Positions 1-64,000 of a stretch of DNA of 64,000 nucleotides are shown piece by piece (position 1 is the first letter of the stretch; each line of letters starts with the position of its first letter). The position numbers and the translations under genes were made by a program. Below the pieces are notes generated by a model, which ran no database searches, had not been told where the DNA came from, and worked only from the letters and a program-made list of their open reading frames with translations. The stretch is from Diacronema lutheri (Eukaryota > Haptophyta > Pavlovophyceae > Pavlovales > Pavlovaceae): positions 168,224-232,223 of the forward strand of contig JAGTXO010000052.1 in the NCBI GenBank assembly GCA_019448385.1. Direction: 5' to 3'.

Positions 1-401
1 AGCGCGAGCGCTGCGGCGTGCGCGGCGCCGCACGCGACACGGCGGAGTCCGACGCCGCGCGGGAGCGCGATCGCCACGAAGGCGACCGGTGCAGTTCCCG
101 GGCTGGGCTCGCGCGAGCTGGAGAGCCCGTACAGAAGCATTTGGATGGTGACCTAGCCGCGCGCCATTTTTGAACGGGCTAAACACCCAATCTTTAAAAT
201 CCAGCTGCGCGGTCGTAAAAGCGTCGTCGTTACATTACGCGCTTGCACGCGGCGAGGTGCGGGCAACCCCCGACGGCGACAGCGGCGCGGCGCGCGCGGG
301 TCGCACCCGCCGCGCCCATTGACGCGCCGCGCGAGCGACCACCGCGGCACGGCGCGCGCCATTGGTTTGCAGGTCACCGACGTATTCAGCTCAACCGCCC
401 A
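1..401. other. 5' flank, no gene supported
   Basis: About 400 bases upstream of the first gene. I see no convincing protein, RNA gene or long repeat here. The open frames present are the GC-rich, Arg/Ala-rich kind that arise by chance at this base composition. The stretch next to the ATG at 402 is the likely promoter and 5' UTR of the Cj0069-family gene. The window may also cut into another gene on the left. Confidence 0.4.
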
Positions 402-3400
402 ATGAGCCGCACCGACATCATCCCGGGCGTGAGCATCCCGAGCGCGCTCGTCGCCAACCTGTACGACAAGAACGCCGAGCCTGACGACAAGCTCGCGCAG
501 CAGGTCGCGCAAGAGCAGATCATTTATGTGATTGAGGCGCGCGGTGGCGACGACAAGAACGTGCACGGCCACGTCGCCGGCGCGGTCGCGACGGCGAACA
601 AGATCATCGACGCGCAGATCAACTCTGCACCGATCTTCTACGCGTGGAAGGACCACGAAGAGGTGAAGGCGACGCTCATGCAGCCCAATGTGATCGGCGC
701 GGTGCTCATGACGGGTACCGTTTTGCCTGAGTACTCGCAGGCCAAGCTCGACGGCTTGATGGCCGAGTTCAAGGCGGCAGGCAAGCTGGTGGGCGCCTCG
801 ATCTACGAGGCCGGCGTGCCCGAACGGTACAGCACCAAGCTGCCCAACCCGGAAGGCGCAAAGTACAAGCTCGCGGTGATCGAGTTTGTGATTCCCGGCG
901 CGAAGAACGGCGGCTCGGACAAGGGCCCCGACGGCCACCGCGTCGACTCGATCCCGATCGCCAACGGCATCATCAAGGCCGGCGGCTCATGCGACCTCAT
1001 CCGCTACGAGTTTGACAAGCACGATGCGTTCGCCGCCGAGGTTGAGGCGTTCGACGCGGTGCTCGTGCGGATCAACCCAGGCCAGCTCTCGCAGGGCACG
1101 ACGCCGGGCACGCAGCAGCGCTTCGACGACCTGATGAACTCGCTGCTCGCCAAGGGCAAGCTCGTCTGGTCATCGCCCGGCGTGCAGACGTGCATGGGCG
1201 CCAAGGACGCGCTCGTCAAGATCAACCACATGTCGGTCGGGCTGCCCGACACATTCGCCTACTACGAGAAGTCTGAGCTCGAGGCCGGCTTCAAGAAGAC
1301 GTGCGCCTTCCAGCCGCGCGTGATCAAGCAGAACCGCGGCTCTGCGGGCGAGGGCATCTGGCTCTGCTGGCTCGAGGGCAAGGACTACTGCACAAACTTT
1401 GGCGACGCGATGCTCGAGGATGACGACAAGCTCAAGCTGATGGAGATGAACGACAACCACGTCGAGTACCACACCGTCAAGGAGTTTGTCACCTTCTGCG
1501 TCGAGGGGCCCGACGCGGAGGGTGCCGGTGCGCGCGCACGCGCGCACACCACGCCGGCGCGCCGCCGAGGTTGCGCGCGCGGGCGCACGCGGACGCTCAC
1601 GAACCCGTGCCCACCCCTATACCTGCTCGTGCGTCACCCGTCCGCCCGCCCTCTCTTGCCGCAGGCGAGTGGAAGTCGACCTTCCCGGGCAAGTACTTGG
1701 AGGGTGGCAAGGCGGCGGGCGGGCAGCTCGTCGACCAGCGGCTGCTGCCGCGCATCTCCGAGGGCGAGGTGCGCATGCTGATGGTCGGGCCGGTGCTGCA
1801 GATGATCATCCACAAGAAGCCTGAGGGCGGCCTTTCCGCCGTGGGTGGCAACTCGGCGTACACCTACTTCAAGCCCGGCTGCAAGGAGTACGAGACCCTC
1901 GAGCGCAAGTTCATCGATGAGGACATCCCGCAGCTCATGAAGGCCCTTGAGATCGAGAACGACCCGCTGCCGATCCTGTGGACGGGCGACTTCATCCCGC
2001 GCGACGGCGACACGCCCGGCTCGACCGAGTACGTCGTCGGCGAGTTCAACTGCTCGTGCGTCGGCATCTCAAAGTTCCAGGCGGTCTGCGGCGGCGAGCA
2101 GACGCTCGCCGACGTGTCCGACGCCGATTACTACGATGCGTGCAAGTTGACCGACCTGATGGGCACGACGGCGATCATGATGCTCGACCAGAAGAAGCGC
2201 CCCCCGCGGTACAACACCAAGCTGCCCAACCCGGAAGGCGCAAAGTACAAGCTCGCGGTGATCGAGTTTGTGATCCCCGGTGCGAAGAACGGCGGCTCGG
2301 ACAAGGGCCCCGACGGCCACCGCGTCGACTCGATCCCGATCGCCAACGGCATCATCAAGGCCGGCGGCTCATGCGACCTCATCCGCTACGAGTTTGACAA
2401 GCACGATGCGTTCGCCGCCGAGGTTGAGGCGTTCGACGCGGTGCTCGTGCGGATCAACCCGGGCCAGCTCTCGCAGGGCACGACGCCGGGCACGCAGCAG
2501 CGCTTCGACGACCTGATGAACTCGCTGCTCGCCAAGGGCAAGCTCGTCTGGTCATCGCCCGGCGTGCAGACGTGCATGGGCGCCAAGGACGCGCTCGTCA
2601 AGATCAACCACATGTCGGTCGGGCTGCCCGACACATTCGCCTACTACGAGAAGTCCGAGCTCGAGGCCGGCTTCAAGAAGACGTGCGCCTTCCAGCCGCG
2701 CGTGATCAAGCAGAACCGCGGCTCTGCGGGCGAGGGCATCTGGCTCTGCTGGCTCGAGGGCAAGGACTACTGCACAAACTTTGGCGACGCGATGCTCGAG
2801 GATGACGACAAGCTCAAGCTGATGGAGATGAACGACAACCACGTCGAGTACCACACCGTCAAGGAGTTTATCACCTTCTGCGTCGAGGGGCCCGACGCGG
2901 AGGGTGCCGGTGCGCGCGCACGCGCGCACGCCACGCCGGCGCGCCGCCGAGGTTGCGCGCGCGGGCGCACGCGGACGCTCACGAACCCGTGCCCACCCCT
3001 ATACCTGCTCGTGCGTCACCCGTCCGCCCGCCCTCTCTTGCCGCAGGCGAGTGGAAGTCGACCTTCCCGGGCAAGTACTTGGAGGGTGGCAAGGCGGCGG
3101 GCGGGCAGCTCGTCGACCAGCGGCTGCTGCCGCGCATCTCCGAGGGCGAGGTGCGCATGCTGATGGTCGGGCCGGTGCTGCAGATGATCATCCACAAGAA
3201 GCCTGAGGGCGGCCTCTCCGCCGTGGGTGGCAACTCGGCGTACACCTACTTCAAGCCCGGCTGCAAGGAGTACGAGACCCTCGAGCGCAAGTTCATCGAT
3301 GAGGACATCCCGCAGCTCATGAAGGCCCTTGAGATCGAGAACGACCCGCTGCCGATCCTGTGGACGGGCGACTTCATCCCGCGCGACGGCGACACGCCCG

Positions 3401-3591
3401 GCTCGACCGAGTACGTCGTCGGCGAGTTCAACTGCTCGTGCGTCGGCATCTCAAAGTTCCAGGCGGTCTGCGGCGGCGAGCAGACGCTCGCCGACGTGTC
3501 TGACGCCGACTATTATGAGGCGTGCGAATTGACCGACCTGATGGGCACGACGGCGATCATGATGCTCGACCAGAAGAAGGCGAGCGCCTAG
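402..3591 (+). CDS. Tandem-duplicated Cj0069-family (DUF6815-type) ATP-grasp-like protein
   Basis: Three exons: 402-1521, 1665-2903 and 3047-3591, predicted 967 residues. Both introns are 143 bp, GTGCCG...GCAG, and restore the frame (GAC GCG GAG GGC GAG). Each unit carries the blocks I know from the bacterial Cj0069 family: GHRVDSIPIANGII, VRINPGQLS, CMGAKDALVKIN, KQNRGSAGEGIW, NDNHVEYHTVKEF, QLVDQRLLPRISEGEVRMLM and GEFNCSCVGIS. These suggest an ATP-grasp ligase-like fold with unknown substrate. The first complete unit starts near residue 145 and the second near residue 605. The N-terminal 140 residues (IYVIEARGGDDKNVHGHV) look like a diverged copy of the unit's first subdomain. The start is the first in-frame ATG that gives a sensible N terminus. 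The family is confident; the biochemical role is unknown. Confidence 0.85.
834..3587 (+). repeat. Recent 1,382-bp direct tandem duplication inside the gene
   Basis: Bases about 834-2205 recur at 2216-3587 with a constant offset of 1,382, including the whole 143-bp intron. I see only scattered differences, for example attcccggc/atccccggt, gtttgtc/gtttatc, and a cluster near the 3' end (gattactacgatgcg/gactattatgaggcg). Near-identity of the intron points to a recent duplication or ongoing gene conversion, not selection on the protein alone. A collapsed or duplicated assembly artefact is the main alternative. Confidence 0.9.
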
Positions 3592-3725
3592 GTGCGCGCC
3601 TGAGCTGGCGGATGGGAAGGGCCTGGGAGCTGTTTGCGCAGCCTTTCGTCTGCGCGCCAGCTGAGTGCTCAGTCGCGTCGCACGGCATCATTGGATTCGG
3701 ACGAACGGATCGGCATTGCATGAGC

Positions 3726-5750
3726 TCAAGCCGGATCAGCAAATCCACGGTACTCTGAGCCCACGCCCTCGCGCACCGGGTTGAGCGCCTGCCGGTCCAC
3801 CCGGCTAGCGAGCTGGAGCGGCTGCGTGCCCCCGCCCGACCCGACACGACCCATCTCATACTCCATCGGCTCAAATTCACCAGCGCGCCGCCACGTCTGC
3901 GCCGCGCCGTGCTTGCGCCGCGCATACAAGCGCGCTCCGACGATGCCTGCGAGGCCGAGCAGCAGCAGCACGGCCACGATGCCAAACACTCCGCCTGCGC
4001 CGACGCCGCTCTTTGACCCGTCAAGCGCCGTGCCAGCCGACGGCCCAGAGATGGCGGGCGGGCGGCTCGGGCTCGGCGGCGAGGCGCGCAACGGGGGTGG
4101 CGACGGGCTCGGTCGCGGGCTTGCCTTTGGCGACGGGCTTGGCATGAGCGGCGACTGGCCGCACTTGGACGGCGCGTAGGTGCACAGCCGCGGGTCGATT
4201 GGGCAGCCATCGCTGCACGCCGCGCTCCTAGCCGTCCACGCGCACATCTTGAGCGTGCACGCTTCGCACGATGGCTGCGCCGCGCACACGCGCGCCTTTG
4301 GAGGCGGCGGGCTGGGCGGCGGCGGCGGTCGCGACGGCGGCGAATGCGGCGGCGGCCGTTCGCCCGCTACAGAAGGCGGCGACCGCGGCGGTGGTCGTGC
4401 GCTCGAAGATGACGGCGGCGAAGGCGCCGGCGAGACCGAAAGCGGCGGCGTGGGCGGAGAGGGCGGTGCGCCCGAGGACGACGGCGGCAGCGCCGGCGAA
4501 GGCGCCGGCGAGACCGAAAGCGGCGGCGTGGGCGGAGAGGGCGGCGCGCCCGAGGACGACGGCGGCAGCGCCGGCGAAGGCGCCGGCGAGACCGAAAGCG
4601 GCGGCGTGGGCGGAGAGGGCGGCGCGCCCGAGGACGACGGCGGCAGCGCCGGCGGCGGCGCAGGCGGCGGCGTGGGCTGCGAGCTCGGCTCGCCCGCGGG
4701 CGGCGGCACAGGCGGTGAGGGTGGAGAAGGCTGCATGCTCGCCGCCGCCGGTGGCAGCAGCGACGGCAGCAGCAGCGGCGGCGGCGGCAGCGGCGGCGGC
4801 GGCAGCGGCGGCGTAACGGGCGGCGAAGCAGGCCGCGTGCCCGAGGCCGACGGCGGCGGTGATGGCGGCGGGAGCGGGGGAGGGCGCGGAGGCATGCTCG
4901 GCGGCGGTGGCGACGGCGGCGGCATGGGAGCGCGTGCGCTCGCCCCAGACGGCGGCGACGATGGCGGTGCGGACGGAGAGGGCTGCGCGCCCGTCGCAGA
5001 TGGCGGCGGCGATGATGGTGGAGGCGGGGAGGGAGTAGAGAGCGGAGGCGACGACGGCGGAAGCACAGGCGATGCGGGCCGCGCGCCCGCGGCCGACGGC
5101 GGCGGCGACGGCGGCGGCGAAGGCGGCGAGAACGATGGCGACGGCGGCAAGGGCGGAGGCGGAGGCGCATGCGGCGAGACGCGTGGCGGCGGCGGCGGCG
5201 AACGCCCGTGTGGAGAGGGCGGAGGTGCAGATGCCGTAGCGTTCGATGGCGCGGGCGGAGGTGCAGGTGAGGGCGGCGGGGTAGGCAGCAAGGGCAAGGG
5301 CGACGGCGGCGCGGCGACGAGAACGCCGCAACCAATACGCGTCCCGTCGGCTGCATGCACGACGAATGCGTGCCCGACGACGGGCAGCGATTCGCCCTGC
5401 ACGCTGAAGCCCGCATGCTCTGAGTCCACCTTGGCCTCGCCCTGCAGGTTGGTGGTCGTGCCGACACCAGACCAAGGATCCTCCGAGAGGGTTGCGAAGT
5501 AGTGGTCACCCGCGTCCTCGCACGACGTCCCCTCGTGCACGTGGTACTCGACCCTGCTGGCCGGCGCAAGACCTGTCAGCACGCCTGCGAGCTGGATCCC
5601 GGCCGCGCCGTCGCTCGCCTCCACAGAGCCGCTCGGCACGTTGGGACCCACGTAGCCGGGGTAGCGGCCGAGTACGGCGGTCGCACTCGAGATCGCCTCC
5701 GCCGACCCGACCAGGAGGACGACGGCCGCCGCTGCCCGCAGCATCGCCAT
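3726..5750 (-). CDS. Secreted SOD-like domain, Pro-rich extracellular, single-pass membrane protein
   Basis: Single exon, 674 residues. Order seen: signal peptide (MAMLRAAAAVVLLVGSAEA, 1-19). Next comes a Cu/Zn-superoxide-dismutase-like domain to about 150 with VEYHVHEGTSCEDAGDHY, HAGFSVQGE and VVGHAFVVHAADGTRIGCG. Then about 340 residues of SPPPP/PPSPP repeats like pherophorin or hydroxyproline-rich wall proteins. A Cys-rich knot of PSI type follows (CAAQPSCEACTLKMCAW). Last are a membrane helix (GVFGIVAVLLLLGLAGIVGA) and a short cytoplasmic tail. The two HxH-like His positions could bind copper, but a full set of SOD metal ligands is not evident, so dismutase activity is uncertain. It is probably a cell-surface or scale/matrix protein. 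It starts 141 bp from the divergent NTase-EamA gene and converges on the Cj0069-family gene. Confidence 0.75.
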   Translation of the reverse strand: MAMLRAAAAVVLLVGSAEAISSATAVLGRYPGYVGPNVPSGSVEASDGAAGIQLAGVLTGLAPASRVEYHVHEGTSCEDAGDHYFATLSEDPWSGVGTTTNLQGEAKVDSEHAGFSVQGESLPVVGHAFVVHAADGTRIGCGVLVAAPPSPLPLLPTPPPSPAPPPAPSNATASAPPPSPHGRSPPPPPRVSPHAPPPPPLPPSPSFSPPSPPPSPPPSAAGARPASPVLPPSSPPLSTPSPPPPSSPPPSATGAQPSPSAPPSSPPSGASARAPMPPPSPPPPSMPPRPPPLPPPSPPPSASGTRPASPPVTPPLPPPPLPPPPLLLPSLLPPAAASMQPSPPSPPVPPPAGEPSSQPTPPPAPPPALPPSSSGAPPSPPTPPLSVSPAPSPALPPSSSGAPPSPPTPPLSVSPAPSPALPPSSSGAPPSPPTPPLSVSPAPSPPSSSSARPPPRSPPSVAGERPPPHSPPSRPPPPPSPPPPKARVCAAQPSCEACTLKMCAWTARSAACSDGCPIDPRLCTYAPSKCGQSPLMPSPSPKASPRPSPSPPPLRASPPSPSRPPAISGPSAGTALDGSKSGVGAGGVFGIVAVLLLLGLAGIVGARLYARRKHGAAQTWRRAGEFEPMEYEMGRVGSGGGTQPLQLASRVDRQALNPVREGVGSEYRGFADPA
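4417..4650 (-). repeat. Three 78-bp tandem repeats coding a 26-residue Pro-rich unit
   Basis: Units begin near 4417, 4495 and 4573. They are nearly identical at DNA level and encode three copies of PPSSSGAPPSPPTPPLSVSP plus six residues. The period is a multiple of three, so copy number can vary without breaking the frame. Confidence 0.85.
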
Positions 5751-5891
5751 TCAGGCCTGTGTGGAGCTCGGGGCGTACTTATGAGTCACGCAACGCGGGT
5801 GACATACGCCAAAACGCCCGCCCGATCGGCGGCGCCCGTGATGACGCGAAGATTGTGAGAGAGGTGCCAATTTGCAACGCGTGCCGCGCGC

Positions 5892-8642
5892 ATGCGGCAC
5901 GCGTCTCCCACGTGCGCGTTGGTGGGCACTGATGAAGTGTACGCGATCGACGCCGCGCAAGTCGCGGCGGAGCTCGAGTGCTCGGCGCGCGAGCTGCTCG
6001 AATCGCTGCGCGACGGCGAGGCGGCCGCGTTCCCGATTCGGCAACTGCCCGAGAGCGGCGGCGGCGAGCGGCGCGCGGTAGCCGACGAGCCCGTCGGGCA
6101 GGTCGAGTGGCACTCGAATTTGGCATACAGGCCGCCTGCGCTCGCGCACACGCCGGCCGTGCGGCGCGCGCTCATCTCGACGGTGCCGCGCGATGGGAGG
6201 GTGGAGCCGAGCGGCGAGGAGCGCGACCTCATGCGCTTCGGCGCGCACCCGATCCTGCTGCAGGCACTGCGCCAGATCGCCGACGCGGGGGTCGACGACG
6301 TACTCATTGTCGGCGCGGGCGCCAAGCTCGAGACTGTGCGGCACGTCGTGCACGGCTCGCCGCTCGTGCGATTCATGCGCGTGCGATTTTGCGACGCGCT
6401 CGCCGATGGCGCGGAAGCCCCTCGCCCGGCCGAGCGCCACGCGCGCTCGCTGCTCGCCGCGCGCAGCGAGTTTGACGACGGCGAGCCGTTCCTGCTGTGC
6501 ACGGCCGACCACTGCTGCGAGAGCGCGCTCGTCCGCGCCCTCTCCGATGTTGAGCTGCCGTCTGGCGTGCACGGTGCAGTGCTCACGAGCAGCGCGGCCG
6601 GCGTGAGCGCGCCGCATGGTTGTGCGAGCGGCTCGCTCCGCGTCGACGCCGACGCGCGCGGCGTCGTGCGCGCGATCGGCTGTGGGCTCTCCGAGGAGCT
6701 GCCCATCGAGGCCGGCCTCTTCCTCCTCGACAGGACCATCTTCGCCGCGCTCGACCGCCTCGACGCGTCCGCCGGCGCGAGCGCCGGCGCGGGGGCGCCC
6801 ACGCGCGCGCGCACGCTGTCGCTCGGCGACGCGCTCGCGCTGCTCGCGTCCGAGCGCGCGCTTCTCGCGGTCGACGCGGGCGCGCGGCTGTGGTGCTCCG
6901 TTGATGCGATGCCATTGTGTGCTCAGGCGCACGTCGCAACGCTCGACTCGCTCGAGCTCGCGCGCGGCGCGGAGCCGCGGCCCGCGCCGCGGCGGTCGGC
7001 ATCCGCCTCTTCGCCGCCGCCGCGCGCGGGCGCGGCGGCGTCGCGCGCGTCGCCATACGCGTGCGCGACACAGCTGTCGCACGCGAGCGACGGCCCGCTC
7101 ACGTCGCCGCTCCTCGGCGACGTGGCGGCCGCGGCGAGCGACGTGCAGCGCGAGCGCGACGCGCCGGTGCACGAGCCGCCGATCGCGGAGGTGCGCTCGC
7201 TGCTCCACCTGCCGTTGCTGCCAACGGGAATTGATTTGATCTCAATCTCTACCGCGATCGGCGCGTCCGAGCCGCACGGCGGCGCGGCGCGCGCCGCGCC
7301 GCACCGCGCGACGCACGTCGCGCGCTCGCCGCCGTCGCCCCGTCGCGGCGCGCTCGACGAGCGGCTCCTTGTCGAGATCGAGCGCGCGGCGGGCGCGGAG
7401 GAGGCGCTGATCGAGGTGGTGCCCGTGCGCGAGGGCGAGCGCGCGCTCGACACGCTCAAGCTCACGACGACGAGCGCGGTGGGCGAGCCCGTGCACGTGC
7501 AGCTGACAGTGCAAAGGTCAGTACCAGCGATTGGCTGGGTGATTCTGCTCGTCGGGCTGCTCTGCATGTCGTCGAGCGAGCTGGGCTTCCGCGCGGTCGG
7601 CGACGACGTCTCGCTGCTCGTCCGACTGAGCTGGCGTTTTCAGCTCGCCACGCTATTCCTCCTCCCCTGGGCACTCGTTCGCATCTCGTCGTCAGGCCGC
7701 GTGCGCGCGTCGCTTGCGCATCCGCTCCACTGGCTCCTTGTCCTCGTCGCGGCGGCGGGCTGGTGGTTCCACTTCCTGTCGTTCGCGGTCGCGCTGCTGC
7801 TCATGCCCGCGCCCGCCGCGCTGCTCTTCAACAACATGGTTCCCCTCATCCTGCTCGCTGTGCGCGTGCTGCGCTGCGCGCCGCTCACCGCCGCCGAGGG
7901 CCTCGGCGCGCTCGTCGCGCTCGGCGGCTCGGTCATCCTCGCGCTTTCGCACTCGGCGCACGCTCGCGGTGGCGCGCGCGCGCCGCCCGCCGCGACGGTC
8001 GAGCTGCCGCTCCTCGGCGCCGCGATCGCGTTCAGCGGCGCGTTCGGCGGCGTCGCCTACATGCTCGCGTGCAAGCGCCTGCGGCCCGTGATGGAGCCCG
8101 TGCGCGCAGCGCCGCGCGGCGCGGCGCTCGGCCGCGCGCGCGCGCATCGTGCCGCCCTCACAACGCCGCGCCGCGCGCACCCCGCCGCGCCGCGCCCCGC
8201 CGCGCCGCGCCGCGCCGCGCGGACCGCCACCCACCAGGTCGTCCAGTTTGCACTCATCTGCTTCATCGCGTGGCTCCTCATGCTGCCCGTCGTCGCGACG
8301 CAGCACGACCCGCACCCCGCGCGCTTCGGCGCGGGCGAGAACGACATCTTTGGCTGGGTGCGCGCCGACAAAGCGGCACGCGCGCTCGGCGCCGCGTTCG
8401 TGTGCGAGGTGATGGGCAACCTGTCCGTCGTCGTCGCGCTCAAGTACGTCTCGCCGCTCGTCGTCTCGGTCATCACGCTGCTCAGCCCGCTCGTCGCCGG
8501 CTTCGCGGGGATGGCGATCGGCGAGCCGGCGCCGACGGTGATGGCGTGGGTCGGCATGGGGACGACGCTCTGCGGCACTGCCGCTGTCGTCGTTGGCGCG
8601 AGCACGTCGAGCACGACAGTCGACATCGGACTCGCCCACTGA
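5892..8642 (+). CDS. Nucleotidyltransferase-like domain fused to EamA/DMT-family transporter
   Basis: The N-terminal third resembles sugar/CTP nucleotidyltransferases: HPILLQALRQIADAGVDDVL, an FLLCTADHCC segment in the place of the usual core aspartate region, and IEAGLFLLDRTIFAALDRL. The usual Gly-rich NTP-binding start (LAAGxGxR) is not obvious. From about residue 545 there are ten hydrophobic helices typical of EamA drug/metabolite or nucleotide-sugar transporters (IGWVILLVGLLCMSSSELGF to VGMGTTLCGTAAVVVGA). A phase-0 intron is inferred at 8100-8237 (GTGCGC...CCACCAG, 138 bp). It is open in frame but encodes only Arg/Ala/Pro simple sequence inside the transporter, so the spliced product is about 870 residues. 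A natural reading is coupling of activated-sugar or polyol synthesis to transport; the substrate is unknown. Confidence 0.75.
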   Translation: MRHASPTCALVGTDEVYAIDAAQVAAELECSARELLESLRDGEAAAFPIRQLPESGGGERRAVADEPVGQVEWHSNLAYRPPALAHTPAVRRALISTVPRDGRVEPSGEERDLMRFGAHPILLQALRQIADAGVDDVLIVGAGAKLETVRHVVHGSPLVRFMRVRFCDALADGAEAPRPAERHARSLLAARSEFDDGEPFLLCTADHCCESALVRALSDVELPSGVHGAVLTSSAAGVSAPHGCASGSLRVDADARGVVRAIGCGLSEELPIEAGLFLLDRTIFAALDRLDASAGASAGAGAPTRARTLSLGDALALLASERALLAVDAGARLWCSVDAMPLCAQAHVATLDSLELARGAEPRPAPRRSASASSPPPRAGAAASRASPYACATQLSHASDGPLTSPLLGDVAAAASDVQRERDAPVHEPPIAEVRSLLHLPLLPTGIDLISISTAIGASEPHGGAARAAPHRATHVARSPPSPRRGALDERLLVEIERAAGAEEALIEVVPVREGERALDTLKLTTTSAVGEPVHVQLTVQRSVPAIGWVILLVGLLCMSSSELGFRAVGDDVSLLVRLSWRFQLATLFLLPWALVRISSSGRVRASLAHPLHWLLVLVAAAGWWFHFLSFAVALLLMPAPAALLFNNMVPLILLAVRVLRCAPLTAAEGLGALVALGGSVILALSHSAHARGGARAPPAATVELPLLGAAIAFSGAFGGVAYMLACKRLRPVMEPVRAAPRGAALGRARAHRAALTTPRRAHPAAPRPAAPRRAARTATHQVVQFALICFIAWLLMLPVVATQHDPHPARFGAGENDIFGWVRADKAARALGAAFVCEVMGNLSVVVALKYVSPLVVSVITLLSPLVAGFAGMAIGEPAPTVMAWVGMGTTLCGTAAVVVGASTSSTTVDIGLAH

Positions 8643-8791
8643 GCGCTGGGCTGCGAGCGGCTGCGCGCGGACTCTTCGGCTGACTCAGAATTTCTGACTG
8701 ACTGGCTGACGGACTCATCCACGCCCGCACTCGGACGGCCTCCAGACTGACCCACCCTCGAAGATCACTCGCCGCCGTCCGCAAGCCATTC

Positions 8792-10554
8792 ATGGACGAG
8801 TTCTCGGCGCAGATCGACGCGCTGAAGCGCGAGCCGGTGGCGCGGCTGCGCGAGCCGGAGCAGCTCGAGTGGCTGCTTCACGCGCTTGGCCGTGCGAATG
8901 AAGGTCGCCAGCTTGACGACGTGCGCCACCTGATCGAGGAGGCGCTCGACGGGCGCGACGGCCTTCCGGTGCTGCGCAGCGAGTTGGCGACGCGCTTCTT
9001 CGCGCTCGGGCTTAGCTCGGCACACGCGCCGGCGCGTCGGCTGGCATGCGAGCAGCTCGCACGACTAGCGACGCCCGACGATGTGCGAACGCTCGTCGAG
9101 TCGGGCGCGCTCGCCTTGCTTGGCGCGCTCGTTGCCGACCCGGAGCTCGCTGTCGCGCACGCGGCGCGCGCGTGCCTCGTCGCGGCCGCGCGCAGCTGCG
9201 CGTCGTCCGAGCTCGAGCAGGACTTGGTACTCACGCCGCAGCTGCTCGCTGAGCTGAGCGGTTTTGCTTCGCGCCCCGGCCCGAAGAATGCGCCCGTGCG
9301 CATGCGCGCGCTTGAAGTGAGCGCGCAGTGCGCCTCTTTGTCGCCGCGCGCATTCGCCGCGTGCCAGCGCGCCGGGCTGCTCCAGATGGTGCGCGCCGCA
9401 CGCGCAGCCCGGCGTCGCGCGCGCCTCGGCGTTGCACGCCGCGCGCGCCTGTGCCCGGCGCTTGGGCTGTGCGCGCGACCAAGCGGAGCGTGCGCGCCGA
9501 CCTCACGTGCGCGCCGACCCCGCGCGCGCGCGCCACGCCGCAGCTCGTCGGCAGCTGGCTGAGCGACGACGTGCTCGAGAAGCTCGCGGCGCTCGAGATC
9601 CTGCTCGACGTTGCCTCGGCATCGCCCGCCGGCCTCGCCCTCCTTGCCGGCGACGTGGGCGCGACGCCGACCGGCGCACCTGCCGCGGCCGCGCCGCCCA
9701 CCACGCCGGCGGTGCGTGACGCCCTCGCCGACGTCGTGCGCACGCTCGAGCAGAGCATCGACGGCACGCACCCGGATGCGCTGAGCGCGGTGCTGCTCGC
9801 CGCGCCGATCCTCTCGTTCGTCGCGCGCCTCGCCACGGCGGGGGTCGCGCAGCACGCCGCGCTGCTCGAGCGCGGCGCGCTGCGCGCGAGCGGCCGCGCG
9901 CTCGCCGCCGCGCCGTCCGACGAGGTGGCGGTCGCGGCGCTCGACGCGTTGCAGGCGCTCGGCGGCAGCCACGGCGCGCGCGCGCTCGGTGAGCTGCTCG
10001 GGCAGACCGCCGCGCTCGAGCACATCTGCTCGCTCGCCGAGGAGGCGCGCACGCCGCGCGCGGTGCGCGCGGCCGCCGTGCGCGCGCTCGGCCGGCTGCT
10101 CGGCGCGGCGACGGCGGCGGGCGAGTTGCGCGCGGGCGAGTACGCGACGCTCGAGACGGCGGCGCAGCGCGCGCTTGCGCGCGAGAGCACTACGCTCGTG
10201 TCCGCGCTCCTCGCCGGCGCGACGAGCGCGGACGAGGAGATGCGGCACGCGTCCTTCGACTGCCTACACGCGCTCTGCCTCGGCGAGCGAGGCGCGCTGC
10301 TCGTCGCGTGCTGCGCACCGGCCGTCGGATGGCTCGCGGACGCGGCGGCCTTCCAGGCCGCGTCCGACGTGCCGCGCAAGCGCGACATCGCCGCGGCGCT
10401 GCTGCGCCACCCGCGCGCATGCGCGCACCTCCCTCCGAGCGCGCTCGCTGTACTCTCCGCCGGCGGCGGTGGCGGCGCGTCGGGCGCGAGCAATGGCCGC
10501 ACCCGGCCGCGCGATGCGTCGGCGGCGGTCGAAGGCGACGCCGAGATGGGCTGA
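8792..10554 (+). CDS. ARM/HEAT-repeat protein, possibly PSMD5-like proteasome assembly chaperone
   Basis: Two exons, 8792-9388 and 9544-10554, joined over a phase-0 intron (GTGCGCG...CCGCAG, 155 bp), give about 535 residues. The protein is almost all alpha-helical repeats (ARRLACEQLARLATPDDVRT, EMRHASFDCLHALCLGERGA), with no membrane helix. Length and repeat layout are close to PSMD5/S5B, about 500 residues, the chaperone of the 26S proteasome base. The match is by architecture more than by diagnostic motif, so a generic ARM protein is possible. The C terminus ends in a Gly-rich and acidic tail. It lies 149 bp downstream of the transporter gene on the same strand and converges on HEATR5. Confidence 0.6.
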
Positions 10555-10949
10555 CGGGTGGCGGCTGAGGTCATGGTCGGGCGGCGGGGAGCATGCCGCA
10601 AGGCCGCCTGCAGGCAATCCAGCGCATTCAGTGAGCGCGTGACAGGACTCGCAGTCAGCGACACACAGTCGCCAATCGCCAGTCGCACGCAACTGCCGCG
10701 TACCTGTACACCCAAAGGGCGGCAACACGGCTGGGGCCTTGGTCACTGACACGAGTGTTGCGATCGCCTATGTTCTGCGCACATGTGCCCGACCTCACCG
10801 CCGCCCAGGCTGCGACCCAGGCCAACGCCACGGGCAGCAACGGACACGGCCATGGTTCGACTCGTTGACTCGTGAGACCGGCGGACGGCAGACTGAGACG
10901 GCCCGACTTGCGGCCCTCGGCTCGGCGCACTGTGAGAGTGAAACGCCCG
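10555..10949. other. Intergenic region between convergent genes
   Basis: About 395 bases between the stops of the PSMD5-like gene (+) and the HEATR5-like gene (-). Less GC-extreme than the coding DNA. It should contain both 3' UTRs. I see no canonical AATAAA and no RNA gene. Confidence 0.4.
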
Positions 10950-13856
10950 TCACGCCGCCGCGGGCTTGGGCGCGCCGCCGCCAAAGGCGGAGAAGTCCAT
11001 CTTGAGCGCGATCTTTGGCTTCGCCTCGGCGGCGGCGGCGGCGGCGGCGACCGCCGCCGCGTTGCTCGCGCCCGTCGCGGCGTGTGGCGTCGCCGACCGG
11101 CCTCCGCCAAGCGCGCCCTGCAGCTTGACGCGGTCCGAGGCGTCAAGCGAGGCGACGGCGGCGCGAAACTCCGCGGAGCCTCTCTTCCCGAGGTGCAGCA
11201 GCGCCTACGCGCCCACGCGCGCCCGCGCGCGCACGCCATGAGCGGGCAGCGCACACAGCGTCCGCCGGGCGCGCGGTGTGCACGAGGGCCCACGAGGGCT
11301 GCGCGTGAGGGCCCACGAGGGCTGCGCGGTGCCCACGAGGGCTGCCCACGAGAGAGGCACGATGGCTGCGCGTGAGGGCTGCGCACGCACCTGCAGGAGG
11401 AGCTGGTCGGTGGCCTCGTCGTTGCCGTGCACGTTGAGGAGCGGCGGGAGGAGCAGCGAGAAGAGCGGCGTGAGCGCGCGCGCGTCGCACAGCTGCGCGA
11501 CGAGGAGAAGAGCACCAATGGCGCAACGCACAACGTCGCCGTCTGCTCGTCCATCACCGCCGCCGTCGCTGCCGTCGCTGCCGGCGCCGCCGGCGCGGAG
11601 CGTGCAGAGCACGTCACCGCACAGCGCTGCCGCGTACGCGCGCGCGACGTCCGCCGCCGCGCCGTCCGCACCCGGCGCGACGCCGTCGCGCAGCAACGAC
11701 GCGAGCGCGCGGAGCGCGGCGGCGCGCGTCGCGCCCGCAGCCGCGCCCTCCGCGCGCAGCGCAGCGCGCAGCGCGCGCACGAGGGCGGCGTGGGGCGGAG
11801 CAAGCCGCGGCACGCCACCGTCCGCGTCGGCCGCGTCGGCGCCCGGCGCGCTCGGCGAGCCCGGCGCCGGCTCGGCAGCGATGAGCGGCAGTAATGGCGT
11901 GAGCGCGCACGCCGCGAGCGCCAGCGCGCTCACCGCGCGCGGCGCGGGCGCGTCCGCCGCCTCGGCGACGCCGACGAGGGCCGCGTCGTCGAGCGCCTCG
12001 CGCAGCAGCGAGACAGCGGTGCGCAGCGCCGCGGCCGCGAGCTGCGCGCGCGCGTCGCCGCCGGCCGCGCGCGTGCCGTCGTCCGCCGGCGCTGAATTGA
12101 AATGGGGCAGCAACGCGCGCAGCGGCACGAGGAGGAGCGTGGTCACGTCCGCCGCATCGGCGAGCGCGCCCGACGCGCCGAGCTCGAGCAGCGCGGAGAG
12201 GAGAAGCGGCAGCTGCGCGTGCAGCGCGCGCTCGGGCAGCAGCGCGGCCACATCGGGCAGCGCCGCCGCGCACGCGGCGAGCACGCGCCTCTGCTCCGGC
12301 GAGGCGGCCGCGACGGGCGTGGGCGCACGAGCAACGTGGTTCGCGCCGCCAGCCCACGCCGCTTGCGGCTGCGGCGCGCGGCGCGGCGCGGCGCGGCGCG
12401 CGGCGAGCGGCGCGGCAGGCGGCACGGCAGGCGGCGCAGCGGGCGGCGCGGCGCGGCGCGCGGCGAGCGGCGCGGCGAGCGGCGCGGCGGGCGTGAGCGC
12501 AGCGCCGGGCGCGGCGGGGCGGGCGCGGCGGGGCAGGCGCGCGCGGCGGGCGCGCGCGGCGCAGACCGCTTGCAGGCTCCAGTACGCGTTCGCCGGCCGC
12601 GCGCCACCGGCGCGCACGCCTCGCATGTGCGACACGAGTGGCGCGCAGATGGGCGGCAGGAGCAGCGCGAAGAGCGCCTCGCCGGCGCTCTCGCACGCCA
12701 TGCCGTCCGCACCGCCCACGCCCGCGCCCGCGCCAACGTCGTCGCCGTCGCCAGCCGCCGCCGACGTCCAGTCGGCGGCTGCGAGCGCGGCCGGCGCGGC
12801 ACGGAGCGGCTGCATTGGCGACGACAGCGGCGCACCGCCCGCGGGCGCATCGCCGTCCGGCGAGTGGGCAGCCGTGACGCGCAGCAACTCGCAGTGGCGC
12901 GGCGAGGCGGCGAGCGCGCGCGCGAGGGCTGAGGCGACGGCGCCGGCCGCGTCGGCGCCGGTGGGCGCGTCGGCGCCGAGAGAGCGCGCGAGCCCGCCGA
13001 TGGAGAGCACCACGTCGACAGGGGCACCTTCGGTGCCGACGGCGTCGAGCCAGCCGGCGCGGAGCGCGCCCTCGAGCGCGCGCGCGTACGTGCGCCGTGC
13101 GCTGGCGCCGCGCGCGCCGTGCGCGCCGTCGGCGTCGGCGGCGAGCGCGGAGGCGCACATGCCGAGGGCGAGCGTAAACTCCGCGCCGCCGTCGCCGTCG
13201 GCCGCGCCCGTGCCCGCGCCGGCGTCGCCCCCGCGCGCGCCGCCGTCGGCGCGCGCGGGCGGCGCGTCGAGCAGCGCGAGCAGCGCGTGTGCGTGCGCCA
13301 CCTCGATGGCGCGGCGCGCAGGTCCGACGCACAGTTGCTCGTAAAAGGCGCCGGACGAGGCGCGGCGCGCCGACGGCGAGAGCAGCCGCAGCCGCGCGCA
13401 GTCGGTGAGCAGCCCGACCCACGCCGCGCGCAGCGCCGGCGCGGCGGGCGCGAGGATCGCGCGCACCGCGTCCGCGCCGGGCGCGCCGCCGTCCGCGCTG
13501 CCCGCCGCGCGGCGCATCGCGGCGGCGGCGAGCCAAAGCTGCGCGGCGGACGAGGCGAGCGAGATGCGCACGAGGCACGCCGCGAGCTCCGAATGGCACG
13601 CGAAGCGCAGGCCGCTCAGCTCGCCGGCCGCGAGGCGTGGCGGCAGGACGTACCCGCACAGCTTGCGCGCGAGCACCGCGTCGGCAGGCGCGCCGAGCGC
13701 GCCGAGCGCGGCGGCTTCTGAGGCGGCTGCCGCGGCGGGCGGCGCAACGCCGAGCGCGCGCGCGGCGACGCCGACGGTGAGCATCTCGTCGTCGGCGGCG
13801 CACTCGGCGGCGGCGGCGCCGTCCGCTCCGCCGCCGCCGCCGCCGCCGCTGCCGTC

Positions 13857-13900
<44 letters not shown>

Positions 13901-16900
13901 TGCCGGCGGCGGCGAGCGCGCCGCCGAGCTCGGCGTGCGACGCGGCGTGCGGATCGAGCGCGGCGCGCGCGTACGCGAGAGCGAGCGCGTGCGCAGCGAC
14001 AGCGACGACCGGCGGCGCACCCTCGGCCGTCGCAGGCCGCAGCGCCGCGCCGATCTGCGCAGCGTAGAGGGAGAGGAGGAAGCAGCCGGGTGCGGCAACG
14101 TCCGGCAGGCCGCGCAGCAGCCGCACGCTCACTTCGAGGAGGCGGAAGCCGCTCGGCTGCAGCGCCTCGATGTGCGACGTCGCCGCGGTGAACGCGACGG
14201 AGATCGCGTCCGCAACTTTGCCCACGACCCACTCGTCCGCCATCGCGACGGCCTCGGCGGGCGGCGCGGGCAGCGCGCCCGCGCCCGCCAGCCGCGCGTG
14301 CGCATCCGCCTGCGCGTCGAGCAGCGCGCGCGCGCACGGCCCGGCGGCGCGGCGCGCGGCGCGCGCGGCCGCCGCGCATCCGAGGGCGTGGTATGCGCGC
14401 GCGAGGCAGCAGAGCGCGAGCAGCCGCGTCTGCCAGCGCGGGCCGGCGTCGGCGAGCGCGGCAGCCTCCTCCGACGCCACCTGCCGCTGCTTGGCGCGGC
14501 GGCGCGCGTTGTCGTCGTCGCCGTCGTCGCCGCCGTCGTCGCCGCCGCCGCCGCCGCCGCCCGCGTCCGCGCCCGCGCCCGCGGCGGACGCCTCGCCGCC
14601 GCGCAGCTTGCCGTTGACCGCATCGCGAAGCAGTGCGAGCCATCGGCCGACGGGCGCGTGCGCCGCCGCCTGCGCCGCGCGCCACGCGTCGCTCTGCAAC
14701 GGCGCCGCGTCGCCCGCCGCGCCGGCCGCGGCGGCCGCGACGGCGGCGGCGTCCGCCGCGTCGCGCGCGGCGGCGAGGTCGGCATCGAGGAGCCGAAGGA
14801 GCGCGAGGCGCGAGTCGTGGAGCGCGACGGCGTCCTCCTCGCCGTCGATCCGCTCGAGCACCGCGCCACCCGCCTCGTCGCCGCCGCCCAGCTTGGACGC
14901 GTCGGCGAGCTCAAGCAGCGCGCACGCGGCTGCGCGGCGCGCGCGCCAGTGCGTGTGCGCCGCGCGCGCGCGCAGCAGCTCGGCGAGCGGCCGGCCGTCG
15001 ACGGCGGCGGGCTGCGCGTGCGGCGAGAGCAGCGCAACCTGGCCGAGCAGCCGACTGTGCTCGGCGAGCATCGCGCCGCTCGGCGCGAAGGGCTCGAGCG
15101 CGCCGCGCGCGCTCGCGCCGGGCCCGCGCGCCGCGTCGCACAGGACGAGACACACCGCGCGCTCCGACGCCGAGCGGCCGGGCTCGGGCGAGATGGCGCC
15201 GAGCGTCGCGCGGACGAGGCGAAGCGCCGCGCGGCGCACCGCCTCGGGTTGGTCGGACGTGCCGTCGGCGAGCAGCACCGCCGTGAGCAGCGTCATCGAC
15301 CTGGCGCCGCGGCGGAGGGCGAAATGCGCCAGGGCGAGGGCGGGCGCGCGCCGGCGCGTCAGCGCTGCGCGCCGCGGCGGAGGGGGGCGCGCGCGCGATG
15401 GGCCGGGGCCCGGACGAGCTCGGCGCGCGCCCACGCGCCGCGCGAGGCGCGCCGGCTTGGCGCGGCCATGCGCGGCTATGCGCGGCTATGCGCGGCGCAC
15501 GATCTGATGTGGACCTCGAACGCGCCACCCGCACAGTCTGCGATCAGGAAGAGCGCGTGGAGTGCCGCCTCACGCACCACGTCGTTGGGCTCGCGCGCGA
15601 GCGCGTGCAGCAGCGCGATGGAGTCGGGCAGGTGCGGCGTCGACGGCGCGGCGCCGAGCTGCGCGTGCGCGCAGCCGAGCGCGAGCGCGTGCCCGGCGCG
15701 CGCGGCGGGCGGCCGGCTGGCGAGCGCGGCGTTCGTCGCGCGCGCGAGGCGGACGAGGAGCGGAGGCCCGCCATGCTGCGCGCCGAGCGCTCGGATCCAC
15801 AGCGCGAGGCCCTCGGCGGCGAGCAGCCGGACGAGCGCGTCCGCGTCGCAGAGCAGCGCCTCGAAGCGCGCCCACAGCGCCTCGACGAGCGCGTCGCCGT
15901 CCGCGCCGCCGTTCGCCGCGCCGCCGTCCGCGTCGGGCACGATGCCTGCCAGCAGCGAGCCGCTTGCGCTGCCGCCAACGTGCAGCATCGCGACGAGGAG
16001 GAGGGTGGCCGTGTTGAGCGCGACTGCCGACGTGTCGACCCGCTCCACCTTGCCCCCATCCAACCCACCGCCGACGCCCGCGCTGACGGACGCGAAGAAG
16101 TTTGGCGACGACGAAGCGCGGCTCGGCACCACGACGGTGCGCGACGGCGCCGCCTCCGCCGCGAGGTGCTCGAGAAGCTGCCGGCGCGTGTCGACCCCCT
16201 GAAACGCGAACACCTTGCCGAGCAGGCGGACCGCGCCCTCGACGCTCGCCGACCCGTCGCACAGCGCGCCCACGCCGCCGGCGAGTGAGCCGGAGCCGCC
16301 CGCGCCGTCGGCGGCGGCGGCAGCGGCGGCGGCGGCGCCGCTTGTAGTCGCGCCGCCGACGGCGCCGCCGCCGCCGGCGCCACCGCCGGCGCCGACCCGG
16401 CCACCGCGCTCGGCGCCGCGCCCGTCGGTCGGCCCCAGCGCGCCGAGCGGCCGATCGCCGCCGAGCGCGCCGAGCCACGGGCAGCGGTCGACAGACGCGG
16501 CGTCAAAGCCCGCGCTCACGCCCTCATCGATCGAGAGGCTCGCGTGCAGCTCGCACGGCGCGGCCGCGTAACAGACGAGCGGCGCGCCGCCGCACCCGCT
16601 GATGCCCGCCGCCTCGAGTGCGCCGCCGCGCGCGGCACCTCCTCTGCCGTCGCCGGCGCCGGCGCCGCTGGCGCCACTGCCCGCCGCGGCGAGCAGCGCG
16701 GCCGCCGCGCCCGCGCCCGCGTCGAGCGCGCACGCGGCGCCGGCCGCGCCGACGGGCAGCGCGCGCGCGTCCGCGGCGGCGTTCGCGCCGAGCAGCGCGC
16801 GGACGAGATGCGCGCAATGGCCAGCGGAATCAAGCAGCACGTCGGCGAGCGCGTGCGGCACGACGGCGTTGAGCAGGCGCGCGGAGAGCGCGCCGGCCGG

Positions 16901-18198
16901 CAGCTGCGCGACGAGGTCGTAGAGCTGCGCGCGGAACGCGCGCGCCGCCGCCTGCAGCGTGGGCGTGCCCACGTCGGCGTGCGCGCGCACGATCGCGAGC
17001 ACGGCGAGGTTGGGCGGGAGGAGCTGTAGGAGCAGCGGCTTGACGAAGCCGGCGGTGACGAGCTCGGGCAGCCGCGCGCAGAAGGTGACGAGCGAGCGCA
17101 GCGCGTCCGCGCGCGCGCGCAGCTGCGCCTCGAGGTCAGCGCGCGCGAGGCCCTTCGGCACGCGCGCGCCGAGCGCCGAGCGCCACAGCGCGTAGAGGGA
17201 GGCGAGGCGCGCGCGGTGGCCGGCCCAATCGACGCCGAGCGTGAGCAGCGCGCAGACGAGCATCCAGCACGACGCGCCGCGCCGCTCGCCGCCCGCCGAG
17301 AGGAGCGCGCTCGCGGAGCTGAGGACCGCCGCGGGCAGTTCCGCGGGGCAGCCGAAGGGCACGTCGCCAATCGCGCTCACGAGCGCCGCCGTGCCGTGCG
17401 CGTGCGCGCACAGCGCGTCGAGCGCGCGCGCGCGCGCGGCGCCTTGCGCCGTGCCGACGTCGGCGCCGCCGCCTCCACCGCCCGCGACGGCCGCGCTCGC
17501 CGTAGCAACGTCCGCGTGGCAGAGCATCAGGATTCGAATCGACGCTTGAAGCAGGCCGCCCAGCTCGGCGGGATGCGAAATGGCGAGTGCGCGCACGCAG
17601 CCGGCGGCGGCGAGGCGGACCGCGGGCGTCGGGTGCGCGAGGTAGGGGAAGAGGGCGCAGCGCACGCCGCCGCCGCCGTCGCCGTCGCCGTCGACACCGA
17701 CGCCGCCGCTGCCACCACCGCCTCCACCGCCGCCGCCGCCGCCGCCGCCATCGCTGTCGCTCGACGCGGTGAGGAGGAGCGCCTTCACGTCCGCCGCCGA
17801 GTCGCCCAAGCCGAGCAGCAGCCACGCAAGCTCGCGCAGCGCGACGAGCAGCACGGCGGGCGAGAGCTCGGCGGCGCCGTCCGGCCGCGCGACAGCTGAC
17901 GCGAGCGCCTTGGCAACGGACAGCTGCCCTCGCTCGCTCAGCCGCTGGGAGAGGCCGACGCGCAGCGCCGTCGCGATGGCCGGCAGCGCGCCTGGTGCGT
18001 GCGCAGCCGCGTCGGCCAGGTCGAGCGCGTGACCCATCAGCCAGAGCGCGTGCTGCTCGCGCGCGCCGCGCGGCAACCCGTTCAAAAGGGCGCAGTGCGC
18101 TCCTGACAGACCGATGCGCGCCTCCGTTGTGAGCGCCCTGCCGCCAAGCTGCGCGCCGAGGAGGTTGAGGCACGCGTGCAACGCGCACTCGGGTGGCG

Positions 18199-18229
<31 letters not shown>

Positions 18230-18671
18230 GCCACCGCCGCCACCGATCCCGCCCAATTTGAAAGGGCCGATCTTAAAGGGCGCGCCGCCTTCGCTCCGTT
18301 GCCGCGAGACCGGCGGCCCGCCGCCGCGCGCGCCGCCGCCGCCGAGCGCGCTGCCTGCGCCGCGCGAGAACGTGGCCGCCGGCGCCTTGCTCGGGCGGAA
18401 GCCATGCGCGCCCACTGCCGCGCCGAGCGCGGCGCCGAGAGAGCGTGACGCCGTCGCGCGCACCGCGAGCAGCGGGTCGTCAAGGTGCTGCGCGCCGGGG
18501 GGGCCGTCGCGCGAGGCGGGTGCGCGCGCGCGCGTGCCGCGAGGCCACCGATGAGGCGTCAGCGAGCGGGCAGCGGGCTGGCAGCGGCGGCGTTGCGCGC
18601 GCACGGCATGGCGTGCGCCTGCCGCCGCGCCGCGCGCGTCGCGCCGCGCATCGCGCGCGTCGCGTCGCGCG

Positions 18672-18751
<80 letters not shown>

Positions 18752-19922
18752 AAGGGGGGGGGGGGGGGGGGGGGAGGGGCAGCAGCAACGCGGAAGAGCC
18801 GCGCGCGGGATGCGGCCGGCGCACCTTGATGCAGAATCCGACGAGCATCTCGAGGGTCTCAGCGCCCCCCTCCCACACATCGTCACCGCATGCAATGAGG
18901 GGCGGCACGCAGCACAGCGCGGCGCACCTGCGCGCGGCGCGGCGCGGAGCGCGCGGCACCGCGCGGCGCCGGCGAATCAGCCGCCGGGGGAGGGGACGGG
19001 AGGGAAAGGGAAAGGGGAGGGGTGGAAGGGGGGGGGGGGTGGATTCGCGAATCGCGGCGCGCGGCGTGCGGCGCCGCTGCCGCGCCGCGCGCCGGCCCAC
19101 GGCCGCGCCAAGCAGTGAAGGGGGAAGGAGGGGAGGGGGGGGGGGGGCAGCCCGCGCGCAGGCGCGCGGGCGCGCGGGGGCGCAGCACGCGCACCTCGAG
19201 GCCTCGTCGGCGCCGAAGGCGCCACCGCCGCCCTTCGCGGGCGGCGCAGGCGCCGCGCCAGCCGCGAATGGCACCGCCGCCGCCGCCGCCGCGCGCAGCG
19301 CCTTGGCCGCGTCCGCCTGCGCGGCGGAGGTGATCGCGCGCGCGCCAGCGCCGACGAGCGCGCCGCGCAGCGCCTCGAGCGCGGCGAGGCGGACGGGCGC
19401 GTCGGCGGGGGCGGAGGTGGCCTTGATCACCTTGAGAAGGCACAGCACTGCCTCGCGCGCGATCGATGGCATCGCCGCGCCGTGCGCCTCGCAAACCGCT
19501 CCAAGCACCTGCGCCATCGCCGCGCGCGCGACGGGCGAAGCTGCGCCCGCCGCCTGCCCCTTGGCGCCGAGCTGGTTGAGGAGGTTGCCCGTGACGGCGT
19601 ACATGCTCGCGCGCGCGCCGCGCTCGTACAGCACCGCGTAGCACCGCGCGAGCTGCCGCCGAAGGATCGGACCCGTCGCGACGGCAAGCGTCACGCCAAG
19701 CACGCGCTCGACCGCCGGCTGCGCGGCCTCGACCTGCGCGCCCTCCTCGTGGAGGAGGCGGCGCTCGATCTCGGCGAGGAGCTGGAGGCGGCGGGCCGCG
19801 CCCTTGGGTGGCTGCGCCGGCTCCGCCTTGCCCGCCTGCTTCGAGCTCGCCGCCTGCACCTGCTGCTCGAGCGCGCCGAGCGCCTGCTCGAGCGCGCTGC
19901 CGCCGAGCGCCTGCGCCGCCAT
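10950..19922 (-). CDS. HEATR5: HEATR5-like giant HEAT-repeat trafficking protein (Laa1/SWEETIE family)
   Basis: Six exons on the minus strand: 19922-19195, 18927-18825, 18487-15501, 15300-12567, about 12293-11391 and 11204-10950. All phases agree and give about 2,569 residues (human HEATR5B is about 2,070). The N terminus matches the family (RRLQLLAEIERRLLHEEGAQ, LRRQLARCYAVLYERGARAS), as do DDPLLAVRATASRSLGAALG, NDVVREAALHALFLIADCAG, LFSLLLPPLLNVHGNDEATD and the C terminus LLHLGKRGSAEFRAAVASLD. The family binds the AP-1 clathrin adaptor and works in TGN/endosome transport. Extra length comes from Gly/Ser/Asp and Ala runs. Exon 2 (34 residues, Cys-rich) and the acceptor near 12293 are the least certain parts. 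It shares a short bidirectional promoter with NPRL3. Confidence 0.8.
18672..18774. repeat. (GT)n microsatellite followed by poly-G, inside a HEATR5 intron
   Basis: About 79 bp of pure GT (18672-18750) followed by a run of about 21 G (18754-18774). On the sense strand of HEATR5 this reads donor, poly-C, then (CA)n, within the 337-bp intron 18824-18488. The intron just upstream (19194-18928) also has C-runs on the sense strand. Confidence 0.95.
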
Positions 19923-20060
19923 CGCGCGGAGCGAGGCGAAAGCGGGCGCGCGCGCGTGCGCCTGCGGCGCGCGCCGGGCGGAGGGGCGCGGGTGCGGCGG
20001 CGGCCGGCCGCCGCGCGGGTCGGCGTTCCGCGCGCTCGCGGCGCTGTCGGCGCGCGCCGT
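19923..20060. promoter_or_regulatory. Bidirectional promoter of HEATR5 and NPRL3
   Basis: The start codons of the two divergent genes are only 138-180 bp apart, so both promoters must share this DNA or lie in the 5' exons. No TATA box is visible. Inferred from gene order alone. Confidence 0.5.
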
Positions 20061-20695
20061 ATGGCCTCACCTCACCGCTGCGCGGGGGGCAGCCACGAAA
20101 CGATGGCCGTCCGCGGCGGCGAGTTCGACGCGAAGGTGCCGATCATCTTCGCGTCGGCGCAGCCGTCGCGGGCGCCGGTGGGCGCGCAGCCAATCGCGGT
20201 GCTCCTCGTGACGGGCGGCAGCGGGCCGAACACCATCGCCCTTCGCTACCCGCCCGCCGAGCCCGCCGCACACCGGCCGCCGCCGGCCGATCCAAGCGCG
20301 CGCGCCGCGGCCGGCTCGACCGTGCCGCCGCCGGCCGACCCGTACGCGGGCGGCGGCCAGCTGCCGGGTGCGAGCCTTGGCGGGCCGAACGATCCGTTTG
20401 GTCCTGGCGCCGGCTCGCGCACTCTCGCTGCGGGCGAGCCGTACGCGGGCGGCTGGGCGCACACCCCGACGCTTCCCGGCGGAGCGGCCGGCGTCGGGTC
20501 GGGCGGCGTGGGCATGGCCGGTGCGACGGACGCGCTCGACGGCGGCATGTCGCGCGCGCGCACGCTCGACGATTTTGCGCCACGCACGCTCGCCGCAATG
20601 CTCGCGCCGATGGGCGCGCTGTGCGGGCGGACATTCGACGTGACCCTTGGTGATCTCTCCTTCATCGGGTACCCCGTGCACCTCGAGGGCGAAGA

Positions 20696-20736
<41 letters not shown>

Positions 20737-23444
20737 GCGGTGGCGGCGGCGGCGCGGCTAGCAGCGGCGGCGGCGCAGCTGGGGGCGGCAAAGCGGCGGG
20801 GGCCGGCGCACGCGTGGGCGACGCGGCGCGCGCCGACGGCGTCGGCGCGTTGGAAGGCGGCGGCGGCGGCGCAGACGGCAGCGGCGGCTCGTGCGCGGCG
20901 GACGGCGCGGCGGCCAACGGCGCGCGCGGCGGCGGCGTCGGCCCGCGGACGAGCAGCGCGAGCAAGCCCGCGCGCGAGCTTCAGCGTTTCAACGTGGTCT
21001 TTGTGACGGACGCGCGTGCTGCGCGCGCCGACGGCGGCGCGCTGCGGCGCGCGTGCGCGCGCGCGGCGCAGAGCCTCAGCATGGCGGTCGCGTACGAGCA
21101 GGCGCAACACGCGCGGCGCGCGGCCGGCGGCGCGGCGTGGCTCGACGGCGCGGCCGGCGCTGACGGCTGGGACGGCGGGCACGACGCGGAGGCTCACGGC
21201 TGGGGCGCGGCGGGTGCGGCGGGCGCGGCGGGCGGCGGTGGCGGCGGTGGCACGAGCTCCCGCGGCTGGGGCGGCGACGACGAGGGCGAGGAGAGCGAGG
21301 CCGGCTGCCCGCCTTGTGACGAGGGGTACATTGAGTCGGAGTTGCGCAAATTGCGCGAGCACGTGGCGGCGGCGACGGCCAGCGCCGCGGCGAATGTCGC
21401 CGCGACCGCCGCCGCCGCCGCGGTGACGGCCGCCGCAAACGCCGGCGCCGCGCCCGGCGGAGGTGGCGCGGCGTGCGCGGAGGCGGCGTGCGCGAGCAGC
21501 GTGGCGACGTCACCATCCGACAATCTCGGCAAAGGCGGCAAAGGCGGCAAAGGCAACGGCAGCGGCTGTTGCCCGGCTGCAGTGCACGCGGCCCCGCCGC
21601 CGAACGGCCCGGCAGGCGGCGCGTCGGCGAGCGGCGCCCTCGCGCCGGCCGCGGGCGCGGCCGCGCGCGCGCCGGCGCCGTGCGCGCCGGCGCCGTGCAT
21701 GCCGCAGTCGGTTGTCGGCGGGTTCGGCGGCGGCGGGTGCAGCGCAGCGGAGCAGGCGGACGCCGTGGTTCGATCCGCCGCGCCCGACGCCACGACGGGC
21801 GCGCGCGCGCATGACGGTGCCCCGGGCGGCGGCGGCGACGCGCGCGGCGCGCCGCCCGCCGTCGCGCCGCGCGTGCCGCCTGCCGCGCTCCTGCCGGCGT
21901 ACGGTCGCGTCGACCCGCGCTCACTCGGCGCGTGCCTTGCGCAGGCGCTCGCCGTGCTGCAGGGCGGCTGCGCGGCCGTTGGCTGTCGGGTTCACCTCAA
22001 CGGCCGCACGGCAGTATGGCTGCGGCCGCCGAGCCCCGCGCGCGCCGCGCGCGCGCGCCGCGCGCCGCTCGGCGCGCGCGCTCCGCGTCGGCCCGTCGGC
22101 CATGGTTGCTCGGGCACGGCGGCGGGCGCGGCGGGGCGCGCCGACGCTGACGCGGGCGAGGACGAGGAGGGAGCGTTGAGCGCGGACGCGCGGCACATGC
22201 GCGAGCTCGCGGAAGAGGCCGCCACCGAGGCGCTCGCGCTCCTCCTTGATCTTGATGACGTCGATGGCGACGATGGCGACGATGCGATGCCGTCGGCTTG
22301 CAACGCCGTCGGCGGCTCGGCGACGGGCGCGGGTCGTGCGGCGGCGAGCGCCGGCGGCGCAGGCGCGTGCGCGGGGCTCGCGGCCGGTGGCGCTCGCAAC
22401 GGTGGCGGCACGCCGTCGGCCAACGGCGGCGGGGCAGCTCGCGGCGGCGGCCACGGCGGCGGCGGCCGCGCCGATGCGCTCGGCGCGCTCCGCGCCGCCG
22501 TCCGCTCGCTCGCGCCCGCGGCGCAGGCGGCCGCGCGGCTGCCGCTTCGACCGGCGCCGCTCGACGCGCGCACGGGCCGCGAGCTGCTCGTCCGGCCCTA
22601 CCACGCGCTGCTGCCGCTGTGGGACGGCGGCCGGCTGCTGCACGCGCTGCCCGCCGACGCGTCGCACGCTGTGCGCGCGCTTGCCGCCGCGTGCAGCCCG
22701 CTGCGCGCCCTCAGCGAGCTGGGTGAGTCCCTCGGCATTGCAGAGCCTGAGGTCCTTGCCGCCGCGGCGCACCTCGCGCGCTGGCGGCTCGCGCGCCTCA
22801 TTTGCCCGATCACGCGCCACTCTGTGCTCGTCCTTGCCGCGCCGAGCGCCGCTGAGGCCGCCGCCGCGGACGCCGCCACCGCCGCCGCCGCCACCGCCGC
22901 CGACGTGCCGACCGGCGCGCGCGTGCGCAGCGCCTTCGAGCACGACGCGCTGCTCGGCGCCGACGTTGCGAGCGTGCTCGGCCGCGCGCCGCTTCCGCTC
23001 GGCGCACACCTCGACGCGCTCCCACCCGGCGCCGACCGGCACGCGCGCTTCGTGTCGCGCGTGCTCGAGCTCGCGCGGCAGGGCGCTCTGCTCGAGCTCG
23101 TGCCCTTCGCCTTGCTCCTCGCGCCGCCGCACGCGCCGCCGCGCGCGCTCGGCGAGTACGGCGCGGGCGCGCTCGTCGGGCGCGGTGGCGCGGCGTGCGG
23201 GGGCGACGGCTCGGTCTCGGGCGCCGAGCTCGGCGCGTCGCAGCAGTGGCTCTTCGCGCACCTGTGCCGCGTCGCGCCGCTGCTTGACGGCTCGCACAGG
23301 CCGGCCGAGCTGCTCTGGCGCGCGCACGGCCTCAGCTGGCGCGAGCTCGACGCTGTGCTCAGCACCTACGCGCCCAACCACGTCGTCGTGACGCACCGGC
23401 TCGTCGCGCTCGACGTGCTCGCGGCCGACGGGCCGGGCTGCTGA
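20061..23444 (+). CDS. NPRL3: NPRL3, GATOR1 complex subunit
   Basis: Single exon, 1,127 residues from ATG 20061, or 1,113 from the second in-frame ATG at 20103; human NPRL3 is 569. Family landmarks: PIAVLLVTGGSGPNTIALRY near the start, LCGRTFDVTLGDLSFIGYPV, LQRFNVVFVTDARA, CSPLRALSELGESLGIAEPE, and near the C terminus LRWRLAR-type and QQWLFAHLCRVAPLLDGSHR, then LSWRELDAVLSTYAPNHVVV. NPRL3 with NPRL2 and DEPDC5 forms the Rag GTPase-activating complex that restrains TORC1 at the lysosome or vacuole when amino acids are low. The doubling in length is due to Gly/Ala-rich insertions between conserved blocks (about residues 215-300, 390-590 and 680-830). Part of the Arg-rich stretch near 22030-22150 could be an unspliced intron. 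Confidence 0.88.
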
Positions 23445-23510
23445 GCGGGCGCCCAGCGCCTCGAGCACCGCGCGCGCGTGCGCGCGCACTCGTGTTTGTG
23501 ATCGTGCATG

Positions 23511-23562
23511 GTGGTGCTTCCATTGGCCGCGGACACGTCGATGCTGCCAATGGAAGCACCAC
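23511..23562. terminator. 17-bp perfect inverted repeat between convergent 3' ends
   Basis: Arms 23511-23527 (gtggtgcttccattggc) and 23546-23562 are exact reverse complements with an 18-base loop. The hairpin sits in the 228 bp between the stops of NPRL3 (+) and the minus-strand membrane gene. It could be a bidirectional 3'-end or transcript-stabilising element, or the footprint of a small transposon. The structure is certain, the role is not. Confidence 0.6.
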
Positions 23563-23672
23563 TCCACTCGTACACTTGCTGTTCAGAGGGGCGACTCCCC
23601 AAACGCCTACGGCGGGCCCCTCCGCCCGCGCGCGACGCCGCCGCCACACCCGCTGGCGCGCTCACGCACGGC

Positions 23673-24644
23673 CTACGGATCCGCGTCCAGGCAGGCAAAC
23701 GTGGCCGCGGGCCCGGCGCGCGGCGCGGCGGGGTCCGGCCGTGCATAGCGCGCACCGTACACGTCGCGCGGGTCGATGGCCGGCGCGGGCGGCGCGCGCG
23801 TCGACGGCCGTTCGTCAGCGAGTGCGTGCTGCGCGGCGTACGAGTAGTCGACGTCGTCCTCGTCGCCGTCATCGCTCGCAAGGTGGGTGCCGACGCCGGC
23901 GCGCGAGCCGCGCGTGCCGGCGCGCGCATCGTCACGCGGCGACGAGTACCACGCTTCGCGCAGCGCGCTGACGAAATCGCTCTGCGAGCCGCCAACGAGG
24001 GCAAACGTTGCGACGCCAGCGACGCAGAGCAGCAGCCCGGCGACCGTGAGCACTGTCAGGAAGGCGCCGGTGAGCACGCTGCCGCCGTCGGCGGGCAGTG
24101 GCGGCGCGGCGCTCGGCGCGCGGTGGCGCGGCACGTGCAGCCGGAGGTAGCCGGTACGGTTGGGCGGCGGCGCGGGCGGGCTCGGAGGCGGCGGCGGCGG
24201 CGACGACGGGTCCGGCTCGCACTTGTACACGACGTTGGTGCGCATTGGCAGGCCGCCGCCGACCGGGCCGGAGCGGCACGCGGCGGCCGACTCCCTCTTT
24301 ACGTTGAGCGCGCTGTTGGCGGCGTAGACGAAGCCGCGGTAGCGCGCGCCGGGCGCGTCGGCAATGTGGCACGCGTAGTCCGAGTAGCCTTTGTTCCGCT
24401 GCACCCACGCCGCGCACGCGAGCTTGAGCTTGAAGAAGGCCGAGTACACGCCGAGCGACTGCGACCGCTCGGCCGTGCCCGGCTTGAAGGGGCCTGACGC
24501 GAGCGCACGGCGCGCCTGCCGTTGCTTGACGGGGCGCACGTACTCACAGCACGAGCACTCGGGCGCGCGCTGGCACGACGCGCTGGCGCGCCCCGCGCCG
24601 AGCGCGAGCAGCGCGAGCGCGACGGCCCACGCTCTCGGCGCCAT
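23673..24644 (-). CDS. Secreted single-pass type I membrane protein, unknown function
   Basis: 323 residues, single exon. Signal peptide (MAPRAWAVALALLALGAGRA, cleavage near ASA-SC). Then a Cys-rich head (APECSCCEYVRPVKQRQARR), an extracellular domain with VYSAFFKLKLACAAWVQRNK and YACHIADAPGARYRG, and a Pro-rich linker. A membrane helix at about 188-218 (GAFLTVLTVAGLLLCVAGVA) precedes an acidic cytoplasmic tail (DDGDEDDVDYSYAAQHA). I do not recognise the family. The tyrosines in the acidic tail could be trafficking or phosphorylation sites, which is speculation. It converges on NPRL3 and diverges from the ankyrin gene. Confidence 0.7.
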   Translation of the reverse strand: MAPRAWAVALALLALGAGRASASCQRAPECSCCEYVRPVKQRQARRALASGPFKPGTAERSQSLGVYSAFFKLKLACAAWVQRNKGYSDYACHIADAPGARYRGFVYAANSALNVKRESAAACRSGPVGGGLPMRTNVVYKCEPDPSSPPPPPPSPPAPPPNRTGYLRLHVPRHRAPSAAPPLPADGGSVLTGAFLTVLTVAGLLLCVAGVATFALVGGSQSDFVSALREAWYSSPRDDARAGTRGSRAGVGTHLASDDGDEDDVDYSYAAQHALADERPSTRAPPAPAIDPRDVYGARYARPDPAAPRAGPAATFACLDADP

Positions 24645-24658
24645 GACTCAAGGGTTAG

Positions 24659-25675
24659 CCAAAAACCGAGCGCCGAGCGGCGTACGAGCTGCTCGCGTCG
24701 GCGCTGCGTGGCGAGCGCGACCTCGACGAGCTGCGCGTCGCGCTCGCATCGCGCCGATTTGACGCGAACGCGGCATTCGCGAACAAGGCGACACCGCTGC
24801 ACTTCGCGGCGGCGCTCGGCTCGGCGGCGGGCGTCGCGCTGCTGCTGCAACACGGCGCGGACGCGTGCGCGCTCGACCCGTCTGACCGCAGCGCGCTCGC
24901 CGTCGCGTGCGCGCACGGGCATGCAGACGTGGCGCGGCTGCTCCTCGACGACCTCGCGCCGAGGCACGCGAGCGCGCTCATGGCCCTCGCCGACCGTAAG
25001 GGCTGGACCGCGTTGCACCATGCCGCCTTCGGCGGGAGCTGCGAGGTCGTTGAGCTTCTCATGAGCCGCGGGCTCGTCGACGCGCTCGCCGCGCGTCCGC
25101 CGCCGGCAGGCGCGCACACGCCGCTGCACCTGGCCGCGGCGCGGGGCGACGCCGCGATGTGCGCCGTCGTCTGCGCGAACCTGCCCGCGTTCGTCGCGGC
25201 GCGCGTCGACGGCGGGCGCGACGCGCTCATGCTCGCCAGCGGCGAGGGCCACGCCGACGCGGTCGGCGCGCTGCTTGCCGCGCGCGCGGACGTGCGCGCA
25301 CGTGACGACGACGGCTGGACGGCGCTACACTGGGCGTCCGCGATGGAGCACCCGCGCTCCTGCGCCGCGCTGCTCGCGGCGGGCGCCGACACGGCGAGCC
25401 GCACGGACGCTGGAGAGCCGGTCCCGCCGATCCCACCGCTGCCCGCGGCTGAGGCGGGCGAAGCGACGGCGCGCGCGCCGGCCGAGCGCGCCGAGCCGGC
25501 GCCGCAACGCGGGGCTGCGCCGCTGCTCGGCGCCGCCCCCGCCTCTCGCCTCGTGCGCGTGCGGCTGTGCGCGTGCGCGCCGGCGAGCGTCGCGGTCGCG
25601 GTCGCGGTCACTGATGCATCTCACGCTGGGAATACTATGGGTAATATGAACAGCTTGAGGGGGGGCGCTGGGTAG
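24659..25675 (+). CDS. Ankyrin-repeat protein, 5' end unresolved
   Basis: An open frame from about 24659 to the stop at 25675 encodes at least six ankyrin repeats: NKATPLHFAAALGSAAGVAL, DRKGWTALHHAAFGGSCEVV, AHTPLHLAAARGDAAMCAVV, GRDALMLASGEGHADAVGAL and DDGWTALHWASAMEHPRSCA. A Pro/Ala-rich C terminus follows. The frame has no ATG until 24929, which lies inside a repeat, and it is closed by TAG at 24656-24658. The sequence ggttag just before the first repeat helix could be a splice acceptor, so a short 5' exon probably lies upstream, overlapping the divergent gene. Partner and role are unknown; ankyrin proteins are scaffolds. Confidence 0.65.
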   Translation, partial: PKTERRAAYELLASALRGERDLDELRVALASRRFDANAAFANKATPLHFAAALGSAAGVALLLQHGADACALDPSDRSALAVACAHGHADVARLLLDDLAPRHASALMALADRKGWTALHHAAFGGSCEVVELLMSRGLVDALAARPPPAGAHTPLHLAAARGDAAMCAVVCANLPAFVAARVDGGRDALMLASGEGHADAVGALLAARADVRARDDDGWTALHWASAMEHPRSCAALLAAGADTASRTDAGEPVPPIPPLPAAEAGEATARAPAERAEPAPQRGAAPLLGAAPASRLVRVRLCACAPASVAVAVAVTDASHAGNTMGNMNSLRGGAG

Positions 25676-25730
25676 GATAAAAAAGAGTTCACAAAAGTTC
25701 AAACACAGACATGGCGCCAACGCATCGCGG

Positions 25731-28275
25731 GTGAAGCACGCGATGCTGCTCGCGGTGCCCGGCTTTGGGCTGGGCGGACCGGCGCCGTCGCCGAGTTGCG
25801 CGCCGCGCGCGGCGAACGCTGATCGGGACGTGGACTCGCCAGGCGCCGCGCGCGCCGCCTCTGCGCACGCGTTCGCCGCCGCGCGCCATGCGCTCGCCGC
25901 GCGCGCGGGCGCGGTGCAGGCGCCGCCGGCGCCGCCGGCCGTACGCGCGCCTGCGCGCGAGGACGAGCGCGACCGGCAGGAGGCGGTACGAACGCAGCGC
26001 GATCTGCTCGCCGCGTACGCGCGCCGCGCCGAGCTCGGCATCCTCGGCTCGCGCGCCGAAGCGCAGTGCCTTTGCGTCGAGGTGCGCGCGCTCGAGGCGC
26101 AGCTCGCGACGACCGGCCACGCGCTCCTCCTCGCCGCCGCCGAGCGCAAGCGGCTGCGCGACGAAGTGGCGCGTCTCGCCGCGACCGGCGCGCCGCCGCA
26201 GCGCGCCGCCGCCGCGCCGGCTGCGCCGCCCACCGCTGCCGCCTCGGGCGCGCGCCGGCGCGCGCCCGCGCCGCCAGCGCCAAGGGCGGCCGACGGCGGC
26301 GGCGCGGCGGCGCGCGAGGTCGCGGCGGTGCGCGCCGAGTTGGCCGAGGCAGCGCGCACGGCGAGCGAGGTGGCTGAGGCGCGCGCCGCCGAGCTGAGTG
26401 CCGCGCGCCTCGAGGCATCCCACCAGCGCGCCGCGTTCGCCATGTCACAGGCCGAGGTTGCCGTCATCCGTGCAGCGCTCGGCGGCGAGCTCGCGCGCGC
26501 CGAGCGCGCGCTCGCGGCGGCGGTGCGGCGCAGCGGCGACGACCGGCGGGCTGCGCGGCTCGCCGAGGCGGCGCGCGAGCAGGGCGCGCGCGACGCGCGC
26601 GAGCAGGTCGCCGTCGCGCTCGCCGAGCGCGACGCCGAGGCGGCCGCGACGCGCGCGCGCGCGCGGGGGGCTGCCAAGGAGTTGCGCGCGGAGGCGGTGG
26701 CGCGTGCGGCGGCGGCGGAGCGCGCGGCAGCGGCGGACGAGCGCGCGGCCCGTCTCGAGGCCGAGCTCGAGTCGGCGCGCAAGGAGCGCGACCGGCGCGC
26801 GCGCGCGGCAGTCGACGCGCATGCGACGCTCGGCGCGCTCGCAACGAGCGCGCAGCACGCCGACGCGGCTGCGAGCGCGCGGCTGCGGCGCGCCGAGGCG
26901 GCGGCGGCGAGCGCAAGGCGAGACAAGGAGGTGCTCGTCGAGGCGCTCAAGGCACGCGCCCGCCGCGCCCGCGCGAGCCGTGCGAGCCGCGCCGCCGCTC
27001 ACGTGCGCGGCCGTTGCCGCCGCGCCCTCCACCGCTCGCGCCGAACAGGGCGCAGGCGAGGAGCTCGCGAGCGCGCGCGCCGAGCGCGACGCGGCGGTGG
27101 AAGGCGCGCGCGCGCGCGAGCGCGAGCTCTGCGAGCAGCTGGCCGCCGAGACCGAGCGCGCGCGCGACGCCGCGGGCCGCGCGTCGGCCGCTGAGCGCGC
27201 GCGCGCACAGCTCGATGCGGACCACGCCGCACTTCGCGTGCGCCTCGATGCGCTCGATGCGAGCTATGCGGGCGCGATAGGTGAGCGGCGCGCGGCGGTC
27301 GCGCGCGCCGATCTCGCCGAGCACGCCGCAGCGGACGCGCGCGCTGCCGCCGCCGCTGCCGAGGCGGCGCTGAACGACATGAAGGACATGCGCGATGAGC
27401 GCGACACGGCCGCGCGCGCGGCGGCGGACGCGCGCGCCGAGCTCGCGCGGCGTGGTTCGGCAAGCGGGCCTGTGCGCGCGGAGAACGACGGGCCCGGCGC
27501 CACCGCGCAGCTCGCCGCCGCCGCCGCCGTTGCGCGCGCCGAGGTCGACTCGCTGCGCGACGCGCTCGCAGCCTCTGCGCGCGAGCGCGCAGCATCGGAG
27601 GTACGGCGCGGCGCGCGACGATGGCGGCGCGCGGCGCGCGGCGCGCGGGCTGACGCAGCGCGAGCCGCTTCCGCCGCCGCGTTGCGCGCGCAGGCCACGC
27701 ACGAGATGCAGCGCGCCGTCCTCGAACGCGTGACCACCGAGCTGCGCGCGCACGGCGCGCTCGCGGCCGCGTCGGCGCGCGGCGCGCTCGTCGACTCGCA
27801 CGTGCTCGGCGCGGAGCTGCGCGAAGCGGAGGCGGAGGTGGTACTCGCTGCAGGCGCCGCGCGCCGCGCGCGCCTCGATGCCGCCGCCGCGCGCGCCGAG
27901 CAGCTCCGCACCGCCGAGGCGGCGATGCGCCGCCGTTCGGATGACGCGGCGCGCTTCGCGCGCGCGGGCGTGCGCGCGCCGGGCGTCCTCGACGCGGCGG
28001 CAGCGCTTACGCCGCCGCCGCGTGGCACGCCCGAGGCCGAGTCGCTGCCGACGGCCTCGTCCGCCCACTCGCGGCACTGGAGCGTCGAGAGCCAGCGGCG
28101 CGCTGATCTTGAGCTTTTGTCGCGCGCCGAGCCGCCGCGCCTCGGGCTCGGGCCGGGCGACGACGGCGGCGGCGCGCCGGCCGGCACGCCGAGTGGCGCA
28201 TCCTCGGCCGGCCGGCCGAGGACCGATGCCGACCTGGCGTTCCGCGAGGCCATGCGCCGGCTCGCGCTCGCATGA
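25731..28275 (+). CDS. Long coiled-coil protein
   Basis: Two exons, 25731-26930 and 27049-28275, join in phase 0 over a 118-bp intron (GTGCTC...GAACAG), predicting about 808 residues. The body, about residues 70-690, is nearly continuous coiled coil rich in Ala, Arg and Glu (ELESARKERDRRARAAVDAH, GAGEELASARAERDAAVEGA, LNDMKDMRDERDTAARAAAD). The C terminus is disordered and Ser/Pro-rich (HSRHWSVESQRRADLELLSR). No motor, kinase or membrane segment is visible. It may be a structural, centrosomal or ciliary coil. I cannot name the family. Confidence 0.6.
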
Positions 28276-28421
28276 ACGCCCGCACCCACCGACTTTCCAT
28301 AAGGAAAGGGCGAAAGGCAATACGGAATTTGGCCGTGCCACATACTAACGACGCTTTCCGACGGTTCAATACAGGGTCATTTTATATCAGTAACCTAAAT
28401 TTGGACATGGAGGCGTTCGAT

Positions 28422-28493
28422 GTTCTCATGGGGAAGGGGTTATCCCGCTGCACCTTGAATGCAGAGTCGAGGGTTCAAATCCTTCTGAGAACG
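28422..28493 (+). tRNA. tRNA-Gln(UUG)-like gene with C at position 33
   Basis: Full cloverleaf by eye. The acceptor is 28422-28428/28486-28492 (GTTCTCA/TGAGAAC, 7 perfect pairs). The D arm is 28431-28446. The anticodon stem is CTGCA/TGCAG (28448-28452/28460-28464) with loop CCTTGAA. The variable loop is 4 nt, and the T arm is GAGGG-TTCAAAT-CCTTC. Anticodon 28455-28457 is TTG (Gln). The D loop, 4-nt variable loop and GGTTCAAATCC B box resemble eukaryotic tRNA-Gln. Position 33 is C where nearly all tRNAs have U. An upstream TATA-like tttatat (28381-28387) and a downstream T6 support Pol III transcription. It may be functional or a young pseudo-tRNA. Confidence 0.8.
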
Positions 28494-28499
28494 TACGAA

Positions 28500-28505
28500 T
28501 TTTTT
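28500..28505 (+). terminator. Pol III oligo-T terminator of the tRNA
   Basis: Run of six T starting seven bases after the discriminator base, followed by a second T4 tract a few bases on. Typical of RNA polymerase III termination and rare in this GC-rich window. Confidence 0.7.
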
Positions 28506-28569
28506 ACTTTTGCGTCGATCGAAGGGCGCCCAGCGACGGTGGCGAGCGGCCGTCGTGCCGCGCGAGAGG

Positions 28570-29406
28570 CTATGATGGCTCCTCCCCCCCCTCGCGCCCA
28601 TCGGTGGCGGCGGCGGCGGCGGCGGCGGCGACGTGCAAACCCTCCGTGCGCGGCTCGGCGCACGCACGCGCGTGCGGTGGCCCTGGCTCGGCCGGCAGTT
28701 TGGCGCCGTCGCTGAGCGCGGCCCCACCGCGCGCCGCGCGCGGCACATCACCGGCGCGCGTCGACGAGGCGGTGGGTTCGTCACTTCCGCGCTCGACGCG
28801 CGTCGCGCCTGCGGCCGCGCGCGCGCCGCCGCAGCCGCCTGCCGGCTGCTCTGCCGCCGGCGGCTCCTCCGCCGCCTGCGGCGCGCCGCGCACGACGACG
28901 AGGACCGCGGCGTCGCACTCTGCTGGATCGGACGCTTCGAGCTGCGGCAGGACGGTGGCCCAAAGTGTAACGAGGCAGCCTGTCGAGGCAAGCGCCATGC
29001 CGAGCAGTGCGCTCGTCACGACCGAGATCCGCGACGCGAGCGTCGCCACCAGCACGACGAGCGCCGCTAGCAACGCGACGCCGACCGCGAGGTTGCGCTT
29101 GCGCACGAGCGCCCAGCACGGCGGCATTGGCACGCGGTCGTGTGCCTTCGAGGCGAGATGCAGGCGATACTGCTCACAGCAGATCGGGCAGCGCGTGCGC
29201 TCCGTGCCGGCGAGCGCGCGCCGCCCCTCCGAGTTCAAAAAGTCCTGCAAGCACGACTCGTGCACGCGCGTCTCGACGCACGCGCACACGCGCGCGAGCA
29301 GCGGCGAATCGGCATGCACCTCGAGGCAGATGTAGCACGCCGTGCCCGTCGACCGCTCGGCCGGCCGCTGCGCGACGCCTGCGCCCGCCCCGTGCGATCC
29401 GTGCAT
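28570..29406 (-). CDS. RING-CH (MARCH-type) membrane E3 ubiquitin ligase
   Basis: 278 residues from the Met at 29406; the frame is open further upstream, so the start may be earlier. A RING-CH finger at about 24-76: C24YIC27, C41AC43, H49, C52 (VHESCLQDFLN) and C73PIC76. His at the fourth position and the VHESCLQ signature define the RINGv class. Two membrane helices follow (about 105-122 LAVGVALLAALVVLVATL and 129-152), then a low-complexity cytoplasmic tail. MARCH proteins ubiquitinate membrane cargo in the ER and endosomes. The gene is divergent from the GT25-like gene. Confidence 0.82.
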   Translation of the reverse strand: MHGSHGAGAGVAQRPAERSTGTACYICLEVHADSPLLARVCACVETRVHESCLQDFLNSEGRRALAGTERTRCPICCEQYRLHLASKAHDRVPMPPCWALVRKRNLAVGVALLAALVVLVATLASRISVVTSALLGMALASTGCLVTLWATVLPQLEASDPAECDAAVLVVVRGAPQAAEEPPAAEQPAGGCGGARAAAGATRVERGSDEPTASSTRAGDVPRAARGGAALSDGAKLPAEPGPPHARACAEPRTEGLHVAAAAAAAATDGREGGEEPS

Positions 29407-30115
29407 CGTGACGGTCGGCGACAGGGTCGTCCGAGAATCGACGTTTCGCGCCCTTCGACAGGAAGGTTTGGGTGCGAACGGGGATGCGAATGGAGGACAG
29501 AGCGACGGGCGCGTCATTCCGCTGTGGGCTCGCTGGCCACGGCGCCCGCGCCCGCCGCAACGCGCACCGACCCGGCGCAGCGTGGGACGGCCGAGACGGC
29601 ACCGTCGGCGGGCCGCCGCGGCTCGCTCGGCGGCGCGAACCTGGCTCGGGCGGAGGCGCCGCCGGCCCCACTCGCTGGCCGGGACGGGCACAATGTGCCG
29701 CGCGCGCGGCGGGTCGCGGGGCGCCAGGCGGGCAAAGCAGGCCAGCTGGAGCGCATCGCGGCGCGCCCCACAACCTCACGCGCGCCACCCTCACTCGCAG
29801 CGCGCCGCCGCCGCCGCGGCGACGGCGGACGGGCGAGCCGCGAGCGACGCTTGCACGCGCGGCTTTGTGACTCGCGGCCAGCCTGCCGGTGGGACTGGAG
29901 GCCATCATGCTGCTGCCTGCCGAAGTATTGGCGCGCCCGTCGACTCAGCTTTTGACCTCGGACCTCTCCCTCGCCACCGCCGACTCGGCCGAGTCCGCGA
30001 TGGCGGAACGGGCCAACGGCACCACCAACGCCGATTTCTAAACCTTGCTGCGCGCGGAAAATACCTCGCTCACCCTTTTGCAGGACGGCCTTCAGACGGC
30101 ACGAGGGGGTCGGCG
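29407..30115. promoter_or_regulatory. Divergent promoter/5' UTR region
   Basis: About 700 bp between the starts of the RING-CH gene (-) and the glycosyltransferase gene (+). Frames are open on both strands but of chance Arg/Ala composition. The last 120 bases before 30116 are less GC-rich. I see no separate gene here. Confidence 0.4.
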
Positions 30116-32941
30116 ATGACGCGCGCGACGACGCTTGCGGCGCTCCTCCTGCTCTACGCTGGCGCGAGCGGCGTGGCGGTGGCAGCCGACTCCAAGTATG
30201 CGCGCGTTTGTGGCCGTTCCACCGCCGGCCGGCTTTCGTGGATCGACGTACCAACCTACTGGATCAACGTTGACTACGCGGTCGAGCGCGCGGCGCGGAT
30301 GCACGCGCAGCTGTCAGAGGCGCTGCTGCCGGGCGCATGCGCGACGCGCGTGCCTGCGGTGCTCAAGGCTGACGTTCCTGACGTGATCACCGGCAACATC
30401 TTCTTCGCCAACGCCGAGCGGCCCTCCGAGCTGCGCTTCAAGTCGCCGTCGACGCGCGAGCTCGAGATCGCCGTCATGTCTTCGCACCTCAAGGCGATCT
30501 GGATGGCGCACCGCGCGGATCCGCGGCGAGAGGCGGTTTGTTTGGTGCTCGAGGACGACGTGGACCTCGCCTTCTTTCCCAACGTCCGCCACCACCACCC
30601 CGAGTGGCCGAGCTCGTCGCTGAGCGCGCTCGGGCTCGCGCGCGCGCAGCCCGACGACTGGTCGTTCAACATGCTCATGACAATCACACTCCCGCTGCGC
30701 TGGATGCTGATGCACGAGGCATGGCGGTCGGAGGGGCAGGCGACGTCGATGCGCGCCGAGCGCGTCACGATGGACGCGCGCTACGGCTGCCCCAACAAGC
30801 TCTGGTCGGCTGGCGCGTACCTCGTGCGCGGCGCGGCCGCTGCCGAGCTGCAGCGCATTTGGCCGACGAGCGAGACGCCGGACGGTGCGCTGCGCATCAA
30901 CGTGAGCCGGACGTGCTGGCACATGCGGAACCAGCTGGGCGTCGCGCGCTGCACGCCCCTCTTCAACGACACCGCGCCCGCGCCCAACTTTGTGAGTGAC
31001 AACTGCATGTTACATCACGAGTCCTTCGGGCCCGCGCTCACCGTCGCCGAGGCGCACGCGCTCGTCGCACCGCGGCCGGGCGCCGCGCGCGGCGGGATGC
31101 CGACGGGCAAGGAGATCATGCGGCTGCGCGCCGACGTGCGCTTGCGCACGTACGCCGCCACGCCGCCGCTCGTCGTCTCGCACCTCTCGAACGCGGATAT
31201 GGCGCACCCCGAGGACTACATGGTGCACAACAGATCGATGGCGACGGTGCGCGAGTGGTGGGAGCGCGGCACCGTGCCCTCCGTCACATCCGACGCGGTG
31301 TGGTGGGAGCCCGCCACGTCGAGCGGCTCGGCGGCGCGCGCGCGCAAGCGGCCGCTGGAGCCCACAGACCAGCCTGGCATCCTCGAGGTCGCCAACGCGC
31401 GCGCGGTGATGGCGAGCGCGGGCGCGCGCGCGACGGCACGTGACTGGCGGTTTGGCCTGCCCGAGCTCGCGCGCGGCGAGCTCGCCTCCACGCCCTTCGC
31501 GTGCGACACGCCCGGCGGCTGCCGGACGCCGGCGGTGCTCGCCGTCGACGCCGTCGGCGCGCTCGTTGGCGTCCCGACCGGCCGGCGGGGCGAGGCGTTC
31601 AACCCATCGCTGCTCGAGCTGCGCGCGGATGAGGCGCGCGCGCTGGGCAACGCGCGCGCGCGCTTCTTGAGCACCGTGCAGCATGGCCTTGGGCAGCAGT
31701 GCACCAACGCGCCGATGGAGCCGTCGCCGACGCCGGTCTGGACGTCGACGACAACGTCGTTCGTGGCGGGCACAGCGCCGCTCAACACGGTGCGCGTGCT
31801 GCTGCTCGGCGACGGGCTGCAGGTGCTCGAGCACGCGGCGCTCGTGGTTCCCGAAGAGGAGGGACACTGCGTCGGCCCGATGGCCACGATGCACCATTGC
31901 CATCTCTTCCGCCACAAGCACGCGAGCGCGCCCGCCAGCGCGCGCGCCGCGCCGTGGCTGCGGTGCGTCTGTCAGGACTGGGGCGATGGCGAAGGGCGGT
32001 ACGTGCCCAACCTGAGCGCGCCCTTCGTCTCGCCGCTCCGCCTCGCGCGCACGCCCGCCGGCGCGCTCGCGGCGTCGCTGCCGTCGGGCGATGGCGGACT
32101 CCTCTTCTCGCGCTCCTACCCCGAGGGCACCGCACGCGGCGCGTACAGCCCGCACTGGTACGGCGGCAACGGCAAGACGTCGCAGCTGCTCTTTGAGCAT
32201 GGCGGCAGGCTATACGCGCTGTGGGACCTCGTGCCCTTCCCAACCGTCGTGCACATCCCCGCGAATGGGCCGGGCGAGGAACTGCTCGCGCGGCAGGGCG
32301 ACGTGCGCGGCGTGCAGTGCTGCGCGCAGCCCGTCGCGCTCGCGCCGCGCCGCGGGCAGCTCGCGATCGCGTCGCTCAACCTGGGTGGCGTCAAGTTGCT
32401 CATCCACCCGACGGCCGGCCTCGTCCACCTCGCCAACTCGCGCCAGCTCCTCGGCGTCGCGAGCGCGAGCCGCAGCCTCTTTGGCGCCCTTCGCCGGCGC
32501 GCGGGCAGCACGCCGCAGCACCTGCCGCTGGGCGGCACGCACACGACGCACCTGTTCTTTGCGCTCGCGGACAAGCCGCCCTTTGCGCTCACACAGCTGT
32601 CGGGCGAATTCTGCCTGCCGCGCGTCGTCGTGCGCAACGGCACTGTCGCGCTTGTCCGCGCGGGCGGCGCGCCGGCGTTGCCCGGGCTCGATTGCAACGT
32701 GATCCAGACGATCCTTGGGATCGTCGCGCACGCGCCCGCGGCGGGCAGGCCGCGTGAGCTGCTCCTCTCGTATGGCGTAGACGACTGCGGTGCGGCCGTT
32801 GCGCGACTGCCGCTCGCCGCGGCCACGTCGCTGCTGCGCCCGCTCGCTGATTGGCAGAAGCGCGAGACGCACGCAGCCGTCGGCGCGCGCGCTCATGCCG
32901 GCGGCGGCGGCGGCAGCGGCGCGCACGCGCCGCCGGCATGA
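30116..32941 (+). CDS. GT25-like glycosyltransferase fused to a propeller-like C-terminal domain
   Basis: 941 residues, start at the ATG giving a signal peptide (MTRATTLAALLLLYAGASGV). The N-terminal half (about 40-330) resembles GT25 LOS/procollagen galactosyltransferases: DVPTYWINVDYAVERAARMH, the donor-metal motif LVLEDDVDLAF at about 144-154, and NKLWSAGAYLVRGAAAAELQ. The C-terminal half, from about 480, carries blade-like repeats (GEAFNPSLLELRADEARALG, QLLFEHGGRLYALWDLVPFP) ending RELLLSYGVDDCGAAVARLP. That ending is seen in five-bladed glycan-acting or glycan-binding propellers of protists. Likely a secretory-pathway or surface enzyme acting on glycoproteins or scales. Whether the C-terminal half is a hydrolase or a binding module is unknown. 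Confidence 0.7.
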   Translation: MTRATTLAALLLLYAGASGVAVAADSKYARVCGRSTAGRLSWIDVPTYWINVDYAVERAARMHAQLSEALLPGACATRVPAVLKADVPDVITGNIFFANAERPSELRFKSPSTRELEIAVMSSHLKAIWMAHRADPRREAVCLVLEDDVDLAFFPNVRHHHPEWPSSSLSALGLARAQPDDWSFNMLMTITLPLRWMLMHEAWRSEGQATSMRAERVTMDARYGCPNKLWSAGAYLVRGAAAAELQRIWPTSETPDGALRINVSRTCWHMRNQLGVARCTPLFNDTAPAPNFVSDNCMLHHESFGPALTVAEAHALVAPRPGAARGGMPTGKEIMRLRADVRLRTYAATPPLVVSHLSNADMAHPEDYMVHNRSMATVREWWERGTVPSVTSDAVWWEPATSSGSAARARKRPLEPTDQPGILEVANARAVMASAGARATARDWRFGLPELARGELASTPFACDTPGGCRTPAVLAVDAVGALVGVPTGRRGEAFNPSLLELRADEARALGNARARFLSTVQHGLGQQCTNAPMEPSPTPVWTSTTTSFVAGTAPLNTVRVLLLGDGLQVLEHAALVVPEEEGHCVGPMATMHHCHLFRHKHASAPASARAAPWLRCVCQDWGDGEGRYVPNLSAPFVSPLRLARTPAGALAASLPSGDGGLLFSRSYPEGTARGAYSPHWYGGNGKTSQLLFEHGGRLYALWDLVPFPTVVHIPANGPGEELLARQGDVRGVQCCAQPVALAPRRGQLAIASLNLGGVKLLIHPTAGLVHLANSRQLLGVASASRSLFGALRRRAGSTPQHLPLGGTHTTHLFFALADKPPFALTQLSGEFCLPRVVVRNGTVALVRAGGAPALPGLDCNVIQTILGIVAHAPAAGRPRELLLSYGVDDCGAAVARLPLAAATSLLRPLADWQKRETHAAVGARAHAGGGGGSGAHAPPA

Positions 32942-34069
32942 GCGGGCCACGGCGCAATGCCGCGCGCGCGCGCGCGCGACGCGCGGCGGGGATCGCGCGC
33001 TCGCGGCCGGCTGGCAGGGCGTTCGAATTGTTTTGGGGGAACAGCGCTGGATCGGATTTCGAAATGCATCCCGGATCCGATCCCAGAAGCGCCTCCCTGT
33101 TGTTACGAGGCGGAAGAGGTTTGCAGGTGCACTCCTCGTGCCCTCCACTGAATGCACGCGAGGTGAGCAAGCGATGCAGAGCAGACGCTCGCGGTCAGGC
33201 ACGTCCCGTGACGCTTCTGCCTCTTCCGCCCAGCCCTGCCCTCTCATGCGAACTCGTGCGCTGCTTCGCAAGGAAGGAACAGCCGCGCGCGTGCGCATGC
33301 GCGGCCGCGCGGCATCCGACCAGGTGTGCATCGACGGCGTGCCCAGCATCAGACTCACGACCGTCGTACAGACGATTACTATATACGGCGCGGTCCGGGC
33401 TGGTCCGGCCAGTGTAAGGCTGAGAGTACGACCCGGGTCGTACAATCAAGGGTTAAAAGCCAGCCAATGAGCGCTCGAGGGGTCGGGGCGAGGCTTATGA
33501 CGAGCCTAGGACCGAGACACCCTCCTGACCGGCCGATTTGGAGTAGAATTCGGGGTCGAGCGGGCGCGGCGGACGGAGGGCCCGAGCCGGGCCGACGGAG
33601 GGTCCGACCCCGGAATGCGGGCGACCGGAAGGGCTTGGGTGATTTACGCCTAGTAGAATAGAATGGCGGATTCCGGGGGGGCTCGCAACTGGCATCGCGC
33701 AAGCTGAGGCCCCCTGACTGACCGGACCGCGCCGAGTGCGCGTGCACCCCGTGGAGGGCGCGGCCAGTCGGACACTCTTCGCGACTGAGCTCGCCGCGGC
33801 ATACCGTGCGCTGCGCCGGCGCGCTACTTGCCGTTGGCCGAGCTGCGGGTGTTGCGCACCGCCGTGTTGCGCAGCCAGCGGCTGGATGCGCCGGTGGCCG
33901 GAACCTTGGCGCGCTTTGGCTAAGCGACCTCGGCCTGCACAGACTCGAACGCGTGCGTAAACTCGAGGCGTTGCAGGTGGCGAGCACGTGAGTTCGCGTA
34001 GGAGGTCTTGTACTCGGTGGCCTGACTGTCGACCGACGAGAGCTTGGGCGAGTTCGGCGGCACGTTGGC
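32942..34069. other. Intergenic DNA with short palindromes
   Basis: Lower GC than the flanks. It contains an 18-bp perfect palindrome at 33426-33443 (gtacgacccgggtcgtac) and a looser inverted pair attcggggtc/gaccccggaat near 33546 and 33605. No protein family or RNA gene recognised. From about 33,900 on, minus-strand frames may be the 3' part of the decayed coiled-coil gene. Confidence 0.4.
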
Positions 34070-34097
34070 TCACTTGGGCTCGGTGCGCGGCTCTGCC

Positions 34098-34130
<33 letters not shown>

Positions 34131-35068
34131 CTTCGGACTCGCTGCCCGGCTCTGCCTGTGCGGGCGCGATGCACTCGGACTCGATGCCCGGCTCTGCCTT
34201 CGTGGGCGCGGTCGCGGGCACGGGCGCGCCCTCGACCCCGTCGCGGTTGAAGACATCGAACTCGACGCACACGCCGTGGTCCTTGAAGTCGGTGGCCTCG
34301 CTGTCGTTCGCGTAAGCCTCGGGCGAACTCGCAACGAGCGACGACATCTCGGCGTGGAGCCAGCACATCTCATGCTGCACCGCGTGTTCAGGTTCTCGAG
34401 CGCTCCGTTGAAAGAGTCACTCTCACCGAGGCGCTCGCTGCACCACACCAGATAGCCATCGAGCTTGTGAGCGTGCTCGTGCGCCCGTGCGAGGTCCTTG
34501 GAGAGCGCGTCGGCGCGCGCGCACATGCCGTCGCATGACTTGGCCGGTGTCATGCTGTGCTTCCAAGGCCTGGTGCTCGGCGTTGAGCGTGTCGTGATCC
34601 TCGCGAACGAGCGGCAACCAGCTGCAGCAGCCGCGCGACGCCGCTGTCGCCGACGATGCGCTGGAGCATGTGGCCCATGAGGTGTGCGCGGCACGTGGCG
34701 AGCGCCACATTTTTGCGCAGCAGCGCGAGGATCCGGGCGCCGCGGACGAGCCGGCCCATGCACTTGAGCGCGTAGATTCGGCCGCACATGCACGCGCCGA
34801 CGACCGAGTCGGCGGGCCCGCCCTCGAGCCAAAAGTTGGCCTCGGCCGCATCGCGGCGGCGGGCGACGCGCTGAAGGATGCGCACGCGGTAGTGCCGGTC
34901 GACGAGCAGCTCGTCGCCGAAGATCTCGTCGGGCAGCAGCTCGGAGACGTTCTGGGGGTACATGCTGTGCGAGCGTGCACGCGACGAGATCTCGTCGGGC
35001 GTGCCGTCCGTTCGTTCAGAGCAGAGCGCGTCGGACCGGCAGACAGACGATGCAGCGCGCGAAGGCAC
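34070..35068 (-). pseudogene. Frameshifted coiled-coil/BTB-like gene remnant
   Basis: On the minus strand, protein-like sequence continues across three or four frames in the right order. It starts with MYPQNVSELLPDEIFGDELL (from 34963) and NFWLEGGPADSVVGACMCGR. Then come REDHDTLNAEHQALEAQHDT, LSKDLARAHEHAHKLDGYLV and WCSERLGESDSFNGALENLN, and finally MQHEMCWLHAEMSSLVASSP and KDHGVCVEFDVFNRDGVEG. The shifts are too tight for normal introns, so this looks like a decayed gene. Its 3' part has a degenerate repeat coding AEPGxESE. Family unknown. Confidence 0.45.
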
Positions 35069-35391
35069 CTGCGGCGCGCGGCGTGGCCTCGCGTGCCGTC
35101 ACGAAGCCGCCTGCGCGCACTGCGGAGGCGGCGAGCGCGACGAGGGCGGGCGCGGACGAGGTGCTGAGCGGCGTCACGTACGCGCCCTCGCTCGCCGAGC
35201 TCGACGCCGCGGCGCTGACGATGCGCGCGGCGTACCACACCGACCGCCCCTGAGACGATGCGCGGCGCCCGCGGAGGACTGGTCCGTTGGCGCGCAAACC
35301 GTGGGCGAAAGGGCGCGAAGCCAACGGCCGTCCGCGCACGTTCAAACGCGCGCATACGGGTGGCATCCTCCCACCTTCGGCGCCGCTTTCT

Positions 35392-36234
35392 AAAAGGGTG
35401 TAGGGTGTAGGGTGTAGGATGCAAAACAAGCCCTCCCCACATTTGGGCCCGACGTCATTCCTTCTTCGAAGCCGTGACGTTACTCACATACGAGTACCTT
35501 TACTTAGTGTAGGATATATCTATTCTCTAGGTATTTGCATAGTGTAGGGTGTAGGATAAGTACGGTTACGAAAGTCCTACAGGGAGTGAAGGAATGACGC
35601 TGTGACGAAAGAAGGAATGACGTCGGGCCCAGATGTGGGGAGGGCTTGTTTTGCATCCTACACCCTACACCCTACACCCTTTTGAAAAGCGGCGGCGCCT
35701 CAGAGCATGGCGGCTCGACAGCATGGCGCCTCGACAGCATGGCGTCGTCCAGCGTGGCGTCCAGGATGGCGACTGCGCCCGGGCCGTGACGCCGCGACGT
35801 CGTTCGGCTGCGTCACGGAGGAGCGCCATCCGTGCGCCACGGAGGAGCGGCAGGACCACGACGCGGCGTGACGCTGGACGACGCCATGCTGTATAGGCGC
35901 CATGCTGTCGAGCCGCCATGCTCTGAGGCGCCGCCGCTTTTCAAAAGGGTGTAGGGTGTAGGGTGTAGGATGCAAAACAAGCCCTCCCCACATCTGGGCC
36001 CGACGTCATTCCTTCTTTCGTCACAGCGTCATTCCTTCACTCCCTGTAGGACTTTCGTAACCGTACTTATCCTACACCCTACACTATGCAAATACTTAGA
36101 GAATAGATACATCCTACACTAAGTAAAGGTACTCGTATGTGAGTAACGTCACGGCTTCGAAGAAGGAATGACGTCGGGCCCAAATGTGGGGAGGGCTTGT
36201 TTTGCATCCTACACCCTACACCCTACACCCTTTT
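35392..36234. mobile_element. Pair of 292-bp MITE-like copies in inverted orientation
   Basis: Copy 1 is 35392-35683 and copy 2 is 35943-36234. They are near-perfect reverse complements; I see about three to six differences. Each copy starts with aaaagggtgtagggtgtagg and ends with its reverse complement, giving terminal inverted repeats of about 75 bp that include a Pol-less, AT-richer centre. Three tandem TGTAGGG units sit at each end. The 259-bp spacer is itself partly inverted-repeat (gcatggcggctcgacagcat and its complement). Flanks share gcggcggcgcctcagagc. No coding capacity; apparent frames beginning MWGGLVLHPTPYTLHP are translations of the terminal repeats. Confidence 0.85.
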
Positions 36235-36344
36235 AGAAAGCGGCGGCGCCTCAGAGCATGGCGCCCGCCCGCTCGAGCCGGACCTCCGCGCAGCCGGACT
36301 CGCCCCGCCCCGGGCTGCTCTGGCTGGGCGACGTCGTGCGCGCC

Positions 36345-36643
36345 TCAGAACGCCGCGCTCGCCACGCGCACGTAGCCCTCGTCCGGGTCCGGCTCGGGCG
36401 CCGCGTCGCGCACCGAGCGCGACGCGGCCTCGACGCCCGGCGTTTCGGCACGCGAGGCGACGGATGCCTCGTCCGGCCGGCCCCACGGCAGCTGCAGCTC
36501 GAGCTGGCGCTGGATGATGCGCGGCGTCGCCACGCGCCCGTGCTGCACCTCGCGACGTCGCGCGCGCACGTAGAGCACGATCGCCACCGAGCCGCTGAGG
36601 CCCATCATCGCGCCGAGCAGCACCGAGATTGTGGTCTCATTGT
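36345..36643 (-). CDS. Orphan 3' exon of a single-pass membrane protein
   Basis: A plausible acceptor (minus strand, ...gcgcccaagcag) opens an exon reading DNETTISVLLGAMMGLSGSV then AIVLYVRARRREVQHG. It continues through an amphipathic tail to a stop at 36345. One membrane helix followed by a basic then acidic tail (PEPDPDEGYVRVASAAF). No upstream exon is evident: directly upstream on the other strand is the SSB-helicase frame. The exon may be what remains of a host gene cut by insertion of the neighbouring element. Confidence 0.35.
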
Positions 36644-36819
36644 CTGCTTGGGCGCGAACGGAAAACGCGCGAAGGGTGGCGACGAAGATCGTTGGGTTGG
36701 GTTGGGCCACCGGCTCCCGAGGATTGCTTGTGGCGCTCGACTGACCGTTGGCCCAGCTTTTTTTTTTCTCGAACCTACTGTGGAGCCGCCTGCAGCGTGA
36801 TCTCCCGCGCACAACGACC

Positions 36820-39800
36820 ATGGCCGCCATCGACCTGCGCGCCTTCGACGCGGCGCTCGTCAACTGCGAGATCGTGAGCACGCGGCCGGTCAAGCCGAGC
36901 GAGCAGGCGCGCACGGTCGACAAGCTGAGCTACGGGCCGTCGCGCCGCGCGCTCGCCTTCGTCTCGCCGCCCTGCGTCGTCGACTGGCCCGAGCTCACGG
37001 GCGACGGCAACTTTGGCACCATGTACGGGCCGACGGACGTCGACAAGGCGGCGTACACGGCCGGCGTGACCGACAAGGAGCTGCCGATTGAAGGCGCGCC
37101 GCTCGCGCAGATGGACGCCTACTTTGGCGCCCTGCGCGCCATCGACGATCAGCGCGTCGAGACGGTGCACGCGCGCCAGAAGGAGCTGCTCAACACGCGC
37201 GGCCTCTCGAAGGAGGAGGTGCGCGGCAAGCTCTCGCCCGCCGTCAAGCCCAAGTACGAGGACGACACGCTCGCGCACACGCGGCTGAACATGTCGACGC
37301 GCACGTTCACGTGGGCGGGCTCCGAGCGCGTCGTGCCGCTCGTCGACGCGCGGCGCGAACCGGTCGACGAGATCCGGCACGAGGACGTCTGCGCCATCGC
37401 CACGCAGCTCGACCGCGTCTACACGGGGCTCACGGGCTCGATGTTTGGCACCAAGTGGAACGTGTGCGGGGTCATGCTCCTGAAGCGCGCCGAGCAGCGG
37501 CCGCAGCCCGGCTCGGACGCCTTCGCCTCGTACGGCGTGCCCGCCTGGGCCGACACGTTCGACTCCACGGGGCTGTACGTGCCCGACGAGCGCGAGCGCG
37601 CGGCGGCGCTCGCGGCGGTGGCCGGTCTGCGCACGGCGCGCGCGCCGGCCGGGCCGGGCGGGCGCGAGCTCGCGCGCGCGCAGGGCTACCATCGCGCCGA
37701 GCGGGCTGCGAGCGCGGCGGCGGCGCGCGCGGCGATGGCCGAGGGCGGCCAGCAGTGCGCGCTCCACGGCGCGGTCGTCAAATCGGCGCTGCGCGGCGTG
37801 GGCAACCGGCTGCATCTTTGCGACGCGCCGGGCGGAACGGGCAAGACGTTCGTCGAGCGCGCCATTATCGCCGCCGTGCGCGCGGATGGGCACGCGGTCG
37901 TCGTGGGCGCGTCCTCGGGCGTCGCCGCCACGCTGCTGCCCGACGGCCGCACCTTCCACTTGACCTTCAAGGTGCCCGGCGGTGCCGACTCCGACGGGCA
38001 AGCCGTTCAATGGCGTGCCGCGCTCCGAGCGCGGGCGCTCCCTGGCCGCCGCGGCGGCTGGTCGTGTGGGACGAGGCGCCGATGCAGACGCGGTGCCACC
38101 TCGACTCGCCTGATCGGTGTTTGCGCGACGTGACGGGCGTCGACGAGCGCTTCGGCGGCGAGACGCTGCTGCTCGCCGGCGACTTTCGCCAGTGCTTGCC
38201 GGTGGTGCGGCGCGGCTCGCGCGCGCAGATCGTGCGCTCCTGCCTCAAGTACTCGGCGCCGTGGCAGCACGATCGGCAGCACGCCTTGGTCGAGAACGTT
38301 CGCGCCTCGAGCGCGGCGCGCGACACGGGCGACGCGCTCGGCGCGGGCGAGTGGGCGGAGCTGCTGCGCAGCCCCGGCGACGGCGCCGTTCCCGCGGCGG
38401 TGCCGGCGGCCGGGGCCATGCCCGGCGCATTCCCGCTCGATCCCGTGCAGCTGCCCGAGGCCGTCGGCGGCGTCCCCATCCGCGTGGGCTCGGCCTACCC
38501 GACGGAGCTCGTGACGACTTTGTCCACGGCGCGACGTGTTGGACCGACGACGGCTCGCTGTGCGACCGCGCGGTGCTCTGCGCCAAGCAGACGGACGTGG
38601 CGCGGATCAACTGGCTGGTGATCGGCCGCTTCCCGGGCGCGGCGGCGAGGTGCGCGTCGGCGGACGAGCTGGCGCGACGACGGGGCGGGCAAGCAGATTG
38701 CGCGGGCGTCGGTCGAATTCCTCGACTCGCTCGAGCACGCGCAGATGCCGCACCGCGTCCTCGACCTGAAGCCCGGGATGGTGGTGATGCTGCCGCGCAA
38801 CCTCTCGCCCGGCGAGGGGCTGTGCGGCGGCACGCGGCTGATCGTGCGCGGCGTGCGCGCCGGCGGCCGGCTGCTCGAGTGCGCACGCCCCGGCGCGGCC
38901 GCCGGGCGCGACAGCACCGTGCTCGTCGCGCGTGTCGACCACCACTCGCCCGACGACGGCACGTTCGCGCTTGTGCGGATGCGCCGCCAGTTCCCCGGTG
39001 CGGCCGGCGTAACGAGGCGCAGGGGCAAGCGCTCGGGTGCGCGGGCGTGTGGCTCGCCGAGCCGTGCTTCACGCACGGCCAGCTCCACGTGGCCGCTTCG
39101 CGCGTCGGGCACACGTCGCGCGTCCGCTTTGCGCTCGGCGCGGACCTCGTGACGCGCAGCGTCGTCTTCAAAGAGGTGCTCCGCGCGGTCAGCGGTGGCG
39201 AGGCGGCGGCGGCGGCGCTCGCCGCGGCCGCCGTCGCCGCCGCGCGCGAATGCGCGGCGGCGGCGCGCGGTGGCGGCGAGCGCGGCGGGCGCGGCGCGGA
39301 CGGCGCGCGCGGCGCCGGCGGCGGGCGGCGCGCTGGCGGCGGGCGCGCCGCCGGCGCGCGGTGCTGGCCAGCACCCGCCGGCGCGACGCCCGCCGCGCCG
39401 CTCGCGCCGACGCGCAGCCGGCGGATGCTCGCCAGCACCGCGCGCCGCGCGACCGGCCCGCGTACCTGCGCGCCCTTCGCGGGCGCGCAGGGCGGCGCCA
39501 ATGCGGCCGGCGTGCAGGGGCCTCAAGCCGGCGCGCCGCCCGCCGCCGCGTGGGTCGCCGCCACGCGCGTGCCGTCGGCGCTGCCGCCGCCCGGCGTCGC
39601 GCTCGCGCCGCAGCCGCCGCCGCCGCCGTCGCCGCCGCCTGCCGCCTGCCGGCAAGCTGGGCAAGCGCGCAGCGGCGGCGACGGCGGTGCGCGATCCGGC
39701 GAGCAGGCGGCGCGCCGCCGAGCCGGGGGCGGGCTCCGTGGGCGACGAGGCTCGCCCGCCACTGGCACCACTCGCGCGCCGAGCGCGCACAACGCGCCCC

Positions 39801-39832
39801 CCCCCCCCCCCCCCCACCCCACCCCCCGATGA
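36820..39832 (+). pseudogene. SSB-like domain fused to Pif1/Helitron-type helicase, frameshifted
   Basis: From ATG 36820 the first 245 residues (FDAALVNCEIVSTRPVKPSE, FVSPPCVVDWPELTGDGNFG, LTGSMFGTKWNVCGVMLLKR) resemble viral DUF5871/ssDNA-binding-type proteins; this is a weak match. In the same frame follows a Pif1 superfamily 1B helicase: Walker A CDAPGGTGKTF (37822-37850), Walker B RLVVWDEAPMQ (about 38055-38085), LLLAGDFRQCLPVV, LKPGMVVMLPRNLSPGEGL, and motif VI-like QLHVAASRVGHTSR. The later motifs fall in other frames (shifts near 38013-38055, 38515, 38690 and 39000), so the gene is broken or misassembled. The tail is Ala/Gly/Arg-rich and ends at a poly-C run (39797 on). Helitrons and some large DNA viruses use such helicases for rolling-circle or genome replication. 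Confidence 0.65.
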
Positions 39833-40731
39833 ATTTAATGCTCATACCATGGCGTCGCGCCACGGCAGTACGCCCGTGGCCCCGGCGGCCAGCCTCGCGC
39901 CGCTACGCCGTGTCGTCGCGGCCGGCGCACACAGCGAACTGTGTTTCCGCGGCACATGCCCGGCTGCTCGCGCGCTGCAAGCTTGCCGAACTGCTCGCGC
40001 TGGAATGGCGCGTTGCGGGCGTGCCCGCGCACCGCGCGTGTGCCATGCGCGTTCCGGGAGCGCCGCGCCGCGCGCCAAAGCGGCGCGCGGCAGACGTGCG
40101 GCCTCGGGCCGAAGAGGGGCCGGCGCGACCGGCCGCGAGGCGGGCGCAGACGCTCGGCGTGCCGGTCGATGCGTCGTCCAAATCCGCGTCGGGCGGATGC
40201 GCGCCTGGGCCGGCGCTGCGTGCAGTCGGCGGGGCCCGGCCACGCGCTCGGGCGTAACGTTCGCGCCTGTTCGGCCGAGGCGCACTCGCCGTCCCCTCGC
40301 GCCGGCAACGTGCGTGCGGGCCAGCACGCAGGCAGCGTACGATGCCACGGCAGCGGCGAGCGCGTCCCCGCCGGTGTGCCGCTCGGCGCCCCGTCACGCG
40401 CAACGTGCGCGCCGCCCGCTGCATGCGCACGCATACGCGCGCTGGCAGCGTGCGCAAAATTGCCCGGGCAAGATCGTCCCGCGCTCGCGCCGCCGACGCA
40501 TCATTCCATGTGTCCGTTTCGGCATCTGCCACCATCCACCAGCCCTCGAAAGCCGGCTTGCGCGTGGGCGCCCGTCCGGTGCGAGAAGCGGCTCGCGTCC
40601 TCGCGCGGGGCGCCTCCGCGCCAGGCGCCCGGCGCGCGCTCGTCTTGCCGCGCCACCACGCTGATCTGCGCCCAACCCTCGCTCGCCAATTCCCCCGTCG
40701 TCCCTGCTGCGCAGCCCGCAACAGCGCGCGC
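39833..40731. other. Gap after poly-C tract, no gene supported
   Basis: Starts just after about 30 bp of poly-C. The frame leading into the USP gene stays open through it (from 40342) but its composition is Arg/Ala/Cys chance-like. It may hold the USP promoter or an upstream exon. Confidence 0.35.
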
Positions 40732-42155
40732 ATGGCGCGTGCACGGCGCGGCGCCTTGAGCAAGTTTTACGTCGTCGGTCGGCAGCCTGTGGAAGACGCG
40801 TTTGACGGCCCGATGTGGCCGGTGAGAGTGCCCGGCGTGCCGCGTGGTGAGCGCCTGCACGGCTTGCCGGGCTCGGCGCGCGCCCAGCCAGCCTCCCTCC
40901 ATCCCGCCGCAAACCGTGCGTGCGCACCCCGCACACCCGGCGCTGCGCGGCGCGGCGCAGGCGCGAAAAACGAGGGCAGCGCGTGCTACACGACCGTCCT
41001 TATGCAATCGCTCTTCGCCCTGAACATGCTCCGTGCGATGCTTCGCTCCGCTTCGCGCCGTGCCAACAGCGTCGAGAGGGCGCGTTTTCGGGACTTTGGC
41101 ACGCTGATCGAGGACACCAGGGCGCCGACACGGCTGTGTCTTGTGTCCGTCATCGACGTCATCTCGGGCCGTGGCGCGCGAAGGACGCCGCAGGATGCCG
41201 CTGAGTTCTTCCGGTTGCTGCTCGGCCGAGTGCCCGGGCTCGCTGCGGCCTTTGAAGCCGACACACGCGTCGGGCCAGTGCTCGAGCAGATCGCCGTGCC
41301 TTCAGAGGCCGGCGAGGGCATCGCCGTACTCGTCAGCGTCGGCGGCGATGCGGCGCGCGCGCTTGCACACGCTCTGGGGGGCGCCGCTGGGCCGCCGCGG
41401 GATCGCCACACGAACGCGGGCCACTCGGGCGTGCTCACGCCAGCCAGCATTGCTGTCGAGGCGCCGCGCACGACGCGCGGCAATGGCTCGCAGTGCAAGA
41501 ACAACCGCGCGCTCGTGTGCGCGCCGCGGCTGCTGCTCGGCGGGCGCGACCACCTCCCCGTCGCCGGCGTGGTGCACGTGGGCGAGGGGCCGATGAGCGG
41601 GCACCTTGTCGCCATCGTGCTCCGCAACGAGGCTTGGTTTCCGTGCGACGACTACAACGTGCGGCGGCGCGCACGGTCGCTCGGTGCCGCGACCGGCGGT
41701 CGAGCGCAGCCGCGACCGCCCCGTCCTCCCGCGCGGCACGCGCGCGTGGCCTGAAAGCTCGCGCGCGCGCCTGCCGCACGCACGCGCGTTGCCCGCGCAG
41801 ATCTACAACGTGCCTGAGTCCGACGCGCTGGCGTGGGCAAGTGGTGCGAGCATGCTCGTTCACAGCCGGCTCGACGTGGAGCCGTTGGACCCGGCGCTGG
41901 GCTCAGCGTCACCGCCGTCGGCCGCATCGCCTGCGTGGCCGAGCTCGGAGCCCGACGCGCCGACCTTGCCGGCAGCCTGGCCGCGGGTGCGGCAGATGGC
42001 AGCGGTGCCAACAGATGCGACGATCGGCATCGCGGAGACGGCTGCAGACATCTCTACGGCGGCGATCGGCCCAGCTGCGTGCGAGGCCCGCCAAGTTGTC
42101 TCCGTGACGCGCGCATTGCCAACAGCGGTGAGTGCGTCCTCGTCTCCGGCGGCCG

Positions 42156-42201
<46 letters not shown>

Positions 42202-42408
42202 ACAACTCTCCCTACCTTCTTCCTCCTTTCGCACCTCGCACGCGCACGCCGTCCGCTGTCCGCTGTCCGCGGCCCAAATTGCCTTGCGGAAGCCGAGCAG
42301 GCAGAGCCCTGCTTGGATGGCTCCAGCGCGCATCTTGTGGATGGCGACGCTGTGGGCGAGCACGGACGCTCAAATGTGACCAGTGGCGCGCACGTGCACG
42401 TGCGCTAA
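40732..42408 (+). CDS. USP-type (peptidase C19) deubiquitinase-like protein
   Basis: Three exons, 40732-41658, 41801-42127 and 42301-42408, all phase 0, give about 453 residues. The Cys box KNEGSACYTTVLMQSLF has its Cys at residue 85 and Asn at 80. QDAAEFFRLLLGR is the usual QDAxEF motif. The His box is MSGHLVAIVLRNEAWFPCDD. After splicing it runs DDYN-IYNVPESDALAWASGAS-MLVHSRL, matching the C19 ending (DD..V..V.....S..AYMLFY). About half the usual catalytic length, lacking most finger insertions. The second intron has a GTGAGTGC donor and a poly-C/(CA)n tract. The start could lie upstream. It sits between element genes and may be element cargo or a host gene. Confidence 0.7.
42161..42204 (+). 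repeat. Poly-C followed by (CA)n inside USP intron 2
   Basis: About 27 C then about 8 CA units, 33 bases after the GTGAGT donor. Same order and strand sense as the poly-C/(CA)n tract in the HEATR5 intron. Confidence 0.95.
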
Positions 42409-43192
42409 CTGGACGTCGAGCGTGTGCGCCTTGTCCGCACGTGTGCACTCACGTGCGTCTGCGGCGATCTGCCCGGCGTAGTAGTCCGCGCGCGCGGGAG
42501 CCGCGTCGGCAGTAGGAGCAGGATAACGTACTTGCGCCTAAGGAGGACGGCGAGAAGTGCGGCTTTTCGCTCGGGGTCTACCATGCCGCCGAGGTTGGCG
42601 CTGGCGCGCGTGAGGCAGTCGGAGCGCGCTGGGCCCGGGTTGAAGGCCTCACCCCGGGGGACGGGAGGATTCAAGGCGCCGAGCCGCTGCGGGTGCGGCG
42701 GGAGGCCCCGGGCGGGTGTGCTAATGCGGCTCGATGGCCGCCTGCCGGGGGGGGGGGGGGGGGGGGAGGGGGGGGGGGGGGGGGGGGGGGCGTTGGGCCG
42801 CCCGCGGAAACGGAGGTGAGCGTGTGGGAGCGGCGCGCGTCGGCGCGCGCGGCTGGCGTGCAGCACGGATAAGTCTTGTGTGGACTTCGCGGGGCGGATC
42901 CCGGTGCAGGGATTGCCGACGTAGGCCGCGAGCGCGAGCAGGGCGGGGATGAAGACGGATGATGGGGTTGGGGCCAAGGCCGCCGCACCCGCAGCTATCA
43001 CGGTGGCAGCGACCGCCACGGTCAGTGCGAGGCTCGCGTGGCCGCTGCGCGGGCAGCTCGCCCGCCAGGTCCAGGAGGGCCGGCCTGCGGCCTCAGTGCC
43101 CAGCGTTGGGCATGTCAGCGTCTGCGTCTGCGGGCCCGCCACTGCGATGGCGCATTGAGCCTGGCGCACCAAAACGCAATCGGTCCGCCGAT

Positions 43193-43223
<31 letters not shown>

Positions 43224-45130
43224 CGAGGCGTGCGCGGGGGCTTGGGGTGGGCTCCGGGTGCCGGCGCTGTGCCAGCGGCGGGCTTGGTTGACGCCGTCTC
43301 GCCGGGGCCCTTGCGCCTTGCGGCGCGAGCGTCGCGGAGGGGCGTCGGCTGCGCTGGCTCCGCGTCGGCGGTGGCGTGGGGCAGGCTCTTGTGGAGGGCG
43401 GAGCGCTCGCGCACGAGTCGGTTGCCAAGGCGGGCTGTCTGCGTGCCGTTGGGCTGCGCTTGGGCAGGTAGGACCTGCGGCCTCGGGGGCGGGCGGGTTT
43501 TCGTGTTGGGCCAGGCGGCAACGCGCACCGGCCGTGTTCGCGGCCGGCAGGCGGACGTCCGCAGCGGGGCGGAGAATGCGGGTGACGCGCTTGCACGGGC
43601 GCGGTTCGCACCTGGCGGCCAGGCGATCACGAACCGTTGGGTCGCCCGGCTGTTTGGTGGAGCCGAGGGCAGCAAGGATAGCGAGCTTGGCCGCCTCATC
43701 GGTGACGAGCGGCACTGTTGCCCAGCTCTGTACCTCGAAGCCCTGGATGTGCAGGCGTCGGGGAAGTTCCCGGCAGCGTCGCCTGCGTCCGTCGAGAGGC
43801 GGACCGAAGTCGCGCCCGTGCCCCCGTTGGCGACACCGAGCTCTCGCTCGTTCACACCGGCCCGCCGACGCGGGCGCGTGGTGCGCGCGCGTTGGGTGCG
43901 TGTCTGCCTCGAGCAGCGTGCCCAGTCGCAGTGTGGGCGCGTGTCCGTCTGCCTCAAAACGCCACGTGGAGGGGAAGGCGCGGGGCGGGCTCGCCGAGGA
44001 GGTGCCGCCGCTCGCTGCCACCCGGCGCGGGCTCGGGGCAGCCGTCTTCGGGTGCCGCGCTCTTCGCGCCATGCACGAACGTTCCGCCGCGCTCGCAGCG
44101 CGCGAGCGCACACACAGAGCGCGCGGCGACCCCGGTGGGGGCAGTGCGTCCCGGTGGCACTCGCGGGCGCGCGCCTGGCCTGGGCGCAGCTGGGCGCGTT
44201 GCCGCCCGCGCAGCGAGCCGCCCGCGCGCCTCGCCGCGCGCGCGCTTCGTCGCACGCGTGCGCCCTGCATGCACGCGCACAGCGCGCGGCGGCTCGGCGC
44301 AGTGCAAGGCAGAGCGTGCTGCAACGGTTGCGAGGGCGCGCACGCGCGGCGCGGCGCGCCCCTGTGTGGTCGCCTGCGCGCGGCGCGTGGTCCGGACGCA
44401 GCTCGGTGGCGTGATGCCGTTCGTGCAACACAGTGCGCGTGAGAGCCGCACGTGCACACCTGCAGTGCAACGCGGCATTGCGCGCGTTGCGTGGGCGGAG
44501 CGCGGCTGGATGTGCTTGAGGTCGCGCAGCATGCCGCGCGCCGCGCGCTGTGCGGCGCAGCGAGTCGGCCATGCCCCTGGTCCTCGTCTCCGGGGGGGGG
44601 GGGGGGGGGGGTGGTGGTGGCAACCAGGATCCGCCAGCGCGTGGTGGGCGCCGTCCAACTCCCAGCCAGGATGCGCCCCGTTCTTCCCCGACACTCTCCG
44701 TCCAAACCCGCCGCCCAGCCTGCCGCCGCACCCGCCGCCAACGCCGCCGCGCACCCATCCGCCGAGCTCACCTCGCGCGCGCTCGCGCTCACGCTGCGCG
44801 ACGAGGCTGCGCAGGCCGGCGCGCGGCCGTGCAGAGCAGCGCAGGCCGGCGCGCGGCCGCGCGCGCGCGCTCACGTTGCGGCCGCGCAGCGAGCTTTCGC
44901 CGCGTCGCAGCCCCTCCGAGCAGCCACGATGCACGCCCCCGGAGGACGTTGGCCGCGCTCGGAGGCCGCGCTCGGGCGCGCAAAGAGAGGCGGCGCGGGC
45001 AAACGAGTAGGCTCGGCGCGCTGGCGGGTCCTGGTTGTGGGAGAGCGGGGCATTCTCCAGGGCATCATGTAAATTCTCCCAAGTATCATCCGGGCCGCCA
45101 TCCGGACACTGACGTGCCCACAGTCTGCAG
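42409..45130. other. 2.7-kb region with three poly-G tracts; possible minus-strand exons
   Basis: Poly-G runs at about 42747-42790, 43194-43223 and 44591-44612. Introns elsewhere in the window carry poly-C on the sense strand, so these may mark introns of a minus-strand gene. Minus-strand segments between them that look less random are GFEVQSWATVPLVTDEAAKL (about 43690-43750) and a hydrophobic stretch SLALTVAVAATVIAAGAAAL then SSVFIPALLALAAYVG (about 42900-43040). No complete gene model could be built. Confidence 0.3.
42420..42640 (-). pseudogene. Possible 5' fragment of a LINE-type AP endonuclease
   Basis: Minus-strand reading GEAFNPGPARSDCLTRASAN then LGGMVDPERKAALLAVLLRR and KYVILLL. This resembles the start of endonuclease/exonuclease/phosphatase domains of non-LTR retrotransposons (N..G.....KR..LL.LL....DVILLQET). 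The frame shifts right afterwards and no further endonuclease or reverse transcriptase motif follows, since the USP gene occupies the DNA downstream. Short and tentative. Confidence 0.22.
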
Positions 45131-48100
45131 ATGGAGGACTCCGTGAAGGACGCTTTGCCCGGCGGGCGGGGCGGCTCGGACAGTTTCTCGCTGGCCCTCA
45201 GCACCATTCTGTCGCCGGGAGATACCCACCCCCACGTGGTCCCATCCACTTGCCTCATCGCCCTGCTGCGTTACGCGGATTTCGGCACGAGCAGGGTTAG
45301 GGTGGGCGACACGGGGTGCTCGCAGCATGCGCTCAAGGTGGCGCTGCGCAACCTGCGCAAAGCATGCGCGGATGCGGACCGGTTTGGGCAGGTGCTCGTG
45401 GTCGTGCTACCGCTCTGCCTCCGCGCGTCCCGCGGCCTCGTGCACTGGACGGCGGCGTACCTGCTCCTCGCGCCGCCCGCGCAGCGCGGCGCGCCGCCCG
45501 GCGCCGCGCTCGCCCTGCTCGCCGATTCGCGCACCTTGGGCAACGGCGAATCGGCGTACGCCACGGCGGCCGGCGTGCTCATCAAGAAGCTTGCGCAGCG
45601 CATCGGCAGAACAGCGCCGCCCATCGATGCCTTCAAGGCGCCCCCGCAGAGTGGGGCCGCGTGTTGCTTCGCCGCGGCAACAGTCGCGGCCGAGGTCGTG
45701 GCGAGCGCATCGACGCTCTACGGCCGCCGCGCGAGTGTCCTTGTCGACATCAAGAAGGCTTTGGACGCGCGCCTCGCGCGCCTCACGACGGCCGCGTACG
45801 AGGAGACCCGCGCGCGCACGCTCCGCGCCGCCATCGGCGCTCTGCTCGGCGACCGCGCCAGGCGCTTCGGCCCGTTCACCCGCGAGGCCGCGCGGCTCGC
45901 CGAGGCCGCGCGGCTCGCCGAGGCGTGCGATGCCAGTGTCGGCGGATCCGCGCCCGACGGGCTGCTGCAGGCCGTCGAGGCGGCGCTGCGCGCGCCCGAC
46001 GACCGCATCGCACGCACGGCCGCGCTCGACGCGCTCACGGGCGCTGCAGGCCGCGCGCTGTCGACGGCGGCCAGGCCGCGCGGCGCGGCGGCGCCAAGGC
46101 CGCCGTCGCGAGCGCCACCGCCGCGTGCGCCGCAGCGGCGCGCCGCCTCGGCGTGGGGGCCCCGACCATTCAGCAGCCTCGGCGGGGGCGAGGGCGACGG
46201 GGACGATGGCGACGCCACCACCGCTGACGACGGGGAGGGCGCGGAGGACGGGGACGACGACCCCGCGGGCGCGGCGGCTGCGGCGGTGGCGACGGGCACG
46301 GCGGCGACGAGCGCGGTGGCGGCGGGCGCGGCGCCAACCTCGCCGGCGGCGGCGGACGGCGGTGGCTCGGCGCCGCTCGAACGCCGCTGCGTCTACACTG
46401 CGCCTGATGAGGGCGACGCGGACGCGCGCGTGTACGACGCCAAGGACCCCGAGCAGCTAAAAGCGGGCAGGGCGCGGCTACGGGCGAACAGCGGGCGCGC
46501 GCCCGCCGTGGTCGACACGCTTTTCGCGCACGCGACGGGCACGATCGTCACGCGGCAGCGCACGGAGGGCGTGACCGGCGCGGGCATGCACCACCTCGCC
46601 GCCCCGACGCAGGGCGCGGGGTACGGTACCGTCGTGCGGGCCGAGCTGGGCGAGCCCGGCTTCGCGGGGACGACATGGCACATGACGTCGGGCGTGGAGA
46701 ACCAGCCGCGCGCGGTACAAGCGGCCGCGCGCGCGTACGCGCACGACGGCTGGGGCGGCGTGTACAATGCGCACGAGGACTTTGCCGCCTTCGAGGGCTT
46801 GCCGCGGCTCGCCGCGCCCGAATCGCTCGCGGCCATCGCCGGCGGGTCGGCGGACGCGGTGTTCTGCTGGCGGTCCGGCCGGTCCGTCATCGGCGAGGTG
46901 ACGACGGTTCACTTCAATGGCGACCGCGCCGCCGCCATCGACCACGCGCGGGCGCTGCGCGTCAGGCCCGATTGGCGCTCGCAGCCCAGGATCTACGAGG
47001 CGGCGTGCGGCGCGGAGGGCACGGTGCTGCTCGTGTGGGTCGTGCCCGACCGTCACAAGAACCCGCGGCTGGACTGGGCGCCGATTCTCGTCGTGATCCA
47101 CCTGCCCGCCGACGCCGACTGGCTCGCGCGCGCCACGCCGGCGATCGCGAAGGCGCGGCGCGAGGTCGAGGACGGACGCGCGCGCGCGGAGGCGCGCGGC
47201 GTGCCGCAGCACCTCGCCTACACGCTGAGCCCACGCTTCCGAGGCACCGCGCCGCGCGGAGCCGCGCGCGTGCCGCCGCGCCTCGGCGCGAGCGACGCGC
47301 GCGAGGCGCGCGCGCTCGCGGCGCTCGAGCCGGCGCTCATGTTCGCGCCGGCCTGGCGGCGCGCGGTGCGCGCGGCGAGCCGCGCCCCCGGCAGTGGCGC
47401 CGCGGCCGTCGAGCGCGCGCTCGCGCGCCTGCACAACGCGCTCGAGCCCGATGACGAGAGCGCGCCCGAGTCGACGCGCGTCGCGCCGCTCGCCGCCGCG
47501 CTCGAGCAGTCGGCGGGCTGGCCGGCGGGCACGGCGCGCATGGCGGCAAGCGTGACCAAGGGCCCCGGCGTCGGAGATGGCGCAGGTGGCGACGAAGTGA
47601 CCAAAGTGGAGGAAACGGCGAAGACGAGCGGCGACGGCTGCACCGGCACGCCTCCTCTGCGCCCGGCCGCGCGCGCGGCCGGCGCGGCGGACGACGGAGG
47701 GGCGGCGGTCGTGGCGGGCGTCGAGGGCGAGCGCGACGCACTCGCCAAGACGGGTGCCGGCGGCTGCGACGACGACGCTCGCGAGCCGCTGTCGGCCGGC
47801 AAGCCCGGCGCACTCGCCGCCGCGGCGACCGTCGGGGGTCTCGGCGAGCTCGTCGGCAGCCTATGCGCGTGGCTGGCGCGCGGCGCGGCTGGCGGCGCCA
47901 TCGCGGCCATCTCCCCCGGGACGGCCGCGCGCGGAGCAAACGGCACGCCGCAGCGCGCCGAGCCGCCGGCCGCCGGCGATCCCGTCGCTCCGCACGCGCG
48001 CGTCGCCGCTGCGGCGCCCTTGGCGGGCAGCGCGGCGGCGCCGTCGTCGGCCGCGCGCGACGCGCAGCGCGGCGTCGCGGGATTCGACGCGGCCGCGCAC

Positions 48101-49800
48101 GCGCACGCGCGCGACGGCAGGCGGGCGGCACGGCGGATGCGCGAGCACGAGGGGGCGGTGCACAGGGCCTTCCGCATGTCCCTCTGGCGCGACGCGACGT
48201 TTGTCGAGTTCGTTGAGAAGCTGCGCCCCGACGGCGGCGCGCAGCTGCTCGCGCGCGAGCCCACGCGGCGCGCGGCGGCGGTGCTGTGCGAGCTCGCGCG
48301 CGGCCGCGACGGCGCGAGCGGCGCGGCCGGGCTGCTGCACGAGATGAGAGCCGCCGATGCGCGCGCGCGCGAGGCCGCCAAAGCGGCGGAGGCAGCGCAG
48401 CTTGCGCACGGGACGCTGCGCATCGTGGCAACCGTGGCGCTGGGCGGTGCGGTCTTCGCCGGCATGTCAGCGCTGGTCGTTGCTTGCGCGGCGCGCACGG
48501 CGACCGGTGCGCTTTTTGGGGCCCGCCGCCCGCGGGCGGCCGCGCGCGGAGCCGACGACGCGCTCGGCACGCTGCAGCGCGCCAAGCCGCCGCCCGCCGA
48601 CAAGGGCAAGCGCAGGCGCGCCAGAGCCAACGACGACCCCGTCGACGCGGCGCGCAAGGCCGTGGGCAAGGCGGAGGGCAACTGCCGCAAGGCAGCCCGC
48701 CGGCTGCACCTCGCTGCACTGGGCGAGGAGGAGGCGCAGCAGCGCGTGCTCGACGCCGAGGCGGCGGAGCAGCTGGCGCGCTCGCGCGAGCCGGCCGGCG
48801 GCTGGGTAGGCAGCGCGCGCGCGCGCGCGCGCGCGCGCCCCGCCGCGCGCGCGCCCGTCGATTGGCGTGCGCGCAGCGCAGAACGGCGCGCCAGCTCCGT
48901 CACCTGCGCGCCGCCGCGCCCGTGCCCCTCGCGCGCAGGGGCGCCCTGCGGACCTGCGGCTGCAACAGGCGCACTTTGGCATGCGCGAAGATGCCGACGC
49001 GGATGTGCGCCGCGCGCACGAGGCGCTGCGCCGGGCGAGACAGGGTGTGGCGTGCGCCAAGGCCAGCGTGCGGCAGATGGAGGCGGCGTTGCTCAACGCG
49101 ACGCGCTGCGCCACCGCGGTGCTCGCGCCGCGTGGCGTGCCGGAGGGTGACGAGCAGGCCGCGGCGAGAGAGCAGGCGGCGCTGGACCGGGAGGCGCCGC
49201 CGGCCGCGCAACGCGCGGCGCCGACGGCGCGCTCGCCCTCGGAGCCGCCGTCCGAGTGGGGCCCGCCAGCGGTCGGCCGGCGCCCGACGCCGCGTGCACT
49301 GTCGCACGCCGCGGGTCGCGGGGACGACAACCCGTTTGCGCCGCTCGCAACCGTCAGCGGCGATTGGTCGCCCACGCCGAGCTCGCGCTCGCCGTCCTCG
49401 CCGCCGCGGCAGCCGCCGTCCGACCGCCGCAGCGCGCAGCGTCGCAGCGCGCGCGCGCGGCCGCCGAGGCCGACCGTTTCGCCCGAGGACGCGCTCGCAG
49501 CCGAGCGCCAGGCGCGCGCGCTGTCGGAGCAGGCGGAGCAGAGGCGCGCCAAAAAGGCCGCCGCCAAGGCCGCGCGCCGCGCCGCGCGCGCCGCCGACAA
49601 GCGGACGGCGCGCGTCGTCCACGCGTGCGTAAGCGCCGCCTTGCGGCGCGTCTGCACGAGCGTCGCCACGGGCACGCCGCTCGCCGTGCTCCGCGAGCGC
49701 GCCGAGGGGCCGCGCGCGCCGAAGCCCGCGCCCCGCGCCGCCACGCCGCGCAGCGGACGGCGGCCGCGCGCTCCGCCACGCGCGCCGTGCGGCCGCCGCG
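45131..49800 (+). CDS. Long protein with N-terminal Ulp1-like cysteine protease, coiled coil and membrane helix
   Basis: Exon 1 is 45131-48805. An intron at 48806-48938 (GTAGGC...CGCGCAG, 133 bp, with a GC-dinucleotide tract) leads in phase 0 to GRPADLRLQQAHFGMREDAD, and the frame runs on to about 49,790. Catalytic-type residues of a C48/Ulp1 fold: H105 (GLVHWTAAYLLL), D132 (LLADSRTLG), and Q173 with C178/C179 (PPQSGAACCFAAATVAAEVV). A middle domain at about 430-650 has ADAVFCWRSGRSVIGEVTTV, reminiscent of a PD-(D/E)xK core with Thr for Lys. A hydrophobic helix follows at about 1,100 (LRIVATVALGGAVFAGMSAL), then Lys/Arg-rich coils. After about 49,750 the coding signal moves one frame. Function probably polyprotein or SUMO/ubiquitin processing. 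Confidence 0.5.
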
Positions 49801-52800
49801 GCGGCGGAGCGCGAGGCGGCGGTGGCGGCCGACGCCGACGAGCGGTTCGAGCGGCAGCCCTCCGCCGCCCGGTTCGACGGCGGCGATGGCGGCGGAGGCG
49901 GCCACGTCGAGGCGAGCGCGCGACCGCGCGCCGGCGAGGCCGGCGAGGCTGGCGCGCACGGCGCGCCTGGCGCAGCGGGGACCCCGGCGGCGTCGCTCGC
50001 GTCGCGCAGCCCGTGTGATGCGCGCCGCACGGCACGCCTCCCGCACGCACGCGCCGCAGCCACCTGCGCACGCAACGGCGGCTGGGGTGGCAACGTCGGC
50101 GGCGACGTGTGCGGCGGTTGTTTCGGCGGCGGCGGCGTCCGTCGCGACGCCTGCGGCGGCGGCGACGCCACCTGCGGCTGCGGCGATGGCGGCGTCGGTG
50201 CTGGCGCTGGCGAGGCCCCTGCACACGGTGCGCCGGCGCGCGCGACGGCGTCGCGCTTGCTGCGCTTGCTCGGCGCGCCACGCGCCGTGCTCGGTGCGAT
50301 GGCGCACGCCGCGGCCGTGTTGGCGCGCGGCGTGGCCGCAGCCGTCGCTGGCGTGCGCGCCGCCGCGCGCGCCGTGCGGCGCGCGCGCCGCCGAGCGCCT
50401 CGCGCGCGCCGCACGGCTGCGCGGCGGGCTCGCGGCCCGCCGATGCGCGACGTCGACGGCGCCCTGCGGCCCTCGCCGTCCTGGTTGCGCACACGCCTCG
50501 TCTGCGGCCGGCGCCTCGCGCCTCTGCGCCGCGCGGGCGCGCGCCCGCCGCCCGCACACGCCGCGCCGAGTTCCCGCGCGCGCGCTGCGCAACCCGACAG
50601 CGACGCGCCGGCGTGCGCGCCGCGGCGCTCGGCGCCTGTCGGTGCGCCGCCGCGCGCGCGTGGCCTGCGCGCGGCGCGCGCACGGCGCTTCCTCGACGTC
50701 GCCGGCCGCGCGGCGCGGAGCGCGCGCCTCGGCGCGCGCATCACGCGCCAGCGCACGCCGGGTTCGCCATCGGAGCCCTGCACGGCCGAGAGCGGCGACG
50801 GCGCGGGCGCCGGCGGCGTCGGCGCGGCGGCGCCTGGCGCGGCGACGATGCGCGCCACCGGCGCGCGCGCAGCGCGCGCTGCGGCGGCGGCGGTCGGTGG
50901 CGCCTCGCGTCTCGCGCGCCGCGCGATGGCAAGCGCCGCCGCCGCTGCCACCTCCATCGCCGGCGCTGCCGCCTCCACCGTCGCCGCCGCCGCCGTTGCC
51001 ATCGGCGCGGCCGTCACGTCACCGGCGTTCGCCGCGGCGCGCGGCATGGCGGCCGCATGCGTCGCTGCCTGCGCCCGCCCCACCGCCGCGCAGGCGGCCG
51101 CGTCGCGCGCGCTCGGCGCGCTCTTCGTGCTCGTCGACGCGGCCGACGCGGCGGGCGACAGCGACGCCGCGCTCGGCGCGCTCGCGGCCGCGGTCGACGC
51201 GACGGAGCTGCGCCCGCCGCCGGCCTTTTGGCGCGCGGGCCGCGCCGCGGCGTACGCACCGCGTCCGCCGCCCCTCGACTCGGCGCGGCCGCGCTACAAC
51301 CGGCGCGCGCGCGCACCTAGCCCTCCCGTCGCGGCCGCGCGGCGCAATCTCGCGCGCGCGGTGCGCGAGCTCACGCGCGCCGCGCGCGCTGAGCGCGAGC
51401 GCGCGCCGGCGCCGCGCGGCGCGCGCGGCGGCGTGCTCCACGCGCTGCGCGCGTCGCTCCCCGTGCACGCGCGTGCCGCGCTCGGCACGGACGCGGAGCT
51501 GCGCGCGGACATCGCCGCGTTCGCGCGCGCGCGCCGCGAGCTGCACAGCCTCACCGACGCCGAGGTGGCGGCGCTCGCGCGCCCGGACGGGCCGCCGCTG
51601 CCCGTGCGGCTCGCGTGCACGGCGGTCGCGCGCGCGCGCGGCGTGACCGTGCTGCTCGACATCGTGCCGCGCGGCGGCGGCGCGCCCGAGCGGCTCGTGT
51701 GCCGCGCCCGTCGCCGCGGCGCCGCCACGCGCACGCCACGGCCGACAGCCGCCGTTATCGCGCGCGCGCCTTGCATAGCGGCGCGCGTTGGCCACACTGA
51801 GCCGGCGCGCGCGTGCGCGGGCGGATCGATCGGGGTCGCGCGCCTCCGTTCAGCGCGCCGCCGCTCTTGGCGTGGGGCGCGGCTCGACGTGCACACCCGC
51901 GAGCGGCTGGCCACACCGGTGCCAGGCCACGTCGTGGCCTGCGCCGCCGCCTCGGCCATCGGCGCGTGCGTCGCTCGCGCGCGGCTTGGGCTTGCACGGC
52001 TGGCGCGCGCGTGGCCCTGCGCCTCCGCTCCACTGGCCGCTGCTGCTGTCGCCTTCGCGCCTGCCGCCGACGGTGTTTTCTGCGCCCCGCTGGGCGCTCC
52101 TGCATCCGCCTTCGCGCCTGCCGCCGACGGTGTTTTCCCCGCCGCACTAGCCGCTGCTGCATCCGCCTTCGCGCCTGCCGCCGATTTTCCCGCCCCACTA
52201 GTTGCTCCTGCATTCGCCTCCGCGCCTGCCACCGACGGCGTTTTCCCCGCCCCACTAGCCGCTGCCGCTGCCGCGTCCGCGCCTGCCGCCGCGGGCGCGT
52301 CTTCCGCCCCACCAGCCATCGCCGCCGCGCCCGCCGCCAACGCGCGCACCGCCAACGTGCCCGTTGCCAACGAGGCTACCGCCACCGAACCAGCCGCCCT
52401 TGAGCTTCCCCTCCAACCCGCCAACTCGGCGCTGCTTGCGTGGGCGGGCGACGCGGCTGCGCGCCGGCTGGCCGCCGCCGCCGCGAGCGCCGGCCTCCCG
52501 CAGGCAGAGGTGGAGCGCATCGCCAGCGGCGACATGCTCGCCTCAACCGTCGACGCGTGCTGCGAGGTCGTGCTGCGCGTGCACGGGCAGGCCGGCGGCG
52601 GGCATGTCTGCCACGTGCCGCTCGCCGCGCAACCCGCGGTGTTTCAGGACGACGCCGAGCGCGCCGCGCTGCTGCACCGCCTGCGCAGCGAGGCGACAAC
52701 GCAGGCTGTCATCGGCGTGTGGAGCCCGTCGGACGAGCGCGGCGGCGCGGGCGGTGACGACGGCGCGCAGCTCGCCTCCGGCCATTTCACCGCGTTGCGC

Positions 52801-53376
52801 CTTGTGCGCGTCGCGCGCGCGGGCGAGCATCGCTACGACGCGGTGCTCGTCGACACGCTCGCGTCGCCCTGCAGGCAGGCGCTCATGCTCGCCAAGGCGA
52901 TAACTGCCACGCTGCACGCGGCGGGTCTCGACATTTCGCGCGTGCGCCGCGCGCTGCTGCTCAACGAGGCGGCGCAGCGTGGCGCGACGTGCGGCCTCGC
53001 GATAGTGGGCGCGCTCAACGACGCGCTCGCCGCGGCGGGCTGCTCGTCCGCGCCGCGCACGTTCAGCGTGGCGGACATGTACGCTGTCGGCGAGCGCCTC
53101 CGCGTCGCGCTGACCGGCGCGGCCAGCGATCGTGCGCCGGGCGGCGTCTGCGCGGTCACGAGCGCGGTGCGTGGCGGGGGCAGCCCCGATCGCGCCGAAA
53201 CGCCGCCGCAGACGCGCGGCGCCAAGGCCGCCGCTGGCGTCACCGCCGCCGCCACCGCCGCCGCCACGCCGCCGCCGCCCGCGCTGGGCGCCGCCGCCGC
53301 CGCCACCGCCGCCGCCGCCGCTGCTGCCGCCGCCGTGGCCGCGCCGCCACCGCCGCCACCGCCGCCGCCGGCCGGC

Positions 53377-53453
<77 letters not shown>

Positions 53454-55400
53454 GCGCACGTTCTTGAAGCTCGCGCCCAGGGCGCGCGCGGCCGCCTCGG
53501 CGCGTGAGGCGTTGCGCGCCGCGTGTGCGCGCGCGGACGCGGCGGCGTCGTCACACGCGTCGGCGCCGCACGCGCCCGCCGGTGCGCGCCGCCGGCGGCG
53601 CGCGGGCGCAGGCGAGCTGGCGCTCGCGGCTGCGCGCGCGCTCGCCTCGACGGAGCACGGCGATTTGACGGACGACGCGCTCGAGGCCGCCGTCGAGCAG
53701 GAGCTGGGCGACGAGCGCGGCCAACTGCTGCTGTGCACGCGGGGCGCAGCGGCGCAAAGGCCCGCGCTTTGCCGGCTCCTGAAGCACGCGTGCGCGTCGG
53801 CGCGCGCGGCGAAGCGCGCGCAATTCACGGTATTCGTCGTGCGCGCGGCCACGCGCGGCGAGCGGGGGGGCGCCGCCGCGAGGCGCGTGGACTCGGTGGT
53901 CGAGCTGTCGTGCGCGCTGCACGAGAAGGCGGGCGCGCTCGGCGGCCTCCAGAGCGTCTGTGTGCGTGGCTTTGCCCTCGAGCGCCGCCGGACACTCGAC
54001 GCTGGCGCCGAGGCCGGCGCGTCCGCCATCGGCCAGGACGAGCAGGTCGAGGCAGAGGCGGGCGAGGCGTGCGTCGCCGGCGTGACGATGGCCAAGCAGC
54101 TGCGTCAGTTTGCCGAGCAAGCTGCCCGCGACGACGTGCTCTTCCACGTCGCCGTGTCCGAGGCCGACGCCCACGCCCGGCTGGCGCGCGTTGCGGGTGA
54201 CGATGTCGGCGCGTACAGCGTCGTGCTCGCAGTCGCCGGGCTCGTCTGGCTGGCCAAGGCCGACGAGGTTGCGCCGGCGGCCGCCCAGTCCGCCGCCGTG
54301 CCGCCCGCCGCCCCGCCTGCTGCCGCCACGTCCGCCGACGCCGAGCGCGACGCCTCGCCTTACGACCGCCTGCGCGCGCTGACGCTCGCCGTGCGAGTCG
54401 CGCTCGCGCGCGGCGTGCTGCGCCACCTCCTCGCCGACGCGTCGCCGGGCGCGTCCGCGACCGCTGGCGGTAGTTGCGCGACGCCCGTCGAGGCGGCCGC
54501 GTCCGACGCCGCGCCGCCCGCCACGGGCGTCGTGACGAGTGGCGTTGCGGCGGGCGCTGTGGCGGCCGCACCGGCTGCTGCGGGCGGTGCGATGGCGGGT
54601 GCATCGCCCATCGCGCGGCCGGCGAAGCGCGCGCGGCGCACGCTCACCGCCGCTCCAGCCGCCTCGGCCGTTGCGGCCGCTGGAGGCGCACGCGCGGGCG
54701 CACGCGGCGCGGCCGGCGCGCCTCGCGCGCGCGCCGCGCGCGCGCCGGCCGAGTACGTCTGGCTTGCCATCGCGCGCCGGATGCTGGCGGCGCGACACGC
54801 GGCGGCCGCGGGCGGCGACTTTGTCGCGTCGTGCGTCGCCGCGATGCAGGCCGAGTACGGCGACGGCTGTGCCGTCGTCGTCGGCGACGCGCCTGGTGAC
54901 GCCTTGGTCGAGGCTGCGGCGGCGGCGCTGCTCGAGGGCAAGCACGCGGCGGTGAGCCTCGGCTGCGTCGACCGGCCGGCGGTGCTCGTCGTGCAGCGCG
55001 CCGTGGACGCGCCCACGTCGCGCGTGCACGGGTGGTGCGCGCACGCGGCGGGCGCCGCCGAGTTTGACGAGGGCGCCGCGCGCGACGTGTTCAACGCGAT
55101 CGTCGAGCGCGCGTGGGCGCTGCGTCCGGACCCGGCCGACGGCAGCCCGCCGCCCACGCGCACGTGGGAGGTCGAGCAAATCGCTGACGACGCGCCCGAC
55201 CAGGCGGGCGTGGCCGCGCTGCGCGTGCTCTACGCGCTCGTCGCGGCGCACGGCCGCTACCGCTCGGCCGCCGCGCTCTTTGGCGCGCTCGCGCAGCTGC
55301 ACGCGCCCGACGCCGCCGGCGCGCGCGCGGAGGTCGTCGCGGCGGCGTGCGCGGTGCCGCCCGGCGCGCGGCCGGGCGCCGCGCCGGCGGCCCGCGCGGG
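49801..55400 (+). CDS. Giant Ala-rich protein with a second Ulp1-like protease domain
   Basis: Open in one frame for about 1,860 codons; it may be continuous with the preceding gene through a frameshift. The first 850 residues are Ala/Arg/Pro-rich. At 52.4-53.1 kb is an Ulp1/C48-like protease: His in ASGHFTALRLV (about 52780), Asp in AVLVDTLASP (about 52850), and Gln/Cys in EAAQRGATCGLAIVGALNDA (about 52970-53030). A poly-Ala (GCC)n stretch follows at 53.38-53.45 kb. Two further globular parts come next: LTDDALEAAVEQELGDERGQ to LVWLAKADEV, and AEYVWLAIARRMLAARHAAA to AAALFGALAQLHA. The last contains DAPDQAGVAALRVLYALVAA, which looks like a protease Cys region without its Cys. The coding signal leaves this frame near 55,400. 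Confidence 0.45.
53380..53452 (+). repeat. (GCC)n trinucleotide tract coding poly-Ala
   Basis: Around 24 near-perfect GCC units, coding a run of about 20 alanines in the giant protein. A length-unstable microsatellite. Confidence 0.85.
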
Positions 55401-58400
55401 ACGACGCGAGGGAGCGCGCATGGGAGGGCGCTCAGATCGCCGCGCTCGCCGTCGGCGCGGACGCTGCGCGCAGGCGTGTCGCGCCCGTGCGCGCGCTCGT
55501 CGACGCGCTCGGCACGCCGCCGACCTCGGCGATCACGGGCGGGCCGGCGGTGCGGCTCGCGGGCGCGGGCGACGGCGGCCACGGTGCACGGTGGGTGGGC
55601 GGGCAGGCGGCGACGCCCGCCGAGCAGCTGCCGAGGGAGCTGCTGCGCGCCTACCACGAGGCGGTGCTGTGCGTCACGCCCGGCAGCCTCCAGCTCGGCC
55701 CGGCGGCGCTCGACGCGGTCACGCGGCCGCGCGGAAAACGACACGCTGGAAGGCCTCCTCGCGCGCGTCAGCTGGCAGTGCGGCGCGAGGGCGAGCACGT
55801 GCGCCATGCTCGCCACGTTTTCCGAGCAGGCGGGCACCGGCTCGCGCGTCGCGCTCAAGGCCCTCCGCACGAGCTCCGACCTGGCCGGGCTGACGGCGGC
55901 TGCGGTCGGGCAGCAGGCGCCGCAGACGCCGCCGCCGCCGCTGCTCGTGATGCTCGGCCGCTGCCCCAGCCCGCTCGTCGGCGGTGGCCTCTTCCCGCCC
56001 GACCGCGCGACGGGCGAGCCGGCGGTGCACGCGGCGACGTCCGAGCTCGCCGTCGAGCTGCTGCGCGACGCGCGCGCGCTGGCCGGCACGGACGGGCGGC
56101 TCGTCGTGCTGTGCCTCGAGGCGTCCAACCCGCTCTGGTTCTGCCCCAAGGTGCGCGAGCTCGAGCTGCCGCGGACGCGGTCGGACGGCGTGCGCGCGTC
56201 CGGCTGCACCTGCCCTGCGACGTGCAGCGATGCGCGCGGCGCGGCGGGTGGCGCTGCCCGCGGCGCATCGACGCGGCCGGCGGCGCGCGCGATCAACAAG
56301 GCGGTGCTCGACCACTTCGTCGCGCTTTTCGGCCGCGAGGGCTTCGCGACCTTTGAGTTTGCGGGCGGCGGCGAGGCGAGCTGGCTGTGCGACAGCGCGG
56401 CCGGCACGACGACCGTCGCGGCGTGCGCGTCGCTGCCGCCGCGCATGGGCGATGGGCAGCTGGCCATCCGGCGGCACACGCTCGGCACGGGCGCCGACGC
56501 GCCGGCGCACGCCGTCGTCTCGCTCCGCGTCGCGCACGTGAGCCACGCCATCCGCCGCGCGGCGGACGACGGCGGCGCGCGCGCCGAGCGGATGGCGCGC
56601 GCCGCGCGCGCGTTTTGCGATGTGGCGGCCGCGCTGCGCGTCGACGCGATCCTGGCGGAGGTGCCCGAGGACCGCCCGACGGGCACGCCCTTCCTTGGCG
56701 GGCTGCTCAAATTTTGGGACAAAGACCACGGGAGCTCGACGGCGCCAGCCACGCTCGCGCTCGGAGACGTGCGCGAGGTGGCCAAGCGGACGGCCGACGC
56801 AGCGGCCGGCCGAGCGGACGAGGTCCCTGCGGCTGGCCGTCCGCAGGTCGCGGCGCGCGCGTGCGCTGGCGCGATTGGCGGCGGTGCGGGCGCGGCGGGC
56901 GCCTCGGACGCTGCGCCGCGTGCACTGGCGGGCGCGTCGGGTGCGCGCACGGACGGCGGCCCTGCCGACGCACCGCGCCAGCTGGAGAGCCGCTACGGCG
57001 AGGCGAGCAAGCTCGACCTACCCCAAGATTCCACTACGGGCCGCGTCCTCGACGCTCGCGAGGCCCAGGACCGCGCGCGCGTGCCTGCTGCGCCCGACGG
57101 CACAGCGCTGCGCCGCGTGCTCGACGCCGTCGGCGCGGGCGCGCCCGCGCAGCGCAGCCCGCGCTGGCACGACGAGCGATGGGAGGAGGTCACGGGCAGC
57201 AAGGTTGGCGACGTCGTGAACGACAACGCCGGCGTCGCGCACGAGACGCTCACCGACGAGTACGTGCACCGGCGGCGGCGCGAGGTGCGGACCAAGGCGA
57301 CGACCGCGGGCATCCTCGGCGAGGCCGTCGCGCTGCGCAAGCTGGCGGCCGCGTACGGCATCACCGTCGTGTGCAACCTGCCGATGGTGCGTGCGGACCC
57401 GCACGACAAGAGCGCGCCGTTCGCCTTCTCGCCGGACGGGCTCGCCATCCTCCCCGAAAACAACGAGCAGGTCCTCGTCGAGGTGAAGACGCTCACCAAG
57501 GCGGGCGCCACGGCGCACGAGGACGGGCCGCCGCAGCCGCACCGCGATCAGCTGCAGCTCGGCATGCACGTCCTCGGCGTGAGCAAAGCGCTCTACGTGC
57601 AGTACCTCAGGCACGAGGACCGGATCGTCGTGCACGTCGTGACGCGCGGCGCCGGCTGGCTTGCATTCGCGCAGCCGAGGGTGCAGGCCTTCTGGGCGCG
57701 CGTCGTCGAGCGGCGCGCGCGGCTCGAGCGCGCGCGCGCCGACCACCCGGCTGCGAGCCGGCGGCACCGGCGGCAGCAGACGCCGGCCGGGCCGCCGCTC
57801 GTGCTCGCGCTGGACGGGCGCATCCCCGCCGCGCGCGCCGCCGCGCTGCACGCCGTCGCGCACGGCACCGCGAGCGCGGCGGCGGTGACGGCGGCGGCGG
57901 CGACGGGCGACGCGACGGCGTTGCAAGACGCGATCGCGGCGCTGCGCGCGCCCGTCGGCAATGCGGCGATCGACAGCGCAGCGCGTGCGGAGCGCGCGGC
58001 CGTCGAGCGGGCGATCGCGTACCTCGGGCAGCCGGCAGGCGACGCCGCCGCCCGCGGCACGGACGAGGCGGCCGAGGAGGAGAGGACGGTCGACGCCGAC
58101 ATCTGCGCGTTGCTGCACCAGCTCGGCGCGAGCGTGGCGCACGTGCACGTCGAGGACGCGGATTGCGTCACGCGTGAGCACTGGGGCGGGGCGGTGCTCG
58201 CTGCAGCGGGCGACCCGTCGAGCGCCCCCGCCATTTCGAGCGTCATCGTCGCGCACATCGTGCGCCTCGCCGGCTTTGGCGTCGAGCTCCCGCAGTCGAT
58301 TCGCGTCGCCCCCAGCACGGCCGACTGGCACGAGGGCTGGCTCGACGTGCAGTGCGTGCTGCTGCGCACGCGCCGGCGCGGGCGGCGCGACGACGACTTT

Positions 58401-60029
58401 GTGGCCGTCGTCAGGCGCGGTGGGCGCTGGTTTGCGTGCGAGCCCGGCCGCGCGCGGCGGCTGCAGTGGCGGTCGGTCCTGCGCCGCGCGCGCGGCGGCG
58501 TCGACGGGACCGGCGAGGAGGCGTTCGCGGTCGTCTACGTGCGGCGCGGCGACGCGGCCGGCGACGCGGCTGGCGACGCGCAGGCCGAACGGGCGCGCGG
58601 CGGGCGCGCGCGCAGGCGCACGCGCGGCGGCACGCGCAAGCGCAAGCGCGGCGCCTCCGCCGGGCTCGAGGCGGCCGCGCCCGCCGGCGCGCCGGCGGGC
58701 GCTGCTCACCGCCCGCCCGCCAGGCGTGCCACGGTCGCCGCGCGCACCACGCGCTCTGTGACCGACGCGCGGCACTCGGCGCCTGCCGCCACGGTTGCAC
58801 CTGTCTTCGACTGGCGCGCCGGCCGCCCGCCCCCTGCCGCCGCCGCCGCCGCCAAGCGCGGCCAGGCGCTCGAGCCGGGGCAGTTCGCGCGGCCGCGTGG
58901 GCGCGCGCCATGGGGCAAGGTCTGGGACAGAGTCTCGGGTGCGTGGGCGGACAAGCCGACTGGTGCTGCCGTCGCCGCCGCGCCGCCGCCGCTGCCGCCC
59001 GCCGCCGCGCCGCCGCCCGCCGCCGCGCCGCCGCCCACCGCCGCGCCGCCGCCCGCCGCCGCGCCGCCGCCCGCCGTCGCGCCGCCGCCCGCCGCCGCGC
59101 CGCCGCCGCCGCCGCCACCGGCGGCGCTCGGCCGCCGGCAGCACGTCGGCGCGGGCGGCAGCGCGGCGGGCCGGCGGCTCGCGGCCATCGCACGGCGGCA
59201 GCGCGGCGTGCGCGCGCCGCCGCCCGCCGCGCGCTTCCTCGCCACGCTGCCGCCACCGCCACGCGACGGCCTCGCGCGCACGAGCAAGCAGGCGCGCGCG
59301 AGGCGCAACGCGGACGGACGGCCGGCGCACGCGCGCGCGGCCAACGCGCGCGCCTTCTACCGCGGCGTGGAGCTCGGCGTGCACGCGACGCGCGCCATCG
59401 TCGACGCGCGCCACGCCGACCTGCCGCAGGCCGTCTTCGTGGCGGAGGCGCGGGCGATCGTCGCGCGCTCCGCCGGCGGCGGCGCGCTGCTCGCGCCGGA
59501 CGACGTGCGCGACCTGTGCGACGCGCAGACGGACGCCGATCGCGCTGCGATCTGGGCGTCGGTGGGCGCGCACGAGGCGACGCGCATCTTCGCGCTCGTC
59601 ACGCGCAACGCGAGCTTGGCGGGCGCGGCGCTGCTCGTGCTGCACACGCCGGCGGGCGCGCCGGCGCGCGCGCTCGGGCTCGTGGCGACGCGCTCGCGCG
59701 CGCCGTCGACGGGCGCGCCGCGCGACGCGCACGGGGCGCTGGTGCAGCGGTTGGACGTGCTGATGGACGCGATCGCCGCGGCGCGAGGCGCGTCGCCGCT
59801 CGAGCTCGAGCTCGCGCTCGCGCCCGAGCCGCAGAGCGCGTGCAACGCGCGTGCGGCCGCGCTGCTCTGCCTGCAGGCCGTCGCGGACGCGAGCGGCCGT
59901 CCCGCCGCTGAGGACGCGCTGGCCGCGCTCGACGACGCGCGCGGCATCGACCGGCACTGCCACGCCGTCCGGCAGCAGATCGAGGCGAAGCTCGCGTGGC
60001 GGCGCGCCCGACGGCGCCGTCGGCGTTGA
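55401..60029 (+). CDS. Protein with YqaJ-type (lambda exonuclease-like) recombination nuclease
   Basis: Coding signal first uses one frame (AWEGAQIAALAVGADAARRR to RAYHEAVLCVTPGSLQLG). It shifts near 55,733 into a frame open to 60029 (ENDTLEGLLARVSW onward). An unknown globular domain spans 55.74-56.75 kb (WFCPKVRELELP, FVALFGREGFATFEFAGGGE). The YqaJ domain at 57.15-57.72 kb has the family start SPRWHDERWEEVTGSKVGDV, then GILGEAVALRKLA, FSPDGLAI (catalytic D), VLVEVKTLT (E and K) and RDQLQLGMHVLGVSKALYVQ. That is a full PD-(D/E)xK set. YqaJ enzymes resect DNA ends for viral or phage recombination with an annealing protein. Downstream are a domain with DFVAVVRRGGRWFACEPGRA, an RPRGRAPWGKVWDRVSGAW motif, Pro-rich linkers and another helical domain. 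Confidence 0.6.
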   Translation, partial: TTRGSAHGRALRSPRSPSARTLRAGVSRPCARSSTRSARRRPRRSRAGRRCGSRARATAATVHGGWAGRRRRPPSSCRGSCCAPTTRRCCASRPAASSSARRRSTRSRGRAENDTLEGLLARVSWQCGARASTCAMLATFSEQAGTGSRVALKALRTSSDLAGLTAAAVGQQAPQTPPPPLLVMLGRCPSPLVGGGLFPPDRATGEPAVHAATSELAVELLRDARALAGTDGRLVVLCLEASNPLWFCPKVRELELPRTRSDGVRASGCTCPATCSDARGAAGGAARGASTRPAARAINKAVLDHFVALFGREGFATFEFAGGGEASWLCDSAAGTTTVAACASLPPRMGDGQLAIRRHTLGTGADAPAHAVVSLRVAHVSHAIRRAADDGGARAERMARAARAFCDVAAALRVDAILAEVPEDRPTGTPFLGGLLKFWDKDHGSSTAPATLALGDVREVAKRTADAAAGRADEVPAAGRPQVAARACAGAIGGGAGAAGASDAAPRALAGASGARTDGGPADAPRQLESRYGEASKLDLPQDSTTGRVLDAREAQDRARVPAAPDGTALRRVLDAVGAGAPAQRSPRWHDERWEEVTGSKVGDVVNDNAGVAHETLTDEYVHRRRREVRTKATTAGILGEAVALRKLAAAYGITVVCNLPMVRADPHDKSAPFAFSPDGLAILPENNEQVLVEVKTLTKAGATAHEDGPPQPHRDQLQLGMHVLGVSKALYVQYLRHEDRIVVHVVTRGAGWLAFAQPRVQAFWARVVERRARLERARADHPAASRRHRRQQTPAGPPLVLALDGRIPAARAAALHAVAHGTASAAAVTAAAATGDATALQDAIAALRAPVGNAAIDSAARAERAAVERAIAYLGQPAGDAAARGTDEAAEEERTVDADICALLHQLGASVAHVHVEDADCVTREHWGGAVLAAAGDPSSAPAISSVIVAHIVRLAGFGVELPQSIRVAPSTADWHEGWLDVQCVLLRTRRRGRRDDDFVAVVRRGGRWFACEPGRARRLQWRSVLRRARGGVDGTGEEAFAVVYVRRGDAAGDAAGDAQAERARGGRARRRTRGGTRKRKRGASAGLEAAAPAGAPAGAAHRPPARRATVAARTTRSVTDARHSAPAATVAPVFDWRAGRPPPAAAAAAKRGQALEPGQFARPRGRAPWGKVWDRVSGAWADKPTGAAVAAAPPPLPPAAAPPPAAAPPPTAAPPPAAAPPPAVAPPPAAAPPPPPPPAALGRRQHVGAGGSAAGRRLAAIARRQRGVRAPPPAARFLATLPPPPRDGLARTSKQARARRNADGRPAHARAANARAFYRGVELGVHATRAIVDARHADLPQAVFVAEARAIVARSAGGGALLAPDDVRDLCDAQTDADRAAIWASVGAHEATRIFALVTRNASLAGAALLVLHTPAGAPARALGLVATRSRAPSTGAPRDAHGALVQRLDVLMDAIAAARGASPLELELALAPEPQSACNARAAALLCLQAVADASGRPAAEDALAALDDARGIDRHCHAVRQQIEAKLAWRRARRRRRR

Positions 60030-63000
60030 CGGCGCCGACGGCGCGCCCGCGCTCGCGCCTGCCGCCGCACCGCCGGCGTGCGCGCCGGCGCACGCTGCCG
60101 GCGAGGCGGCGGTCGACCAGGCGATCGTCACGCGGGTGCGCGACGCGCTGCGCGCGTGGGCGACGACTGGCACCGCGCCCAGCGCGGCGGTGCTCGACGA
60201 CGCCTGCGCCGCGTACACGGCCCGCGCACGCGCGCGCAAGGACGCGCGCACGGCGCTGGGCCCGACGCGCGCGGCCGAGCTGCTCGCCGCGGCCGCGCGC
60301 GGCGGAGCCGACGGGGCGGATGCCGCGCGCGCGCTGCTCGGCGGCACGCCGCGCCTGCTCGTCGTGCTCCTCTGCGTGCCCGTCGCCGCGCCGTCCGGCG
60401 AGCCGCCGCGCCCGGTCGGGCTGCTCGTCGCCGACCGGCCGACGGACGACTCGCGCCCGGCCCGCGCTCGTGCGCTACGACTTTGCGCCGCTCGACGCGG
60501 ACGTGGCCGTCGCGGTCGGCACGCATGCCGTCGCGCTGGCCAGTGCGATCTGGCCGCTGCTCGCGGCCGAGGGGGAGCCGCGGCCATCGCCCGTCGTGCG
60601 CTCGCAGCCGCGCGGCGGCGACGATGGCGCGCGTGCGCTCGCAACGTTCGCGTGCCTCGACGCGCTGATGACCGCCAGCGTCGGCGCGCACGGCCTCGCG
60701 GGCGGCGCGGGCATGCTGCCCGCGCTGGTCGCGCGAGGCGCCGCGGCCGCCCAGCGCGAGCGGCAGCTGCGCGCGGCCGCCGAGAGGCTGGGCGGCACGG
60801 TCGCTGGGTGGCCGGACACGGGCGCGAGCGCGGCGGGCGCGAGCGTCGACGAGGAGGCGCGCACGTACGAGGTCGAGGCGGTCGTCGACGAGCGCCGCAA
60901 GGCGGGCAAGAAGGTGACGTTCCAGTTCCGGATCAGGTGGCGGGGCTACGACGAGAGCGCCGACACGTGGGAGCCTGAGGCCAACGTGAGCAGCGACCTC
61001 GTCGCCCAGTTCCGCAAGACGCGCGACGAGCAGAAGCGGCGCGCGGGCGTATCGGGCAGCGGCAGCGGCGGCGCGGGCGCGGCGTCGGCATTGGCGTCGG
61101 CGCCGCTTCGCGCGCACGGCGAGTCGGGCGCCGCGGGCAAGCGCGCCGCGGCGGGTGCCGCCGCGAGCGCGCGCGACGCCGCGGGCGCGCGCGCGCCGAG
61201 CGTTCCCCGCGCGCGCGGCGTCGAGCGCGCGCGCGTGGACGAGCCCGCTGCGCCGAGCGCGCGCGCCGCCGGCGGCGCGACGGCGCGCACGCGCGTCAGC
61301 GTGCTCCCGGGCTTCGTGGTCAAGCGCTCGACGCTCAACGCGGGGCCGCAGGCGGTGACGGCGCAGCCCGGTGCGCGGAAGGAGCTGCGGCGCATCGCGG
61401 CGGCCGTGCACAGGCTCACGACACAGGCGTACCGCGTCATCAACAAGGTGGTGCGCGACGAGGCTGCGGTGGCGAGCGCGCAGGCCGTCGGCGCGGCGTC
61501 GGGCGGCCCGTCGACCAGCGTGCACACGTCGACCACGATGGACAAGGGAACCGTCCGTGCGATCTTCTCGGCCATCGGCTGGCACAAGGACGAGAGCACG
61601 TACGGTGCAGCGCCCCGAGGCAAGCCCGCCGAGCAAGCCGCCGCGCAGACCAAGGCGGCGACGGCGCGCGCCGTCGGCGAGATGGCCGAGGGCGTCCAGC
61701 CCGTCTGCGCGGTGGGCCTCACGGAGATCCTCGAGGCGGAGGCGACGCAGGTGTCCACCGCGTGCCTGATGCATCCATCGCGCGTCGTGAACGGGCTGCT
61801 CCGCGACGTCGTCCGCGCGGCAGTCGAGCGCGACGAGGCGCTCGTCGCGCTGCCCGAGATGCAGCGAAACGCGCGCGTGCGCGAGCTGTGCGAGCGGCTG
61901 CTGCGCGGCGACGTGGAGGGCGCGCGCGTCGGCTGCCCCGCCGCGCTCGACCGCCACCTGCCCGACATGGTCCTCCACAAGATCGACTACAAGTGCACGC
62001 CCACGAAAAGGTGGAACTACGACCGGCACACGACGCGCTACTTCCTCGTGCAGATCCGCACCCTGCAGCACGTGGCCGAGGGGCAGGCGCTGCTCTGCCG
62101 GCTCGCGCACATCCACACGCAGCTGACCGGACGGCCGCCGCGGTACAATGTGGCGCCGCTGCGCACGCACAATGTGCGCGCGAGGCGTGGCTGCCGCTGC
62201 CGCCGCCGAGCGCCCAAGCGCGCGCGCCGCCGCCGTGCGCGCCGCCCCGCGGCCAGGTTGGTCACGCGCCCGCGCGCTCGCGCGCCGCGCGCTGCGCGCA
62301 GGTTGCCCGCGCAACGTGCGCCTCGCCGCGAGCGCCATCTGGGTGACGCTTTCGGATGACGAGCGCAAGGAGCTGCGCGCGCGGCTCAAGGCGCTGGACC
62401 TGCGCGACCACGATGGCGAGCCGATCAAGTGGACAGGCACAAACGGCAACACCCCGCCGATGTCGGACGTGCGCGTCAGGTACGCGGTCTTTTGCGACGC
62501 GCTTCGACATCTCCAACCGCGTCTTCGACTACGCCGGGCGCGAGCGGCCGCCGGCCGATCTGCCGTGGCACGCGCGGCGCTCGTGGGTTGGCCTCGCGCC
62601 GCTGCCGCGCGTGCCGCTCCCGGGCCGGCAGCCCGTCAAGTCGGTGGTGACAGATGGCGTCGCCGTGCACGCCGTCGGGACCGTCCTCGTGCCGAAGGCG
62701 CAGGCGCCGGCCGGCGGCTCGGGCGTCCTGCACCGCTGGCGCCGGCCGGACGGGCGCATCGCCGTCGCGCTCGGCTCCGAGCTGCGGCGGGCGATCGACG
62801 TCGAGGCGGCGGTCGTCGTCGCGGCCGACCCGAACATGGGCAACATCACCACCTACTCTGCGCACGTCGGGCGGGCGGCCGTCTGGCGGCAGTTCACGCA
62901 GCGCGCGCGCGCGCGCGCCGCGGGCTTTGCGCGCGAGACGGCCAAGACCAACGCGGCGCGGCGGCGCGTGCGCAAGGACGGGCGCGGCGAGGAGTTCAGC

Positions 63001-63695
63001 GTGGAGGCGGACGAGGCGCGGCTTGGCGAGGCGCACAGCGCCAAGGTGCTCGGCGAGGGCGAGTTCCACGCCTTCCACCGCGAGAGCGCGCGGTGGTGCG
63101 CGAGCGCGCCGCCGAGCACGTGTACGACGCGCCGGCGCGCCGGAAGGAGCGCTGGCGGCGCGACAGCGGCGGGCGGTCCAACGCGGCGCGCGTCGCCGAG
63201 GCGCTCATCGCGGCGCACTGTGTCGACGGCGTGACGCGCGACCGGCTGCTCGTGTGCGTGGGACAAGTGGCTGCGCGACCACAAGGGCGCGCAGCCCAAG
63301 GGCGCGCCGCCCGCCTTCCAGGTGGGGCTGCTGCGCGAGCTGCGGCGGCGCGGCCGTCGCGGCCGTCTTCGTGCCCGAGCCGTACACGTCGATGCACTGC
63401 TCGATGCCGCGGCTCGCCAAGGGCGGCAGGCTGCAGCGCTGCGGCGCGGAGCTCGCGCAGAACCCGCGCCTGCCCGTGGCAAAGGGCGGCACGCGCACGG
63501 TGCACGCGCTCGTCATCTGCCCGGCGTGCAACGGCGGCAAGAAGCCCGTGCACCGCGACTACAACGCCGCGCGCAACATCTTATACGACGTGCACGACAT
63601 GGCGGCGCACGCGGCCGGGCGCGACACCACGTCGACGCATGAGCGCTTTGCCCTCGTGCTCGCCTGGTGGGCGCGCGCGCGGTGTGGGAGCGTGA
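60030..63695 (+). CDS. Chromodomain-Fanzor (eukaryotic TnpB/OMEGA RNA-guided nuclease), frameshifted
   Basis: A helical N-terminal part (60.1-60.8 kb, one shift near 60,460) leads to a chromodomain at about 60861-61040 (TYEVEAVVDERRKAGKKVTF, FRIRWRGYDESADTWEPEAN). The Fanzor/TnpB-like region follows: RKELRRIAAAVHRLTTQAYR, KIDYKCTPTKRWNYDRHTTR, and a 115-bp intron 62187-62301 (GTGGCT...GCGCAG, phase 1). The RuvC-like acidic residues are D in VVVAADPNMGNITTYSAH (about 62827), E in VFVPEPYTSMHC (about 63376) and D in HRDYNAARNILYDV (about 63556). A Cys pair (MHC, LQRC, VICPAC) between the last two gives the zinc-finger insert of TnpB. Frames shift near 62,497, 63,110, 63,250 and 63,330, so this copy is probably inactive unless the shifts are sequence errors. 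TnpB/Fanzor proteins cut DNA guided by an omega RNA overlapping their 3' end. Confidence 0.75.
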
Positions 63696-64000
63696 GGAGC
63701 GCATGGTGCACGGCCGAGGGCGACGACTGCGACGACGAGTGCGACGGCGACGACGAGGGCGACGACGAGGGCGACCGACGACGACGACGACGATGGCAGC
63801 GGCGACGGCGGCGGCGGCGAGGGCGACGGTGACGGCCGACGGCGACGGAGGCGGCGGCGGCGACGACGACGATGACGGCGGGGGAGGCGGCGGCGGCGAC
63901 GGCGGTGGCCGACGACGGCGGCGGGCGCGGCGGCGGTGGCGGCGGCGGCTCTCGCGCCCGCACCCCCGCCCGCGGAGCTGCCAGCGCCAGTGCGCGGCGG
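63696..64000. other. Simple-sequence tail downstream of the Fanzor
   Basis: GAC/GGC trinucleotide-rich DNA (gacgacgagggcgacgacga and similar) after the last Fanzor motif. One frame remains open with an Asp/Glu then Arg-rich tail to about 63,832. The omega RNA of Fanzor systems would be expected near here, but I cannot recognise it. The window ends at 64,000. Confidence 0.4.

Follow-up and report, generated by a model that had tools for sequence, protein, structure and literature searches.

The Diacronema lutheri genome encodes a chromodomain in one open frame with the N-terminal half of a Fanzor-type nuclease, in the 3′ part of a giant gene carried by a multi-copy mobile element. The copy described here lies in the window, the whole 64,000-nucleotide stretch of DNA that was analysed; the window stops where contig C95 does. 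We propose, giving the reading about an even chance, that the 3′ part of the giant polyprotein of this probably Helitron-like element is a chromodomain-linker-Fanzor1-type nuclease that would be RNA-guided and held on chromatin. Features of the window are given below; C72 is another copy of the element.

33380..33386, + strand: TATATAC directly 5′ of the element, read directly; candidate target motif or target-adjacent motif (TAM), or the element's own end
33387..64000, + strand: giant mobile element; 5′ end GGCGCGGTCC, 3′ end past the contig end; termini common to other copies
37753..38396, + strand: PIF1-like helicase domain that occupies two frames, probably because of introns (PF05970, E 3.7e-14 and 1e-24)
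40960..41226, + strand: ubiquitin-specific-protease (UCH) domain, USP-like (PF00443, E 4.3e-8)
45113..49150, + strand: open frame (1,345 codons) whose GC periodicity is coding-like; it matched no family and probably forms the upstream part of the giant product
48810..62173, + strand: first long exon of the giant product; it runs for 4,453 codons in C72, and indels interrupt it in the window copy
57165..57575, + strand: weak YqaJ/lambda-exonuclease-like nuclease domain (PF09588, E 0.0012-0.016; TIGR03033, E 9.1e-6; under the curated cut-offs)
60866..61018, + strand: chromodomain (PF00385, E 9.5e-13, 48.3 bits, cut-off 25.1), residues 319-369 of frame 59912-62356
61019..61288, + strand: Ala/Gly/Arg-rich linker of ~90 residues, continuing the reading frame without a stop in all 12 other copies compared; its GC by codon position is coding-like
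61289..62173, + strand: Fanzor N-terminal half, end of the long exon; in frame with the chromodomain, and collinear with another genomic Fanzor once joined to the next exon
62174..62301, + strand: inferred GT-AG intron of 128 nt, phase 0 (GTGCGC...GCGCAG); restores the frame and is without coding periodicity
62302..64000, + strand: Fanzor C-terminal exon with RuvC, zinc ribbon and an acidic low-complexity tail; stop codon beyond the contig end
62827..62829, + strand: RuvC-I Asp (DPN, not DPG), column D175 of alignment A1
63377..63379, + strand: RuvC-II Glu at the alternative Fanzor position (E-x6-C), column E357 of alignment A1
63557..63559, + strand: RuvC-III Asp (HRDYNAARNI), column D417 of alignment A1

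Gene structure and the Fanzor-type nuclease

The chromodomain matched PDB chromodomains of CDYL and of HP1 type at E 1.2e-9 or weaker, and Y, W and Y of the methyl-lysine cage were kept in the alignment to CDYL 2dnt. We take these residues to be those that form the aromatic methyl-lysine cage of HP1. Frame 59912-62356 of the window is open to 62359 and holds the chromodomain together with the Fanzor N-half. Twelve other copies were compared with it, namely C72 and 11 of the best full-length matches, which are not a random sample. In all 12, chromodomain, linker and Fanzor N-half formed one open frame, followed by the 128-nt intron and an open exon. The earlier note had placed the chromodomain and the Fanzor N-terminal region in one frame, and both the window and the other copies bear this out. 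The note proposed to search related genomes for intact copies with the same fusion; such copies occur within the D. lutheri genome itself. GC at codon positions 1/2/3 was 0.65/0.51/0.97 in the chromodomain, 0.88/0.83/0.93 in the linker, 0.72/0.51/0.94 in the Fanzor N-half and 0.81/0.91/0.88 in the intron; the coding-like periodicity runs from the chromodomain through the Fanzor N-half and is lost in the intron.

The window shows three separate frames because it reaches the limit of contig C95. In the interval 59.3-64.0 kb the window alone departs from the other copies (at least 10 of the 12 agreeing) by 13 extra, 3 missing and 7 exchanged bases, and 14 of the 16 window-only indel bases lay beyond 62.3 kb. 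C72 and the 11 further copies are open where the window copy is broken. Judged by this comparison of sequences, the frame breaks are errors at the contig end.

In C72 the giant product comprises 4,453 + 574 codons across two exons. The earlier note had the chromodomain at the N terminus of the nuclease and the gene at 60030-63700. Neither statement holds: the chromodomain is internal, ~4,000 residues into a giant product rather than on a stand-alone Fanzor, and the gene covers much more than that interval, the unit being a ~31-kb element with ~200 ends of each kind. In a genome search for chromodomains, 150 of 260 candidates were scored and 146 had element-like scores; 7 of these 146 sit in open frames of at least 5,300 codons, and further chromodomains may be present in the genome. 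Tandem protease-like repeats seen by eye in the giant product were rejected, hhalign of seven segments (21 pairs) giving scores not clearly above those of shuffled controls.

Fanzor homology visible to Pfam is confined to the exon after the intron. PF07282 (Cas12f1-like_TNB, cut-off 26.3) gave 22 bits on the downstream frame of the window, below the cut-off, and 28.5 bits (E 1.7e-6) on the intact C72 exon, above it, so that the profile search suggested by the earlier note yields a TnpB/Fanzor match in C72. Most element copies listed in a genome search scored 31.3 bits with this profile (150 of 306 candidates scored). NF040570 (guided_TnpB) gave 14 bits on the element's Fanzor against a cut-off of 100. 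The spliced protein aligned to another Fanzor of the genome over residues 154-719, with the junction at 295 (composition-adjusted E 9.5e-11). The N-half alone gave a weaker match, scoring 32.0 in hhalign; a version extended by 40 residues scored 31.5, and none of 20 shuffles of this longer version exceeded 21.5. The alignment across the junction and the weaker match of the N-half alone indicate that the N-half of the Fanzor lies in the chromodomain frame. Profile comparison linked the element Fanzor, at 97% probability and E 1.2e-10, with three further Fanzors of the genome, and these in turn matched the solved Fanzor1 proteins of Spizellomyces and Parasitella (E 4.2e-6 and 8.1e-4). Viral contigs contained no exact match to any of six peptide patterns drawn from the Fanzor exon.

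D175, E357 and D417 were invariant in the five rows of alignment A1, three of which are L064-type Fanzors of the genome; the RuvC D, E and D noticed earlier are aligned there, the Glu at the alternative position (E-x6-C) defined in the excerpted text of PMC10711439. The RuvC-I motif is DPN in C72, DQN in the decayed copy L067, and DPG in L064, L072 and L075. The zinc-finger cysteines of the earlier note stood in part: C72 keeps the second CxxC and four cysteines, whereas the first CxxC is altered to CSMP, with another Cys 14 residues later. A relaxed Bao-Jurka pattern was present in 15 of 15 sequences scanned, other element copies included, and the strict DPG/Ealt/CxxC pattern in none of the 15, even the DPG-bearing L064. 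Nuclease activity is uncertain because of the DPN at RuvC-I and the loss of the first zinc-ribbon CxxC.

Between subfamilies, dN/dS was 0.66-0.72 for exon 2 and the C6 N-half and 1.14 for the C46 N-half; L067 and L070 were set aside because they aligned poorly. Some copies are decayed: L069 has two in-frame stops, exon 2 of C46 is open for only 310 codons, and in L066 a deletion has brought the nuclease up against the sequence that precedes the chromodomain. Among six related Fanzor loci (of 16 fetched), a chromodomain was seen, within the ~3 kb read, in L069 only. Two AlphaFold2 models had a mean pLDDT of only 35.9 and 37.1.

The element and its insertion sites

Genome-wide, exact matches to the 3′ end of the element numbered 201 and those to its 5′ end 187, against 0 for a reversed-pattern control. 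The commonest full length was ~31.0 kb. A pairing of ends set 100 listed 3′ ends (of 201) against 93 of the 100 listed 5′ ends (of 187), and 36 of the 100 listed 3′ ends had no 5′ partner in it. Copies are mostly 99-100% identical, with shared termini and differing flanks. These findings indicate that the element is a DNA element of ~31 kb that has multiplied recently.

The 5′ bases are GGCGCGG, and the 3′ end, fixed across the copies read, closes with CTATAC. TATATA[C/G] precedes 25 of the 27 5′ ends read, that of the window copy included; four copies were left out, C69 and C9m because the stretch fetched lacked their 5′ and 3′ end, respectively, and C49 and C72 because they lie at contig starts. 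No clear flank duplication was seen in 19 of 20 copies, and the remaining copy had a 13-base flank repeat; the left flanks of L078 and L098, two of these 20, resemble each other, and those two sites are not independent. TATA is present on both sides of the element. TATATA could be the element's own end rather than its target, and TATA might be duplicated on insertion. The stop codon of the Fanzor gene lies ~400 bp before the 3′ end. Helitron2 elements are marked by asymmetric inverted repeats and by a hairpin at each end; in the element described here hairpins occur near both ends, where 25 and 17 of 200 shuffles fold equally well, and the right-end 375 nt (without the last ~33 nt) folded no better than shuffles (z -0.29). 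Contigs often start or end at the 3′ or 5′ end of the element, in both orientations; targeting of telomeres or chromosome ends was rejected because assemblers break at the edges of long repeats, giving the same pattern.

The helicase gene, of the PIF1 type that is characteristic of Helitrons, switches frame several times, suggesting introns; a PHROGs search gave just a weak Dda-like helicase match. Neither Rep nor another transposase was recognised in the element frames scanned. The same frames held no HUH Rep or Helitron_like_N, PF14214 being found at one place of the genome, C63, outside the element; as to HUH and tyrosine-recombinase motifs, a few H-x-H strings were found and none was convincing. 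The element may contain a divergent Rep. Its ends and the left TATATA[C/G] do not match those of Helitron1 (5′-TC, CTRR-3′), as defined in the excerpted text of PMC3627910. No reverse transcriptase or integrase family was found in the element frames scanned. The element probably has a rolling-circle (Helitron-like) habit.

Proposed function and alternatives

In the proposed mechanism, the Fanzor would take an omega RNA from the 3′ end of the element, the right-hand flank serving as guide and TATATA[C/G] as TAM. It would cut sites without the element, and repair from an element-bearing copy would restore or spread it. Through its chromodomain, the nuclease would be kept on nucleosomes bearing methylated histone lysine and could then work at silenced element loci. 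Excerpts of PMC10711439 describe TnpB and Fanzor as using a left-hand TAM and drawing the guide from the right end, and Fanzor1 within Helitrons is already known (PMC3627910, in part). The choice between heterochromatin and euchromatin that the earlier note ascribed to the chromodomain might be expected on the basis of the cage residues and the analogy with retroelement integrases only.

A less probable alternative is that the chromodomain serves the whole polyprotein or an integration complex, the Fanzor being separate (released by a protease, or independent), with no chromatin-guided nuclease. The giant product has many other regions, the element encodes a USP-like protease domain, and the linker between chromodomain and Fanzor is of low complexity, all of which fit such a separation. 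However, the chromodomain adjoins the Fanzor at the C terminus, across only the ~90-residue linker and in frame in the 12 other copies, and an integrase was not found in the frames scanned.

It is rather unlikely that the Fanzor is an inactive or regulatory relic that binds RNA and DNA without cutting, the chromodomain making it a chromatin-bound silencer or element marker. DPN in place of DPG, the loss of half of the CxxC pair, and purifying selection on the Fanzor that was not significant (binomial p 0.24, exon 2) would agree with a relic; against it, C72 retains four cysteines and the full set of three catalytic acids, the other element copies scanned preserve the Fanzor pattern, and the length of the exon is held, at 574 codons in C72 and 10 of the 11 further copies and 570 in L012.

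We also consider it improbable that the element moves without a conventional transposase, by RNA-guided cutting that is directed by chromatin and followed by recombination; in that case the chromodomain-Fanzor would cut TATATA[C/G] in methylated chromatin, and the YqaJ-like exonuclease and PIF1 helicase of the element would copy it into the break. Slightly more doubtful still is a shared genomic frame from which chromodomain and Fanzor reach different transcripts through an alternative promoter or splicing. At least one inferred intron lies nearby, and the frame changes of the helicase gene hint at introns; however, coding periodicity runs on through the linker in the same frame (GC3 0.93), and the chromodomain exon itself ends in sequence like the Fanzor N-half.

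We rejected, as very improbable, the reading that the fusion reflects misassembly or a long frame arisen by chance in GC-rich sequence. The window copy is indeed frame-broken where its contig stops, and such a GC content makes long frames frequent (other frames in the 25 kb of C72 reach 1,786 codons). However, the window indels are window-only, the same arrangement recurs in 12 of 12 other copies (unless all share one assembly error), C72 has a single open frame of 4,509 codons in 25 kb against a maximum of 1,795 in 100 third-order Markov simulations of that sequence, and 102 of the 146 element chromodomains scored lie in frames of at least 4,000 codons.

Relation to known systems

In the text reached by a full-text literature search for "Fanzor" with "chromodomain", no earlier report of such a fusion appeared; the earlier note likewise knew of no described fusion. 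The biological role of Fanzors in eukaryotic transposons is called unknown in an excerpt of PMC10432273. A histone reader on a Fanzor in a multi-copy family makes one explanation for the retention of Fanzors in such transposons testable, namely a coupling of RNA-guided cutting to chromatin state by eukaryotic elements. If the proposal is true, the chromodomain may help the nuclease to find sites in packed chromatin, and the fusion would be a natural design for nucleases working in closed chromatin.

Chromoviruses, which are LTR retrotransposons, likewise carry a chromodomain in a mobile-element polyprotein, where it is named as a known accessory domain (PMC6338049, in part). Unlike chromoviruses, the element has no reverse transcriptase or integrase in the frames scanned, and the partner of its chromodomain is a Fanzor-type nuclease. 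In IS200/IS605 elements the TnpB gene sits near the right end, a likeness to the element described here. TnpB systems of this group share its fixed left motif and variable right flank (excerpts of PMC10711439); unlike them, the present element is eukaryotic and giant, and TnpA was not recognised. The solved Fanzor1 proteins of Spizellomyces (8gkh) and Parasitella (9cf0) have a RuvC and zinc-ribbon core to which that of the element is related via other Fanzors of the genome, and Guillardia Fanzor1 (9cer) matched only at E 0.16. Compared with the solved proteins, the element has DPN instead of DPG, an altered zinc ribbon and a fused chromodomain.

Further parallels are with Helitron2 CRe-1/2/3 of Chlamydomonas, as given in excerpts of PMC3627910 (Bao & Jurka 2013). 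They too are algal elements carrying Fanzor1 in a multi-exon gene; a constant motif stands 5′ of their insertions, and their full-length ends show no target-site duplication. Flank repeats of 7-19 bp accompany some of them, compared with 13 bp in 1 of 20 copies here. CRe-1/2/3 are non-autonomous and have a stand-alone Fanzor1 and a TTTT-type target (PMC3627910, same excerpts), whereas in D. lutheri the Fanzor forms the end of a giant product, directly after a chromodomain and its linker, with TATATA[C/G] as left motif.

The chromodomain-Fanzor frame

The window covers the final 64,000 bases of C95, a contig of 232,223 bp, and the genome searched comprised 43,492,796 bases in 103 contigs. The chromodomain claimed in the earlier note was real: a profile search placed it at window 60866-61018 (PF00385, E 9.5e-13). 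Its frame was open toward the nuclease core, which in the window copy was divided between two further frames. Window 60800-63700 had 40 scored full-length genome matches, its own among them, at 99-100% identity. In the intact reference copy C72 and in all 11 copies picked from the best of these matches, chromodomain through Fanzor N-half was a single open frame, so that the stop-free run reported from the window held. A 128-nt GT-AG stretch followed, and then an exon that stayed open for 574 codons (570 in copy L012). Relative to the 12 copies, the window had indels totalling 16 bases, of which 14 fell within the contig's last 1.7 kb. Thus, indels of the window copy account for its split nuclease frames, the frame being intact elsewhere in the genome. 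The GT-AG stretch is a putative intron that would be removed by splicing, and the chromodomain and Fanzor are very probably translated as one protein.

The C72 frame was 4,509 codons long, or alternatively 4,453 codons up to the predicted splice site plus 574. Among 146 scored chromodomains with element-like scores (four higher-scoring rows were set aside, of which L001-L003 had no match to the window), 102 lay in frames of at least 4,000 codons, 83 in frames of at least 4,400, 7 in frames of at least 5,300, and 20 in frames of fewer than 2,000. The longest frame in a Markov simulation of the same DNA (100 runs) was 1,795 codons. GC per codon position was of coding type in the chromodomain, linker and both Fanzor parts, and non-coding in the intron.

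Identity of the nuclease half and the chromodomain

The TnpB/Fanzor profile search proposed in the earlier note gave a PF07282 score of 28.5 bits for the intact exon, above the cut-off of 26.3; the NF040570 score was below its cut-off. A two-row exon profile matched a profile of three other Fanzors of this genome (probability 97%, E 1.2e-10, 145 columns), which themselves matched Fanzor1s of known structure, from Spizellomyces at E 4.2e-6 and from Parasitella at E 8.1e-4. Alone, the two-row profile matched Cas12f1 9i8y at E 0.0031, with an unrelated protease next at 0.19.

Divergent Fanzors with the motif DPG were observed at three other loci of the genome:
C71:709850-713000, L064
C86:1017700-1020800, L072
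C36:901400-904400, L075

PF07282 scores of 43.9-44.5 bits were found at no fewer than 14 genome places, including C11 (L060), which is of the L064 type. No match to the element chromodomain was found in the L064-, L072- and L075-type loci searched.

The spliced protein aligned with the L072 Fanzor over residues 154-719 (composition-adjusted E 9.5e-11), spanning the junction at residue 295, and with L064 over residues 406-720 (E 1.1e-7). The N-half alone had no BLAST match; it gave a collinear profile match (score 32.0), and a version with 40 more residues scored 31.5, whereas 20 shuffles of it did not exceed 21.5. The alignment across the junction and the N-half profile match support the intron and the N-half assignment.

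All three claimed RuvC-like residues were present in the alignment: an Asp, a Glu that precedes the first zinc cysteine by six residues, and a final Asp in HRDYNAARN. The position of this Glu is described as an alternative one in Fanzors (PMC10711439). Among the claimed zinc-finger cysteines, the first CxxC is replaced by CSMP, with another cysteine 14 residues later. The RuvC-I motif is DPN in place of DPG. These two substitutions count against ordinary nuclease activity.

PDB matches of the chromodomain were to those of CDYL, HP1, CDY and relatives (46 distinct sequences, E up to 0.001). The tyrosine, tryptophan and tyrosine of the HP1 methyl-lysine cage were retained in the alignment; because of this, reading of H3K9me or H3K27me is plausible.

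Copies, decay and insertion sites of the element

In other copies the element terminated at its 3' end in ...GGGGCGCGATCGTGCCCCTGATCGGATTTGGCTTGACCATCTATAC, followed by differing flanks. Exact 3' and 5' ends numbered 201 and 187, respectively; a reversed control pattern had 0 matches. Among 100 listed 3' ends, 64 paired with a 5' end, at lengths of ~31.0 kb (28), ~21.5 kb (13), 29-29.5 kb (8), 26-27 kb (8) and others (7). With 187-201 copies and the mean length of these pairs, 27.9 kb, the element would amount to an estimated 5.2-5.6 Mb, or ~12-13% of the genome. The element also encodes a PIF1 helicase (E 1e-24), a USP-type deubiquitinase domain (UCH/USP, PF00443, E 4.3e-8, window 40960-41226) and, by a weak match, a YqaJ/lambda-exonuclease-like domain. 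Many contigs started or stopped at element termini (3' end at base 1-2 of C1, C5, C6 and C12, for example; 5' pattern at base 14 of C32 and base 6 of C49), probably as assembly breaks at the 31-kb repeat. Other features of the window were as follows:
~35370-36250, long inverted repeat (~880 bp) inside the element, GTGTAGGGTGTAGG arms, nested-MITE-like by eye
~36300-36650, minus strand, short open frame beside the helicase gene, apparent single membrane helix by eye
28421-28494, tRNA-Gln (TTG), outside the element

The following element copies were compared:
C72 (L024), subfamily A
C6 (L027), subfamily B
C46 (L005/L116)

Subfamilies A and B were identical in chromodomain and linker and diverged by 2-3% in the Fanzor, with ~3% in exon 2 (dS 0.040, dN 0.028; N-half dS 0.026, dN 0.017). 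This change in divergence at the Fanzor suggests that the Fanzor end was exchanged between subfamilies as a module. Between C72 and C46, exon 2 had 30 nonsynonymous changes out of 44 versus 74% expected (p 0.24), with 18 differing sites in its first 150 bp, and the C46 N-half had a dN/dS ratio of 1.14. Purifying constraint is thus not demonstrated by these values. Older copies decay. C46 exon 2 is open for just 310 codons; L069 retains the frame across chromodomain and Fanzor with two in-frame stops, and is the only one of six related Fanzor loci (among 16 fetched) with a chromodomain, which L066 lost through deletion.

In 19 of 20 copies with both flanks read, the left flank was TATATA plus one further base, C in 10 copies and G in 9, and in the other it was a TATTAA variant; the right end was a constant CTATA-C. 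Seven further left ends comprised six TATATA[C/G] and one CTATAGAG, giving 25/27 overall. One copy (L086/L087; C9:2907763-2907822 and C9:2938822-2938891) was flanked on both sides by a direct repeat of 13 bases, unlike the other 19 read. In L082 and in L098 the two flanks share 9 bases, a length that mismatched flank pairs also reach (at least 8 in 5.6% of pairs, up to 11). TATA may be duplicated at insertion, since TATA itself lies on both sides of the element. No Rep was found in the element frames scanned; the lone Helitron_like_N match in the whole genome (G000:C63:35738-36019, L059, E 8.3e-23) is at a locus without DNA match to the window.

Proposed mechanism and known systems

On the best reading, this rolling-circle-like element would make a nuclease that is guided by RNA and carries its own chromatin reader: the Fanzor would use an omega RNA and cut DNA, and the chromodomain would act as chromatin tether. 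We give the full mechanism an even chance. The fusion, catalytic residues, cage, copy number and insertion motif can be read in the DNA; the omega RNA, cutting, tether and splicing are predicted steps. A 2023 survey reportedly covered Fanzors in eukaryotes and viruses. A chromodomain-Fanzor fusion was not found in open-licence literature on Fanzor with chromodomain, Helitron, Crypton or HERMES, which leaves absence in print unproven; none appeared in passages of PMC3627910, PMC10711439, PMC10432273, PMC6338049, PMC11071296, PMC12898463 and PMC8379373, and a term search of PMC11423790 was negative.

Fanzor1 is already known from Helitron2 elements, and variable 7-19-bp repeats are described for those that bear it (PMC3627910). 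IS200/IS605 and Helitron2 elements likewise insert beside a motif on the left, with flanks that are mostly not duplicated, and the element described here shows the same pattern. This is also the arrangement in which TnpB and Fanzor locate their TAM and guide.
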